DNA of 64,000 nucleotides. Source: Asterias amurensis. Taxonomy: Eukaryota; Echinodermata; Asteroidea; Forcipulatida; Asteriidae. The stretch lies in assembly GCF_032118995.1 (NCBI RefSeq), contig NC_092661.1:2730501-2794500 (forward strand). Direction: 5' to 3'. Position numbers and translations under genes: made by a program. The notes beneath the pieces were generated by a model, which ran no database searches, was not told the origin of the DNA, and worked only from the letters and a program-made list of their open reading frames with translations. Positions 1-64,000 of this stretch are shown piece after piece (the first letter of the stretch is position 1; each line of letters opens with the position of its first letter).

Positions 1-334
1 TAACAAACCTGCGAAAATTTGAGCTCAATCGGTCATCGAACTTGCGAGATAATAATGAAAGAAAAAACACCCTTGTCACATGAAGTTGTTTGCGTTACGA
101 TGGTTGATTTCGAGACCTCAAGTTCTAAATCTGAGGTCTCGAAATCAAATTCGTGGAAAATTACTTCTTTCTCGAAAATTATGGCACTCTGAGAGGGAGC
201 TGTTTCTCACAATGTTTTACACCATCAACCTCTCCCCGTTACTCGTCACCAAGAAAGGTTTTATGCTCACACTTATTTTGAGTAATTACCAATAGTGTAC
301 ACTGCCTTTAGCGCCACTAATTTTGTTTCTTCAG
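1..334 (+). repeat. TTAA-MITE family 1, 3' part, in intersectin intron
   Basis: Positions 1 to about 310 are most of a copy of the commonest MITE here, whose ends read TTAAAGGCAGTGGACAC and its complement. The left end lies before the window. The inner inverted pair (GAGACCTC...GAGGTCTC) is visible at 109-142. The element stops about 25 bases before the splice acceptor at 334. Confidence 0.8.
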
Positions 335-501
335 GTCGGTAGAAGCGAGAACGCAGAGCCGGGCTGGCTCGGTGGTGAGCTGAACGGTAAGACAGGCTGG
401 TTCCCTGAGAATTACGTTGAGAGGATGGGATCTGACGATGAGGAGGGGACCAGTGGCAAGGATGCTGGTTGGGCTAGCTTCGGAGATGCTGCTGGGAGTC
501 T
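335..501 (+). CDS. ITSN1: ITSN exon: second half of SH3A
   Basis: Encodes [20 protein letters not shown] then [11 protein letters not shown], the distal SH3 beta strands with the conserved W, G-W-F-P and N-Y-V residues, followed by an acidic linker. Acceptor CAG at 332-334, donor GTAAGT at 502. Starts in phase 0 and ends two bases into a codon. The first half of this SH3, with its ALYxF motif, is in an upstream exon outside the window. Confidence 0.93.
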
Positions 502-3500
502 GTAAGTCAAATCATCTCTTTGGAGTTGAACCTGTTTCAGACAGGCGTGCCAGAGTTTTCGCCGAACCAAATAGATTAGGAGCGACTCTAGGTCGACCCA
601 AATAAATTTTAGTTTTAGACAGTTTAAAGCCATTGGACACTTTCGGTACACAGTATTATCCAAGGCCCACACTTCGTGTATCACAACGTATGTATAAAAT
701 AACAAACCTGTGGAAATTTAGGCTCAATCGGTCATCGGAGTCGTGAGAAAATAACGGGAGAACCCTACCTTGTTTTCGCACGTTTTGCCGTGTCATGACA
801 TGTGTTTACTATAAATCCGTAATTCTCGTAGTCGAGAATTTGATAATTGTTTTAATGTTTTCTCAAAAAGTAAAGCATTTCATGGAATAATATTTCAAGA
901 GAAGTCTTTTACCATTACCTTCTGTAAACCCTATAAGTTATTTGTAAATCTGTGAACTTTTTTTTTTTTCTGTTATGAAAGTGTATAATGGCTTTAAATT
1001 TCAATTGTTTTCTCGTCTTGTTTCTTTCAGGGCGAAAGCTGAAACATTGTCTTCTGAAACGATGTCCACTTCTTCCTCTGCGTTCAGTCATTCGGTAAAG
1101 TCGTCCCAGTTCACTCATGTAACTCAAACGTCAACGCATCCAGCACCGTCACCCACACCTGGACAGGTAGCAAGAATTTTTTCTTAAAAAAAAAAACCAA
1201 GATGGCATTAACAATCCCCCCTAAAAACAGTTAAAGGAAAAACAAAGATTTTCTGAGTATGTATTAACATTGTTTTAACAAGTCCCCTACTTTGATTGAG
1301 TTTTATTTCAAAAAAGCCAAAAAACATCCCTCCAAAAGCTATTAAGGAAAATAACGAGATTCTTATTAGGCACAAACAAGTTTTGTATTTCACTGTTTTT
1401 CAAGCTGCAAACCCACAGTCATGATAATGAGCTCAGCAACCATAATACCCTAGACTGGATCATTCCACTTATCTAAGAGGGGAAAGGGAGGGGTCAGTTG
1501 TACAAGATCTGATCCTGTAACCATTTTGAGCTGCAAACAGTCTCATAGAATTCCCCCCAAGTTCCAGTTGAACTCTCTACCACTTAATCTTAGATCTTGT
1601 CAAATTAAAATCTTTTCCCAAAACTTATCTTGCGTCACAGGTTTTCAAGGACTAATTTTGTTGTGTCCGTTTTCTGTCGATTTGTTTTTGGTTTTACTGT
1701 GCCTTAGTCACACAGCAGGCTGGATGTGAGCGCATTGCAAGTCTTTATTATCCTTATTATTGATGTATTTTTTCATTTTAATAAGTCGTGTTTGTAATTC
1801 TGCAGGGCAAGAAGCTTGCAGATGGCGTCAAAGCTGAAGCGTTATACGACTGGCAAGCTAAGAAGGATAACCATCTATCATTCAAGGCTGGAGACATCCT
1901 CCTACTCAAGGAAGAGCAGGATATGTGGTGGATGGGAGAGCTGAACGGGAAACAGGGATGGTTCCCTAAGACACAGGTCAAGCAGCTTCGAATAGAGTCC
2001 GATAAGCCTGCAGCAGCCACGCCTGCAGCAGGTGTATCAGTAGCAGCGATTACATCCTCGCTGTTTGGTGAAGCAGCAACATTCAAGCCAGCTGCAGCAG
2101 CAGCTAAACCTCCTGCAGCAATAGCAAAACCTGCTGCAGCAACATCAACACCATCTGCAGCAACAGCAAAACCTGCTGCAGCACCCGTAGCAGCAGCACC
2201 CACGTCTCAACCAACACTGACGGCAACACCTGCTGCAGCAATAGCTCAACCTGCTGCAGTGACAGCTAAACCTGCAGCAGTCGCAACGCCAGCTACATCT
2301 GAACCCACGCTAGCCAAGGCGGGGGTGTCCGTAACAATGCCCACTACCCAACCACAACTGGGTGATTTTACTTCCATGTCGGCGAAGCCTGCAGTTTCAC
2401 CGACGCCTTTAGCAGACCAGATGCACCTAGGAGAAGGTATGAAGTTCTTAATAGTAATAGAAAAACAAATAATAAAGACTTAATGTGCACATATCCACCC
2501 TTCTGGGTGTTTATCTATACTATTAAAAGCGTAACCCGCGCCATCTTGGATTGAAAATTAGAAGGTCCAGTGGCATGGCATCCTTGTGGAATCCAACACG
2601 GTTGTATCGTTACAGACGTCGGGTTGCAAGTCTACAAAACCCTGAACCGAACTCCCTATTACGAGTTGTCTGATTGGCTGGAGACACGAGCGATATCTCC
2701 TTACATGTGTGGTTGTCTGGTTTTGATATGGGCCACCTGTTGGTCGAAGGGGGAAGCCGTAGGCTGCGCACAGAGTCACCTCTGTGGTTGTCTGGTTTTG
2801 ATATGGGCCACCTGTTGGTCTAGGGGGGGGGGGGAGCTGTAGGCTGCACACACAGCCACCTCTTTAGGTTTGAAGTGGGTGGCAACCTCGGACTCCCATT
2901 AACATTCCAGAGTGACTCATTGATGTTTCGCAGAGGGGTAAATGGCATTGTGTATATACCATTTTGTACAGGGGGGTTCAATTTCGCGTGTTAAATAAAA
3001 AACATTAGACTCTGTTACATGTGTTTATTACAATTAAGTCACTCATGTACGCCTACCCAACTTACCAGCATTTTTTAAACGCATCAAACAGCAACCCATT
3101 GTTGAGAAACTTTATTTGTTCCATTTAACTCTGCACCATTAGTGGTACAGTCCATATGTCATCCCCCACACACAGAACGTATACACGCAAAAGTTGAAAC
3201 ATTTTCAAAAAGAAAGTAAATGCATTACTGATTCTTTTCATATACATTGTGTAGGTTTTGCCAGTTAAACCTACAAAAGAGTACATGGAATCACTGTTTA
3301 AGAATAGTATGCTTTCATAGTTGAAAACGAACTTTGTGAAATATCAACGGCTGTTTTGAAGCTGTAAACGAACATTCCATTCAAAGTTCTGAAGCAACAA
3401 AATTGTTAGAACGCAGCCTGGTCAGGACTCAGGATGTAGATTTTGCCAAATCCTTTTTGTATTAAGCAATCGGCCGTCGGGCTTTGTTATCGAAAGAGCC

Positions 3501-6500
3501 CTCATGTGCAGCTGAATCGGGTACTTTTTACGAATTTCTCCATACAAAATTAACCAAACTGGCCTACAAACCCTTAAAACAACAAGGCAACTGTTTTCTG
3601 TAAGTGAATTAAGTGAGAGGATGTAGGGGTAGCTGGCATACAAACCCTCAAAATAACTAGGCAAATGTTTTCTGAAAGTGAATTAAGTGAGAGAATGTAG
3701 GAGTAGTTATTAAAGACCAACAAAATTACCGTTTCTATTATTTTAGTTTGTAAATAGGGTTCCACAGATAATTATGATAACATATTATAAATAAATTGGA
3801 TGTTTTATCAGGGGACTTTGTCACGCGGGGCACGTGCCCCGGCGGATGTTGACCAGAAAGTTTACATGAGAATTAATTGATATGACAATAAACTAAAAAT
3901 TAATGAGGCCGACGCTCTGTTACTCCCAAAAGTGGTGGTAAAAACAGATTAGATGTTGCACAGGATGTTCTGAAAACTCGCTTTATTTGGTGCTCAGACA
4001 ACTTTGTATGCGTCGTTGGACGTACACTCAATAAATCACGATGAATGGGGCCTTAGATTCTAAAATCGTGTACACGTCATTGGAAACAAAGCAAAAATCA
4101 TTCAACAGTTATAGCAACCAAATCATTAAATATATTTATTTTCAATACAATTTGCAGAAATTGTCTTTGTCGTTAAAGTCCATACCAACTGGCGCGTTTT
4201 TTTTTTTTATCTGCTGTATACCAGAACTTCTTCGAAGCTTCCTTTTCAGTCAGATAAACTCCACGGCTATTAGTGGCTGTGATTATGAGTTTGTTTTAAA
4301 AGAGGGTACCACTTTCATACAAGCCTTTTTAGTCGGATTTCTCCTGTGCTATTAAGTATTAGCAGTGGTGATTATTGTTGAGGGGGGAGACCAGACTTAG
4401 ACCACTAAAATCCGTGTAACTGAATTATACCAAAAGTGCTCAACACAATAAAATAAGTGTGTCATTGGAGCAATGTACGTGCTATCTAAGCATTATTACC
4501 CTTACAGTCATCTTAGCTGGGAAGTACTCAGTGCAGTGGATAAAATTGACACAATGACAAAAGCCGATTGAATTAAAACTATGCGTAAATGAGGCGAAAC
4601 ATAATCCACTTTACGGATGTGTTGGCCCGCTCGATCAACACTAAAATAAAATTATTACGAAATACCTTACATATTATGCCAAGTACCATCATTGCCAAGT
4701 ATACCCATCCCCAATATTAAAGCTCAATTCCAGAAACGAACATCAATTCCTTTAGTTGGAGAACGCAAGAGAGAAGGTGAGGAGGAGAGGCGACGCGTCG
4801 CGACGTTTCACAACTAAGTTGTGCACGCTCAACAATTAATTTTTATCAAAATACAACATTAATGACAAATTTTCATACCGATTATAAATACAATTTCTAA
4901 TCCAATCCTACGAAATGATTATTACCTGTAAGAATACCTCCCTTGCCCCCACATACCTCCCTTTCCCCCACATTACCTTTTACAACATTTGTATACTAGA
5001 ATCCTCCTCATCCTAGAATCCTCCTCATCTAGCGGGGTGCCGCGCGAAGCGCGGCATCCCGCTAGTAATAATAATAATAATTATAATAATAACAAATTCT
5101 TATATAGCGCATTTCACAATAACCGTATCAATGCGCTTTACCTTAGTGCCCTGGTCATAGGGCCAATAACATCCCTTTTTAATGTTTCTCAGCTCCCTTG
5201 GGAGTATACAGCCCTGAGCTGCCTGTAAGGCGCGTTAAACTAAAAACAAAAGAAAGAAAAAAGACCCAACAAAATCAGTCCTTAAATACCTGTGACATAA
5301 TAAGTTTTGAGAAGAGATTTAATTTTTTTTAATTTTTTGATACAAAGACAAGATTTAAGGTTAAGTGGTAGAGAGTCCCAGATGCGTCGAAAAGACCGTG
5401 GAAAAGACCGTAAATTCATTGAAACTTGTCAATGAGATGTCTTCAAATTGTCTTCATTTGGAAAAGTGCTGAATGGGAATAAAAACTTTTCTTCCAAGAA
5501 ATGTTAAAGTATGTTATTTTTACTGATTTGAAACATTTCATTGCAGAATATGTAACCCTGTATCCCTACACATCGGACGAAGCCAGTGACTTGCATTTCT
5601 CAGCCGGCGAAACCATCATGGTCACAAAGAGAGAAGGTGATTGGTGGATCGGAACAATAGGCGATAGGAAGGGAGTCTTCCCAGCCAATTACGTGCAGCC
5701 TAAGAGCAGTGTTGTGGCGTCGACAGACGCAGCACCAGTGAACTCTATACCTGCTGACAACACTCCGTGGGTGAATCAATCCGGAGACCAGGGGGAAGAC
5801 TATACGACGAGATTCCCTTACTCGTCCGATCAACCAGGGGATTTGAACTTCGAGGCCGGCCAGACTGTAACGGTCAGTAAGAAGGATGGTGATTGGTGGA
5901 CGGGTCGGATAGGGGACAGGGAAGGCATATTTCCATCCAATTACGTCGTCCCTAAGGGAGGAGAGGTACCGCAGATAGTTGAGAGTCCGCCTGTGGTTGC
6001 TGCTCTGTCGGCCGAGAATGCAGCTAAGACTGGATCACTTACACGGAAAGGTATGGATATGAAATTTATTTCTGGAAAGATCATAACAAAGTGGCCTGTC
6101 GTGGCCGAGCCGATGAGAGCACTGGACTCTTCTGGTCAGCAGAGTGTGGGTTGGAGTCCCGGTCGTGACACTCAATCATTATTGCTGTGAAGAAAAAAAA
6201 AAGGAAAAAATACGCCAACACCCACTTAAAATAAGCCCCACCTGTGACATCCATGTAGCATAAAAAGCACCTTCTGACATCATACCTCTTCACTTTTGCT
6301 TTAATCTCCTCTCTTACAACACTCACCCCCTTAATATTATTATGACACAAACTCACCATAAAAGCAGGTGACAAAAAAACTGAATATTGAAGCCTTGAGC
6401 GTAACTGAGGGATGAATATGAGCGCTATATTAAAAGCTATACTATTATTATTGTATATCTTTCTGCAAAAATAGCGTGAGTTATTGCTACTGGAAAATAC

Positions 6501-9500
6501 TGGATGTTGAACTGCCTTGAGCGTCACTGCGTGACGGATATGAGCGCTTTATAAGAAGCTACTATTATTATTATTTTATTCTGCAGAGACAGCGCGAGTT
6601 ATTGCGCCGTACACGAACTGGAAAATGTTGACATGGTTGAAGCGCCATGAGCGTCACTGAGTGACAGATATGAGCGCTACAGAAGAAGCTACTATTATCG
6701 TTAAATATTTTTTTGCAGAGATAGCGCGAGTTATTGCACCATACACCACTACTGGAAAATACTGAAAGTGGAAGTTAAACTGCCTTGAGCGTCACTGAGT
6801 GACGGATATGAGGGCTACATCAGAAGCCACTCTTAGTATCATTATTATTATCATTTTGCAGAGATAGCGCGAGTTATCGCACCCTACACCGCTACTAGTG
6901 CTGAGCAGCTGAGTCTATCGTTGGGTCAGCTCATTGCCGTCCGTAAGAAGAATCCCAGTGGCTGGTGGGAAGGAGAGCTCCAGGTAAGACCCTGACTTCT
7001 ACCTCTCAAAAATAAAGTAAACCATCTCAAGCTTGGGCTATGCACGCTGCATACGCATTGGAACCGGCCTTCAGGCCTATTCATTTTTGGAGCAGCATGT
7101 ACTTTGCACGCAGTGGTGGTCAGACATCAGACGGTGCATGGAGCCGGATCCCAAGCCGACTCGTTTGGGAAATGCCCCAAGACTCCTTGGCCCAATTTTG
7201 GAAAGCTGTTCAGCATAAAATACTGCGAGCAAACTTCTTTGCTGAAAATGTGGGTACCAATTACGACGGTGTAAGCTTTATTAAATTTCGGCTGGTAACC
7301 AGTTTCTGTTAAGCAAGGTTTTTCTGTGCTTAGCAAACTAACAGGCTTCATGGAATTGGGCCCCGGAGGGCAGGCCAGTTGAAATGTTGAAACAAATTAA
7401 GAGCTCTCTTCGCAGCAGAGAAAGTTAAAGATGCTATGTCAGATTTTTGGCCCCAAACATTAAATTGAGTGAATGGTATTTCAAAGAGTATCACCCGCTC
7501 TAACGAAAACAAGTTTAACTTTTACTTTTAATAGTCAGGAACCATGAAAAAAATTAAAACGTTTCTTATAAAACACATGAGAATTGGTCACGTGATATAT
7601 TGTCGGGATCCCGTCAAAAACCAATTTTGAGCACTTTATTTTACTGCTACTTAATTGACGGACTTTTTCGAGCAATGGCTCAAATGAAAGCTTGTAACTT
7701 TCTCGACCCCCATCAAAATACCTATTGAATTTTAAATCAAAATGTTTGGGTCAAACCGGCCAAAAATATGACATAGCATCTTTAATAACAAGCATTCCAA
7801 TAAGCCAAAGAAGTAGTCCTTTCTCAGGGCTCGTATTTAACACTGGACTGCCAGCCTGAGGTCAGTACTTTTAGTATTAGGCCATTAAAACCACAACAGG
7901 ACAAGCCCATTAGTGATAGTAAAACCTCATTGTGTAATGCCTTCTTTGTGAACTATACTGAACTGAACTTGTACAATTATGTTAAAGGCAGTGGACACTA
8001 TTGGTAATTGTCAAAGACTAACCTTCACAGTTGGTGTATCTCAACATATGCATAAAATACACACCTGTGAAAATTTGAGCTCAGTCGGTCGTCGTACTTG
8101 CAAGATAAAAATGAAAGAAAAAACACCCTTGTCACACGAAGTTGTGTGCAATTAGATGGTTGATTTCGAGACCTCAAGTTCTGAGGTCTTGAAATCAAAT
8201 TCGTGGAAAATTACTTCTTTCTCGAAAACTATGGCACTTCAGAGGGAGCCGTTTCTCACAATGTTTTATACCATCAGCCTCTCCCCATTACTTGTCACCA
8301 AGAAAGGTTTTATGCTAATAATTATTTTGAGTAATTACCAATAGTGTCCACTGCCTTTAAGTTGACGTTTGTCCGTTTCCTTACAGGCGCGTGGCAAGAA
8401 GAAGCAGATTGGCTGGTTCCCTGCCAATTACGTACAAATAATGGGTGGAACTGGAACGCCGGGTACCAGCACACCATCAGAGCTAGGATCACCCACAACC
8501 GCAATTTCTCCAAAACCGGTTTGTGATTTTTATTTATTTATTATTTCACTTTATTTCACTTTATTTCACTTTATTTCACGCATGTAGCTGAAAAAGAATT
8601 TCTTTCATAATATACAATGTTTAACCTGTTAAACCTGGTGCACAAGGCAGTCGCTAGCGACCACCAAAAACATGCCAAATTGGACTTTTATAAACAGTTG
8701 TAACTTAAAAACTACTACCGCCATATATATCCCCCTCATTCGATTGTTTAGAGCGAGTGTTGAGCTTTCATTTGGTGTGATGCTCAACAGGGGGTGTTAT
8801 TGAAACATTTTGAGAAAAACAGGGTTGAACATGTTCTTTTTTTTTGCATTTTTAAAGATTGATCTGTGCACCAAAGGGTTAAAAAAAAAAAGAATTTCTG
8901 TAAAAAAAATTCACAAAGTCACATTATAACATTTTGTCAACTTGCTTCACAGGAATACAGAAGATTGCAAAACTACGAAAAGTTTTGTATACCTGCTTTC
9001 TACATGTACATATCTTAATACTTGTTTTGACAAGATATTTCCAGTAGGAATGACTTTTGACTTCAACCATTTTGACTTAGCGGAAGGAGGTAGATCTTAC
9101 GGTCGTTGTGGGCATTTTGGTACAAATTACCTATGGCCACAATGGTCTTTAGAGGGTTAAAAAAGAATGGTCAAACAAAAAAGTTACATGTACTTGGTTT
9201 TTCAGTTTATGTGTCTTTTCCGTTTCAGGTCGGGGATAGAGTAGCCACTCCCTCTGCTGATTCAGGTAAGTTTTCCAGTCAACCCATACCCGTTTTATAC
9301 CCACACCCGTTTTATACCCATACCCATTTTATACCCATACCTCAGTTTTAACCCCAGGCTCTCTTTTCAGTCCCAGTATGTCAAGTGATCACTTTATACC
9401 CAAATTTGAAGCAGAACGAGAATTAGCAATCCTTCCAGACGGGAAATGATTATCCTTTGCTCCACCCATACCCGTTTTATACCCAGTTTTAACCCAAGGC

Positions 9501-12500
9501 TCTCCTTCACCCCCAGTTTGTCAGGTGATCACGTTATACCCGTACGTGAAGCAGAACGATGATGAGCTGTCCTTCGGGAAGGGAATTGTTCTCAACGTCA
9601 CTAGTAAAGCAGACAAAGATTGGTGGAAGGGGGAACTCAACGGCAGCACGGGGGTCTTTCCCGCAAACTACGTCCAGGAACTTAGCGAGGCAGGAAAAGG
9701 GAATGACGTTAATTGTAAGTAGACTTTGTTTTTTCATTGTTTACATTCATAACTTCTTTGCATCAAGATTGAGAAAGCGAGCTAGCTTTTTTATTTGTTT
9801 AAATTTTTGGGAGTAGAGGAAAGAAGTAGAGATCCCTATCAGAGCGTCGTGGTTGATCACACAAACATTAACACTGTCTGCGACTATTTTGTCGACTCTA
9901 CTTATTCTGTATAATGCCTTAAAGACACTGGACACTATTGGTAATTGTCAAAGACTAGTCTTCTCACTTGGTGTATCTCAACATATGCATAAAATAACAA
10001 ACCTGTGGAAATTTGAGCTCAATCGGTCGTCGAAGTTGCGAGAATATTAATGAAAGAAAAAAACACCCTTGTCACACAAAGTTGTGTGCGTTTAGATGGT
10101 TGATTTCTAAATCTGAGGTATCGAAATCAAATTCTTGGAAAATTACGTCTTTCGCGAAAACTACTCCACTTCAGAGGGAGCCGTTTCTCACAATGTTTTA
10201 TACTACCAACCTCTCCCCATTACTCATTACCAAGTAAGATTTCGTGCCAATAATTATTTCGAGTAATTACCAATAGTGTCCACTGCCTTTAAGCCTCCTG
10301 TGCTGACAAAAACAATGACGATCTTCATGCCACGTCTTGGGGGCAATTTACAGGCAACCAGTTCCAGGCAATCTGCAAGAAGAAAGGTCATTCTAGTTTC
10401 AGTTTACTAAGTATTTTTCTATGGGGGGGATGTAGTTACAGCTAGGAGATTGCCAATTTGTTCCTTATGCATGCATCGCAGTAAGTTGCCTTCAAGACGC
10501 CTGAAAAAAATTTCCCTGTGTGACAAGGGCCCAATTTCATGGTTCTGCTAATACCGTAAGCAAAGAATCGTACACTTATGGAAGCAGGGGATCTGTGCTT
10601 ACGTCAAGCTTATTTCATGGGTTAACTGAGATTTTTGGCTTGCGAGCATGTGTACTCCACATTACAAGGCTAGCACAGAAAATTGATACTTGTGGTGCAA
10701 GCGGAGAGTGGTGATTGTTAGTGCAGAACTCGGCGCTTAGCAGAGCGGTGAAATTGGGGCCCAAGCTACGCCCTCTAGACTTTAAAGCAACAATTCTTCA
10801 GTCTGTCTCCTGGCCTTTTCATTATCTTCTACTTACCTCATCTCTGCTCTCTTTATCTTTTGGCTTGTAGAACTCCGTACTCAGTTTGCGGCTCGAAAGA
10901 CCCACACCCGACAAGAAGCCAGATTTAAACCCCTCCCCAAAAAGGAATCTCTCATCCTCTCTCTGTTGTGTTGCCACGGCAACAAAACTGCAACGGCGAC
11001 ACCTGTCGGGTCGACAACTCCCAAAAAAACAAAAACCTTCCCGAGCGTCTCTCTGTCTTTATGTTTGTGTCCAAAGCATGCAATGGTGTTTTTGATCCTG
11101 GCTTTTGTAAAGTCGGGTAGTGGGTCTTTCACAGCGGAGTTCTGCAGGTGTGATTAAGACAAGTTTCTTTCATCAAACTGTGGCCGTATCGCAGCTGGGG
11201 TGCGTCTTGGCCGGTCGTAACCAATAAATGTTTCCGTTGGCTTGGTTAGACACTAATCAGTGACCAAAACCTATGTTAGTTATATCCGCCAAAACGCACC
11301 CCTGTTTTCAATCTCATCTTTATTTTTTTTTCTGAAACTTGAAAATGATGACGTCAAAAGTGCAAGCAATTTTTTTCTTTCGCATGATGAGCAGTGTTTA
11401 GACCCACTACGAGACTATAGCCGTAAACTGTTAATATTTAAAGGAACACGTTGCCTTGGATCGGACGAGTTGGTCTGTAAAAAGGGTTTGTAACCGTTTG
11501 TTATAAAATGCATATACGGTTGGAAAGATGTTTTAAAAGTAGAATATAATGATCCACACAAATTTGCCTCAAAATTGCGTGGTTTTCCTTTTACTGTGCG
11601 AACTAACACGGTCTGCCATTTATGACTCCCATAAATGGCCGACCGAGGTAAAAGGAAAACCGTGCAGTTTAGAGGCATGTTTTTGTGGATCATTGTATTC
11701 TACTTTAAAAACTTCTTCCTACCCATATGCAGTTTATAACAAACGGTTACAAATGCTTTTCAAAGACCAACTCGACCAATCCAAGGCAACGTGTTCCTTT
11801 AATCAGGCCAGTATTTCTCTTTGATAGGCATGATAGGGTTTGCTTCCTTTTTGTTTACTCCTGTGAACTACACTAAGACTGTTTAAAAAATGAAATGAAA
11901 TCATGTAAACATTAACTGTAAGTGTCAGATAATTACTTCTTATGCAACTCTTGTTTCTATAAGTCCATCTGGGCTCTTAATGTATTATTGTGACTTCCAG
12001 AAAATTTCTTTGTAATCTGCCAAAATCTTTCGAAAGTACTGCCATTTATTTCAAAGAGGCTTTTGTGAATTGTAAAGGGTTCAGAAAAGTTAGAGGAGCA
12101 ATTTTTCAATCTGACGAAAGGGTGGTGGGGATTGTGAGTTGATAGAAGGTGAACGGACAATTGTGGGGTGTTTTTTTCCAACGCTAAGTGAGACATTTTG
12201 AAACTCAAGATGGCAGCAAACTATTTTGAGGTGAAAAGGGTCATCTTTAAAGTCAATATTTGAGTTTATTGAATTCTTGAAGAGAATATTTATTTCTGTA
12301 ACCGTCTCCGGACATGGCAATTTTTATTTGACATTTTTTTAAAGCGTTCTTTTCCATTGGAAAATGTTTACCAAACAGGGATTCTGTTTTGTATTTGATA
12401 TGAAAGTTAGTTTGTCAACATTGGATAGGAATTAATCTGTCAGTTGAGAACATAACCTTTGTACTCTGGCCTTTTTGGCACAAGACGCTTATGGCCACTG

Positions 12501-15500
12501 AGGTTTCAAGCCGCTTGTGTGGCCGCTATTGGCTTTTGGGTACAGGCCGCTTGTGGCCAGTGGTCACCATGGGCTTCTTGGCACAAGACGCTTATGGCCA
12601 CTAGGGTTTCAAGCCGCTTGTGTGGCCGCTATTGGCTTTTGGGTACAGGCCGCTTGTGGCCAGTGGTCACCATGGGCTTCTTGGCACAAGACGCTTATGG
12701 CCACTAGAGTTTCAAGCCGCTTGTGTGGCCGCTATTGGCTTTTGGGTACAGGCCGCTTGTGGCCAGTGGTCACCATGGGCTTTTTGGTACAAGCTGACTG
12801 TGGCCACTATGGGCGATTTGATACACACTGATTGTGGCCACTATAGCTGGTTTGGTCCACACCGCTTGTGGCTGTTACAGGCTTTTTGGTACAAGCCAAC
12901 TTTGGTCGCTATGGGATCTTTGGTCCAAGCCACTTTTTGCCGCTATGGGCTTTTTAGTCCAAGCCACTTTTGGCCGCTATGGGCTTTTTAGTAGCCACTT
13001 TTGGCCGCTATGGGCTCTTTGGTCAAAGCCACTTTTGGCTGCTATGGGCTTTTTAGTAGCCACTTTTGGCCGCTATGGGCTCTTTGGTCCAAGCCACTTT
13101 TGGCCGCTATGGGCTTTTTAGTCACTGTTAGTAGCCACTTTTGGCCGCTATGGGCTCTTTGGTCCAAGCCACTTTTGGCCATTATGGGCTTTTTGGTCCA
13201 AGCCACTTTTTGCCGTTTGGGCTTTTTGGTACAAGCTGATTGTGGCAACTATAGTCTTTAAATGGTTGTGTTACTTTTGCGTAGTAACCGATTTGTTTTT
13301 ATTTATTTTGGTGCTACATGTATAAGACAAAGACAGTATCAGTGCAAACGCATTGATGATGATATTGAGTTGGTTTCATATTTTGTTTTAAAGATGTACA
13401 TTTCAAAAGGTAAGATAGTGATTTCTTGGCTCTTTGTTGAGAGTTTTGGTTTGTACAAATTGCAAGGAGTACTTATTCATGTATGGAAAGGCCTACTTTG
13501 GTCTGTACTTATAGTCTGGACGTTTCTAAATATATTGCGAACTTCGATTGTTTTATTACTATTGCACACGGGGAAAGTGACAAAGATAATGACAGCATTG
13601 TAAAGGTCTTATAGGGAAGGTACACGTTTGGTAATTGTCAAAGCCCAGTCTTCTCACTTAGTGTATCCCAACACAAGCATAAAATAACAAGGCTGTGAAA
13701 ATTTGAGCTAAATTGGTCGTCGAAGTTGCGAGAAAATGACGAGAGAAAAACTCCCTTGTGGTACGAATTTGTCTGCTTTCAGATAGGAATAAAAGACTTC
13801 TGGCTACATGTAGGTAGAAGTCTTTTATTATTTTAGTGAGAAATTACCTCTTTCTCAAAATCTATGCTACTTCAGAGGGAGCCGTTTCTCACAATGTTTT
13901 ATACTATCAACAGCTCTCCAATGCGCCGTTACCAAGTCAGTTTTTAAAGGTTAATATTTGTTTTGAGTAATTACCAAACGTGTACCTTCTCTTTAAATAT
14001 GAGGCCAAATGCCCAAACCGGGCACTTTCAAGAAATAGTATTAATTTTCATAGTTAGCACCAGTGATTCACAGACTAAATCATGCAAGGAATTTGATAAA
14101 ATTCTGTCGTGCTGCACTGAATATTTATACAAAAATGCTTTGTGCATTCATAAACTGATTTTGTTGCCAGTATTTGGCTGACTTTACACTGTGTAACATC
14201 AGGGCCCAATTTCATAGCGCTGCTTAGCGGCCGATTTTGTGCTTACTTTGCAATTTCTATTTCATAGCGCTGCTAACCGTAAGCACACGAAAAGGCATGC
14301 TAACCTTCCGGTGCTTACCGCACGAAAATAAATGACGTCACAATGCAAATCCATGGTAAATATGCAATATGGCCACCCAATTTTTCTGCTAACCTGTGAA
14401 ATACGCTAAGGCTTAAGCAATTTTTTCTGCTACAGTAAGCTTGCAAATTTGCTTACCAATAAGCAGCGCTATGAAATTGGGCCCATTTGGGAGCTGCATT
14501 TTGTACATGTATGATACAGTGCAAGCGTGCCGTCCCTATATCAGATCATACAACACTCTAGATGATTCTGCAGAAAATTTCCCCTAAAATAAACCAATCT
14601 TTCAATGTGCTTTTTTTTTTTTATCAGCCCCTGACACTACACAAATCCTCATTATGCTGAATGCAAATATAATTGTTGGGCATTTACCTTGTAAATAAAT
14701 TGTATAAAAAAAAAACGCTTTTGTGACAAATACTACTACAAGGAGTGTCAGGGAGCCAGTTCTGTGCAGTCCTGATATTTCACGGAGGCATCAAAGGCGA
14801 TTGCCTCCATGCCCCCTGGTCATTGCCTTGGTGCCCTTGAAAGACTCCAGTAGAAATTTACAATTTCCTCATAGGGTGCCCCTTTACCCCCCAAAAATGC
14901 CTCGGTGCCCTTCCTCTTTCAAAATGAAGCATACATGCCTCCATGCCCCCTGGTCATTGCCTTGGTGCCCTTGAAATGCTCCAGTAGAAATTTACAGTTT
15001 AGGGTGCCCTTTACCAAGAAAAAATGCCTCGGTGCCCTTCCTCTTTCAAAAACGAAGCATATTAGGCCCGTGTGTGTCTTTGTCTTTCACAAACTTGACT
15101 GTAAATGACGTTGGACATTTTCAACTGAGATTGATTCAGTTCTGGTAAATTCTTGTTTGCGACATTCTAAAGTGTTGTTATCGGCTCTACAGGGTGTAAC
15201 TGTAAATGTAAGGTTCTGGTTAGGACAGCAAGCAAGTTCAAATCAGGTCATTAAAGGTACATGTAATTGTTATGATGTTGAATATTTGTATACCTTGATG
15301 ATGCAAAACGCCCAAATCAAATAATGCAAGGATTTAAACTTTAAAGTTGCTCACCAAATATGGTATATCAGGGAGGTTTAGCTTCACGCTACACGAGCAA
15401 ATTTGTGAACGTGAACGTCAATACACCGATCCATTAGGCTTTGCCCACGACGCACTTTTGAGCAAGAACACGTGAGCCTCTCCAATGCACAACTCTGCCA

Positions 15501-18500
15501 CGTGAGCTAAGCGTCCGCACGCATGTTGGACTTTTATAGTGTCCGACTTTTGGTTGTGCATTGGGTTGTGATTGGTCAATACGCAATGGGTCGGAGCTTA
15601 ATGGATCGATCTATTGTTTCTAGGTTATGTCACCACTTTGGGATTATTTCATGTCTGCACATACATACCTGACGTGAGAAATGTTTACTTCACGTACTGG
15701 TAACGTGAGATTTTAACAACACAATTTTTTGACGTTTGCTTAATATACTGGCAGGAAACACTGAAATTGAGCTAAACTGGATTGGTACCAATAAACTGTA
15801 CATGTGAATGTTACTCCTTTTTTTTTATCAATGTATATTTCTTTAAACTCTTTAAAGTACATGTAACTACATGCTTATAAATTGATTATTTTTTATTATG
15901 GTTTTGTACCTTCGAAAAAGCCTTTAGGAATTACACTATTATTTATCACAAAAAAATCTATGTTTATTTTAAAGAATGAATACAAAGTCAATCTTTTATA
16001 GTTTACCAACATGAAAAAAAACGCTACTTGCGAAACTTAAAGGAACGTTACGGAATTGGTAGAAACAAAAATCGTGAAGACCACAGATTTACATCAAACT
16101 TACACGGTCTAATGATGATCCCTTGAAATATTTCTGTCTGAAATGTCATATTTGATGAGAAATAAATAATCTAATTTCGCATTTGGAGTTCATCGCTCAG
16201 TGAGCATTTTATTAATTTTATCAATGCAAAATTTGTAACCCGTTTTTCACTATTTTCTCATGACCCAGATGGCCGATCGATCTCAAACTTCTACAGGTTT
16301 GTCAGTTTATGTATATGGTGGATTACATAAAGTGCTTACACTGCCAGCAACTGTTTTGTTAGCAAAAACCAATTCTGTAATGTTCCTTTAATGAAATCAA
16401 TCTGAAAACTTTGTGATTTTTATTTTTGTTCAATCATGGAAGTGTTACGCTGAAAGTAAATACTTATCAATCATCTCATAATTAATAAAATTTAAACTGT
16501 TTTATAAAAAATTATGTAATTTATTTTTGAAGTGGTTGTTCTGCAACCTTAACCCTCTCACTCTCTGACCATTAAATATCATTCACTGTGATTTTCAATG
16601 ATGAACAGTCGCCCTATTGGTTAGAGTTTTGTAGGTTTTTGTACAAGTCAAATGTTATTTCTCCAGGTTTTTTTTTTTGCAGACAAGAAAAAAAAAATCA
16701 AACTCATTTCTCTTCAAAAAAAAAAACATTGAAAGGGCAAGCACTTATTATAAGATGAAAACTTGTGAAATTTCAGTGTTAAAAACCACAATCTTCTTTT
16801 GACAAATTTCTGCAATGTATCCTGTCTTTTAATATTATTTCTTTACTATATTCAGGTGCATGCTACTGCCGTTATTTTAGACAATGTGTATAATTATTAT
16901 TGAATGCAGCAAATATTAATATAACAACTCCAATAAATATCTTAGTACAAACCTGACTTAACCACTGGAGTTTAAGAGTGCATTTTGTAACAATTATTGT
17001 TTGTTGTCGGTTTTATTTAAGTTTAGTTCTCTCTTTTTTTTTTAGTGGAGCTCTAAGACTCCGTTTATTCATCACCAGTGAAAACAATACAAACATCTTC
17101 AATGGAACATTAACACATATACTGTTAGATCAATACATTATGTACATTGTGAATACATTAAAATGACAGTGAACAAAAGGTGATATACATCAATCTACAA
17201 GAACATCAAAACATGATAAAAAGCAAATTTATGCAAGCAAAATGCTAAACTTAAAGCGAACAAACATCAATTTTAATTTTTAATTAAATTTGTTCTAAAA
17301 ATTATTACTGTTATATATTCATATTTATTTACATTGATTTATTTGTTTGTTTATTTATTTGTTTGTTTGTGGTAGGTTGGTTATATAGAAACAGAACCCG
17401 GAGAACGCCGACTGTGTCATTGTCCTTACAGTTTCGTTGTGAGACCATTTTAATGGCCTCGCATACGCCTTTCTTTTTGGGCGCGCATATATATGCCATT
17501 TTGCCATACACGCGTGTCACCTGAATTCCATTGTGCCATACATGCGTGTCAGGCGATGATCATTTTGCCATACACGCGTATCGCGCTGTATCGGTATGCC
17601 GCGTCCATAGACGACACAGAGGACGGTCAGGTCAGCGTTCTCTGAGATCTATTTCTATGGTTGGTTACAAAAGGATTTTTTTTTTAATTTTTTTTTTACG
17701 GGGGGAGGACTGGACAACATTATAAGACAGGGGTCGAAATTGCCAATAGCCCGCTAGTCCGGGACTACCAGATTTACAGCCGGACTACTGATTTTTCCAG
17801 TTTGATAGCCCGACGGGCTAGTGGAAAAACAATGCAAAAATCATCATTACAAACAACAAAGAACTGTGCTATGGTGTATTGTAAAGTTTGAGCCGTGACA
17901 CGAGACATAATGTGTCTTTCGGGCTACCAAAATCTCATCAGGGCTACTAAAAATTATTGGTTACTAGCCCCGCTGACTACCATGAAAATACACTTAATTT
18001 CAACCCCTGTAAGAGTAAGAGGGTGAAGTTATTTGTTTTGACCCATATTTAATTCTAGAGTTGGAACATAATCTCAAGTATATGTCTTAAGTCTTTAGGA
18101 TCAAAGTCTTAGGTCTTGGGTTCAAAGTCCGCGGTGTTAGTGTCAGCTTGTGGGGGTCAGGTCTTATGTCGCTGGGATCAATTAAGTTCTTGATTGCAAG
18201 ATGTAAATGTTTACATGAAATGAAATAAATTAAAACATATTGACAAGGTATTCTTCTTCATATTTCCAGGGACGAAGGATCTTCATTTGTTAGAGACGAC
18301 CTCACCAATGGAGAGACATCGTCAGGAAAGCATTCATGAAGTTATTAATACAGAGCAGGCGTACGTGGATGACCTCGCCTTAGCTATAGAGGTCAGAACC
18401 ATTCCATCAATCATACACCAAATCATGTGATAGATAAGATAGTAGTGGCAGTGTCATGGCCGAGCGGTTAAGAGCACCGGATTCAAGCACTGGTGTTTGG

Positions 18501-21500
18501 TCAGCGGGGTGTGGGTTCGGATCCCGGTCGTGACACTTGCTACATAAAATTGGGGAGGAAGTGCTTTCTGCTCTACCGGCTAGGCTTCGAATTGATGATA
18601 CCCAAGCCTTCATTCGTATGGACTGTGAAAGGGGTAACCCTATTTCAGCCCTAGGAGTAGGTGGCAATGGCCTCTGGACAAAAAAAATAATTGTAGCCCA
18701 CACCTTGAAGTGGCCTTCAGGCCTTGTGTGTCAGGCGTCTTGCATAAAAAAATAAAATAAAAAAAAAGTAGTAGGGTCATTGCTCAACACGGACATTCAT
18801 TGCCAAATTCCTCTCTTGAAGTAGCTGCGAGCTCTCCTTTCATAGTCATCACTAGTCTTGGTTCAAGACTCTCCTGGATTTGTCGCAAGAGGGCGCGCTA
18901 TCACCCCCAACCCGCTATCAACCACGAACCGCTAGCACAGGAGAGTCTTGGCACATTTGTTAAATCTCCCCCAAAATCGGGGGGAAACATAATGCGCGTG
19001 CGTAGGTTTCCCCGCAGAGCCCACCGCTTCCGTTTGGGGGGAGATTTAACGAATGTGCCAAGACTCTCCTATGATAGCGGTTCTCGGGTGACAGTGGTTC
19101 GCAATTGATAGCGCGTTTGGGGTGATAGCGCGCCCTCTTGTGACAAATGCAGGAGAGTCTTGAACCAAGACTTAAGCCATTACAGGCTCTCCTGGTGTAG
19201 GCTCTCCAGGTTGTTCAGTCTGATGCCAGGTTATGCCAGGTGGTAAGGGAGACGTCCTCTTGAGTGTCGTCCTTCCTTATAACGCAGAAAGGGACGTCCT
19301 GCATGCCTACCTCCTCAAGCTCACTGCAAAAGAGGCCTATCACTGGTCTCTCGGTGGTCATTCTTTAGATGTGTCCAATCCATCGCAGCTGGCATGGTAT
19401 AATGAACTATTAAACAGTAATGTGTACAACCATGCATAAAATCTCTTTTGGAAGAGTGCTTGCTCCAAAAAGAGCTGGTCTTGAGTGTCCGTCTGAAAGC
19501 TCAAAAAAGTAAATACGGGTTTCCATGAGCAGAGCTGTGTAAAGAGTAACTAGTTTGTTTGACCAGTTTTCTTTTGGTCACGTGGTTGCTGGACACCTTT
19601 TTTGGTCCAAGTGTAGCACAACTCCCTGTGCGAGTGAAGCCCGGTTCATACTTCCTGCGAATGCAAATGCGACACGAACGTTGACGTCACAGATTCGCAA
19701 CGAATAATTCGCAGCAGTACAACTCTGCTCAACTCACATGCGAATATTGATGCTAAAGGAGGGTTGTGACGTCAAATTCACGTCAAATTCGCTTCGCCTT
19801 CGCAGGAAGAATGAAACGGGCTCTAGTCTTTCACCCGGTGTGCGCACATGTGTTCTTTGGACTGAGAGTGGATTCTAATCGTCAGTTGTCGCGACTCTCT
19901 CAATAAAAAGCTCTGGTCTTGAGAGTAGACCTCACACCCCTCTTTCATTAATTCTGCACTTAACAAAAGTGACGCCAGTTCTTAAGATCTTTGCATTTTT
20001 TTTCACATTTTTTTTACAGGTCTTTCAGAAGCCCCTCAGTGAATCCGGACAGTTGGATGTGCAAGAAATCTCAAGAATCTTCGTTAATTGGAGAGAAATT
20101 ATTCAGTGCAATACAAAACTACTTAAGTAAGTCACATTTGGTTTATTGTGAATTTTTGAATGTGTACATGTACATTTGTCAGTAAATACATGTACATGTT
20201 ACATGTACATGGAGGTAAAAATTAAATTAACTGCTACCTCCATGGTAATACACCGATCCATTAAACTCCGCCCACGGCGCACGTGTGAACAAGAACATGT
20301 GAGCCTCTCCAATGCCATTCTGCACAACTCTGTCGGTGTCACACGCGCCAACCTTATTTTGTCAGACCTTTGGTTGCACAATGGGTTGTGATTGGCCAAT
20401 ACGCAATGGGGCGGAGCTTAATGGGTCGGTCTATTAGCACTCCCTTCTGATTACGGCACTTTTGCTCAAAATACCTTGATATTGAGCCTGTGTGTTTACC
20501 ATTGAGCATGTTGAGTGCTACTGTAATGAGGAATTGCGTAAAAACACTAAATTAAACTACAGACTTTTCTGAGTTTGTTTTGTTGTCATTTCTTGTTTTT
20601 AGGTCTTTACGAGTTCGGAAGAAGATGTCTGGTGAGGGAAAGCTGATCCATATGATTGGTGATATTCTGTGTGAACAGGTAAAAACAATCAACAATAATT
20701 GTAACTAAAATCCAATAATCATTTATTTCTTCATGGCGTTTACAATACAATGATATGTGCAGGTTATTTACCATTGCATATTTATTTCAAGTGATCAATG
20801 AACAGTCAGTCAGTCAGTTGAGCGAGAGGATGTCTTCAGCCGACGCCTTCTCGGCAAACTCTGATGGTCGTCTTCCAAGCATCCCAGTCACAGCATCAGC
20901 GTCCTAAGCTCGGATGTTTCCTGTTGTGTAGCGTCCTTCTTCAGCTGGTCTACTAATGAAGTTCTTCTCCTGCCCTTATTCCTGATTCCGTCAATGGGTT
21001 CCCGGAGAACTAGGGGGCTCACAGCTAGCTCTGGATGGCGGACACAGTGTCCAGCAAGCCTCATTCTTCGTTCCCTGATCTTAGCAGTTACCCTTGGTAC
21101 ATGTAGGGCAGCGTAGAACATAATAAAAGCAAACAAAGTCAAATCTGTGGACATTTCAAGTAACCATTTTCAAATATTTGTGCGTCATTATATAGTCACA
21201 GTCAGCAAGTAGGAAAAAAGCGAAGAATAGTGCATTTGTGACCCACTCTGTGAAAATGAGTCACATGTCGCCCAATGCAATATCAAGTTATGGACAGTCT
21301 AATGTGGAAAATGTAAAAAATAAAAATAAAAATAAAACTTTTCTTTCTTTTCTTTTTAAGATCTTTAGATGCATGGTTAACCTTTATAACACTTACTTTT
21401 AGGCAATAAAGCTATGAATACAACAATTTTGTGATCATACTTATGGCTAATTTGTATCCTTTTGCACACAATGGTCGTTTAAAATATCATTTTACTTGTA

Positions 21501-24500
21501 ATTCGTTTTTCACAAAAAAATAGTGTAGTGGCTAATTTCAAACGGGAGTAACTCAGCAACGCGATACACCCCAAAGCTCAGACACATACCAAATTACTGC
21601 TGCTGATATGTTCTTTCCAGCCATGCATATAAGTCAATTCCTGAAATTGCCTACATCTGACTCATTTTCACAGAGCGTGTCACATTATGCTTTTCCCCTA
21701 TGGCAGACAATTTCGAGCACTTTATCTGGAGATATCTCAAAGTGCTTTGTCACAAGTGCACAGAGCTGCTTTGGATAATGTGAGACACACTTAAATTTAG
21801 CGTCTTGAAGACGCTTTCAAGGTGCTGTGGTGCAATCTGTAGCCAATTTACAGAGCTAAACATTTTCAAGGAAATCAACAAGCGCTGGACTGCGCTAGAA
21901 ACACTGATTGTTGTTTTCAAAACTTCTGATTGATAGTAAGCCAAGTTTTATAAGTTATTTAACTTTGAATTGTGTTGTAATTTTTTAACAGCTCCCTCGC
22001 ATGACGGCCTACATCCGATTTTGTAGTTGTCAATTGAATGCATCGAGTTTGCTACAACAGAGGCTAGACAATGATGCAGAATTTAAAGAGTACATAAAGG
22101 TAACGAAGAATTCTCTGTCAGTTTTTTTTTTTTTTTTAGCTTTTGGAATGAAGAATTTAGTAATTAAAGGCAGTAGACACTATTGGTAATTACTCAAAAT
22201 AGTTATGAGCACAAAACCTTACTTGGTAACGAGTAATGGGGAGAGGTTGATGGTATAAAACATTGTGAGAAACGGCTCCCTCTGAAGTAACGTAGTTTTG
22301 GAGAAAGAAGTAATTTTCCACGAATTCGATGTCGAAACCTCGGATTTAGAACTTGAGGTCCCGAAATCAAGCATCTGAAAGCACACAACTTCGTGTGACA
22401 AGGGTGTTTTTCTTTTATAGTTATCTCGCAACTTCGACGACCAATTGAGCTCAAATTTTCAAAGGTTTGTTATCTTATGCATATGTTGAGATACACCAAG
22501 TGAGAAGATTGGTCTTTGACTATTACCAATAGTGTCCATGTCTTTAAGTGAATAAAAGCTGGCAGTTGGTGCTAAGGCAGACAACTTTTGAAATTTTGCT
22601 GAACATTTTGTGCTTAATAAAAAAGCTAGCAGGATACCAGTATACCACTGTTGCACGCTGTGATTGGGATCCATGGCGTTTTGTACACCCGAGGGGGGAA
22701 ATGGAACCCGAGGCGAAGAGGGTGCCATTTTCCCCCCGACGGTGTACAAAACCCATGGACCCCAATCACAGCATGCAACAATTTTTTTGTTATACCTGAG
22801 TAACATTCATATTCCTCTTCTCGAAGTTCTGTTGTTATCATCAAACATTTTTACGATGGAGTATTCATTGTTTAATAAGCAGACGAACAAGAAACAATTC
22901 CTGACTGTTCACTCGAACCCGCAGGTGTTTCGAACACAGCGCTGGAAATCGACCAAAACTGGGAACGATCAAGGTGATGTACACCGGTGTACATCACTTT
23001 TCATGTTACCCAACCCCTGTAACCATGGTAACATGCGTTTTTGTTACACGTCACGTGATTGGTTCTGGACTTATCAAACTTCACAGTTTGTTACCGAGGT
23101 GTAACAATCAAAGATGGTGCATGACACATGGTAAATTGGCTAGTAACCTTATGTGCTTTACCACTTCGAGAGCTTGAGTTTGATGCTCTTAGCCACTCGG
23201 CCACAAGACGCCACATTAAAATATGATGTCTTAGGCCCACAGTATTTTATATAATTTTTTTATATTGTTTTTATTATATTTTAGAAATTAGCCCAGGATC
23301 CTCGTGTTAAAGGAATGCCAGTTAGCAGCTACTTGATCAAACCAATGCAGAGGATCACAAGATATCCACTGCTAATAAAAAAGGTCAGTTCAAATTATCT
23401 TTGCTTCTTAAAATATTATCAGCCTTGAGTTATAAGAGATGTTAAATTTGCATCGGGGATAAAGAATATTAATTTTGGTTTTTACCCATACATGGATGTG
23501 TGTTAGCACTGTTTACTCAGTACTTTCCCGAGTCATGTGAAAAAATATCACAGGCATGTTACTCGGGTGGGATTTGAACCCACGACCCTTGCAATTCTAG
23601 AGCAGTGTCTTACCAACTAGACTACCGAGGTTGCCCGGTAGTTAGAGGCAGTTTGAATCCTTTATTTTGGCAGCGGGTACCGCAACGATAATAACAGATG
23701 TTAAATTTGCATCGGGGATAAAGAATATTAATTTTGGTTTTTACCCATACACCGATGTGTGCTAGCACTGTATACTCAGGACTTTCCCAAGTCCTGTGCA
23801 AAAATATCACAGGCATGTTACTCGGGTGGGATTTGAAATTACGACCCTTGCAATTCTAGAGCAGTGTCTTACCAACTAGACTACCGAGGTTGCCCGGTAG
23901 CTAGAGGCAGTTCGAATTCTATGTTTTGGCAGGGGGTACCAGCCTTTAGTAATAAAATAATTATGATAATAAAAAAAATGACAAGTTCTTCTATAGTGCA
24001 TTAGCTTAATAGTGCATTTCACAATGCACTTAACATCAGTTTATTAGTGCCCTGGTCATTGGGCCAACAACATTCCTTTAATCTTTCTCATTGTGGAAGT
24101 GTAGTGGCCGAGCGGTTAAGAGCACCGAATTCAAACCCTGGTGTTTCTGATCAGCAGAGTGTGGGTCCGAATCCCCAGCCGTGACACTTGTGTCCTTAAG
24201 CAAGACACTTAACCATTGCTTCGTCCTTCGGATGGGACGTAAAGCCGTTGGTCCCATGTGTTGTGTAAACGCATATAAAAGAACCCAGTGCACTTATCGT
24301 AAAGAGAAGGGGTTCGCCCCGGTGTTCCTGGCTGGATTGGCAGCATATTGCGCCACAGCACCTTGTAAACCATTACGTGGTGCTTAAGGATTAGGTCTTA
24401 TATCTCAAACTTCGTACCACTCCTTGCAGTAATAATACCTGGCGCTTTGTATCCTTTGGCAAAAGGCGCGTTATAAATACGGTTATTATTATTATCTCCC

Positions 24501-27500
24501 TGGGGAGTATACAACCTGGGAAACCGTAGCACTCCAAAGGTTTTTTTTTCATTCACAATACATGTATCAACCTCTACCTTCGCAGGTACCCATTTATTCC
24601 CCCGGGCGAACAGAAGCAATTATAGTAATGTATCTTGCACAAAGACAAAACTGTCCAGACTAGGGTTCGAACCCAACCTCTAATGACTTAACCACCAGAA
24701 CTTGAATTTGATGCTCTTAACCACTCGGCCACGACACACTACATGGGATGCAACTTTTTATTTCAAGCCCCAAATTATTTTTAAAACTTACCTGGTCAGT
24801 TTCCCCATAGTTTACCTCTTGATTTTCATACTGATGTTGTTGCTCAACTGTCCAGATACTGAAATACACAGCAGAGTCTCACCCAGATCACGCTTCCACC
24901 AAGACGGCCCTAGAGAAAGCTGAGGAGTTATGCAATCAAGTCAACGAAGGAGTACGGGAGAAGGAGAACTCTGATAAACTGGAATGGCTGCAGGAAAATG
25001 TGGACTGCGTGGGCTTAGCTGAGGTGAATAAGATAGAGTGTCAGAGAATTTTGTAAAGCTTCAGTCACACCAAGCTAGTTCTCAAAAATAAATTGTAAAA
25101 CGAGTGATCTGGCTAGACTGTGAAGCTTTGGCCTTATATTGTTTATAATGTTACCCTAATTAGTTCAATTCTGGTAAAATTTATTTGTAAGAATGAGAGA
25201 TGGGTCAACTGTCTGTGAACTGAATGAAGGTGCTACAAACGAACCCGGTATATGGTATGTCCAATTGAATTGACTTCTGCAATTTCTTTCTGATTTGTTA
25301 GGAGCTGATTTTCAACTCCTTGACCAACTGCCTCGGCCCGAGAAAATATCTCCACTCTGGAAAACTACAAAAGGTAAAAACGTTTTGTTGATTCTTTTCA
25401 TCTGATGGAGCTTGTAAGTGTACACCCGGTGCAGACTTGCACTCCATGCTGAATCAAAACGATTAGGGTTGAATCTATGTCGAGCGAAAAAGTTTCGGCT
25501 TTATCTTTCATCAAAGTAAAACACTTCTGTACTATTGTCTCAAAATGCTTACACGTACATTCTGAACAAGAGTACTCTCAACTTTTGCTGATCTTTTATT
25601 TTTTGTTCGTCTATCTGGAATTATCTTTCACTTATATTGTTCACTTTTATTTTTTTTATTTTTACAGACAAAGAGTAATAAGGAGTTGTATGCCTTTCTG
25701 TTCAACGACTTCTTATTATTCACTACACCAGTGAAGCCTGGTCTCCTTCCGTTTATTTCATCGACCAGTAGAAGCACAGTGGAGTATCGCATGTACAGAC
25801 AGGTAAAGGCTAGCATTTCGTCTCTAGATAAAATTTTCTAACTTTTAAAGGCAGTGGACTCTATTACTCAAAATAATTACATGTATTAGCATAAACCCTT
25901 ACTTGGTAACGAGTAATGCGGGAGGTTGATAGTATAAAACATTGTGAGACACGGCTCCCTCTGAAGTGGCATAGTTTTTGAGAAAGAAGTAATTTCACAC
26001 TCAAATATTTAAATTCAAGCCTGAAGCCCTTTTCAGTTATCTGAAAGCACACAGATAAGTGCAACAAGGGTGTTTTTTCTCTCATTATTCTCGTGCAACT
26101 TTAACAAATTTATATCTTGAGATGCACCATTCAAGTGAGAATAGTGGTCTTTGACTATTACCAATAGTGTCCAGTGCCTTCAAACAATTTTGCTGCTATT
26201 GTCTTTTACGGTTATCTGTTTTCCATTTTTCACACCTTTTACTGCTTAAGAGTGTGCAATGTTTGTTGTTTTTTGATTCTCCTGTATTAATACGTTTTGT
26301 TGTAAGTTTCTAACAATTGTTCTGCTTTTGTCTTTTGCCTTGATCTGTTTTCCAGTATTTTACCCCATTTTATTACTTGTGCATTATTTATTATTGTCTA
26401 TTTTGACTTTGCCTTTATCTGCTTTCCAGTATTTTACCCCATTTTATTACTTGTGCATTATTTATTATTGTCTATTTTGACTTTGCCTTTATCTGCTTTC
26501 CAGTATTTTACCCCTTTTATTGTTTAAGAGTGTCAATATTCATTATTGTCTATTATCCTGTAATATGAAGTTTTGTAACATTATAACAATCTGCTTTTGA
26601 CTTTTGCCTTAATCTGTTTCCATTATTTCACCCCTTTTACTGCTTAAGAGAGTGCGATATTCATTGTTGTCTATTCTTCTGTAATATATGATGTTGTAAT
26701 TTGTTAACAATTGATATTCTATTTGCCTTTATTGGACTTTTGCCTTTATTTTTTGCTTAATTTGTTTTTGTTCACAGCGCTGTGAGGCTGTTTTGCTACA
26801 ATACTTGTACATATACATGTACATCTTTCTGCTTGTAAATATTTTATAATAGATAATGTATCTCTCTGTCTTTTGCGATAGTTTTCAATTTTAATCTAAT
26901 CTTATTTTTCTACGCCTCTGTGATTTATTTTACATTGCTAGTTGTATTTTTATCATAGTTTTGGGATATAGAAGAGTTTGCAGTAACACCATGTAATGAC
27001 TATCTCTAAATGAGTTGGGGTGGTTCTGAAAAGAACCGTTGGTTTTAACTCAACGTTTCGATCAGTATGCTCTGATCGTCTTCTGGAGAAAGGGGTGAAA
27101 TAGTTTTTGGGGTTATTTCTTTTATCTAATGGCTAGGCCTAGGTTTTTGTTTTGGGTTATCTTTATATTACTTAATGTTTTATTTTGTAGGCATTTATTA
27201 TTATTATTTTTGTTGTGACACTACTGCCATGTTTTGTGTTTCTAAACAGGGACAAGTAATTGTATTCTTACCATATTTTGGGGGATAACTTCTTATATCT
27301 AGCTAGCCTAGGTTTTTGGTTTTTGATTGTATTTGTATGACTTAATGTTTGATTTTGTAAGCATGCCAAGTTTAGTTTTAACTTTGTGACACTACACAGA
27401 CCATGTTTTGTGTTTCTAAACAGAGATAAGTAATTGTATTTTTATCATAACTTTGGGGGTAACTTCTTATATCTAGCTAGCCTAGGTTTTTGGTTTTTGA

Positions 27501-30255
27501 TTGTATTTGTATGACTTAATGTTTGATTTTGTAAGCATGCCATTTTTAGTTTTAACTTTGTGACACTACCGACCATGTTTTGTGTTAACCGAGATAAGTA
27601 ATTGTATTTTTACCATAACTTTGGGGGTAACTTCTTATATATCTAGCTAGCCTAGGTTTTTGGTTTTTGGTTGTATTTATATTACTCAATGTTTGATTTT
27701 GTAAGCATGCCATTTTTAGTTTTAACTTTGTGACACTACAGACCATGTTTTGTGTTTTTTAACCGAGATAAGTTAATAAGTAAATCACCTTCTCTTGATT
27801 TCTTCAGCCGTTATTTCTCAACGAGGTTGACGTAAAGTCGGCGAGCGAACCGGGCTCTAATGAGTTTCTCTTCAACATCAACCACATCGATAAGGTCTAT
27901 GCCCTCAGAGGAGAGAGTAATAATGACAAGAATCGCTGGATCGATAAGATTCAAGCCGCCTCCAAGAATTATATCGAAACAGAGAAGAAGAAACGAGAAA
28001 AAATACAGAGAGGTTGGTTTTGACACAATCCTCTTACATGTCTTAGTTAATAATGCTCATTCATAAAAAAAACAGTCAGTTTTGCTACTCCTACTGGTGG
28101 AGAGCGCACCCTGTGGGGGTGTTTAAACGGCTAATAAACAGATGTGCTAGGCTAATCTTCCAGATGCCAAAACACTCCCATACCTCACCACTTCTAAGAC
28201 AACTACACTGGCTTTCAATAGCCCAACGTATTGAGTTCCACATGCTGGTCCATACCTACAAATCATTAAACCACAGTGCTCCAGATTATCTCTCTTCACT
28301 TTTTGAAATCCATGACTGTCCGTACTCCCTTCGAAGCTATGATGCGATCTCCCTCGTGGTGAACGCTCGTCACGCAAACAAGCCGGTGAAAGAGATTTTT
28401 CCACTGCTGCCTCCCGCCTATGGAACGGTCTTCCTGTCCCCATTAAAAACGCCGAGACTGCATGGTCCTTCAAACAGGGTCTCAAGACGCACCTGTTCTC
28501 CCAACTCGTAGCTGGTTTCCCCATTACGTTTGTCTGTCTCCCTGATAAGCGCCTTGCATCCTTGGGTAATTTGGCGCTATATAAATCCAGTTATTATTTA
28601 TAATAATGACTTAGTCTGAGCTGTCTAAGACCAGGGTTTTGATGTTTATGTTGTTGTTTTTTGCTACAGCTCGTTCAATGAGAAGCAGGGGTTATGGCCG
28701 ATTGTTAGTGGTCATTATGGAAGGTCATGACCTTAAACCATCTAATAATGTTACTGGTAAGTTGAACTAAGCATTTGTGTTCTGTCAGAGTTGATCTCTA
28801 GAGTTGCTCTTAATCTGTTTGGTTTGACGCAGCTCTGGTGTGCCTGTCTGGACAGGTGTAAGTTAAGAGTGTTTATTTTTGTTGATGTGGCCAGAGATAT
28901 TGGAATTGAAGGCCTTTGGTTAAAGTTTTTCGATAAACTTTTTTAATTCCGGGCATGTCCCTGGCTTTGGTTTAGTTTATGTTTGTACTTAGTTTGTGTT
29001 TTTGTGCTGAATAAATAATATAATAAAAATATAATTGCACTCATGTTCACTAGTAACTAAATGTTGTTTTATCATGAACTATCTTTCTTTAGGTCGTGCC
29101 GACCCTTACTGCGAGGTCCGTATGGGATCCCAGGAGCATAAGACAAAAGTAGTTCCAGACACGTTAAGTCCAGTCTGGGATGCCTCCATGCAGTTCACTG
29201 TGAAAGATCTGGAACAAGATGTTTTGTGTATTACAGTGTACGACCGAGACCTCTTCTCTCCAAATGGTAAGATACATTTTTATGAAAAAAAAAATATATA
29301 CGAAATATTGCTTCTGGAAATCAATAACTTATTGTATCAATTTGTACTCTTTTGTATTATTACTATTATTATGGTTTATTAAAAAAACTGCTCATTGCAG
29401 AACAGTGTACTTTAAAATATAAAAGAATACAACAGAAATATTTAAAGTAAACTATATTTAAATAAAAACAAAGAGGTATTTAGGAAATCAAATTGCACAA
29501 AGCACATACAAGTATTACACAGAAAGAAGCACACTAACCACTACCCTCATCTTTTAAAGATGAGATACCAACAAGGGCAAGTCTTTGGCAAAAAGGAGCA
29601 AAAAAAAAAAAAAAAAAAAATAGCAAGTCTTACTGGATTTAATGCTTACAAGAGCAGATGGCGTACTAATGGTGTCACTTTTGCTCATAATAACTGTATG
29701 GCAGACAAACTTTCCATAACTAGATTTAAAAAAGGGGCAAGAAGCAGTAGAAACTGGAAATAATAAAGTTCCTACAACAGAAAAGACATCGATAATCCAG
29801 GTTGGTCAGGACTGACAAAAGTGCCTGCACCGTCACCAAGAGGTGTGTCAGTCTTACCTGGAAAAGACTAGGAACAAAAGGCCATAAACAACTACACAGC
29901 AAACAAGCTAAAGAAAAAAGAAGAAAAAAAAACTGAACTTAAGCAAACATCTAAATTAAACAAATACAAACGAACAGAAACATACAAGTTGAACACGACA
30001 GAAACAAACAAAGCAGAAACAAACAACGACACATGACAATCAAGAACAAACTGACAAGCTGAAGAAAAAAAAAACTTAACTCATAATTTTGCAATTTATT
30101 CTGCAGATTTTCTTGGTCGGACTGAAGTCCGTGTGGCAGATGTCATCAAGGAGGCTAAAGGACGAGGCCCTCTTACTAAACAGCTTTTACTTCACGAGGT
30201 TTCTACCGGCGAGGTTCATGTCAAACTAGACCTCCATCTCTTTGAGAAGTCTTAA
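335..30255 (+). CDS. ITSN1: Intersectin, 3' part (SH3A end to C2), 20 exons
   Basis: Intersectin is a multidomain endocytic scaffold. Its SH3 domains bind dynamin, synaptojanin and N-WASP-type partners, and its DH-PH unit is a Cdc42 exchange factor. Exons read from the sequence: 335-501, 1031-1166, 1806-2436, 5547-6050, 6862-6983, 8387-8518, 9229-9265, 9517-9714, 18270-18391, 20020-20126, 20603-20678, 21992-22099, 23285-23383, 24856-25023, 25302-25373, 25668-25802, 27808-28012, 28670-28756, 29093-29266, 30107-30255. All have AG/GT borders and compatible phases; they total 3,429 nt, or 1,142 residues plus stop. Approximate domains: SH3A end 1-34, SH3B 109-162, Ala/Pro linker 163-311, two SH3C-like 312-450, SH3D 480-540, SH3E 578-635, DH 655-840, PH 850-1000, C2 1015-1130. 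The order matches the long isoform of vertebrate ITSN1/2, except for one extra SH3. EH domains and coiled coil must lie upstream. Symbol given for the single invertebrate orthologue of ITSN1/ITSN2. Confidence 0.96.
624..996. repeat. TTAA-MITE family 5 (TTAAAGCCATTGGACAC ends)
   Basis: Left end TTAAAGCCATTGGACACTTT and right end ATAATGGCTTTAA form terminal inverted repeats with TTAA at both borders. A second full copy is at 35383-35756. It shows a central hairpin around TTCTCGTAGTCGAGAA and no coding capacity. It ends 34 bases before the next exon. Confidence 0.82.
1031..1166 (+). CDS. ITSN1: ITSN exon: Ser/Thr-rich SH3A-SH3B linker
   Basis: Codes for a Ser/Thr/Pro-rich, low-hydrophobicity linker of about 45 residues ([18 protein letters not shown]... 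ending in SPTPGQ). Acceptor TTTCTTTCAG ends at 1030 and the donor GTAGCA follows 1166. The first base completes a Leu codon with the previous exon, and the exon ends in phase 0. It corresponds in position to the variable SH3A-SH3B linker of vertebrate intersectins. Confidence 0.88.
1167..1805 (+). other. Intron, no recognisable element
   Basis: A 639-base intron between the linker exon and the SH3B exon. I see AT-rich sequence with poly-A/T runs and no gene, RNA or terminal inverted repeat. The acceptor is a good TGTAATTCTGCAG. Confidence 0.6.
1806..2436 (+). CDS. ITSN1: ITSN exon: SH3B and Ala/Pro-rich linker
   Basis: The first about 60 codons form SH3B: EALYDW (ALYDY motif), KKDNHLSF, the WW pair in [11 protein letters not shown], and [14 protein letters not shown] is also present in human ITSN1 SH3B. 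The remaining about 150 codons are an Ala/Pro/Thr/Lys linker built from repeated GCAGCA and CCTGCAGCA codons, so it probably expanded by slippage. Starts in phase 0 and ends one base into a codon. The donor GTATGA is moderate. Confidence 0.95.
2700..2850 (+). repeat. 80-bp tandem duplication inside the Helitron
   Basis: Two adjacent copies of a block containing TGTGGTTGTCTGGTTTTGAT, then ATGGGCCACCTGTTGGTC, followed by a G run and GTAGGCTGC. The second copy carries a longer poly-G. It looks like internal expansion of the Helitron. Confidence 0.75.
5029..5065 (+). other. Helitron 3' terminal hairpin
   Basis: CTAGCGGG and TGCCGCGC, a GAA loop, then GCGCGGCA and CCCGCTAG. The long stem directly abuts the terminal CTAG. 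This is the expected Helitron replication terminator. Confidence 0.85.
5066..5232 (-). repeat. SINE 3' fragment (ATT tail, reverse orientation)
   Basis: Begins with an AAT/ATT repeat and TATATAGCGCATTTCACA, then TGCCCTGGTCATAGGGCC and GGGAGTATACAGCCCTGA. The same 3' body is seen in the SINEs at 23975 and 33050. It lies directly next to the Helitron 3' end, so the Helitron probably landed in the SINE tail. Confidence 0.7.
5547..6050 (+). CDS. ITSN1: ITSN exon: two tandem SH3C-type domains
   Basis: This single 504-base exon encodes two complete SH3 domains. Domain 1 (about 5547-5704) has [20 protein letters not shown] and VFPANYV. Domain 2 (about 5798-5957) has [20 protein letters not shown] and IFPSNYV. 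By eye about 31 of 52 positions are identical, and both resemble human SH3C (LYPYSS..., [19 protein letters not shown]). Vertebrate intersectins have one SH3C, so this gene appears to encode six SH3s. In domain 2 the first Tyr of the ALYDY motif is Phe. Starts and ends in phase 1, so the exon is symmetrical and could be skipped cleanly. Confidence 0.95.
6088..6175 (+). repeat. tRNA-derived SINE head fragment
   Basis: TCGTGGCCGAG...ATGAGAGCAC is an A-box-like segment and GGGTTGGAGTCCC a B-box-like segment. Together they resemble a class II (Leu/Ser) tRNA, as in the SINEs at 18453 and 24103. It begins 38 bases after the exon donor. No tail is left. Confidence 0.65.
6388..6861 (+). repeat. Tandem repeat with decoy copies of the next exon's acceptor
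   Basis: Units of about 118, 132 and 143 bases each carry a CCTTGAGCGTCACTGAGTGA-like block, an ATT-rich pyrimidine tract, then CTGCAG plus AGATAGCGCGAGTTATTGC. That last part is the start of the real SH3D exon at 6862. Exon-like starts fall at 6469 (AG lost), 6587 and 6719 (both AGs kept) and 6862 (real). Copies two and three run into stop codons soon after the duplicated start. Confidence 0.85.
6862..6983 (+). CDS. ITSN1: ITSN exon: first part of SH3D
   Basis: Spliced in phase 1 it gives [20 protein letters not shown], then the RT-loop and strand [20 protein letters not shown] ending in Q. This matches human SH3D (EIAQVTSAYVASGSEQLSL... SGWWQGELQ). Acceptor AG at 6860-6861, donor GTAAGA at 6984; ends in phase 0. 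The SH3 fold is completed by the next exon. Confidence 0.94.
6984..7981 (+). other. Intron, mostly unclassified
   Basis: About 1 kb of intron with no recognised gene or element before the MITE at 7982. Around 7180-7380 there are GGGCCC-flanked stretches resembling worn pieces of the GGGCCCAATTTCAT family, but I cannot set ends. Confidence 0.45.
7982..8360. repeat. TTAA-MITE family 1, full copy
   Basis: TTAAAGGCAGTGGACACTAT at the left and AGTGTCCACTGCCTTTAA at the right, with TTAA at both borders and about 380 bp between. No coding capacity. The right end is only 26 bases before the splice acceptor of the exon at 8387. Confidence 0.9.
8387..8518 (+). CDS. ITSN1: ITSN exon: end of SH3D and linker
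   Basis: Encodes [19 protein letters not shown], which completes SH3D (human ARGKKRQKGWFPASHVKLL), then a Thr/Ser/Pro/Gly linker ending [10 protein letters not shown]. Acceptor TTCCTTACAG. The donor is weak (CCG|GTTTGT at 8519). A second possible donor at 8523 would give phase 1 and join straight to the SH3E exon, skipping the 37-base exon. Which donor is used cannot be settled here. Confidence 0.88.
8519..9228 (+). other. Intron, short tandem pentadecamer-like run only
   Basis: Contains four copies of a TTATTTCACTT-type repeat at about 8538-8580 and poly-A/T stretches. I see no gene or bounded mobile element. Confidence 0.5.
9229..9265 (+). CDS. ITSN1: ITSN 37-base microexon in SH3D-SH3E linker
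   Basis: Encodes [12 protein letters not shown] plus one base. Acceptor CGTTTCAG and donor GTAAGT are both good, and the phases fit (0 in, 1 out), joining to [10 protein letters not shown] of SH3E. The human linker here (SSERATPAFHPVCQV) has the same ATP and VCQV elements, which supports the exon. Confidence 0.8.
9361..9450 (+). pseudogene. Degenerate copy of the SH3E exon start
   Basis: CAGTCCCAGTATGTCAAGTG, then ATCACTTTATACC and GAAGCAGAACGA closely parallel the acceptor and first codons of the real exon about 139 bases downstream. After about 70 bases it diverges (CTTCCAGACGGGAAATGATT against CCTTCGGGAAGGGAATTGTT). The duplicated segment also carries the CCGTTTTATACCC-type repeats on its flank. 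It is a partial exon duplication, not a working exon. Confidence 0.8.
9517..9714 (+). CDS. ITSN1: ITSN exon: SH3E
   Basis: Encodes [20 protein letters not shown], a GKG..LNV strand, [24 protein letters not shown] and a short tail ending GNDVN. Human SH3E has VCQVIAMYDY, DPDWWQGEING and TGLFPSNYVKM. Acceptor CACCCCCAG ends at 9516 and the donor is GTAAGT at 9715. Enters in phase 1 and leaves in phase 1, with T as the first base of the next codon. Reading through the donor would give Cys-Lys-stop. Confidence 0.95.
9919..10292. repeat. TTAA-MITE family 1, full copy
   Basis: Ends TTAAAGACACTGGACAC and GTGTCCACTGCCTTTAA with TTAA at each border; the internal hairpin is partly worn. About 370 bp in the SH3E-DH intron. 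Confidence 0.88.
10527..10762. repeat. GGGCCCAATTTCAT palindromic MITE
   Basis: Left end GGGCCCAATTTCATGGTTCT; right end GCGGTGAAATTGGGGCCC is its inverted partner. Interior of GCTTAC/GTAAGC words. Same family at 14203, 30451, 36648 and 38268. Confidence 0.78.
10871..11245 (+). CDS. Candidate terminal exon of a short intersectin isoform (immediate stop plus 3' UTR)
   Basis: A very strong pyrimidine tract (about 10800-10868) ends in GGCTTGTAG at 10870. If the SH3E exon, which ends with a lone T at 9714, splices here, the first codon is T+AA, a stop. The protein would end ...GNDVN after SH3E, as the short SH3-only isoform of vertebrate intersectin does. AATAAA at 11223-11228 followed by a GT-rich stretch would serve as poly(A) site. 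It is a splice-signal inference with no transcript support; the end coordinate is approximate. Confidence 0.5.
11438..11802. repeat. TTAA-MITE family 3 (TTAAAGGAACACGTTGCC ends)
   Basis: TTTAAAGGAACACGTTGCCT at the left and AACGTGTTCCTTTAA at the right. The interior is an almost complete inverted repeat around ATTTATGACTCCCATAAAT. Other copies are at 51142 and 52414. Confidence 0.9.
11803..12469 (+). other. Intron, nothing recognised
   Basis: About 670 bases of AT-rich intron between a MITE and the minisatellite. Minus-strand reading frames here are short, atypical in composition and not supported by splice sites. Confidence 0.5.
12470..13262 (+). repeat. Minisatellite, 34-base monomer with 103-base higher-order unit
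   Basis: The basic monomer resembles GGCTTTTTGGTCCAAGCCAC, then TTTTGGCCGCTATG, about 34 bases. At 12481, 12584 and 12687 a 103-base unit of three diverged monomers repeats three times almost exactly. Downstream to 13262 the array continues as single monomers with some deletions. Long reading frames in all three forward frames and in reverse come only from the repeat and are not genes. Confidence 0.9.
13612..14000. repeat. Diverged relative of MITE family 1
   Basis: Ends GAAGGTACACGTTTGGTAAT and TTACCAAACGTGTACCTTCT are inverted. The body shares TTCTCACTT, AAATTTGAGCT and CAGAGGGAGCCGTTTCTCAC with family 1. An internal hairpin pairs AAAAGACTTCTGGCTACATG with GTAGAAGTCTTTTATT. It lacks clear TTAA at the left border. 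Confidence 0.75.
14203..14484. repeat. GGGCCCAATTTCAT palindromic MITE, best copy
   Basis: GGGCCCAATTTCATAGCGCT and its near-perfect complement AGCGCTATGAAATTGGGCCC bound 282 bases. The interior is rich in GCTTACC/GGTAAGC words. This is the cleanest copy of the family in the window. Confidence 0.9.
14795..15065 (+). repeat. Tandem duplication, about 140-base unit
   Basis: Two copies of a block containing CCTCCATGCCCCCTGGTCAT, then TGCCTTGGTGCCCTTGAAA, CCAGTAGAAATTTACA and AATGCCTCGGTGCCCTTCC. Intronic, no coding evidence. Confidence 0.8.
15421..15615. repeat. MITE with ACCGATCCATTA ends, copy 1
   Basis: ATACACCGATCCATTAGGCT at the left and TTAATGGATCGATCTAT at the right are inverted. The body includes GAGCCTCTCCAATGC and GGGTTGTGATTGG. 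A second copy is at 20247-20435. Confidence 0.82.
16038..16392. repeat. TTAA-MITE family 4 (TTAAAGGAACGTTACGG ends)
   Basis: TTAAAGGAACGTTACGGAAT and ATTCTGTAATGTTCCTTTAA bound 355 bases with TTAA at both borders. The second copy lies at 33709-34090. Confidence 0.9.
16393..17729 (+). other. Long AT-rich intron stretch, nothing recognised
   Basis: About 1.3 kb of AT-rich intron with poly-A/T runs and a short TTTG/TTTA simple repeat near 17335-17370. No gene or bounded element seen. Confidence 0.5.
17730..18008. repeat. MITE with GGGGTCGAAATT ends
   Basis: GGGGTCGAAATTGCC and AATTTCAACCCC are inverted terminal repeats. The interior repeats the words GCCCG, GGGCTA and CTAGCCC in both orientations. 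Confidence 0.72.
18270..18391 (+). CDS. ITSN1: ITSN exon: SH3E-DH linker and start of DH
   Basis: Spliced in phase 1 it gives [19 protein letters not shown], then [20 protein letters not shown] and IE. Human has WCADLQTLDTMQPIERKRQ and [27 protein letters not shown]..YV is conserved region 1 of the DH fold. Acceptor ATATTTCCAG; donor GTCAGA; ends in phase 0. It follows an 8.5-kb intron, the largest in the window. Confidence 0.95.
18453..18770 (+). repeat. tRNA-derived SINE
   Basis: The head has TCATGGCCGAGCGGTTAAG (A box, class II tRNA) and GGGTTCGGATCCCGG (B box), then a short body and an A-rich AAATAAAATAAAA tail. Only 60 bases after the preceding exon. Confidence 0.82.
18854..19172. repeat. 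Long foldback MITE, arms over 100 bp
   Basis: AGTCTTGGTTCAAGACTCTC at the left pairs with GAGAGTCTTGAACCAAGACT at the right. Pairing continues inward through GCGCGCTATCACCCC and its complement, and GGAGAGTCTTGGCACAT and its complement, ending in AAATCTCCCCCAAA / TTTGGGGGGAGATTT. Intronic, no coding capacity. Confidence 0.88.
19638..19822. repeat. MITE with AGCCCGGTTCATACTTCC ends
   Basis: AGCCCGGTTCATACTTCCTG and CAGGAAGAATGAAACGGGCT are inverted ends about 185 bases apart. The interior contains paired GACGTCA and ATTCGCA words. Confidence 0.8.
20020..20126 (+). CDS. ITSN1: ITSN exon: DH helices
   Basis: Encodes [20 protein letters not shown], then [16 protein letters not shown]. Human has [20 protein letters not shown] and FVNWKELIMSNTKLLK. 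Acceptor TTTTTACAG, donor GTAAGT; ends two bases into a Lys codon. Confidence 0.96.
20247..20435. repeat. MITE with ACCGATCCATTA ends, copy 2
   Basis: AATACACCGATCCATTAAAC at the left and CTTAATGGGTCGGTCTATT at the right; same family as 15421-15615. It sits in the short intron between two DH exons. Confidence 0.82.
20603..20678 (+). CDS. ITSN1: ITSN exon: DH segment
   Basis: Encodes [20 protein letters not shown] then ILCEQ. Human has [20 protein letters not shown] and ILAAE. Enters in phase 2 and ends in phase 0. Acceptor TTTTTAG, donor GTAAAA. Confidence 0.95.
20806..21150 (-). repeat. LINE reverse-transcriptase C-terminal fragment
   Basis: The minus strand encodes [20 protein letters not shown], then LVLREP..G...[13 protein letters not shown]. 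This is the typical post-RT tail of many non-LTR retrotransposons (RLR.AGH, WEP..G.R.RGR, D.L..D). The frame is broken after ELRTLML, but related residues continue in another frame. A dead fragment inside an intersectin intron. Confidence 0.72.
21238..21683. repeat. MITE with GTGACCCACTCTGTGAAAAT ends
   Basis: GTGACCCACTCTGTGAAAAT at the left; ATTTTCACAGAGCGTGTCAC at the right. About 445 bases, AT-rich, non-coding. Confidence 0.8.
21992..22099 (+). CDS. ITSN1: ITSN exon: DH segment ([10 protein letters not shown])
   Basis: Encodes [20 protein letters not shown], then [16 protein letters not shown]. Human has [20 protein letters not shown]. In phase 0 on both sides. Acceptor TTTTTTAACAG, donor GTAACG. 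Confidence 0.97.
22164..22547. repeat. TTAA-MITE family 1, reverse orientation
   Basis: TTAAAGGCAGTAGACACTAT and TAGTGTCCATGTCTTTAA. It is inverted relative to the copies at 7982 and 9919, judged by the order of the internal CTCTCCCCATTACTCGT-type block. Sits 65 bases after a DH exon. Confidence 0.88.
22649..22781. repeat. Short foldback MITE
   Basis: TGTTGCACGCTGTGATTGGG pairs with CCCAATCACAGCATGCAACA, and GTTTTGTACACC with GGTGTACAAAAC, around GGGGGGAAAATGGC-type arms. About 130 bases. Confidence 0.8.
23285..23383 (+). CDS. ITSN1: ITSN exon: DH conserved region 3
   Basis: Encodes [20 protein letters not shown], then [24 protein letters not shown] is the most conserved DH helix and contacts the Rho GTPase (human [20 protein letters not shown]). 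Phase 0 both ends. Confidence 0.97.
23445..23945 (-). repeat. Tandem duplication of a tRNA-like SINE head, about 240-base unit
   Basis: Two nearly identical units each contain, on the minus strand, ACCTCGGTAGTCTAGTTGGT (A box) and GTGGGTTCAAATCCCAC or its worn version (B box), with GATAAAGAATATTAATTTTG alongside. A tRNA-derived SINE that was tandemly duplicated. The acceptor stem does not close, so it is not a working tRNA. Confidence 0.72.
23970..24090 (-). repeat. SINE 3' body fragment
   Basis: Carries TAATAGTGCATTTCACAATG and TGCCCTGGTCATTGGGCCAA, the same body as at 5066 and 33050, in reverse orientation. Confidence 0.68.
24100..24500 (+). repeat. tRNA-derived SINE, full length
   Basis: Head GTGGCCGAGCGGTTAAGAGC with a worn B box GGGTCCGAATCCCC, body GATGGGACGTAAAGCCGTTG and GAACCCAGTGCACTTATCGT, then GCGCGTTATAAATACGG and an ATT-repeat tail. 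The reverse copy at 39185 matches along its whole length. Confidence 0.85.
24501..24750 (-). repeat. tRNA-derived SINE, reverse orientation
   Basis: Shares the ATT tail region with the preceding SINE and reads GGGAGTATACAACC, AGAAGCAATTATAGTAATGT, then GGGTTCGAACCC and CTTAACCACTCGGCCACGAC (B and A boxes on the minus strand). The two SINEs are tail to tail. Confidence 0.78.
24856..25023 (+). CDS. ITSN1: ITSN exon: end of DH, DH-PH junction
   Basis: Encodes [40 protein letters not shown], then [16 protein letters not shown]. Human has [20 protein letters not shown]. Phase 0 both ends; donor GTGAAT. Confidence 0.97.
25302..25373 (+). CDS. ITSN1: ITSN exon: PH start
   Basis: Encodes [20 protein letters not shown] then KLQK. 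Human has [20 protein letters not shown] and KLYK. Phase 0 both ends; 72 bases. Confidence 0.97.
25668..25802 (+). CDS. ITSN1: ITSN exon: PH beta strands
   Basis: Encodes [20 protein letters not shown], a variable loop ([19 protein letters not shown]), then YRMYRQ. Human has [20 protein letters not shown]. Phase 0 both ends. Confidence 0.97.
25847..26182. repeat. TTAA-MITE family 1, worn copy
   Basis: TTAAAGGCAGTGGACTCTAT at the left and CCAATAGTGTCCAGTGCCTT at the right; the inside is shortened. Lies 45 bases after a PH exon. Confidence 0.8.
26200..26760 (+). repeat. Degenerate tandem repeat, 74-base core period
   Basis: The phrase CTGCTTTCCAGTATTTTACC with CATTATTTATTATTGTCTAT recurs, with exact 74-base steps at 26347, 26421 and 26495 and looser copies on both sides. 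AT-rich, intronic. Confidence 0.75.
27100..27790 (+). repeat. Tandem repeat, about 170-base unit, four copies
   Basis: TAACTTCTTATATCTAGCTA, GCCTAGGTTTTTGGTTTTTG and CCATGTTTTGTGTTTCTAAA recur at about 27286, 27460 and 27628, with a partial first copy near 27115. The array runs up to the acceptor of the next PH exon. Confidence 0.82.
27808..28012 (+). CDS. ITSN1: ITSN exon: PH C-terminal half and basic linker
   Basis: Encodes [40 protein letters not shown], then [20 protein letters not shown] and KKREKIQR. The Trp of the PH C-terminal helix is in NRW. Human has [20 protein letters not shown] and [11 protein letters not shown]. Ends in phase 1. Confidence 0.97.
28105..28607 (+). repeat. CR1/L2-type LINE 3' fragment
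   Basis: Encodes [60 protein letters not shown], the usual C-terminal RT region of CR1-like LINEs (ARL, LHWLP..RI..K, TYK.L...P.YL). It ends in TGGCGCTATATAAATCCAGT plus an ATT-type tail. Frame changes near 28430 show it is dead. Confidence 0.82.
28670..28756 (+). CDS. ITSN1: ITSN exon: start of C2
   Basis: Encodes [20 protein letters not shown] then DLKPSNNVT. Human has [20 protein letters not shown]. First C2 beta strand and calcium-binding loop 1. Enters and leaves in phase 1. Confidence 0.95.
29093..29266 (+). CDS. ITSN1: ITSN exon: C2 core
   Basis: Encodes [40 protein letters not shown], then [18 protein letters not shown]. The Asp residues in ADPYCE and YDRD are the usual C2 calcium ligands. 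Human has SNPYCEISMGSQ and [20 protein letters not shown]. Enters and leaves in phase 1. Confidence 0.97.
29267..30106 (+). other. Last intersectin intron, nothing recognised
   Basis: About 840 bases of AT-rich sequence with a poly-A run at 29600. There is no bounded element or gene. The acceptor is TTATTCTGCAG. Confidence 0.5.
30107..30255 (+). CDS. ITSN1: ITSN last coding exon: C2 end and stop
   Basis: Encodes [49 protein letters not shown] and TAA at 30253-30255. Human ends [32 protein letters not shown]. The last 35 coding bases are duplicated 202 bases downstream. Confidence 0.97.
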
Positions 30256-30645
30256 CGCTTGGAGAATTCTTAGAGCTATTTAAGCACAAACAGTAGCTAA
30301 AAGCACAGCAAAATCATGCTTACCAGATAAAGGTCATCCGTCTTTTATCACATGTGCAATCTCCGACTGGTATCCTGCTAATTTTTTGCTTAGCAGGTAG
30401 AGCCGTCAGGTTTAGAGTCGCGTCAAACTAGACCCCCATCTTTGTTGACTAGTGTCCAATTTCATAGAGCTGCTTAAGCACAAACAGTAGCTATAAGCAC
30501 AACAAAATCATGCTTATGAAGGTCACCAGCCAAAATGTCTTTGCCACATGTGCGATCTCCAAGTGGTATCCTGCTTATTTTTGCTTAGCAGAAAGTTTTT
30601 AAGCAATATTTCCTGATTAAGCAGCTCTGTAAAATTTTGGCCAAG
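30221..30645 (+). repeat. Tandem duplication spanning the intersectin stop region and a GGGCCC-type MITE
   Basis: TCAAACTAGACCTCCATCTC at 30221 recurs as TCAAACTAGACCCCCATCTT at 30423. Both are followed by an AGAGCT.TTAAGCACAAACAG block and CAAAATCATGCTTA. The second copy keeps the MITE end (AGCTCTGTAAAATTTTGGCC near 30643). The duplicated coding piece is in the 3' UTR and untranslated. Confidence 0.75.
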
Positions 30646-31911
30646 TGGAGATAGAACCTGAATGTTCAGCTTAATCACTTTCAACATGCGGTGTTCGTGA
30701 CGTACCAAAGCTAGTGTTGTGTAACTAGGTTAAATTTTCTAACCATTCTTATGAAACATGTGAAAAACTTACGTGCAGTCTTTTGAATACGCATTTGTGG
30801 GGACTTGCCATTGTTTTGTGTTTCGCTTTTCTCAAGAATAATTCCCTTGTGGACACCAAACTGAACAAAGAAAAAACTTCTAATTTCACAATTAAAATGA
30901 AATCTTCTATTTTATTCTGTGTCCCCCCCTGCCTTCATATTTCAACAGAATAATTTTAAAGCATAATATAAATATAACTTTGTATCAAAAAGATGAAATT
31001 GTGAAAAATGAGAGGGCAAAAACATTGTAAAAAGATATTTGAAAGGTTTATGAACTTGAAACTATATATAATGAATAACTTTAACAGACCGTTCCATTTT
31101 TATTCCCCTTCCACAAAACCGACCAAAATATTATATGTGATATAACTTATTATCTTTTTGTGAGTGGAGATTGATATAAACATTAAATTATTTTCAGTAC
31201 ATTTTTTGTTCACTTGGAACTTGTCTTGGTATTTTCAGGTACTGCAAACAATTTGAGAAATTGTTTGAAAATATTTATCAAAACTACTCAAAGCTGAGAC
31301 CATAAAGTATTAAAAGGTTAGTTTGAGACCCATGTTAAGTGCAGCTTTAAACCACAGCTGATCGAATCTGAGAATTTAATTGCTATTGAATTGCCTGGTT
31401 CTGCTAACTCTTACAGTTTAATAATAGCTAAGCACATTTCTTTCCTGATGGGTTTTTATAATTGCATTCTTGCCAATTTTTACACATAATACACATTCAT
31501 GTATGGGTGGCTTAAGTTACTATTTTTTTAGTAGAGTGCCCAAAACAACTTTTTGCAAATTCAGGACTAAAGTTTAAGGGAAAGATGTTGTAGCTTGGAT
31601 GTGGGTGGTAAATGCCCCAGTTCAGGTATTTAATTAAACGTGGATCCCTACCTTAATCTCTTTCCCCCTTTTTTCTATAAATGGATATGTTTGTACTTGT
31701 TTTTGCCTCTGAAGACGGTCCGGTTTGGATCGAAAGCTAAGGCCATCTACCCTACTCATTATAAATATTTAAAGGATATACTAAAAACAACATAAAGGGT
31801 AATTGTCACCCAGTTATCCCAATTTGGGTATACTTCTCCCCAGATGAGGATATCAATTGCCCCCAGTTGGGAGACCCCGGGTGACAAAGACACCTACTAA
31901 AATACTAACAA
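30646..31911 (+). other. Probable intersectin 3' UTR and flank
   Basis: AT-rich sequence with no gene. Short reading frames on both strands lack homology or composition support. The first clear AATAAA in a good setting after the stop is at 32591, beyond the MITE at 31912, so the extent of the UTR is uncertain. Confidence 0.45.
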
Positions 31912-32449
31912 TTAAAGGGACAAACCGGCCCACCGTTTATGCAATTTAGGGGTGTAGAATCATAAATAATGTTTTTATAGATGGTTGCTGTAAAAAAAAT
32001 CATCAAAATGTCACGTATTTAGCGAATTTGTTTTTTTTTAAACCAAAGCGGCCATATAACAAGCTTCCGTTACACGGACTCTTTGAATGTGAATCTTACG
32101 TAAGATTTGTCACCATTATTTACATTTTGTAGCGATAATTTAAATACATGATCTTTTTCGTCAGTTATTCGTAAATAATTTTGTAAAAAAAAGATTTAAA
32201 TTTGGTTAAGTAAGTTACTTTTGTACGGCTGAAAGTAAAACTAGCCCGGAAGGTCACAGGATTGTTTGTACCACTTTTTAGTTAGAACAATCACGCGCCC
32301 TGCGTTTTTGTCTTAAAATGCTCAAAAACGGCTAAATTTGATGATTTTTTTTTAGGACTGTTCTTCTTTATTCCTGGAAGACCGTTGAAGTCATATCTTA
32401 GTCTATTTTGTAGCCCAAATAGCCCAACTCGGCCGGTGTGTCCCTTTAA
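31912..32449. repeat. TTAA-MITE family 6 (TTAAAGGGACAAACCGGCC ends)
   Basis: TTAAAGGGACAAACCGGCC and GGCCGGTGTGTCCCTTTAA bound 538 bases with TTAA at each border. Single copy in the window. Confidence 0.85.
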
Positions 32450-32590
32450 CTATCCCTGTACACACAAAAATAGTGTCAGAAAACTAATTTTTTTCTAGCC
32501 AATTTGAAAATGACATCAGTTAATTTATATTAATCATGAGTATTTTATTGGACCACAACTATGTGCATTTAGTTTATAGTTTGTGTATAA

Positions 32591-32596
32591 AATAAA
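32591..32596 (+). terminator. Candidate poly(A) signal AATAAA for intersectin
   Basis: AATAAA in TATAAAATAAAGTGTTAACT, followed by a T/G-rich stretch (TTTGTTTTGGGG). It lies 2.3 kb after the stop codon; no transcript evidence. Confidence 0.35.
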
Positions 32597-33049
32597 GTGT
32601 TAACTTTGTTTTGGGGTAAAGCTTGTTGGTTTAGGGGAGGAAGGAAATTCCGAGCTTAAATACAATGTAACCAAGTTCACTAAAAGGATGACCTTGTACA
32701 ATCCAGGGCCTTTTTGGTAGGCAAGATACATTTTATGTCTTCATTTCCACTGAAACAACAAAGAGATATTAAAGTAACAACTGAACACGTTTTGAGATGT
32801 ACCCCTGCGATTTCTTCTTGTCAGAAATTGACAACAATCTAAATACAGATTGTTGTCTTTCATAGAGCTGTGTACAATTCGTGCCTGCAGGAAGTTAAGT
32901 CTCTTGGGCTATTTTCGAGTATGTTAAAGATTTTCCGTATTACAGAAAAAATACATTTGGTAGTCACTCTTATAATTAATGGCAATATACTTACTTGGTT
33001 AGAAGTAAAGCAGCTTTTGGTAGTATGAAGCAATTTGAAAATCATTTTA

Positions 33050-33415
33050 CTTAATAATAATAATAATAATACACGGTTTTTATATAGCACTTTTTCACGG
33101 GGTTCTCAAAGCGCTTCCGACATTATTACCCCTGGTCACTGGGCCTTAAATCATTCCTTAAACTTTCTCAACTCCCTGGGGAGTATACAGCCTGTGCAAC
33201 ATTTATATGACCTACATGGCTAAATCAATCACAAGAACCACCCCTGCCCCTCAAAGGTACCCATTTACCCCTGGGTGGAGAGAAGCAATTATAGTTAAGT
33301 GTCTTGCTCAGGGACACAAGTGTCACGACCGGGATTCGAACCCACACTCTGCTGTGAACGTAAGCATCAGAGCTTGAGTTCGGTGCTCTTATCCACTCGG
33401 CCACAACACCCCGTA
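33050..33415 (-). repeat. tRNA-derived SINE, reverse orientation, full length
   Basis: Begins with AAT repeats and TTTTTATATAGCACTTTTTC, then GGGAGTATACAGCC and AGAAGCAATTATAGTTAAGT. It ends with GTGTCACGACCGGGATTCGA (B box) and CTCTTATCCACTCGGCC (A box) on the minus strand. Confidence 0.85.
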
Positions 33416-33708
33416 CTTCAAAGCATAATGAGTGTGAAACACTTTTGTTGTCAAAGCTAAACCCAAGTTGCTTGTGAAGATAGCATTGTTGGATGGTTGG
33501 TGGCAAGTTATCAAATGCGAATTCAGTAAGTGTGGGTACAAAGTTGTGGCTACTCATGCAAAACATTTGTACAAACACTATTTAAAAGACATTTTAAAAA
33601 AACTTTTTCTTGTTTCTTCAACAAGAACTACACGTACTACAGCACATTCTTTGTGGTCCTCTAACACTTTACTTGTGAGTGATGGCTCAAAGTAATGATG
33701 CGTCACAC

Positions 33709-34090
33709 TTAAAGGAACGTTACAGAATTGGTTTTGCTAGCAAAAAAGTTGCTGGCAGTGTAAGCACTCTATGTAATCCACAACATAAACTCACAAACCT
33801 GTAGAAGTTTGAGATCGATCGGCCATCTGGGTCATGAGAGAATAGTGAAAAACCGATTAAAATTTTTGCATTGCATCGATGCCAAAACAAAGATGAATTA
33901 ATCGCTCACTGAGCGATAAACTCAAAACGCGAAATTAGTTTGTTCATTTCTCATCAAATATAAAATTTCAGACAGAAATATTTCAAGGGATGTTTTCTAC
34001 GATCATCTGCATCATTAGACTGTGTAAGTTTTTGTAAATCTGTGATCTTCACGATTGTTGTTTCTTACCAATTCTGTAACGTTCCTTTAA
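33709..34090. repeat. TTAA-MITE family 4, copy 2
   Basis: TTAAAGGAACGTTACAGAAT and ATTCTGTAACGTTCCTTTAA, with TTAA at both ends. The same interior as 16038-16392, in opposite orientation. Confidence 0.9.
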
Positions 34091-34569
34091 GAGTATATTC
34101 TGAATTTGTTGCTATTCGCTGCTGGTGTCTCGTACCTCCTCCTCCCATTTGTTTAAGGTAAAAAACTGTAAGCAGAATCTTTAGAACATTTAAACATTTT
34201 TAAGGCTGTACCTCATGCGTAAACTATTAAACGCAACAAATTTTGCTACAGTATTTTGTTTGTTTTTGTTGAAAAGTGTATGTAGTTATTGTGCTAAATT
34301 TCTGTCTATAAGATTTAATAATTATTATATAGCTACGTACTTCATTTTGCATATATTTTAATAAGCTAGTATTATTAAGTGTCAAAGGTCAAGTTGTTAG
34401 GTAAACAAAAACTGTACATGGTGTAACCATAATGTAAAATAATAATGACATTGGACTAATTAAATAATGTATTGCAATGAAGCCTAAAAATAGGGTGAGA
34501 GTCTTTGTCAAGGAAAATTTGGATCATCATTTTCGGTTTGTTGAAATGATGACATTTCCATCTTGTCCA

Positions 34570-35175
34570 GCAGATAAGAACACTGAGCTCAAGCTCTGAT
34601 GTTTCTGATTAGCAGAGTGTGGGTTCGAGTCCCAGTCATGACACTTGTGTCCTAAAGCAAGACACTTTATTGCTGCATCCTTTGGATGGGACCTAAAGCC
34701 GTTGGTCCTGTGTGTTGGGAATGTATGTAAAAGAACCCACTGCACTAATTGTAAAAAGAAGGCGTCCCCCCCCCCAGTGTTCCTGGTTTCAAGAAAGTGG
34801 GTTCAAGTCCCAGTCATGACGTTTGTGTCCGAAATCAAGACACTTTATTGCTGCATCCTTTGGATGGGACCTAAAGCCGTTGGTCTTGTGTGTTGGGAAT
34901 GTATGTAAAAGAACCCAGTGCACTTATCGTAAAAAGAAGGCGTTCCCCCCGGTGTTCCTGGTTTCAAGAGGGTGGGTTCAAGTCCCAGTCATGACGCTTG
35001 TGTCCTAAATCAAGACACTTTATTGCTGCATCCTTTGGATGGGACCTAAAGCCGTTGGTCCTGTGTGTTGGGAATGTATGTAAAAAGAAGGCGTTCCCCC
35101 CGGTGTTCCTGGTTTGATTGGCTGCATATTGGGCCACAGCACCTTGTAAACCATTACATGGTGCTTTGATCCATC
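34570..35175 (+). repeat. SINE amplified as a tandem trimer
   Basis: The segment from the B box (GGGTTCGAGTCCCAGTCATG) through GATGGGACCTAAAGCCGTTG to GTGTTCCTGGTTTCAAG occurs at about 34620, 34799 and 34974, with steps of 179 and 175 bases. The last copy continues into the normal SINE body (GGCTGCATATTGGGCCACAG). Tandem head-to-tail copies within one SINE are unusual. Confidence 0.83.
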
Positions 35176-35382
35176 CAACCATGCCAGCTGGTGCGTCTTG
35201 AGCAAGACTACCCCTAGGAGCGAGTCTACAAGACAAAGCCTTACACATTTTGATTTCGATTTTTGGGGTTGAACAAAGAATTGACTAGAGTCAATTCTTT
35301 GTTCAACCCCAAAAATCATTTCAAAATTTACCCAGTCAGTTTCCCTTGTGGTTTGATATCTGAAACAAAAAGTCGCATCCCC

Positions 35383-35756
35383 TTAAAGCCATGGACCCTT
35401 TCGGTAAACAGTGTTGTCCAAGGCCCACACTTTGTGTACCACAACTTCTATATCAAATAACAAACCTGTGAAAATTTAGGCTCAATCAGTCATCGGAGTC
35501 GGGAGAAAACAACGGAAAAACCCACCCATGTTTCCGCGCGTTTCGCCGTGTCATGACATGTGTTTAAAATAAATCCGTAATTCTCGTTAACGAGAATTTA
35601 TATTGTTTTACCGTTTTCTCAAAAAGTAAAGCATTTCATGGACTAATATTTCAAGAGAAGTCTTTCACCATTACCTTCTGTAAACCCTGTAAATTATTTG
35701 TAAATCTGTGAACTTTTTTTTTTTTTTTCTGTACCGAAAGGGTCCAATAGCTTTAA
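35383..35756. repeat. TTAA-MITE family 5, copy 2
   Basis: TTAAAGCCATGGACCCTTTC and CCGAAAGGGTCCAATAGCTT then TAA. Central hairpin TTCTCGTTAACGAGAA. The same interior as 624-996. Confidence 0.88.
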
Positions 35757-35896
35757 GGTGATCCCCTGGCTGCCGCTTCCCAGGTTGTATCGTAATTTGG
35801 GTGTGATCCCTGGCTACACGGCAGTTAACGGTTGTATGGCTTCTGACTGGCACCCCGAACAAAGATATTGACAAAATAGGGACACCGCCAATATAG

Positions 35897-36035
35897 GGCT
35901 AGATAGCTCAGTTGGTAGAGCGCCGGCACGTTAATCCGGAGGTCGTTGGTTCGAATCCCACTCCAGTCAATTCTTTGTTCAACCCCAAAAATCATTTCAA
36001 AATTTACCCAGTCAGTTTCCCTTGTGGTTTATATT
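35897..36035 (+). repeat. tRNA-like SINE with Asn-type GTT anticodon
   Basis: GGGCTAGATAGCTCAGTTGG, TAGAGCGCCGGCACGTTAAT, CGTTGGTTCGAATCCCAC look like a tRNA with D arm, GTT anticodon and T arm. However, base 33 is C not T, and the acceptor stem does not pair. The tail AATTCTTTGTTCAACCCC, AAAAATCATTTCAAAATTTA is repeated without the head at 35288-35355. A SINE, not a working tRNA. Confidence 0.7.
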
Positions 36036-36647
36036 GATACCTTTTGATTTCTTCAATCCTCGATCCTTAACTGAAATCTGTAGTTGTGATTCGCCCCCAC
36101 AAACTTGTGGTTTCAAATGTCGCAGTATCAAACACATTTGTGTCTAGTGTGTTCATTCACTCATAGACAAATCTTTATTTATTTTTTAAAGACATCAATC
36201 ATTTCAGACAAATGAAAATGACACAATGTGCACTGGATAAATTCAAATCACAAAAACATTCATATTTTATTTTTGATTTATTGTAATATTAGAACAATCT
36301 GTCGAACAGTGAGTCTATTTGCAAGTCTGCATCTGAAACTGTTATGGGTATTTTGTGTCGACGAAGAAACAATACCGTGAAGATATTACAAAGCCTGGTT
36401 AAGAGTTGACACAGTTGAACTTGATACAATTTCACAGATTCTGCTTGACAAATTTCTTTGCTAAGCTGAAATGTTTGTGCTTACAAGCTTTAGGGCCCTG
36501 CTGCCAAGTAAAACTGTCTTCTCAATTGAAGGTTACACTTTAACTGTCTTATAAATTCTGAAATCCATGAAATTAAATACACACTTCAAACTCAATCATG
36601 CACCTTTTAAAGAATTTGTTTTCAAGAACTATTTCCAATTACCAGAT

Positions 36648-36826
36648 GGGCCCCATTTCACAGAACTTGTTGTTAACAACTTCCTGCTTAGCAGAAATGA
36701 GTAGGATATCAGTCACAAATGGTATATTTGACAGTGTTTTTTAGCTGATAACCATATTCTGGTAAGCAACATTTTGTTCTGCTTAGCTTATTTTTTGTGC
36801 TTAAGCAGCTCTATAAAACTAGGCCC
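36648..36826. repeat. GGGCCC-type palindromic MITE
   Basis: TGGGCCCCATTTCACAGAAC and GCAGCTCTATAAAACTAGGC with CC. Between ATP5PO and intersectin. Confidence 0.7.
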
Positions 36827-37008
36827 TGGTTGATGTTAGGCAACACTTCAATCTTCTTTGTGTCCAGGGAAAACAACCAAAATGCAGATTTTTAAAAACT
36901 GTCAAAGCCCCACCTGAAAAATCAAACATTTGTTCATTAACGGACCCTTGAGTTTTTCTGATGACACTATCTTTAAGGAGTAATCCGTTAGTTATTTTCC
37001 CAATCAAA

Positions 37009-37014
37009 TTTATT
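37009..37014 (-). terminator. Candidate poly(A) signal for ATP5PO
   Basis: AATAAA on the minus strand (TTTATT on plus), about 255 bases after the ATP5PO stop. The spacing is typical of a compact housekeeping 3' UTR. No transcript evidence. Confidence 0.5.
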
Positions 37015-37268
37015 CATACTTCTTATAAGATCCGACCCGTTGAATTCTTTAAAACTCTATTTAAAAAAACTCTCTTCTTACAATAATATCAACAAATGCA
37101 ACATGGTCAGATATCCTTCAAACTCGGCCCAAACTTGATGCATGAGAACATTGGGTACTAGACTAAAACATCTTGTCCGCACAAACTAAAACCGAATCCG
37201 TATCATAACTAATGCAACAGTGCCCTCTGGTGATATCCAAACATGCCGCAGATGTCAGCGAAGCTAAA

Positions 37269-40200
37269 TTAAATGCTCTGTTTTATCAAGTTGGTCATGT
37301 TCTTAACTTGAGTGGCTGTTGACATGTCGATGTATTTGTCGCCAATTTCTACAACCATGCCGCCAAGAATGGTGGGGTCCACCTGAAAGGAAAAAGATCA
37401 ACACATAGAAATGTTTAAAGGAAGGGTAAACCTTTGGTAATTACTCAAAAAATTAAAGACCACAAAGAACATACTTGATATAAAGCAATACAGCTGTTGA
37501 TAATTTAAAACATTTTGAAAAAACAACCCCCTTCAAGTGTCATTATTTGAGAGAGAGGGATACAAAAACACTTTAGTCTGAGAAACATTTCTCAGATTGC
37601 ACTAACACCTTTTAAAATGAAATTTCCACATGTTCCAAAAAACAAAGTAAACCAGCGATATAAACAAAGTGAGGAGTGTGTAAATATTGAGTCAAAAGAG
37701 GGCGCTGTCAAATGATTGTGCGGAGCGCACAAGTTTCAGTGTCCAGTTTAAAGGCAGTGGACACTATTGGTAATTACTCAAAATAATTATTATCATTAAA
37801 CCTTTCTTGATTACGAGTAATGGGGAGAGGTTGATAGTATAAAACACTGTGAGAAACAGCTCCCTCTGAAGTGACGTAGTTTTCGAGAAAGAAGTAATTT
37901 TCCACGAATTTGATTTCGAAACCTCAGATTTAGAATTTGAGGTCTCGAAATCAAGCATCTGAAAGCAAACAACATCGTGAGACCATGGTGCACAAGGGTG
38001 TAGGTCACAATGATCAGTGCCAAGGTCAATACATGAACGATCTATTTTGTATAGGAAAGGGAAATTTATTTACCGCCATGTTTAGTTTGATGACTTCCTT
38101 CTTGTCAAGGAATCCCTGAAGAGCAGTCATAACCTCCTTCTGTTGGCTTGTGTCCATACTCTGTGTTATGACAAACATCAAGAGAAGCAATTATAGTAAA
38201 GTATCTTACTCAAGGACACACGTGTCACGACCTGGATTTGAACCCACACTCTGATGATTTATTAACCAGAGTCCAATATCATAGAGCTGCTAAGAAGAAA
38301 AATTTGCTTAGCATGAAATTTTTGCCTTGATAACAACAGGATCACCAAACAAATATACACGTGATTTTTAGGATAAGCAAACAACAGCTGAATACCAGTA
38401 ACAAGCAATATGCAACAAATGGAAATTTGATTGGTGAGCCTGTTTTTATCAAGGAAGAAATTTCATGATACGCAAATTTTTGTGCTAAGCAGCTCTATGA
38501 AATTGGGTTCAGATCTTGATTTTGTGCTCTCAACCATGCGGCCATGACACCATTACGAGTGAAGACATTAAAGAATTTGCATAATCGTGGAGTTAACTAA
38601 ACAAGTGCGACTTTGCAAAGGGTCTTAATGCGCATACCTTGGCAGTGGTGACCTTACAGACGACCTCTCCTCGGTGCGCGCTCATGATCTGACCCCACGC
38701 ATTAAGGACTTCCTTCAACTTTCCTAGTCTGTTGTTGTCCGCCATGGCACCGAAGAAGTTGATGGTGATTGGTGACATCTTCTGGCCTTTCATGAACTCT
38801 GTAAGAATACCTTCGAGAAAAAAACAGCAGAAAAAAAACCTCATTTTGGCATTTTCGCTCAAGAAATTTCTGGCCTTTATAAAATCTGTCAGAACACCTA
38901 AAAGAAAAAAGCAGCAGGAAAAAACCTAGAGAGCTTTAGAGAGCTTTAAAAAATGCAAAATCAAAAGGGAGACTGCTTGGAACACGGATCTTGTACAGCA
39001 ATTTTTTCTTCAGTATTTTAAACAGCAGGAAACATAGAGTGGAAGGTATCTGAAATCTTTAGGAAACATTTTTATTGGCAGACTAAACCTTAAGGTTATA
39101 AACAAATTTACATTATCCTCCTAAGTCTTGCCTTCTCCATATCTTTAAAATATCTGTTTTGTGTGTCATATCACTTTTGTGTGTCATATAATAATAATAA
39201 TAGCCGTATTTATGACACGCCTTTTGCCAAAGGATACAAAGCGCCAGGTATTATTACTGCAAGGAGTGGTACGAAGGTTGAGTTATAAGACCTAATCCTT
39301 AGCATCATGTAATGGTTTATAAGGTACTGTGGCGCAATACGCTGCCAATCCAGCAAGGAACACCGGGGGGGAACCCCTTCTCTTTTCGATAAGTGCACTG
39401 GGTTCTTTTACATGCATTTACACAACACATGCGACCCACGAGTTAACGTCCCATCCGAAGGACGAAGCACTGGTTAAGTGTCTCGCCTAATGACACAAGT
39501 GTCACAGCTGGGGATTCGAACCACACTCTGTTGATCAGAAACACAAGAGTTTGAATTCGGTGCTCCTAACCGCTCGGTCACGACACTTCCACAAAGTTGT
39601 GATTGTTTTACTTGAAGATGAATTGCACATGGCGTCATTGACCACCATCTTTAATGAAACGTGCATGCGTGACAGGCTATCATAGGCTGAGAGTTGTGCA
39701 CTTTTCATTGTACAGATCAAATAAGGCGGTTGATGACGCTATGTACAATCCATCTATTAAACTTACTGATTTTGTCTTGTTTTCTGATGGCTGGATTGGC
39801 GACGAAATTAGACAATATAGCATTATTCTTCATAGTCTCCTGCAAGTAAAATAAATCAAAACAAAATTATACTATTTGTAATACATTCATAAACACCTGA
39901 GACAGTATCCATTCTGATTGGTCGAGAGGAGAACACATGATAGTTTTTAAAGCATAAGGAAATTGAGCCATGATGGAATGAGGAAATTGAGTCAAAAGAG
40001 GGCGCTATCACGTGATTGAACAGATTGCACGGGTTTACAGGCTCAATGCTTAACGCACTGGCCTAAGGGCTGTGGACCAGTGTAAATTTTAAACTCTCAT
40101 TCAGATTTGTAGTACACGTACACATCCAATCTGAACCATGACCTAATACTAATGACCCCTTCAACTTTGACCTCTCTGGCATTGACCTCTCACCTCTACT

Positions 40201-41890
40201 GACTTGAGCTCCTTCTCAATGACCTCTAGCTTCTTCTCCTTCACGGCTGCAGAATACAAAGCAGTGGCATAGCGTCCACCCATCCCGAAGACCTGGATAG
40301 GAGGCTGCAGAATAAAAACAGAATAAACGTCAACATAAATTGACATCTATTAAATTGTTGAATGATCAACATTTATGTCTTGGCCGAGTGGATAAGCTCT
40401 GGTGCTTCTGCAGAGTGTGGGTTTGAATCCCGGTCGCGACACTTTTGTCCCTCAGCAAGACACTTAAACATAATTGCTTCTCTCCACCCAGGTGTAAATG
40501 GGTACCTGTGAGGGCAGAGGTGGTTCTTGTGATTGGTTCAGCTGAGTAGAGCATATAATTGTTGCACAGGCTGTATACTCGCCAGGGAGCTGAGATGGTT
40601 TAAGGAATGATTTAAAGCCCAGTGACCGGGGGTATTAATGTCAGTAGCGCTTTGAGAAGCCCTCGGGTGTAAAAAAGCGCTATATAAAAACTGTTCTAAT
40701 TATTATTACTAAGGATTTGAATTGCCTCTAGGAATCGGGCTAGCTCAGTGGTATAGTGATAATATACCTACTCTAGCGATACAAAGGTTGTGGGTTGTCC
40801 ATCCATTGAGAAAAGTCGTACTTGTGCTTAAATGTTTGGGATTGGAAAGGGTTGGGGAGGGCAGTTTGGGGTCGTCTTGGGAAGTGATACAAAGCTTGTT
40901 GTTATTTACCTTCACCAGCTGGTGTGTAACACCAGAGGTGCTGAACTGGCGAACCTATGTACAAGAAAAGAAAAGATCATTGATATTATTATAATATTAT
41001 TATTACCGTGACCTCTAATGAAGTCACATTTTGCAGAGTGACTCACTGTATAAGAGCCAATTGTCAATGTTGCTTAGTTGGGATAACGCAAATTGTAACC
41101 CTCCTGCCCGGCAGGAGGGTTACGTTATCGCAACTAAAGATCGTTGAGAAAATTCACACTCAAAATTCATCTAACTTTTACCCCAAAACTTGTAATGTGT
41201 ATTTGAAATTGAACAATTCCAGGACCAGGCGTTAGGTGTAGGGCTAGTTCTAGAACTATATATATTAATATATGAGATTCAATTCGCTGTCACCCTCGCT
41301 CATGGAGGCCATAAGAATTATGATTGATGATCATGATGATAGAATTTAGAAATAGAATAGTGGAACGAACCAATACAGAATCTGTAGCTAAGGCTAGGGC
41401 CAACTAGAATTTAGAAGTCTAGAACTACACTTACAGTTACACTACAGTTGACTACACTACAGAGAGAGTACAACTTCAGAAGCAACAATTACATAGGGCA
41501 GTGGTAAGTTTTATGATGCAAATCGTTGCAGAAGGTTTTCAAAAAATGCGAAAGATTCCGATTTAGCTACCAGACGTGCTGGGGCCAAGTTTAGGGATAC
41601 GAATTGGATCGGACCGATTGGATAGAATAAACTGGTGTTGCAGCCGAAAGTTTTGAACATGTTGAAATATTAAAGAAACTACATGTAACACCAGGCTAAG
41701 TAAGTTTAGAGCCAGGAGAAAATGTCTTTATAAACAATATAAAAACACGGTTACTCGTCACTGCTCAAGTATCAGATAACCATTAACCTCTGCATCTAAA
41801 TTTAGAGGTTAAGCAGTAAATATTTTAGTGACAATCTATGAAAATAAATCGAGATTTTTTTACCAAAAGTGAAAACTTGCAGGCAGCCAT
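37269..41890 (-). CDS. ATP5PO: ATP synthase subunit O (OSCP), complete, seven exons
   Basis: OSCP joins the F1 head to the peripheral stalk of mitochondrial ATP synthase. Exons in gene order on the minus strand: 41890-41864, 40954-40910, 40304-40194, 39839-39767, 38798-38638, 38160-38074, 37382-37269, all AG/GT with matching phases; 205 residues (human 213). The start ATG at 41890 sits in AAAAATGGCTGCC, a strong Kozak context. The N-terminus [17 protein letters not shown] is a mitochondrial presequence like human ...QVRCFSTSV. Then [20 protein letters not shown], the OSCP signature (human [20 protein letters not shown]). Exon 5 has the ENGRL-like [11 protein letters not shown] and the [15 protein letters not shown] motif (human SVHRGEVPCTVTSA). 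The last exon has [20 protein letters not shown] (human DPSILGGMIVRIGEKYVDM). Convergent with intersectin. Confidence 0.97.
37748..38000. repeat. TTAA-MITE family 1, truncated copy in ATP5PO last intron
   Basis: TTAAAGGCAGTGGACACTAT, then the usual body through CTTGAGGTCTCGAAATCA-type sequence. It stops before the far terminal repeat. It lies in the intron between 38074 and 37382. Confidence 0.82.
38180..38265 (-). repeat. SINE head fragment
   Basis: AGAAGCAATTATAGTAAAGT, ACACGTGTCACGACCTGGAT and TTGAACCCACACTCTG: the B-box side of the tRNA-derived SINE in reverse, truncated. In an ATP5PO intron. Confidence 0.65.
38268..38512. repeat. GGGCCC-type palindromic MITE
   Basis: AGTCCAATATCATAGAGCTG and AGCAGCTCTATGAAATTGGG are inverted ends; interior rich in TTGCTTAG and AAGCAAA words. 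Confidence 0.75.
38775..38935 (-). repeat. 87-base tandem duplication including the acceptor of ATP5PO exon 5
   Basis: On the minus strand the real acceptor and exon start (TACAG|AGTTCATGAAAGGCC) are preceded, 87 bases upstream, by a degenerate copy (GACAG|ATTTTATAAAGGCC). The flanking A-rich stretch with CAGCAG is copied too. The AG of the copy is kept. Same pattern as the decoys before the intersectin SH3D and SH3E exons. Confidence 0.75.
39185..39595 (-). repeat. tRNA-derived SINE, reverse orientation, full length
   Basis: ATAATAATAATAGCCGTATT, GCCAAAGGATACAAAGCGCC, AGGAACACCG, GATAAGTGCACTGGGTTC, then GGGGATTCGAACC and CTAACCGCTCGGTCACGACA. It matches the plus-strand SINE at 24100-24500 throughout. 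In an ATP5PO intron. Confidence 0.87.
39606..39752. repeat. MITE with TTGCACATGACGTCATTGAC-type ends, copy 1
   Basis: ATTGCACATGGCGTCATTGA at the left and TTGATGACGCTATGTACAAT at the right. Related full copies sit at 55284-55435 and 63612-63752 in the transporter introns. The right end is 14 bases from the donor of ATP5PO exon 4. Confidence 0.7.
40375..40712 (+). repeat. tRNA-derived SINE, forward
   Basis: CTTGGCCGAGTGGATAAGCT (A box), GTGGGTTTGAATCCCGGTCG (B box), AAGACACTTAAACATAATTG, then AAAAAAGCGCTATATAAAAA and an ATT tail. In an ATP5PO intron. Confidence 0.85.
40735..40800 (+). repeat. tRNA-like SINE head fragment
   Basis: GGGCTAGCTCAGTGGTATAG and GTTGTGGGTTGTCCATCC resemble A and B boxes, but the B box is degenerate and no stem closes. 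Confidence 0.5.
40955..41863 (-). other. First ATP5PO intron
   Basis: Contains a GC-rich hairpin near 41098 (TAACCCTCCTGCC / GGCAGGAGGGTTA) flanked by GATAACG words. Otherwise I see no gene or bounded element. Confidence 0.55.
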
Positions 41891-42200
41891 TTTTTCGCCG
41901 GTTGTAGAGTGCGCCCTCTTTGGTGACCTGTTTCGCAGCACTGCTAGTCAGCCGGTCTTATGATTGTATATATTATTTTATTGTTTTTAATATATATAAA
42001 TACTGATTTTATGACACCAAAATAATATAAACTTAGTAAATATATATTTTTAATTCAATTAGTCTATTAATTATATTTTATTGAATACAAATTGATAAAC
42101 TTAGTAATTCATTTTCGAACGAGGTACAAACGTGTGGTCTCAAACAAAAGTGGACCCAATTTTAAGTTTGAGTCAAATAACGTGAACGACCGTCACTCAC
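41891..42200 (-). promoter_or_regulatory. Presumed ATP5PO promoter region
   Basis: Sequence upstream of the ATG on the minus strand. A GC-richer 60-base stretch (41891-41960) probably holds the 5' UTR, and beyond it the DNA is AT-rich. I see no convincing TATA box at a set distance; inferred only from position. Confidence 0.35.
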
Positions 42201-42480
42201 TTGTATAGTGTCGACTGGCAAAGCAAGTTGCTCCGCCCATCCAATGGAGAAGGGGGGGGGGGGGTTGACAGAAGAGTTGCCTGTGTTACGCCCTGAGGTC
42301 TGCTTTCACGCCTGAGGTCTCGAATTCGCGCATCGAAAGCACACAACTTGTGCGACAAGGGTGGTTTTTCTCCATTATTCTCTGTCAACTTTGATGAATA
42401 AGGGTTCAATTTCCACAGGTGTGGTATATGTTTATGCACATGTTGGGGTACAATTAAGTGAATTACTGTTCGACAAAAGG
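42200..42480. repeat. Partial, worn MITE family 1 copy
   Basis: AGCACACAACTTGTGCGACA, AGGGTGGTTTTTCTCCATTA and TCAATTTCCACAGGTGTGGT match the body of family 1 in reverse. The terminal repeats are missing and a poly-G run sits at 42250-42265. Confidence 0.6.
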
Positions 42481-43079
42481 TGTCAATTGCCATTAAGTTC
42501 TGCTGAATTTGTTACTTATATCGATTACAAATATTATTCGATAATCAAGATAGAAATATTGGCCGTAATCTAATTAATACAATTACCTTCGGTAGCGGCA
42601 AAAGAAATCCCAAATAACTTACATAATAATAGGGTCTATTGTAAGATTTCATAAAAACCCATATAGTATTTATAACAGCTTTGACGCCCTGCCTTAAAAT
42701 TTGCATTTTAATTATCACTCGGTTCATCCATAGAGCTATAACTCCCTCTAGTCCATGTTCTTAGCTATCCAATGACGGTGTGACAGGAGATCATCTGCCC
42801 CCCCCCCCCCCGCCCCCCTCCCATAGGGCAAACTGAAGGTTTCGCTCGGTCCCAGCTGCCAGTAGTCTTTATATCCAGGACCGCTGGGATGGGCTAATCG
42901 CTTGCACAGTTTCTTGTTCAGGAAGTACATCACGTATGCAGTGCATAGAAATATGGCGCAGTGTTGAGTGTGATGCATGATGGGACTGCGCATTATTAAA
43001 ACGATGACAGTGCATGATACGACAGCGCATGATTAGTCCCGATGCTCACGCTTGAGTGATGGTGTTGTAATTTTGGTCC

Positions 43080-43300
43080 GGTGACGTAGAATTGACCCCG
43101 GTCTGCCCCGGTACATCGAACACCTTTGACGGGGCTCACCCGGGTCAGCCCCCCAGTGTGGAGTGGCTCACTTGTGGGCTGGCCCCAGGTGCATGACGTC
43201 ACTACGAGAGCGGCGAGTGGGCGTTCCATTAGCTCTTGTCAGGGGCTCACCCGAGTGAGCCCTGCGGGGTCGACCCAGGAAAGCTTATCGACCGCACCCA
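43080..43300. repeat. MITE with GGTGCG.TCGATA ends, copy 1
   Basis: On the minus strand it starts CAATGGGTGCGGTCGATAAG, with TGGGTCGACCCCG and GGGGCTCACCCG words. The body contains GTGACGTCA. A second copy, in the other orientation, is at 50078-50300. Confidence 0.7.
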
Positions 43301-43857
43301 TTGATCTATATTACGATCAGTAATCACTTATATTGTATTTTTCCCCAGAAGATGAGGCCACTTAGCATTAATGGGCGTGTTGAACATTCTTTCTCACACA
43401 TAAGCCGCAACCAACCAAGCGTGTCAAGAGTACTCTCTACTTGTATGTTGCGTACAAGTATAATTATGTGCCAGCTTGTACATGCCAGCTCCATATGTTC
43501 CGTCTTCCGTCTTTGTTCACAGCACAACTGAGTGGTAAAACACACCACTTGATGCCAGTGGTATGGCCTCATCTTCCCTGGAAGACGAAACAAATACGCT
43601 TAGAATGTTGTTACCCGTCGCCTCGCTCCCTCCCGTCGTCTTGAGAAAGCTCGCTAATTTCTCGTTAGGGGACCCACTCCGCCGGCGGACAGTAGAAATC
43701 CCTGGGACACCGGCCCAATGTCGGCACACGTTGGAAATTCCTATCGTATGTTTAAAATGTGTTTTGAAGCCGACGTTCAACGACGTTGGCTCAACCATAG
43801 AGGAATAACTTGGAAACTCCATGGCTCAACGCATGCATGTTAGCTGGGCACCTCCCA

Positions 43858-43985
43858 TCAGAGGCTGGCTGGGCGGCGTCTTCGCAGCCAGACTCGAGCG
43901 AGAAGAGCCACCAAGGTGAGAAGTTGCACCCCTCCCATCAGAATGAAGCTAATGGTATAACTACCATAAAGGTCGTTGATTGGCC
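43858..43985 (-). pseudogene. Orphan terminal exon of an SLC16-like transporter
   Basis: Acceptor CATTTCAG, then (phase 1) GPINDLYGSYTISFILMGGV, QLLTLVALLARVWLRRRRPA and SL-stop at 43858. This is the last transmembrane segment and basic tail, as in the last exons at 47121, 54785 and 63151. No other exon of this copy is found between 43985 and the next gene's last exon at 47121. It is a relic, or an alternative last exon of the gene at 47121-50563. The reading frame is open. Confidence 0.75.
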
Positions 43986-44140
43986 CTGAAATGAAATAAG
44001 ATATGAGGGGTCAGAATAGGTAGATATCCTGTGCATAGTCTCGTAAAAACACGTACATTCTTATAAGTGAAACAGAAATGTGAGATAATACTCAATAGCT
44101 GTGTGCAATTAACAACTTTTTTACCCAGTGTTTGATTGAC

Positions 44141-44620
44141 TAGACTTGATTCAAGTTCCGTTTTCGTGTGAGAGGTCCGTAAGCATATCGCGCCAACTAA
44201 CAACCAAGCCCGAAGCATGCAGTGCGCCCTCTCCGTCAAAATGTGGTCCCGAGAATGCGTGCGGAACAGGTTGGGGAATGCGCATGACAATACAATAGTT
44301 TTCTGGCGGTGGCACGAGATTGGTTGAATTGGTAATTCAACCAATCGAGGGCGTGCTTTGTTAACGTTCTCGTTTTCGTTCTCATTATCGAGGTCAGTGT
44401 GACCGTAGACTTGACTCGAATCTCCCAATCCCGTGCCATCGCCAGAAAACCAAGGTTTTGTGATGCTCTGCATTCCCCAACCTGTACCATTCTCGGGACC
44501 ACATTTTGACGGCGAGTGTGCACTGCTATACGGCTTGTTTGCTAGTAGCGTAGAGGGCGCGATACTCTTAGGGCCGGACCTCTCACACGAGAACGTGACT
44601 TGAATCAAGTCTAGTGTGAC
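44141..44620. repeat. Foldback element with GACTTGATTCAAGT ends
   Basis: TAGACTTGATTCAAGTTCCG and CACACGAGAACGTGACTTGAATCAAGTCTA-type ends are inverted. The inner arms (AAAATGTGGTCCCGAGAATG and complement) surround a GGTTGAATTGGTAATTCAAC centre. A shorter derivative is at 47441-47627. Confidence 0.8.
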
Positions 44621-44639
44621 TGGACTTTAGGACTATCTT

Positions 44640-45420
44640 TGTTACACCACCACAACCAAGATTCAACTATCGCGACAAACCATTAACGACTTGTTTACAA
44701 GTCTAGAATGAGAGGTCTGACTCCGTCAATACTCGGGAAGCTCTGTACAACAGTCGAGCATGATTATATCTCTAATAGTCAACATTCTACCACAATGGTG
44801 TTTTTCTGGATTGTGACATGAATTTCTACCAACTGATATTTTTGTATTGAATCTAGCCTTGCTCAAGGCAGTCGAATTATTCACTCCGAGAAAAGGACCG
44901 CCGCTGTATAAAAAACTCACCAGTCTACACTGTGCGTGAAATGTGTGTAACCACATCGTACGACACGATGCCCCCGTACACTATCCGTATGCGTCGGCCG
45001 TCCGCATGCGGTAAGTGGTACGAGTGCGAATGACTTGTGTGCACAGTAGTCGTACGATGTGACAGTGTGTACACGGCTGGGTCGTGCGGTGTGATAATAC
45101 AGGCACCACGCACAGTATACGAGTTGGTTTATAGCGGCGTCTTTCCGGAGTGTTTGAGCAAGGCTATTACTGAATCTGACATAATACGCTAAGGGTGTAC
45201 AATAAATGACTATCCCGTTGTTTTACTCCTTAAATGTGTCCGTATTCAACATTGCTTAAGTTGATGAGTCTTGTTTGTTGTCGTCGTATGTTCAATTAAA
45301 TGGGTCTTTGAATTGTACCACACTCTTGTCAAATAATATAGCCAACGTGTGTTTAAGGCCTATTTCCCGTGTCCATCTTCTGTGCGTTACCCGCCAGCAC
45401 TTGACTTTTAAGCGCGTCCT
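44640..45420 (+). other. Intergenic, nothing recognised
   Basis: No gene or bounded repeat seen. A stretch around 44940-45060 contains repeated CGTACGA and GTGTGTA words in both orientations, hinting at an old palindrome. Confidence 0.4.
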
Positions 45421-45690
45421 AAAACAATGACAGATATACATGAATTCGTTCATCAAATTATACATCTCATGGGCTCCATGTTATGCGTCATCCCAAAATG
45501 GAAGCCTCGTATTTGCCCAGATGCCTTTATGAACCCTACGTAATGCCCAGTTTGGGATAACCCAAACGTCATCTAGGTTGTTTTCCCTACCATATCCCAT
45601 GGGTTAACTATCTGGGCATACCCACATGGAACCCATAATGATTGTTTGGTGGAGAATCAAATAGGGCCCATATTGGATTAACTGCTTGTC
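45420..45690. repeat. Segmental repeat shared with the other transporter units
   Basis: ACAGATATACATGAATTCGT, CATCTCATGGGCTCCATG and ATGGAACCCATAATGATTG recur at 62459-62750 and, in part, at 53830-54060. It marks the 3' flank of each transporter unit. Confidence 0.75.
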
Positions 45691-45800
45691 TGTATTCATG
45701 TACCACTTGTAAATGAATGTCAGCCATATCAATTCAACTCAATTATTATAATATGAAGTTTATTTCATACTCGTTTTGGAAAATATTTCAATTATGAGAA

Positions 45801-46192
45801 TTAAAGACAGTGGACACCATTGGTAGTTGTCAAAGACCAGTCTTCTCACTTGGTGTATCTCAACATATACATTAAATAACAAACCTGTGAAAATTTGAGC
45901 TCAATTGGTCGTCGAAGTTGCGAGATAATAAAGAAAGAAAAGACAACCTTGTCACACGAAGTTGTGTGCTTTCAGATGCAAGTTGATTTCGAGACCTCAT
46001 CTGAATTTTAGAGAGATTCTCGAAATCAAATTCGTGGAAAATTACTTCTTTCTCGAAAACTACGTTACTTCAGAGGGAGCCGTTTCTCACAGTGTTTTAT
46101 ACTACCAACCTCTCCCCATTACTCGTAATCAAGAAAGGTTTGATGATAATAATTATTTTGAGTAATTACCAATAGTGTCCACTGCCATTAAT
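45801..46192. repeat. TTAA-MITE family 1, full copy
   Basis: TTAAAGACAGTGGACACCAT and TAGTGTCCACTGCCATTAA; TTAA at each border. About 390 bp. Confidence 0.88.
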
Positions 46193-46424
46193 CAGTACTT
46201 AGAAAGGTAAAGAAACCAAAAGCGCATATTATAGGCTTTAGAATTGTACAAAAATGAAATTGTTTTTAAGCAAATAATCCATAAATAATTAGGAAATAAC
46301 TATGTACAAGAGATGAGCGAGAGCTATCGTTCAAGAACTCATCTGTCAAACACATTTAACTACAAGAGCTATAAAACGTTAAACAAAACGAAATGAAACA
46401 GACAATGCCACCACGGTGGTACAG

Positions 46425-47170
46425 AGACAGTGGACACCGAGATGGGCACGGTGACATTTTCGGACATCCCCTCAGAGGCTGGCTGGACGGCGTCTTCGCA
46501 GCCAGACTAGAGAGAGTACAGCAACCACAGTAAGACAGTGGACACCTCCCATCAGAGTCTGGCTGGACGGCGTCTTCGCAGCCAGACTAGAGGGAGTAGA
46601 GCCACCATAATGAGACAGTGGACACCTCCCATCAGAGTCTGGCTGGACGGCGTCTTCGCAGCCAGACTAGAGAGAGTACAGCAACCACAGTGAGACAGTG
46701 GACACCTCCCATCAGAGTCTGGCTGGACGGCGTCTTCGCAGGCAGACTAGAGCGAGTAGATCCACCACAGTGAGACAGTGGACGCCTCCCATCAGAGTCT
46801 GGATGGACGGCGTCTTCGCAGCCAGACTAGAGCGAGTAGATCCACCACAGTGAGACAGTGGACATCTCCCATCAGAGTCTGGATGGACGGCGTCTTCGCA
46901 GCCCGACTAGAGCGAGTAGAGCCACCACAGTGAGACAGTGGACACCTCCCATCAGAATCTGGATGGACGGCGTCTTCGCAGCCAGACTAGAGCGAGTAGA
47001 TCCACCACAGTGAGACAGTGGACACCTCCCATCAGAGGCTGACTGGACGGCGTCTTTGCAGCCAGACTTGAACGAGTAAAGCCACCACAGTGAGACAGTG
47101 GACACCTCCCATCCTGAGCATCAGAAGCTGGCTGGACGGCGTCTTCGCAGCCAGACTAGAGCAATAAGAG
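46425..47170 (-). repeat. 80-base minisatellite derived from the transporter's last exon
   Basis: Nine copies (counting GTCTTCGCAG or GTCTTTGCAG) of an 80-base unit including CAGTGGACACCTCCCATCAG, TCTGGCTGGACGGCGTCTTC and GCAGCCAGACTAGAG. Read on the minus strand each unit encodes a version of MGGV..LTVVAL..LV.LRRRRP. The most upstream copy in the gene's sense (47121-47200) is the true 3' end of the exon at 47248. Because 80 is not a multiple of three, the frame shifts each unit; the rest lies in 3' UTR. Confidence 0.92.
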
Positions 47171-47440
47171 CCACCACAGTGAGAAGTTGCACGCCTCCCA
47201 TCATAATGAAGGTTATGGTATAACTACCCAAAAGGTCGTAGATTAGCCCTGAAATGAAATAAGATATGAGGGGTCAGAAGAGATAGTTATCCTTGGTGAA
47301 TAGTCTCGTAAAAAGACGTACATTCTTATAAGTGAAAAAGAAATAAAAGAAATGTAAAGACAAATACTTTATAGCTGTTTGCGTTATATAGTGTTGAACA
47401 ACTTTTTTTTACCAAAATGACGCCCTCATCAGTGTTTGAA

Positions 47441-47627
47441 TAGACTTAATTCAAGTCCCGTTCTCGTGTGAGAGGTCCCTGAGCATATCGCGCCAACTAG
47501 CAGACAAGCCGCATATAGCAGCGCGCCCTCGCCGTCAAAATGTGGTCCCGAGAATGCGTGCGTAACAGGTTGGGGGAATGCAGAGCTTTACACAACAATA
47601 GTTTTCTCGACTTGAGTCAAGTCTAGT
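47441..47627. repeat. Short derivative of the GACTTGATTCAAGT foldback
   Basis: TAGACTTAATTCAAGTCCCG to GACTTGAGTCAAGTCTAGTG, with the AAAATGTGGTCCCGAGAATG block in one orientation only. In intron 3 of copy B; compare 44141-44620. Confidence 0.75.
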
Positions 47628-48599
47628 GTTTGACTGACTCCGAACACCAATTATCACTTGACATGTCCCCATTGAACATAATGTAAGCAGTTAGTTTTAT
47701 CGGACTCTAACACTTACCTGGTAAATACAATGTGAAGAGCCCGGTCACTCCAGTGAACAATCCATTCCAACCCATAAAGAATCCCATTTGATCAGCACCA
47801 AATGACTCTATGATTACGAGGTCAAATTGTATGTGTACCATCACTTTGAAATATCCGTAGATGAAAGCTGCCACAAGAATTGGCCAAAAAGACATCAGCC
47901 AGGGGTCTATGAGATAATACAAAGATGACAAAAATAGTCCAAGTCCTAACCACGCAGAGTTGCTTAGACTTAGTACTCGAAAGTTTTTGACCAATGGCCC
48001 AACTGTTAAACTGCTAATTATTCTACCAATTCCATAACTGACGACACAGTTGGAAGCGTCTCCAAGTGAAAACCCCTTGGATACGGTTGTGTATACTACA
48101 AAATATATGATCCAAGCTACGTTCATCATCATCCAAATGTTGCACATGAAGATTATTAGCCAAAATGATGGTAAGGAGAATAAACCAAGCTTGAAAGTCT
48201 GGCTGATGAATGAGTGAGCACTGATAAAACAAGAGCAACAACGGCTGTTTGATGTTGCTTCTCCATCACCGGTGTCGTCATTTAAAGCAATTCTTTGATA
48301 TTCTTCGTTACTTCTTTTTACAGCGGGTTCTTTCATTAAAGCTCCACAGACAGCAAGATGGGAAAATATCGCCCCAAGTAGCAGCATGGTTCCCCTCCAG
48401 CCGTAAACATCCAAGAAGAATTGCGTTAAGGGTACACATGTGACGAAGGCAAGGGAACCGCCAAGTATTCCCACGCCGAAAGCTGTTGTGCTTGCTTCCT
48501 TAAAGCAGCGTCCAACCAATTCTTTACTAACAATAAGTGAAAAACCAACCGCAGGCCCTGTTTGGAGTGGAAAATATCAATAGTTATAGTGTTGTCAAA

Positions 48600-48780
48600 A
48601 GAAACTCAGGTTTACATCCTGCCCAGCTTACATGTATCGTCGGCCCAACGTACACATTTTTGGTTAGGCAACCGTTGGCAAGAGACGTTGCTATGATGAT
48701 GATTTTTCCATCGGGCCAACGTCGAGGACGTTGATCCAACGTTGACCCGACCCCACTCTGACGTCGGACTTCAAAACACT
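48600..48780. repeat. GTTGGCC/CCAACGTTG repeat, copy 1
   Basis: CATGTATCGTCGGCCCAACG, then GATCCAACGTTGACCC. It is found at the same intron position in copy C (56515-56640), so it predates the gene duplication. Confidence 0.7.
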
Positions 48781-48818
48781 CCGTTCGCCATTTTATTTCT
48801 TCTTAATTTTTTTTTTTT

Positions 48819-49198
48819 AAAGCAGTGTACACTATTCGTGAATTAAAAGTATTTATTAGTATTAAACCTTACTTGGTGACGAGTAATTGGGAGAGGTTGG
48901 TGGTAAAAAACATTGTGAGAAACGGCTCCCTCTGAATTGGAGTAGTTTTCGAGAAAGAAGTAATTTTCCACGAATTTGATTTCGAGACCTCAGATTTAGA
49001 ATTTGAGGTCTCGAAATCAATCATCTGAACACACACAACTTTGTGTGACAATTGTGTTTTTTCTTTCATTATTCTATTCTTACTTCGACGACCGATTGAG
49101 CTCAAATTTTCACAGGTTTGTTATTATATGCATATGTTGAGATATACCAAGTGAGAAGACTGGTCTTTGACAATTACCAATAGTGTCCACTGTCTTTA
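48819..49198. repeat. TTAA-MITE family 1 in copy B intron 2
   Basis: AAAGCAGTGTACACTATTCG and CAATAGTGTCCACTGTCTTT plus AA. Absent from the equivalent place in copy C, so it inserted after the duplication. It ends 38 bases from the exon 2 donor. Confidence 0.85.
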
Positions 49199-50077
49199 AA
49201 GTCATAACGCAGTTTTTGCTTCCATGTCTTACTTACCGGCAGCTAGAGTTAGAAGAACCGTTATCTGAGACAAACTGGTGGCAAAAGCCGAAGCTATCAT
49301 CGAACCACCGACGAGTAACCCACTCACCATGACCACAACTCGCACTCCTAGTTTCTCTCGTAGTGGAGAGGCAAATAAAGCTGTGCAATTAAAGACAAGA
49401 ATAATAAAATGTGTAGCTTGGTCATTGCACTGTTTATTTTTTCAATGTCTCTTTTATTTTTTAGTTCAAACTGTTGCCGGTTGTTTCCTTCATTCGTTTG
49501 CCTTTCTTCGGACATTTTCATGTGCTGCAGTGTATCAACCTTTTCCTTTTGCCTATCATATTATTGTATCAATATTTATCGCTATCTATATGAGGACTTT
49601 CCTTTGTTCCCCTATAGTGCTATTCACACGCCAGCAATTTAACTGGGGTCCCTTGCTTAATTTTAGCATGGTTGTAAAACGTAGCAATGTGTGACAAGAT
49701 TTTGCAAGAGAATTTGGAGAGTAGAAAAAAAGTTATCCTTTCACACACATTTTGTAAAATGTTACAACCGCATGCTTCAACTTAGCAAACGACCCTTTCT
49801 AAATTGTTCTCGTCACACTGTTTTGATTTTTTATTCTTTTCATCAGTTTCAGTTTTTCTCTGCTGTTCAACCCAAAAGTGTAATCGGGCAAATAGTCATG
49901 GTTTTGGCATGAGTCACCAAGGGCCTATTTATACGTATACCGAATAATAAAGATTCTTCAAATCTGGTTATATCATTTTGACATATTCACAAACAACCCT
50001 GACCACGGTGAAAGATCGTCTGCGAAGAATAGTCACAGTTTGCGGCCTTCTCACGGAACGCTATGTGACTTCGTACA

Positions 50078-50300
50078 CAATGGGTGCGTTCGATAGCTTC
50101 CCCGGGTCGACCCCGGTGTGCTCATCCGGGTGGTGTATCTTTTTTTCAGGACGAACGTGTACAGATAATAACCCACGTTCTTCCTGGAAAAAAAATTACG
50201 CATCCTGGTGAGCCCCTGCCATGAGCTAACGATCACTTACCCTTTCGTGGTGACGTCAGTGCACCTGGGGCAAGCACCAAGTGACCCGATCCACACCTCT
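50078..50300. repeat. MITE with GGTGCG.TCGATA ends, copy 2
   Basis: CAATGGGTGCGTTCGATAGC, TTCCCCGGGTCGACCCCGG and GGTGACGTCAGTGCACCTGG. Lies in intron 1 of copy B, next to the exon 1 donor. Confidence 0.7.
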
Positions 50301-50582
50301 ATTTTTAGTGTTTACAATCAAATTATTTTACCTGAAATCTGCATACTGGCGTCTATAATAGCAATCATCCAGCCAACTAACCAAGTCGAAGCGTCGAATT
50401 GTTCTTGTAGAGTTGGTAACATCACAGCAAGACCCTTAATCAATCCTATCCACGCTATCCATGATGAAAATAAACCCAGAACAGCACACCATCCAAGAAG
50501 ACCGCCATCTTTGAAGGTTTTAACAAACCAACTTGATACACTTTGGAAAAAACTGTACTCCATTGTCGTTCTCTTTTCTTGT

Positions 50583-50760
50583 TGTAGTTTGGTTGTCACT
50601 GTGGTGCTTTTCCAATAGGAATTTATTCGGAGGTCCGTTTCATCAGCAGGTTCCGTATGGCGATTGTCGCATGTGCTGGACGTAGATGCACGGTCTTATT
50701 ATACAGCTCTATGACTTTGATCAAGGTCCTTTTGTAGACTTGATTTCAAGTCTGAGATTA
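50583..50760 (-). promoter_or_regulatory. Conserved upstream block of copy B
   Basis: GGCGATTGTCGCATGTGCTG and TTTGATCAAGGTCCTTTTGT, AGACTTGATTTCAAGTCT are kept, with small changes, upstream of copy C (60000-60200). Located just 5' of exon 1 on the minus strand, so it is a candidate promoter or 5' UTR. No core promoter motif is certain. Confidence 0.45.
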
Positions 50761-51141
50761 GCAAAACAATGCTAGCAATGTGCTAAAGGCTAGACCATAT
50801 ATAGCCTTTAAGTACTTCAAATCCAGACTTATGCCGTTGACCTAGGGATCATCTCATCCACAAAGCACATTGTTAAAATTTAGGTAGCTCGGTGCATGCA
50901 TGACATACTGTACGTGTTTAGAAAACCACCCAATGCGTGATTTAACAGTGAGTATAGATTTGTAAAAGGTCTGAAGGCATATGATAGCTAACTGAGACTT
51001 CATGGGGTATTCATCGACACACTACAGTGACCTTGTACACGCAATGTTCAGTGATTGTACAGTATTGCCATCCAACTAGATGAGATCAAAACAAGGTACA
51101 CAATTCCCGACAACAAAAAGAAAAACCATGTGACCTTATTG

Positions 51142-51533
51142 TTAAAGGAACACGTTGCCTTGGATCGGACGAGTTGGTCAAAACAAAAGCGTTTGTAACC
51201 GTTTTTTATAAAATGCATATGGTTGGAAAGATGTTTTAAAAGTAGAATACAATGATCCACACAAGTTTGCCTCGAAATTGCGTGGTTTTCCTTCTACTGT
51301 GCGAACTAACATGGTCGGCCATTTATGGGAGTCAAAATTTTGACCCCCATAAATGGCCGACGTGTTAGTCGACAAGGTAAAAGGAAAACCACGCAATTTC
51401 GAGGCATGTTTGTGTGGATCATTGTATTCTACTTTTACAACATCTTTCTACCCATATGCATTTTATAAAAAACGGTTACAAACGCTTTTCAAAGACCAAC
51501 TCGACCGATCCAAGGCAACGTGTTCCTTTAAAT
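51142..51533. repeat. TTAA-MITE family 3, copy 2
   Basis: TTAAAGGAACACGTTGCCTT and AAGGCAACGTGTTCCTTTAA are perfect inverted ends with TTAA. Centre TTATGGGAGTCAAAATTTTG / CATAAATGGCC forms a hairpin. Confidence 0.92.
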
Positions 51534-51690
51534 AATTGTTATGAACTCTGTATAATTGGTTTTATATTTTGAATAAGGGAATAAGAGAAGAGACGAGGTC
51601 AAAATCATTGCAGCATTTGTGCGCATGTACAAGTAAATACACAAATAAAAACAGAACATCTGTTTAGCTTGTGTTTGTCTTCCAAACCAA

Positions 51691-52055
51691 TAAAGGCACT
51701 GGACGCTATTGGTAACTGTCAAAGACCAGTCTTCTCACTTGGTGTTTCTCAACATATGCATAAAAAAGATACCTCATTTTAGCTAATTTGGTCGTCGAAG
51801 TTGTGAGATAACAATGAAAGAATAAAACACACTTGTCACTCAAAGTTGTGTGCTGTCAGATGCTTAATTTCGAGACCTCAAATTCTAAATCTGAGGTCTC
51901 GACATGAAATTCGCGGAAAAATACTTCTTTCTCGAAAACTACGTCACTTCAGAGGGAGCCGTTTCACACAATGTTTCATACTATCAACCTCTCCCCATTA
52001 CTCGTTACCAAGTAAGGTTTTATGCTAATAGTTATTTTGAGTAATTACGTACCAA
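51691..52055. repeat. TTAA-MITE family 1, worn right end
   Basis: TAAAGGCACTGGACGCTATT at the left; the right end fades at GAGTAATTACGTACC. Confidence 0.8.
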
Positions 52056-52413
52056 AAAATTGTTTTAAAAGGAGTACAGCGCCCCAGTTACTGGGTCTAG
52101 TTGTGAGTATTTAATATTAAAATGACTATAATGAGAGTTGGGTATGTTGACAACCGACTCTCTCCGCGATTCTCGCAACACTGGCGGTATTCTTGCGAGA
52201 CTGCTGGACCCCACGAGACTACAGCTCTCGCACTTTAAAGTCCATGGCCCTTTTCGAAACCACAGCTTCACCTTTGGATTCGGCCTCCGTTCTCTCGTCC
52301 TGAATCCCTGAGCATGTACCAAAAGCACGCGCAGTTTGTTGAATAGGAGACTTTGGAACGCTAGGTGGCAGGGACCAGGTAAATGTCCTTTACGTAGTTT
52401 TGAGCACGCGCAC

Positions 52414-52780
52414 ATTAAAGGAACACGTTGCCTTGAGTCGGACGAGTTGGTCTATAAAAAGCGTTTGTAACCGTTTGTTATAAAATGCATATGGTTAGAA
52501 AGATGTTGTAAAGTAGAATACAGTGATCCACACAAGTTTGCCTCGAAACTACGTGGTTTTCTTGTAACTTTGCGAACTAACACGGTCGACTCCCATAAAT
52601 GGCCGACCGTGTAAGTCGACGAGGTAATAGGAAAACCACGCATTTTTGAGGTTTATTTGTGTAGATCATTGTATTCTACTTTTACAACATCTTTTTAACC
52701 ATGTACGACTTTTATAACAAACGGTTACAAACGCATTTCAAAGACCAACTCGACCGATCCAAGGCAACGTGTCCCTTTAA
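52414..52780. repeat. TTAA-MITE family 3, copy 3
   Basis: TTAAAGGAACACGTTGCCTT and GCAACGTGTCCCTTTAA with TTAA both sides. Inserted 270 bases upstream-side of copy 2's neighbour, in the same orientation. Confidence 0.9.
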
Positions 52781-53020
52781 TACCGAGAACAATGGATTTC
52801 ACCTGGAAGTCTGCTGCCACCAAGCGTTCTGAAAGTCCCCTATTGATGAACATTGCTTAGTGTAATCCCATGAAATGGTCTTCAAATTGTACCACAAACC
52901 TGTTGAATACTATATTGCCTAGGCCTATACTTTATACCATTTTGGCCTATATTCACCCTTTTCATCTTTTGGGTGTTATACTCTCACAGGTGACTTTTAA
53001 GCACCTCCATGAAGAACCAG

Positions 53021-53177
53021 CCGCCGATTTCACGAAACGCTAGGATTAATCCTATCTCGAGTTGGGACGAGTAACTATTTCTAAAGTAGGATTAATACAC
53101 TGTTACAGTACAAGGCTGTGACTCGTAATAAGTCTTAAGATTAATCCTAAGTTAGAAGAGTTTGGTGAAATCGACGG
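53021..53177. repeat. Short MITE with GCCGATTTCACGAAACGCTA ends
   Basis: GCCGATTTCACGAAACGCTA, GGATTAATCC at the left; GGATTAATCCTAAG and TTGGTGAAATCGACGGC at the right. A half copy is at 60998-61075 in the next unit. Confidence 0.8.
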
Positions 53178-54600
53178 CAGCCACTTTTGGATGCGGCTAA
53201 TGTCGCGTATGAATCCCTGGGATATTGTGCCCCCTGACCGTTGGGCGGAGGGCAGAATTCCCTGTGACAAGAGCAGTGAAAAACAGTTTTATTTTTACAA
53301 ATTTAGTGAAATTTAGTTCTGGAAAGTTATTTTTGTACTGCTTCGTATGATGCTCATCTAAAAGAAAAACAAAAACATTATGTATATAAACTTCACACAA
53401 AAAACGTATATAAGTTGATAAATTGTGGTAATAATATCATATAATTTTTTTTTTTAAAGTCACCTGGAAATAATTTGTTTTTCTTCAAACATAAGAGTAT
53501 ATTTATGTCGATGAACAATAAAATAATGTGTTGAGTAATAATTGTTTGTAACGGTTTATATGTTTAAAAAATAGATAAAGTTGTTTGGGGGTGACTCCGC
53601 CTACCCCTTTTGTGACGTCAATCGAGGCAGACTTTGCCTAGGTCTTACATCAAACACACGTACGTGCCAGTACATGCAAGTCCTAGTCGTGAGTTTGTAC
53701 GTTTCGAAAAAAAAAAAGTTGTTTCTTGCATTTGTCCGGCAATGTCGACCAGGTGTCATTGCTGCTGGATGAAGTAAATAACCAAATGTGGGGTCAGTTT
53801 GCACTATGGTCCGGTCCGACGTCTTTTCCAGCGCTGTGCGGCGAGGTTATTTTTCCATAGACATCAGATGTATCCCATGGGCTATTTTTATTTATTTATA
53901 TTAAATCTGTAGACAGGCACAATAGTTACAAGTTGTACAGGGGCTGTCAAGGTTAAAACAAAAGTATCTGGGCTATCTGGGCTACCTGGGCATACCCAAA
54001 TGGGACCATACTCGTTGGGTGCAGAATCAAATAGGGCCCATTTATTTTGACGTTTAATCCATACTCTTTTTGGGAAAATAATTCAATAAAATCAGAATTG
54101 ATCAGTACCTGGGTTACTAAATCAAAAGCGCCAAGGGCATAAGTATACCAAATTTAAATATTGTTAAAGCAAATAATACACGCATTGTTATCTCCGTCGA
54201 TAAGTGTGTTTGTTGTATTGCATTATCATTATTCCTTCAATGTATTATCCTGTGGTATTTCTATTATTGTCCCGCCCGCCTTCCCCTTTATTTATTTCAA
54301 CCACTGCATTGCTGGTATTTACTTTGTATTGCTTTGGAATGTCTATAGTATGCCCGGGTACCAACGAAGTGAGCGTTGGCTGCTTAATATATTCTTGCAG
54401 CGAACACCGTATGGGCGCATTTATGTTCCTGATTCCGCTGTGTTCTGTTCGAGTTTATTTTAGTTCTTTTCAGACATGTAATTTTCCGTAGCGATCTCCC
54501 TTTCACCTGTGTATTAAATGTTATACACCGAGTGCAAATAAATGGGAAAGCTCATCTAAAGGTCTCCGCCGTCTCCTTTGTACCGTGCATGTGACACACA
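53178..54600. other. Intergenic flank shared with unit D
   Basis: No gene. The TGACCGTTGGGCGGAGGGCA, GAATTCCCTGTGACAAGAGC and TATATAAACTTCACAC stretches recur at 62030-62190, and the AACCCATAATGATTG-type block recurs at 62640-62960. Part of the repeated transporter unit. Reading frames at 53581 and 54161 are short and unlike protein. Confidence 0.6.
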
Positions 54601-54784
54601 TTGCTATGAAATAACTATAGTACAAGCGAGCATCGAGAGCTATCGTTTAAGTACTTGTGTAAATAATGTCAAATACATTTAAACAAAGCGGAATGTAACA
54701 GAACAGCGCCACCAAGGTTAGACAGTGAACACCGCGACAGTGAGCATCGGGATTGGCTGTACGGATACATTTTCGGACGTCCCC

Positions 54785-57700
54785 TCATAAGAGGCTGGCT
54801 GGACGACGTCTTCGCAGCCAAACTAGAACAAGTAGAGCCACCACGGTGAGCAGTTGGACGCCTCCCATCAGAATTAGGGCTAAGGTGTAACTACCAAAGT
54901 GGTCGAAGATTAGCCCTGGAATTAAACAAGATATGATAGGCCACGTTAAAGTATATCAGGTGAAGTCTCGTAAATAGAAGTACATTATTATTAGTGGTAA
55001 AAAATGTATACTCATTCGTGTTAAACAAAACTTTCGAGAAAGAAAAACGAAAAACGACGCCCTATGTTTGGCTGACTCCAAGGATAACTTTCCGTATGGC
55101 GCCACCACTTTTTCACTCAGTTTTACAAAAAGGGATATATCAATCAGGTAAACTAGATACTATATTATTTTATTTCGAATGAAAAAGTGGTGGCGCCATA
55201 CGGAAACTTTTCCGACTCCGAACCCCAACGATCACTTGACATGTTCACAATGTTAACACACAAAGCAGTACAGTTTCATAAAAATGGTTGCACATGACGT
55301 CATTGACCACCATCTTTAATAAACGTGCACGTGAAAGAATATCTATCATCGGCTGAGAGTTATGCAGTGCGCGCACGCGTGGACTTGTCCTTTGTGCATC
55401 ATCAACTATGGTGGTGCACGACCCCATGTGCAATACATCTATTGGCTAGACTTGATGACAAGTCGTTTTAGGCGCTGCCTAGCTGTTCGAGGATGTGTGT
55501 ACCGTCCTCATACATAAAGGTTACTTGTGTCTGTGGTGCCTTCACCCTAGCGCTTAACAGTTAACGACTTGATTTTAAGACTATCTATTGGCAAGCAAAC
55601 TTAATACTTACCTGGGAAATACAATGTGAAGAGCCCTGTCACTCCAGTGAAAAGTCCATTCCAACCCATAAAGAATCCCATTTGATCAGCACCAAATGAC
55701 TCTATGATGACGAGGTCAAATTGTATATGTACCATCACTGTGAAATACCCATAGATGAAAGCTGCCACAAGAATTGGCCAAAAAGACATCAGCCAGGGAT
55801 CAATGAGATAATACAACGACAATACAAATAGTGCGAGTCCTAACCACGCAGAGTTGCTTAGGCTTTTTAGTACTTTAAAGTTTTTGACCAACGGACCAAC
55901 AGTTATACTGCTAAGTATTCTCCCAATTCCATAACTGACGACACAGTTGGAAGCGTCTACAAGTGAAAACCCCTTGGATACGGTTGTGTATGCTACATAA
56001 TATATGAACCAGGATGTATTCATCATCATCCAAATGTTGTACATAAAGGTTATTAGCCAAAATGATGGTAAGGAGAATAAACCAAGCTTGAAAGTCTGGC
56101 TGATGAATGAGTGAACACTGTTAAAACAAGAGCAACAACGGCTGTTTGATGTTGCTTCTCCATCACCGGTGTCGTCATTTAAAGCAACTGTTTGATATTG
56201 ATCGTTACTTCTTGTTTCTTTAGCGGGTTCTTTCATCAAAGCTCCACAAACAGCAAGATGAGACAAAATCCCACCAAGAAGCAGCATGGTTCCCCTCCAA
56301 CCGTAGATATCCAAGAAGAATTGCGTTAAGGGTACGCAGGTGACGAAGGTGAGGGAACCACCAAGCGTTCCCACGCCAAAAGCTGTTGCCCTCGATTCGC
56401 TAAAGCAGCGTCCAACCAACTCTTTACTTACAACAAGTGAACAACCAGCCGCGGGACCTGTTTTGAGTGGAACATATCAACCGTTTAATAAGTATTATCA
56501 ACTAAACTTAGGTTTACATCCTGCCCACTTACATGTATCGTCGGCCCGACGTACACATTTTTGGTTTGGCAACCGTTGATCCAACGTTGATCCAACGTTG
56601 GCTCAACCCCATTCTGACGTCGGTTTTTTTTTGCCGACGTCTGCATAGGCACAATGTTTTGCATCTGGCCCCATTTACAGTATTTTCCCGACGTTGTCAC
56701 AGTAATATGAAAGCCCACGTTAGGTTTCGCAGAAGCTGCAACGAGGGCAAAAATTAAAAAGGGGAACGGGGCCGTGTAGCGGGTGCCCAAACGAGACACT
56801 GACCGGGTTTATTGTAGATTGGCTATTGGTGAACTTACAAAAACATAGAGCCCAAAACCTTTAAACTGAACTTCAAAACCCTTCCGTTCGCCAGGTTTCT
56901 TCCTCTAAAGCCCTTTTCACACTACAGGTATTTCCCGGGAAATTCCCGGGAAATGTTAGTCGATCTGTTCACACTACAAAACATTTCCCGGAAAACAACA
57001 TTTTCCCGGGAAATAATTTACCCAGTTAAGGGGTAGGGTTAAAGGAGTTAACCCCGGGGAAAAACGTTTTACCCGGGAAAAGCAGCTAGTGAGAACGAAA
57101 GCGGGTTTAACTTACCCCACCTTTTGCTTCTACTGTGTTGAGACGTCATTAATCTCGAAAGGTCACAGACGTCAAAAATAGCGCGCCAAATAATTCGCGT
57201 GGTAACAATAGCCCTTTTTTGTTTTCTCCTTCTGAAAGTGTTTACGTTTAGGTACGAAAATAAAAGTGAATTACATCTGTAATTTGTAAATAAATATATG
57301 AATTAAAAACAATGACCACGTGAATGGAATAGGAGTAGAATAAATAGTTGGCGTGAACAAGCTTCCTTCTCGTACACACGCCATGTGTGTATGGTATTTC
57401 GTATTTTTACATGTACTTGGCCGTTGATGGACTTTTGTTGTCCAGAGTCAGATTTGAGTTCTTCGATCGACAGTGCTGTCTACCACCTGACAGTAAATAT
57501 TTTAGTTCAATCTGTTGCTCAATTTCTTACGATGGGTAGAAGTGACCGATGGAGTGATGATGAAATTTTGAAACTAGTTGCATTTTTGGCCGACGATGCA
57601 GTCCAAAAACAGCTAGATGGGCATATAGGCCTACAAGAAACGGGAAAGTTTCTGCCTGCGTGAAGCTGGATATTAACGGACCCCTGCCCATTGCAGATAA

Positions 57701-59396
57701 AAACTGAAAACCTTGGGGAAAAAAGACTATAGGTCGGTATGATAATAGTTTTGTTTTTCAAGGTCTAAATATTTTCTATTGCATAAGTGTTCTCCTGCAA
57801 AAAACATTTTCTTTTTTTGAAGAAACATACATTTAAAAGTCTTTATGAAGCCATGAACAAATGCTAGCCAATATAGGGCTAAAGCCTATTCCGTGTTCTT
57901 TCTTTGCACGATGGGAAAACAGCACTGTTGATGTTGGAAGGGAAGAATGCTTCTTTTTCTTTCTACTGCTGTTGTCAGATTGTGCAAAATCGACTATGCG
58001 GTATTTTTTTTCTATAAAACCTTTAACTATCTTGGCCCTAACATCATGGACATTATTATGCAATCCTTCGAAAATGCCATTCAGAAAATTTCTAGGCCTT
58101 ACCCCAGGGTTGATTCCTTAACCCTGCCCCTGAGCAGGGTTAATTATTTCCTGGGAAAACGTCATTTCCCGGGAAATTCCCGGGAGTATCTTTGTAGTGT
58201 GAACAGATCAACCAGAAGTTCCCGGGAATTTCCCGGGAAATAACTATAGTGTGAACAGGCAAAAATTGAGATGAACGCCAACACAAAACCTCTGGGTAAA
58301 ACACGGACACAAAAGTCCATTCAATTACAGTTCTTAAAAGAAAAAAAACTGTCGCAGATGGAAAGCTCCCTTTCGCTTTTTCTAAAAGCAACTTGCTCCC
58401 ACCAGTGGCCGCTATTCATGGTAGACCAGATTGACCTTTGACCAATAAATGCTTCCAGCAAGTGCCATGAAACCCGTCAATCGCACGACAAATTCCATCC
58501 GATTGTTATACCACATGTCTTTAAAACACTGTCACAACAATCGTCTTCTCCTGACAAGACGCCAGCGACGTCTTCCCCGAACTGCAAGACTTCTTCTCCG
58601 CCGTAATCACACAATATATTGGTATAACAACACGCAAATACACAATTAAAGTGCAGCCATTTTGGGTCGCATGTGGCAAGAATTTTGCAGCCGGCCGCGT
58701 GGCATTGTGGGAAGGGACTTCCGTCCACAAACATTGTAACTTCCGCATGGGCTGACCTGTTTACCACATTTCCTGGGGTTTGATCGTAAGTGTGAAACGA
58801 CCGTGCATGTTCCTGGGAAATAGTACTCCCAAGAGTTACTAAATTGGGATAGTGAGAACGGTTGCTGGGGTGGCGGAGGGGTTAAAGACTCCCGGGATTT
58901 TCCCGGGAATTTATTTCCCGGGAAATGGCTCTGTAGTGTGAAAAGGGCTTTAGTGTGTCAATATTGCTTCCATGTCTTACCGGCAGCTAGACTGAGAAGA
59001 ACCGTTATCTGAGACAAACTGGTAGCAAAAGCCGAAGCTATCATCGAACCACCGACGAGTAACCCACTCACCATGACCACAACTCGCACTCCTAGTTTCT
59101 CTCGTAGTGGAGAGGCAAATAAACCTGGGAAATTAAAGACACGAAGACAAATGTAAAGTTTGGTCATTGCATTGTTTATTATGTCAATGTCTCTTCTGTT
59201 TTCTTCTCCAACTGTTCCTGGTGTTCTCTTTGAGCTGCAGTACTTGCCTATCCTTATTGTATCAATATTTACTGCTTTCCGTGCGAGGATTTTCCTTTGT
59301 CCCTCTATAATGCTACTCACACGATAGCAATTTAACTTGGGTGCCTAGCTTAATGTTATCAAGGTTGTAAAATGCAGCAACGTGTGTCTGTCTGTA

Positions 59397-59429
<33 letters not shown>

Positions 59430-59496
59430 GTCTGTCTGTCTGTCTGTCTGTCCGTCCGTCCGTCCGTCCGTCCGTCCGTCCGTCTGTATGTCTGTA

Positions 59497-59527
<31 letters not shown>

Positions 59528-59896
59528 ATGTCTGTCTGTTTTTCTGTTCGTTTGTTTGTTTGTTTGTTTGTTTGTTTTTTGTTTGTTTTTGTAAAAGACA
59601 TAGGGCAGCGTTATCGGTCAGCTTTTATCTAACACCTCGACTGAAGTGTTGACAATAACTTTACCTGATATCGACGAACTGGCGTCTATAATAGCAATCA
59701 TCCAGCCAACTAACCAAGTCGAAGCATCGAATTGTTCTTGTAGAGTTGGTAACATCACAGCAAGACCCTTAATCAATTCTATCCACGCTATCCATGATGC
59801 AGATAGACACAGAACAGCAAACCATCCAAGAAGACCGCCATCTTTGAAAGTTTTAACAAACCAACTTGATACACTTTGGAGAAGACTGCACTCCAT
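54785..59896 (-). CDS. SLC16/monocarboxylate-transporter-like gene, copy C, intact, four exons
   Basis: Twelve-helix major-facilitator carrier of the SLC16 type; substrate unknown. Exons on the minus strand: 59896-59665, 59124-58981, 56457-55612, 54915-54785; 1,353 bases, 450 residues, typical of the family. I start at MECSLLQSVSSWF (59896) because it is shared with copy B; an in-frame ATG 45 bases upstream (59941) is possible. Exon 1: DGGLLGWFAV (variant of the DGGWGW signature) and TM1-2. Exon 2: SPLREKLGVRVVVMVSGLLV, TM3-4. Exon 3: LVGRCFSESRATAFGVGTLG (second signature region), FLDIYGWRGTMLLLGGI, a hydrophilic loop (GDGEATSNSRCC), and SYGIGRI with the Arg of TM8; the Asp usual near it is absent. 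Exon 4: TM12 and LRRRRPASLL. All phases agree. Confidence 0.92.
55087..55210. repeat. MITE with TTTCCGTATGGCGCCACCAC ends
   Basis: ACTTTCCGTATGGCGCCACC and GGTGGCGCCATACGGAAACT, with ACTTTTTCA/TGAAAAAGT next inward. 124 bases, in intron 3 of copy C. Not present in the matching intron of copy D. Confidence 0.88.
55284..55435. repeat. MITE with TTGCACATGACGTCATTGAC ends, copy 2
   Basis: GGTTGCACATGACGTCATTG, ACCACCATCTTTAATAAACG, and at the right ACTATGGTGGTGCACGACCC. In intron 3 of copy C; also in copy D at 63612, so it is older than that duplication. Confidence 0.75.
56908..58952. mobile_element. TIR DNA transposon, 2.05 kb, with Myb/SANT-like fragment
   Basis: TAAAGCCCTTTTCACACTAC at the left and GTAGTGTGAAAAGGGCTTTA at the right bound the element. 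Both sub-terminal regions carry repeated TTTCCCGGGAAATTCCCGGG words in inverted order. At 57532-57660 the plus strand encodes MGRSDRWSDDEILKLVAFLA then DDAVQKQLDGH, which looks like the start of the trihelix Myb/SANT-like protein of PIF/Harbinger elements. I find no DDE transposase. It lies in intron 2 of copy C and is missing from copy B. Harbinger assignment is tentative; target duplication is unclear (TA or TAA). Confidence 0.72.
58953..58980 (-). other. Remnant intron between the transposon and exon 2 of copy C
   Basis: Only 28 bases separate the transposon end from the donor of exon 2 (GTAAGACATGGAAG on the minus strand). The donor itself is intact. Confidence 0.8.
59374..59590 (+). repeat. 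Compound tetranucleotide microsatellite
   Basis: (CTGT)n, then (CCGT)n at 59450-59483, then (CTGT)n, then (GTTT)n. Located in intron 1 of copy C. Reading frames on both strands (CLSVCLSV, RQTDRQTD) are repeat artefacts. Confidence 0.97.
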
Positions 59897-59999
59897 TGTC
59901 GTTCTCTTTTCTTGTAGTTTGGTGACTGGTGATATACACAAATCAATTACTTAAGCCTGTTGTCTAGTCTACTTGAAAGTTTTTGATAGCTATACACCG

Positions 60000-60200
60000 T
60001 AATGGCGATTGTCGCATAGTTCAGGTCGTAGTGCACTTTGATCAAGGTCCTTTTGTAGACTCGATTTCAAGTCTGGGATCACTGTCTCTGCATAGTTTGG
60101 TTGTCACTTTGGTGCTTTCCCAATTGGAATGGATTGAGAGGTCCGTTTATGTCATCCGTAGGGCGAGTGTTGCATGTGTTGGACCTAGTGCACTAAGATT
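60000..60200 (-). promoter_or_regulatory. Conserved upstream block of copy C
   Basis: GGCGATTGTCGCATAGTTCA, TTTGATCAAGGTCCTTTTGT and AGACTCGATTTCAAGTCT match the block upstream of copy B. A second, shuffled match (GTTTGGTTGTCACTTTGGTG, AGAGGTCCGTTTATG) follows at 60095-60195. Candidate promoter or 5' UTR. Confidence 0.45.
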
Positions 60201-60227
60201 TGATCAGTGCCTATCACCCTAAAAATA

Positions 60228-60265
60228 CGGTCTCAGACGCTGCTTTTAAGCAGCGTCTGAGACCG
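60228..60265. other. Perfect 18-bp palindrome
   Basis: CGGTCTCAGACGCTGCTT, two T, then AAGCAGCGTCTGAGACCG. A perfect hairpin with a two-base loop about 330 bases upstream of copy C exon 1. No counterpart is seen upstream of copy B. Confidence 0.9.
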
Positions 60266-60454
60266 CTTATCCATTGTAACGCAACAGTGACTCACACAAC
60301 CTTCAGTGCTTGCACTGTACATGTTCGACACTATACAAGTGGTATGCAAATTATGTCATTCCTACCTATAGATGAGATCTAACAAAAATACACAATACCC
60401 GACAACAACAAGGAAAAACCGTGTGACCTCATGGTTTGAATAGAATTTGTTGAA

Positions 60455-61080
60455 TAATTTTCATGGACTCCATTACAGCAGTAAATTGTGTGCATTTATA
60501 CTAATCTGTACAAGTACATACACAAATAAAACATAACAATGTTTAGCTTGTGTTTGTCCAACTGACTGTTTTGTCCAAAACATAAAAAACCTTACATAGG
60601 GTTTATTATAAGTAATATTAAAATCACTAAAATGAAAGTTGGGTAGAATTGTGTACAAGTCGTTGAATGTCTGTCGCGGTGATAGCATCAGTTCCGACTC
60701 TCTCCGCGATTCCCGCGACGGGCTGGCGATATTCTCGCGAGACTGCTGGACCCCACGAGACTACTGCTCGCGCGCTTTGCAGTCCATGGCCCTTTTTCGA
60801 ATCCGCTGCTTTGGCTTTGGATTCGGCTTTGGGCTCCGTTCTCTCGTCCTGAAGTCCTGAACACGTACAAAAAGCGCGCGCAATTTGTTGAGTTGATGAA
60901 TTTTGCTTGTTGTTGTTCCATAAAACATGAAATGGGTCTTCAAATTGCACCACATCCTTTCGAATATGGCCTAGACCAGTACCTTTTTTTTACCAGCTGC
61001 CGATTTCACGAAACGCAAGGATTAATCCTGTCTCGAGTTTGGACGAGTAACTAGTCCTAACTTGGGGATGTTACAGTGCA
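60455..61080. repeat. Segmental repeat shared with 51530-52340
   Basis: AGTACATACACAAATAAAAC, GACTCTCTCCGCGATTC, CGAGACTGCTGGACCCCACG and CCATGGCCCTTTTTCGAATC match the stretch upstream of copy B. This supports duplication of the whole transporter unit, not only its exons. Confidence 0.78.
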
Positions 61081-61107
61081 AAATTCACCCTTGATTGCCT
61101 GCTTGCT

Positions 61108-61502
61108 TAAAGACACTGGACACTATTGATAACTGCCAAAGACTAAGCCTTCAGAGTGGGTGTATGTCAACATGCATAAAATAACAAACCTGTGAAAATT
61201 TGAGCTCAATCGGTCGTCAAAGTTACGAGATATGAATGAAAGAAAAACCACCCTTGTCGCACCATGGTCATACGAAGTTTTGTGCTTTCAGATGCTTGAT
61301 TTCGAGACCTCAAATCCTAAATCTGAGGTCTTGAAATCAAATTCGTGGAAAATTACTTCTTTCTCTAAAACTACGTCACTTCAGAGAGGCTGTTTCTCTA
61401 AAATGTGTTATACTATGAACCTCTCCCCATTACTTGTAATCAAGAAAGGTTTTATGATAATAATTATTTTGAGTAATTACCAATAGTGTCAACTGCCTTT
61501 AT
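61108..61502. repeat. TTAA-MITE family 1, full copy
   Basis: TTAAAGACACTGGACACTAT and TAGTGTCAACTGCCTTTA; the internal GAGACCTCAAATCC and ATCTGAGGTCT pair is present. Confidence 0.87.
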
Positions 61503-62960
61503 TTAAACATTCACACGGAGGTCACGCACGAAAAACGATGAATAATTTGCAGATAAAAGAAAACGATTTTTGTTTGTATCACGGGGGATAATGGTTTATT
61601 TACAACATTCACAAAATCGTACATGAGATCGTTTAAACAAACATTATGGTTAAAGTGAAAGCTATACACACATCGTTTAAAAAGCGAGTCAACACTTAGA
61701 ACATTAATCATGGAAAATAACAAAATAGTAATCCCATTTATGATAGAAACTGGCCAACTTTTTGTTACAAGTGTAACAAAAAAAATTCCAGGAAACGAAA
61801 TTTAGTGACCTGCAGGTTGACTGCTACTATTGTATCAAAGTGGGTTTATAATTTAACGTTGCAGCCTTATTGAGAATAAGCTGAATTTTATTGTAAAAAG
61901 TGTCGCACAGAGGCGAACAAATGAAGATACAAGTATAACTAATTTTTTTCAGAATAAAAAGAGAGGGGGGGGGGGGAAATTCCTCAAAAATCCTTAGCTA
62001 GGGGGACTGAATACCCTAGGAGATTCTGTCCCCGGACCGTTGGGTGGGGGGGGGGGGGCAGAATTCCCTGTGACAAGAGCAGTGAAGTACAGTTTTATTT
62101 TTATAAATTTAGTGACATTTTGTTCTAAAACTGCTTTGTATGATGCAAATCTAAAAGAAAAACAAAAACATTTATATAAACTTTAAAACAACAAAAAACG
62201 TATATAATTTGATAAATTATGGTAATAATGTCATATACATTTTTCTTTAAACCAATTGTGTTAACCACAACTCTAAACTCTGAACACATGTCATGAGTAA
62301 AAAGGATATTATGTTATACCATTATTAGTAATTGTGGTGTCGTAAAATGAATTAATATAAATAATAATAACATTTAGTTCTATAGTCCACTACATCAACA
62401 AATAATCTCAACGCACTTTAAATATTATTTACAAATACTGGTAGTCAATTAAAGAAATTACAGATATACATGAAATCGTTCATAAAATTAAACATCCCAT
62501 GGGCTCCGTTGGCGTATACCCATAAGGAACCCTAAGTATGGCCCAGATGCCCATATGAACCCCACGTCACGCCCATTATGGAGCCCCATTTCTGGCCCAG
62601 ATGCCCCCCACGTAATGCCAATTATGGGATAACCCAGACTTGATCAAGGTTGTTTTTCCATAGACCCCAAAATGTATCCCATGGGTTATCTGGGCATGCC
62701 CACATGGAACCCATAATGATTGTTGGGTACATATCAAATAGGGCCCACGGGTTTACAGCTTGTCGTAATTCATTTACCACTTGTGAATTAATTTTAGTAT
62801 CAATTCAATTCAATGCATTGTGACGTTTGTTCCATCATACTCTTTTGGGGAAAATAGTTCAATACAATGAGAATTGAACATTACATAAAAAGGTAACAAA
62901 ATCAAAAGCGCATAATTAGCGGCCCTAATACAAAATTTAAATATTGTTATAGCAAATAAT
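61503..62960. other. Intergenic flank of unit D
   Basis: No gene. Repeats of the unit flank (see 53178-54600 and 45420-45690) fill 62010-62960. Poly-G runs at 61964 and 62047. Confidence 0.55.
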
Positions 62961-63150
62961 ACACACATCGCTATGAAATAACTAAGTACAAGCGAGCACC
63001 GAGAGCTATCGTTTAAGTACTTGTTTAAATAATGTCAAATACATTTAAACAAAGCGGAATGTAACAGAACAGCGCCACCAAGGTTAGACAGTGAACACCG
63101 CGACAGTGAGCACCGGGATTGGCAGTACGGATACATTTTGGGACGTCCCC

Positions 63151-63278
63151 TCAGAGGCTGGCTGGACGACGTCTTCGCAGCCAAACTAGAACAAGTAGAG
63201 CCACCACGGTGAGCAGTTGGACGCCTCCCATCAGAATAAGGGCTAAGGTATAACTACCAAAGTGATCGTAGATTAACC
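63151..63278 (-). CDS. Last exon of SLC16-like copy D (gene continues past the window)
   Basis: Acceptor TTTAATTCCAG, then (phase 1) GLIYDHFGSYTLALILMGGV, QLLTVVALLVLVWLRRRRPA and SL-stop. It differs from the copy C exon at only a few bases. Flanks on both sides are near-identical to those of copy C. By alignment with copy C intron 3, the donor of its exon 3 should lie about 40 bases beyond position 64000. Confidence 0.88.
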
Positions 63279-64000
63279 CTGGAATTAAACAAGATAGGAC
63301 GGATCACGTTAAACTATCGGTGTATTCTCGTGATCATAAATAGACGTACATTAGTATTAGTGATAAAGAAATGTAAAGACAAATACTCAATCGTGTTAAA
63401 ACAAAAAACCTACGCCCTATAAGTGTTTGGCTGATTCCGAACCCAGATGATTACTTGACATGTTCACAATGTGAACATAAAAAGCATTACAGTTGTTAAA
63501 TTTTACTGTTTTTATAATGTTTAATAATAATATTTGTTATCAGTCATGTAATTGGCGCCTGCGCTGTTGGATGTTGTATAAAAAAAATTAGAAAAAATAA
63601 TAATAATAATATGGTTGCACATGACGTCATTGCACACCATCTTTGATGAACGTGCACGTAAAAGGATGCTGAGAGTTATGCAGTGCGCGCACGCGTGGAC
63701 TTGTCCATTGTGCATCATCAAAATAACAATATGGCGCAATTGTGCAATCTATCTATTGGCTAGACTTGATGACAAGTCGTTTTATAGGCTCTGCCTAGCT
63801 GTTACAAACACACACTCTGCTGTCAAGCAACAGCAGTGCGATTATAAGTTCATGCAACGGTCGTACGTAGCGCGTGGTGCCACTGACTCCAACACAAACT
63901 GGGATCGAGGATGTGTGTACCGTCCACAAACATAAAGGTTACTTGTGTCTGTGGTACCGTCCCCCTAACTACAACGCGCTTAACAATTACCGACTTGATT
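63279..64000 (-). other. Intron 3 of SLC16-like copy D
   Basis: Aligns with 54916-55574 of copy C, including GTGCGCGCACGCGTGGACTT and AGACTTGATGACAAGTCG. It contains the third copy of the TTGCACATGACGTCATTG MITE (63612-63752) and an AAT run. Confidence 0.7.

Follow-up and report, generated by a model that had tools for sequence, protein, structure and literature searches.

The window, a stretch of 64,000 nucleotides from Asterias amurensis (C14:2730501-2794500), carries on its forward strand the SH3 exons of an intersectin gene, followed by pieces of a RhoGEF (DH) domain and of a C2 domain (Table 1). The SH3A, SH3B, SH3C, SH3D and SH3E domains of this gene match their human ITSN counterparts and, by their coordinates, stand in the same order. 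A spliced model from SH3B to SH3E comprises 541 codons and is free of stops. Between the second exon of SH3A (167 nt), whose end is in phase 2, and the SH3B exon, which opens in phase 0, the phases disagree, so that an additional exon is to be expected in the interval 501-1806. Behind its SH3 domain, the SH3B exon encodes an Ala/Pro-rich linker of about 145 residues (1998-2436), which lies ahead of SH3C. In the search with SH3E, Grb2 chains outrank the intersectins because the two SH3 domains of Grb2 add up in score.

Table 1. Exons and domains of the Asterias amurensis intersectin gene, in positions of the window.
Feature	Position	Strand	Remarks
SH3A, second exon	335..501	+	first part lies upstream of the window; joined domain best matches intersectin-1 (PDB 6h5t, E 3.4e-21); splice sites
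SH3B exon with long Ala/Pro-rich linker	1806..2436	+	intersectin-1 (4iim, E 1.5e-20); ends in phase 1 (...LGE)
SH3C-doublet exon	5547..6050	+	504 nt; copy 1, linker, copy 2, linker; AG/GT boundaries; frame continuous with the SH3B and SH3D exons
SH3C copy 1	5547..5704	+	EYVTLYPY...NYVQPK; 53 codons; Pfam SH3
Linker, copy 1 to copy 2	5705..5797	+	31 codons
SH3C copy 2	5798..5956	+	DYTTRFPY...NYVVPK; 53 codons; Pfam SH3
Linker, copy 2 to SH3D	5957..6049	+	31 codons
SH3D, first exon	6862..6983	+	joined domain best matches intersectin-1 (PDB 6gbu_B, E 5.6e-29)
SH3D, second exon	8387..8518	+	joined domain best matches intersectin-1 (PDB 6gbu_B)
Small linker exon, SH3D to SH3E	9229..9265	+	model based solely on splice sites and frame
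SH3E exon	9517..9714	+	intersectin-2 (1udl, E 4e-21) and intersectin-1 (3jv3, E 2.3e-19), after three Grb2 chains
RhoGEF (DH) piece	23279..23392 (C14:2753779-2753892)	+	PF00621, 36.1 bits, over cut-off; profile 116-153 of 180
C2 piece	29089..29268 (C14:2759589-2759768)	+	PF00168, 59.1 bits, over cut-off

Long-form intersectins carry DH and C2 domains downstream of their SH3 domains, and here pieces of both are found downstream on the same strand, the RhoGEF match containing one TAG. An EH piece was found upstream, on the + strand at C14:2718587-2718715 (28.2 bits, over cut-off). The EH, DH and C2 pieces share the strand of the SH3 exons and probably belong with them to one long transcript. No second intersectin was seen among the best candidates scored in the genome searched (491.5 Mb, 23 contigs). 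The SH3D query gave eight matches there, two of them from the intersectin gene itself (95 and 96%) and the six others at 38 to 44%.

An element of about 377 bp with inverted ends (AAGGCAGTGGACACTATTGGTAATT...) occupies 7985-8361 and many other places in C14:2670501-2794500 (124 kb). It is represented by 42 BLAST pieces, 15 of which (query included) span at least 350 of the 377 bases, and appears to resemble a non-autonomous DNA transposon. Two copies in the same orientation, at -72 to 310 and at 7985-8361, end just 24 and 25 bases upstream of the acceptors at 335 (SH3A exon 2) and 8387 (SH3D exon 2), so that the branch points of both introns may lie inside the element. Elsewhere in the genome, two nuclear copies of mitochondrial DNA on C5 (near 659 kb and 676 kb) lie 16.4 kb apart; they match one another at 100% over a length of 3342 bases, and match the mitochondrial contig C23 at 97.4%. 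The pair reflects either a tandem insertion of recent date or a duplication made in assembly. In the mitochondrial COI gene (C23), translated with NCBI table 9, the nine AAA codons are read as Asn (STNHKD, FGNW and RMNNMSFW are examples), which is also the residue of animal COI in these motifs. The ATA codons are read as Ile at places where animal COI has Ile. Both readings fit an echinoderm, although table 9 serves flatworms as well.

The original prediction for this locus was a symmetrical exon holding two full SH3C-like domains, with which the coordinates, splice sites, phases (1/1), length (504 nt) and Pfam search all agree. The exon at 5547-6050 is bounded by a canonical acceptor and donor (ttgcag/AATATG ... 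CGGAAAG/gtatgg), and its length is a multiple of 3. Since it opens in phase 1, its coding frame begins at 5546, base 1 of the first codon of copy 1 being supplied by the preceding exon after splicing. Read from 5546, the exon yields 168 residues without a stop, and stops appear when it is read from 5547. The Pfam search returned two SH3 stretches (SH3_1, 79 bits, cut-off 22.9). A single GT[AG]AG string (at 5877) and a single pyrimidine-led YAG (at 5601) occur inside the exon.

The two copies are spaced by exactly 84 codons (252 nt), which is half of the exon. Duplication of a whole exon followed by loss of the intron could be argued from this spacing and is unproven. No remaining similarity was found between the two linkers (2/31 aa and 26/93 nt identical, shuffle p 0.35), so that the exact spacing may be a coincidence.

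Both copies find their best PDB match in 1uhf, entitled as the third SH3 domain of human intersectin-2, with E-values of 9e-21 for copy 1 (next match 1.3e-11) and 4.3e-22 for copy 2 (next match 5.9e-13). In either case 1uhf leads the next match by about nine orders of magnitude. The copies are 50.9-62.3% identical to human SH3C sequences, among them a presumed row for ITSN1, vs 20.8-45.3% to the A, B, D and E domains of the same gene. Since both are SH3C, and A, B, D and E each pair with a human counterpart, the gene has six SH3 domains in total, with SH3C occurring twice, instead of the five that are usual in animals. The PDB matches therefore support what had been claimed about the intersectin identity of the gene, the SH3C identity of both copies and the count of six. 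SH3 number is better regarded as typical than as defining of intersectin, because the family spans 2 to 5 in the published excerpts (PMC3645719, PMC4824007). A scan of viral contigs with the paired SH3C domains found no relatives.

At the protein level 31 of 53 residues are the same in both copies (58.5%, close to the 60% or so that had been estimated by eye), and 103 of 159 nucleotides are identical, which greatly exceeds what chance would give. By codon position, 38 of 53 first, 43 of 53 second and 22 of 53 third bases agree. The same codon is used for 19 of the 31 common residues, and for 6 of the 13 common residues that have fourfold codons. Silent sites have thus drifted far while the protein was kept, which points to an old duplication under protein-level selection; judged by this codon pattern, the duplication is real and old, and evidently under selection. 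A model of copy 2, built from an alignment with three other SH3 domains of the window, reached a mean pLDDT of 93.3, with 1uhf as its top fold match (rmsd 0.9). The whole 168-residue product of the exon, folded alone as a single sequence, gave low confidence (mean pLDDT 56.6, pTM 0.31), the 10-residue pLDDT means over copy 1 ranging from about 63 to 83 in this generally low fold.

The SH3B exon ends in a sequence (AGACCAG...GGAGAAG) similar to the one just before copy 2 (AGACCAG...GGGGAAG). Of 2000 codon shuffles 179, and of 2000 base shuffles 499, equalled the local score of this likeness. A boundary-anchored score was equalled at 28 of the 1230 places of the window that end in AAG, and at 159 of all 63969 places (compared places included in both counts). 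It is a weak hint that copy 2 may derive from a spliced template.

A small tree was computed for the age of the duplication in a single run over 16 short rows and 55 columns; 3 of its 13 inner branches are starred. The rows were the six SH3 domains of the gene, human ITSN stretches taken from PDB alignments, two Grb2 domains and a presumed ITSN1 SH3C sequence, which also served in the identity comparison. This ITSN1 row is identical to 1uhf at 37 of 56 residues (66.1%). An excerpt of the literature likewise gives 66.1% for the SH3C domains of ITSN1 and ITSN2 (PMC3723668). The other PDB SH3 matches, which comprise 286 distinct sequences for copy 1 and 290 for copy 2 (E up to 0.001), were left out. 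The four SH3C rows cluster together with a support of 100/99. SH3A falls beside SH3D, and the placement of SH3E and Grb2 is poorly supported (SH3E group 56/0), so that the tree cannot serve to reconstruct deeper SH3 history. Identity of the gene's other domains to their human counterparts ranges from 57.7 to 76.7%; at 58.5%, the two copies are therefore about as diverged from each other as the domains of this gene are from the human ones. We consider it likely that the only intersectin gene seen in this genome has undergone a tandem duplication of SH3C, now encoded twice in one exon, and that this probably happened within the echinoderm lineage.

It had further been proposed that the ligand preference of copy 2 may have shifted. 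As described in the original prediction, the Tyr of the ALYDY motif is Phe in copy 2 (TRFPY vs TLYPY in copy 1), and the WW, GDR and FP-NY residues are present in both aligned copies. The Tyr of the ALYDY strand is a ligand-pocket position of the SH3 structure. Replacement of Leu-Tyr by Arg-Phe at this place could in principle have opened a new class of ligands to copy 2, and the longer tree branch of copy 2 (0.44 vs 0.26) is consistent with such neofunctionalisation. Nevertheless, in the PDB alignments Phe occupies the same position in Grb2 C-SH3 (alfdf) and CIN85 SH3A (vefdy), and the change from Tyr is for this reason poor evidence of a new preference. The retention of the WW, GDR and FP-NY residues also speaks against it, and site counts show no difference in rate, since copy 1 alone shares a residue with human ITSN2 SH3C at 7 sites and copy 2 alone at 8. 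CD2AP chains aligned to CIN85 SH3A carry Tyr (veydy), and the fold matches of the copy 2 model include 2bz8, a structure of CIN85 SH3A in complex with a Cbl-b peptide. The proposed shift is thus a weak claim, and neofunctionalisation of copy 2 appears to us unlikely.

An ancient duplication, in the deuterostome or bilaterian ancestor, with one copy lost in chordates, is somewhat less probable again. Identity between the copies (31/53) is no higher than that of either copy to human ITSN2 SH3C (60.4%, 32/53, for copy 1 and 62.3%, 33/53, for copy 2), which an early origin with later loss would also produce, and with those 7 and 8 sites neither copy is clearly ancestral. Topologies in which one or the other copy pairs with the human SH3C rows are 3.26 log units worse and not rejected (p-AU 0.070). 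The best tree, however, joins the two copies to each other (support 91/84), six residues are common to both and absent from human ITSN2 SH3C, and excerpts of the published surveys describe five SH3 domains in most animals (PMC4824007, PMC3645719). The small tree thus weakly favours a duplication that postdates the separation from chordates.

False duplication in the assembly, or a pseudo-exon, is so improbable that it may be dismissed: with only 103/159 nucleotides and 22/53 third positions identical, the copies are far too diverged for the assembly artefact against which the original prediction had cautioned, and they are stop-free, with valid splice sites and matching phases, in an exon whose DNA matches only itself among the best candidates scored in the 491-Mb genome of 23 contigs.

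Under the preferred reading, a tandem duplication of SH3C within the echinoderms, the gene product would by orthology function as an endocytic scaffold. Excerpts of published work report dynamin 1, synaptojanin 1, SOS1, SPRY2 and Sema6A as partners pulled down by the SH3A, SH3C and SH3E domains of human ITSN2 (PMC3723668). Both SH3C copies may bind proline-rich endocytic ligands as published for the human domain (dynamin, synaptojanin, SOS1). The second copy would then provide an extra binding site for proline-rich tails of this kind, which may result in higher avidity. Removal of the exon from the spliced model leaves the frame intact, LGE being joined to EIARVIAPY, and bears out the expectation that such a symmetrical exon can drop out in frame. 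In humans, splicing of exons 25 and 26 yields an isoform without SH3C, as an excerpt of PMC3645719 describes. Given the in-frame join and this human isoform, skipping of the SH3C exon in Asterias amurensis is plausible, though unproven. Since no intron separates the copies, splicing is expected to include or skip the pair as one unit, which would give isoforms with six or four SH3 domains.

A more far-reaching version, which we regard as doubtful although still somewhat more credible than the alternatives above, is that the sixth SH3 domain originated a single time early on the echinoderm stem and has persisted over hundreds of millions of years, the copies forming an inseparable bivalent SH3C-SH3C unit and a splice switch between six and four SH3 domains. 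If true, the switch would be a larger single-step change in scaffold valency than any we know of in an intersectin, and a conserved increase to six would demonstrate that the SH3 array of intersectin is still able to grow. The doubled SH3C offers a natural experiment on the copy number of a domain that is optional in humans too.

As a change in domain number in a well-studied protein, the doubling of SH3C is modest, and its mechanism is not new. In the excerpts of PMC3645719, most intersectins have five SH3 domains, several insects four and a fungus two, and two intersectin loci are listed for Strongylocentrotus purpuratus, the GEF column being marked as partial clones. Expansion of the SH3 number from two to five in holozoans is described in part of PMC4824007, and five SH3 domains are given for intersectin-1L (PMC2892021, excerpt). 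The premise that described intersectins have five SH3 domains or fewer agrees with these sources and, for the fly, with an excerpt of PMC8321554. No intersectin with six is described in the excerpts of the open-licence literature searched, and public gene models may already show one. Drosophila Dap160 is likewise an invertebrate intersectin, encoded by one gene and acting as an SH3-rich endocytic scaffold (PMC3645719), but it has four SH3 domains (PMC8321554, PMC3645719) and no GEF part in the PMC3645719 table. Six SH3 domains are found in DNMBP/Tuba, also a Cdc42 GEF (PMC10453029, excerpt), which is, however, another protein and is compared here by SH3 count alone. The long forms of human and mouse ITSN1 and ITSN2 share the domain order of the Asterias amurensis gene as far as it could be traced (EH piece, SH3A-E, DH piece, C2 piece). 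Whereas human ITSN1 and ITSN2 have one SH3C among five SH3 domains, the Asterias amurensis gene has SH3C doubled, with both copies in one exon.
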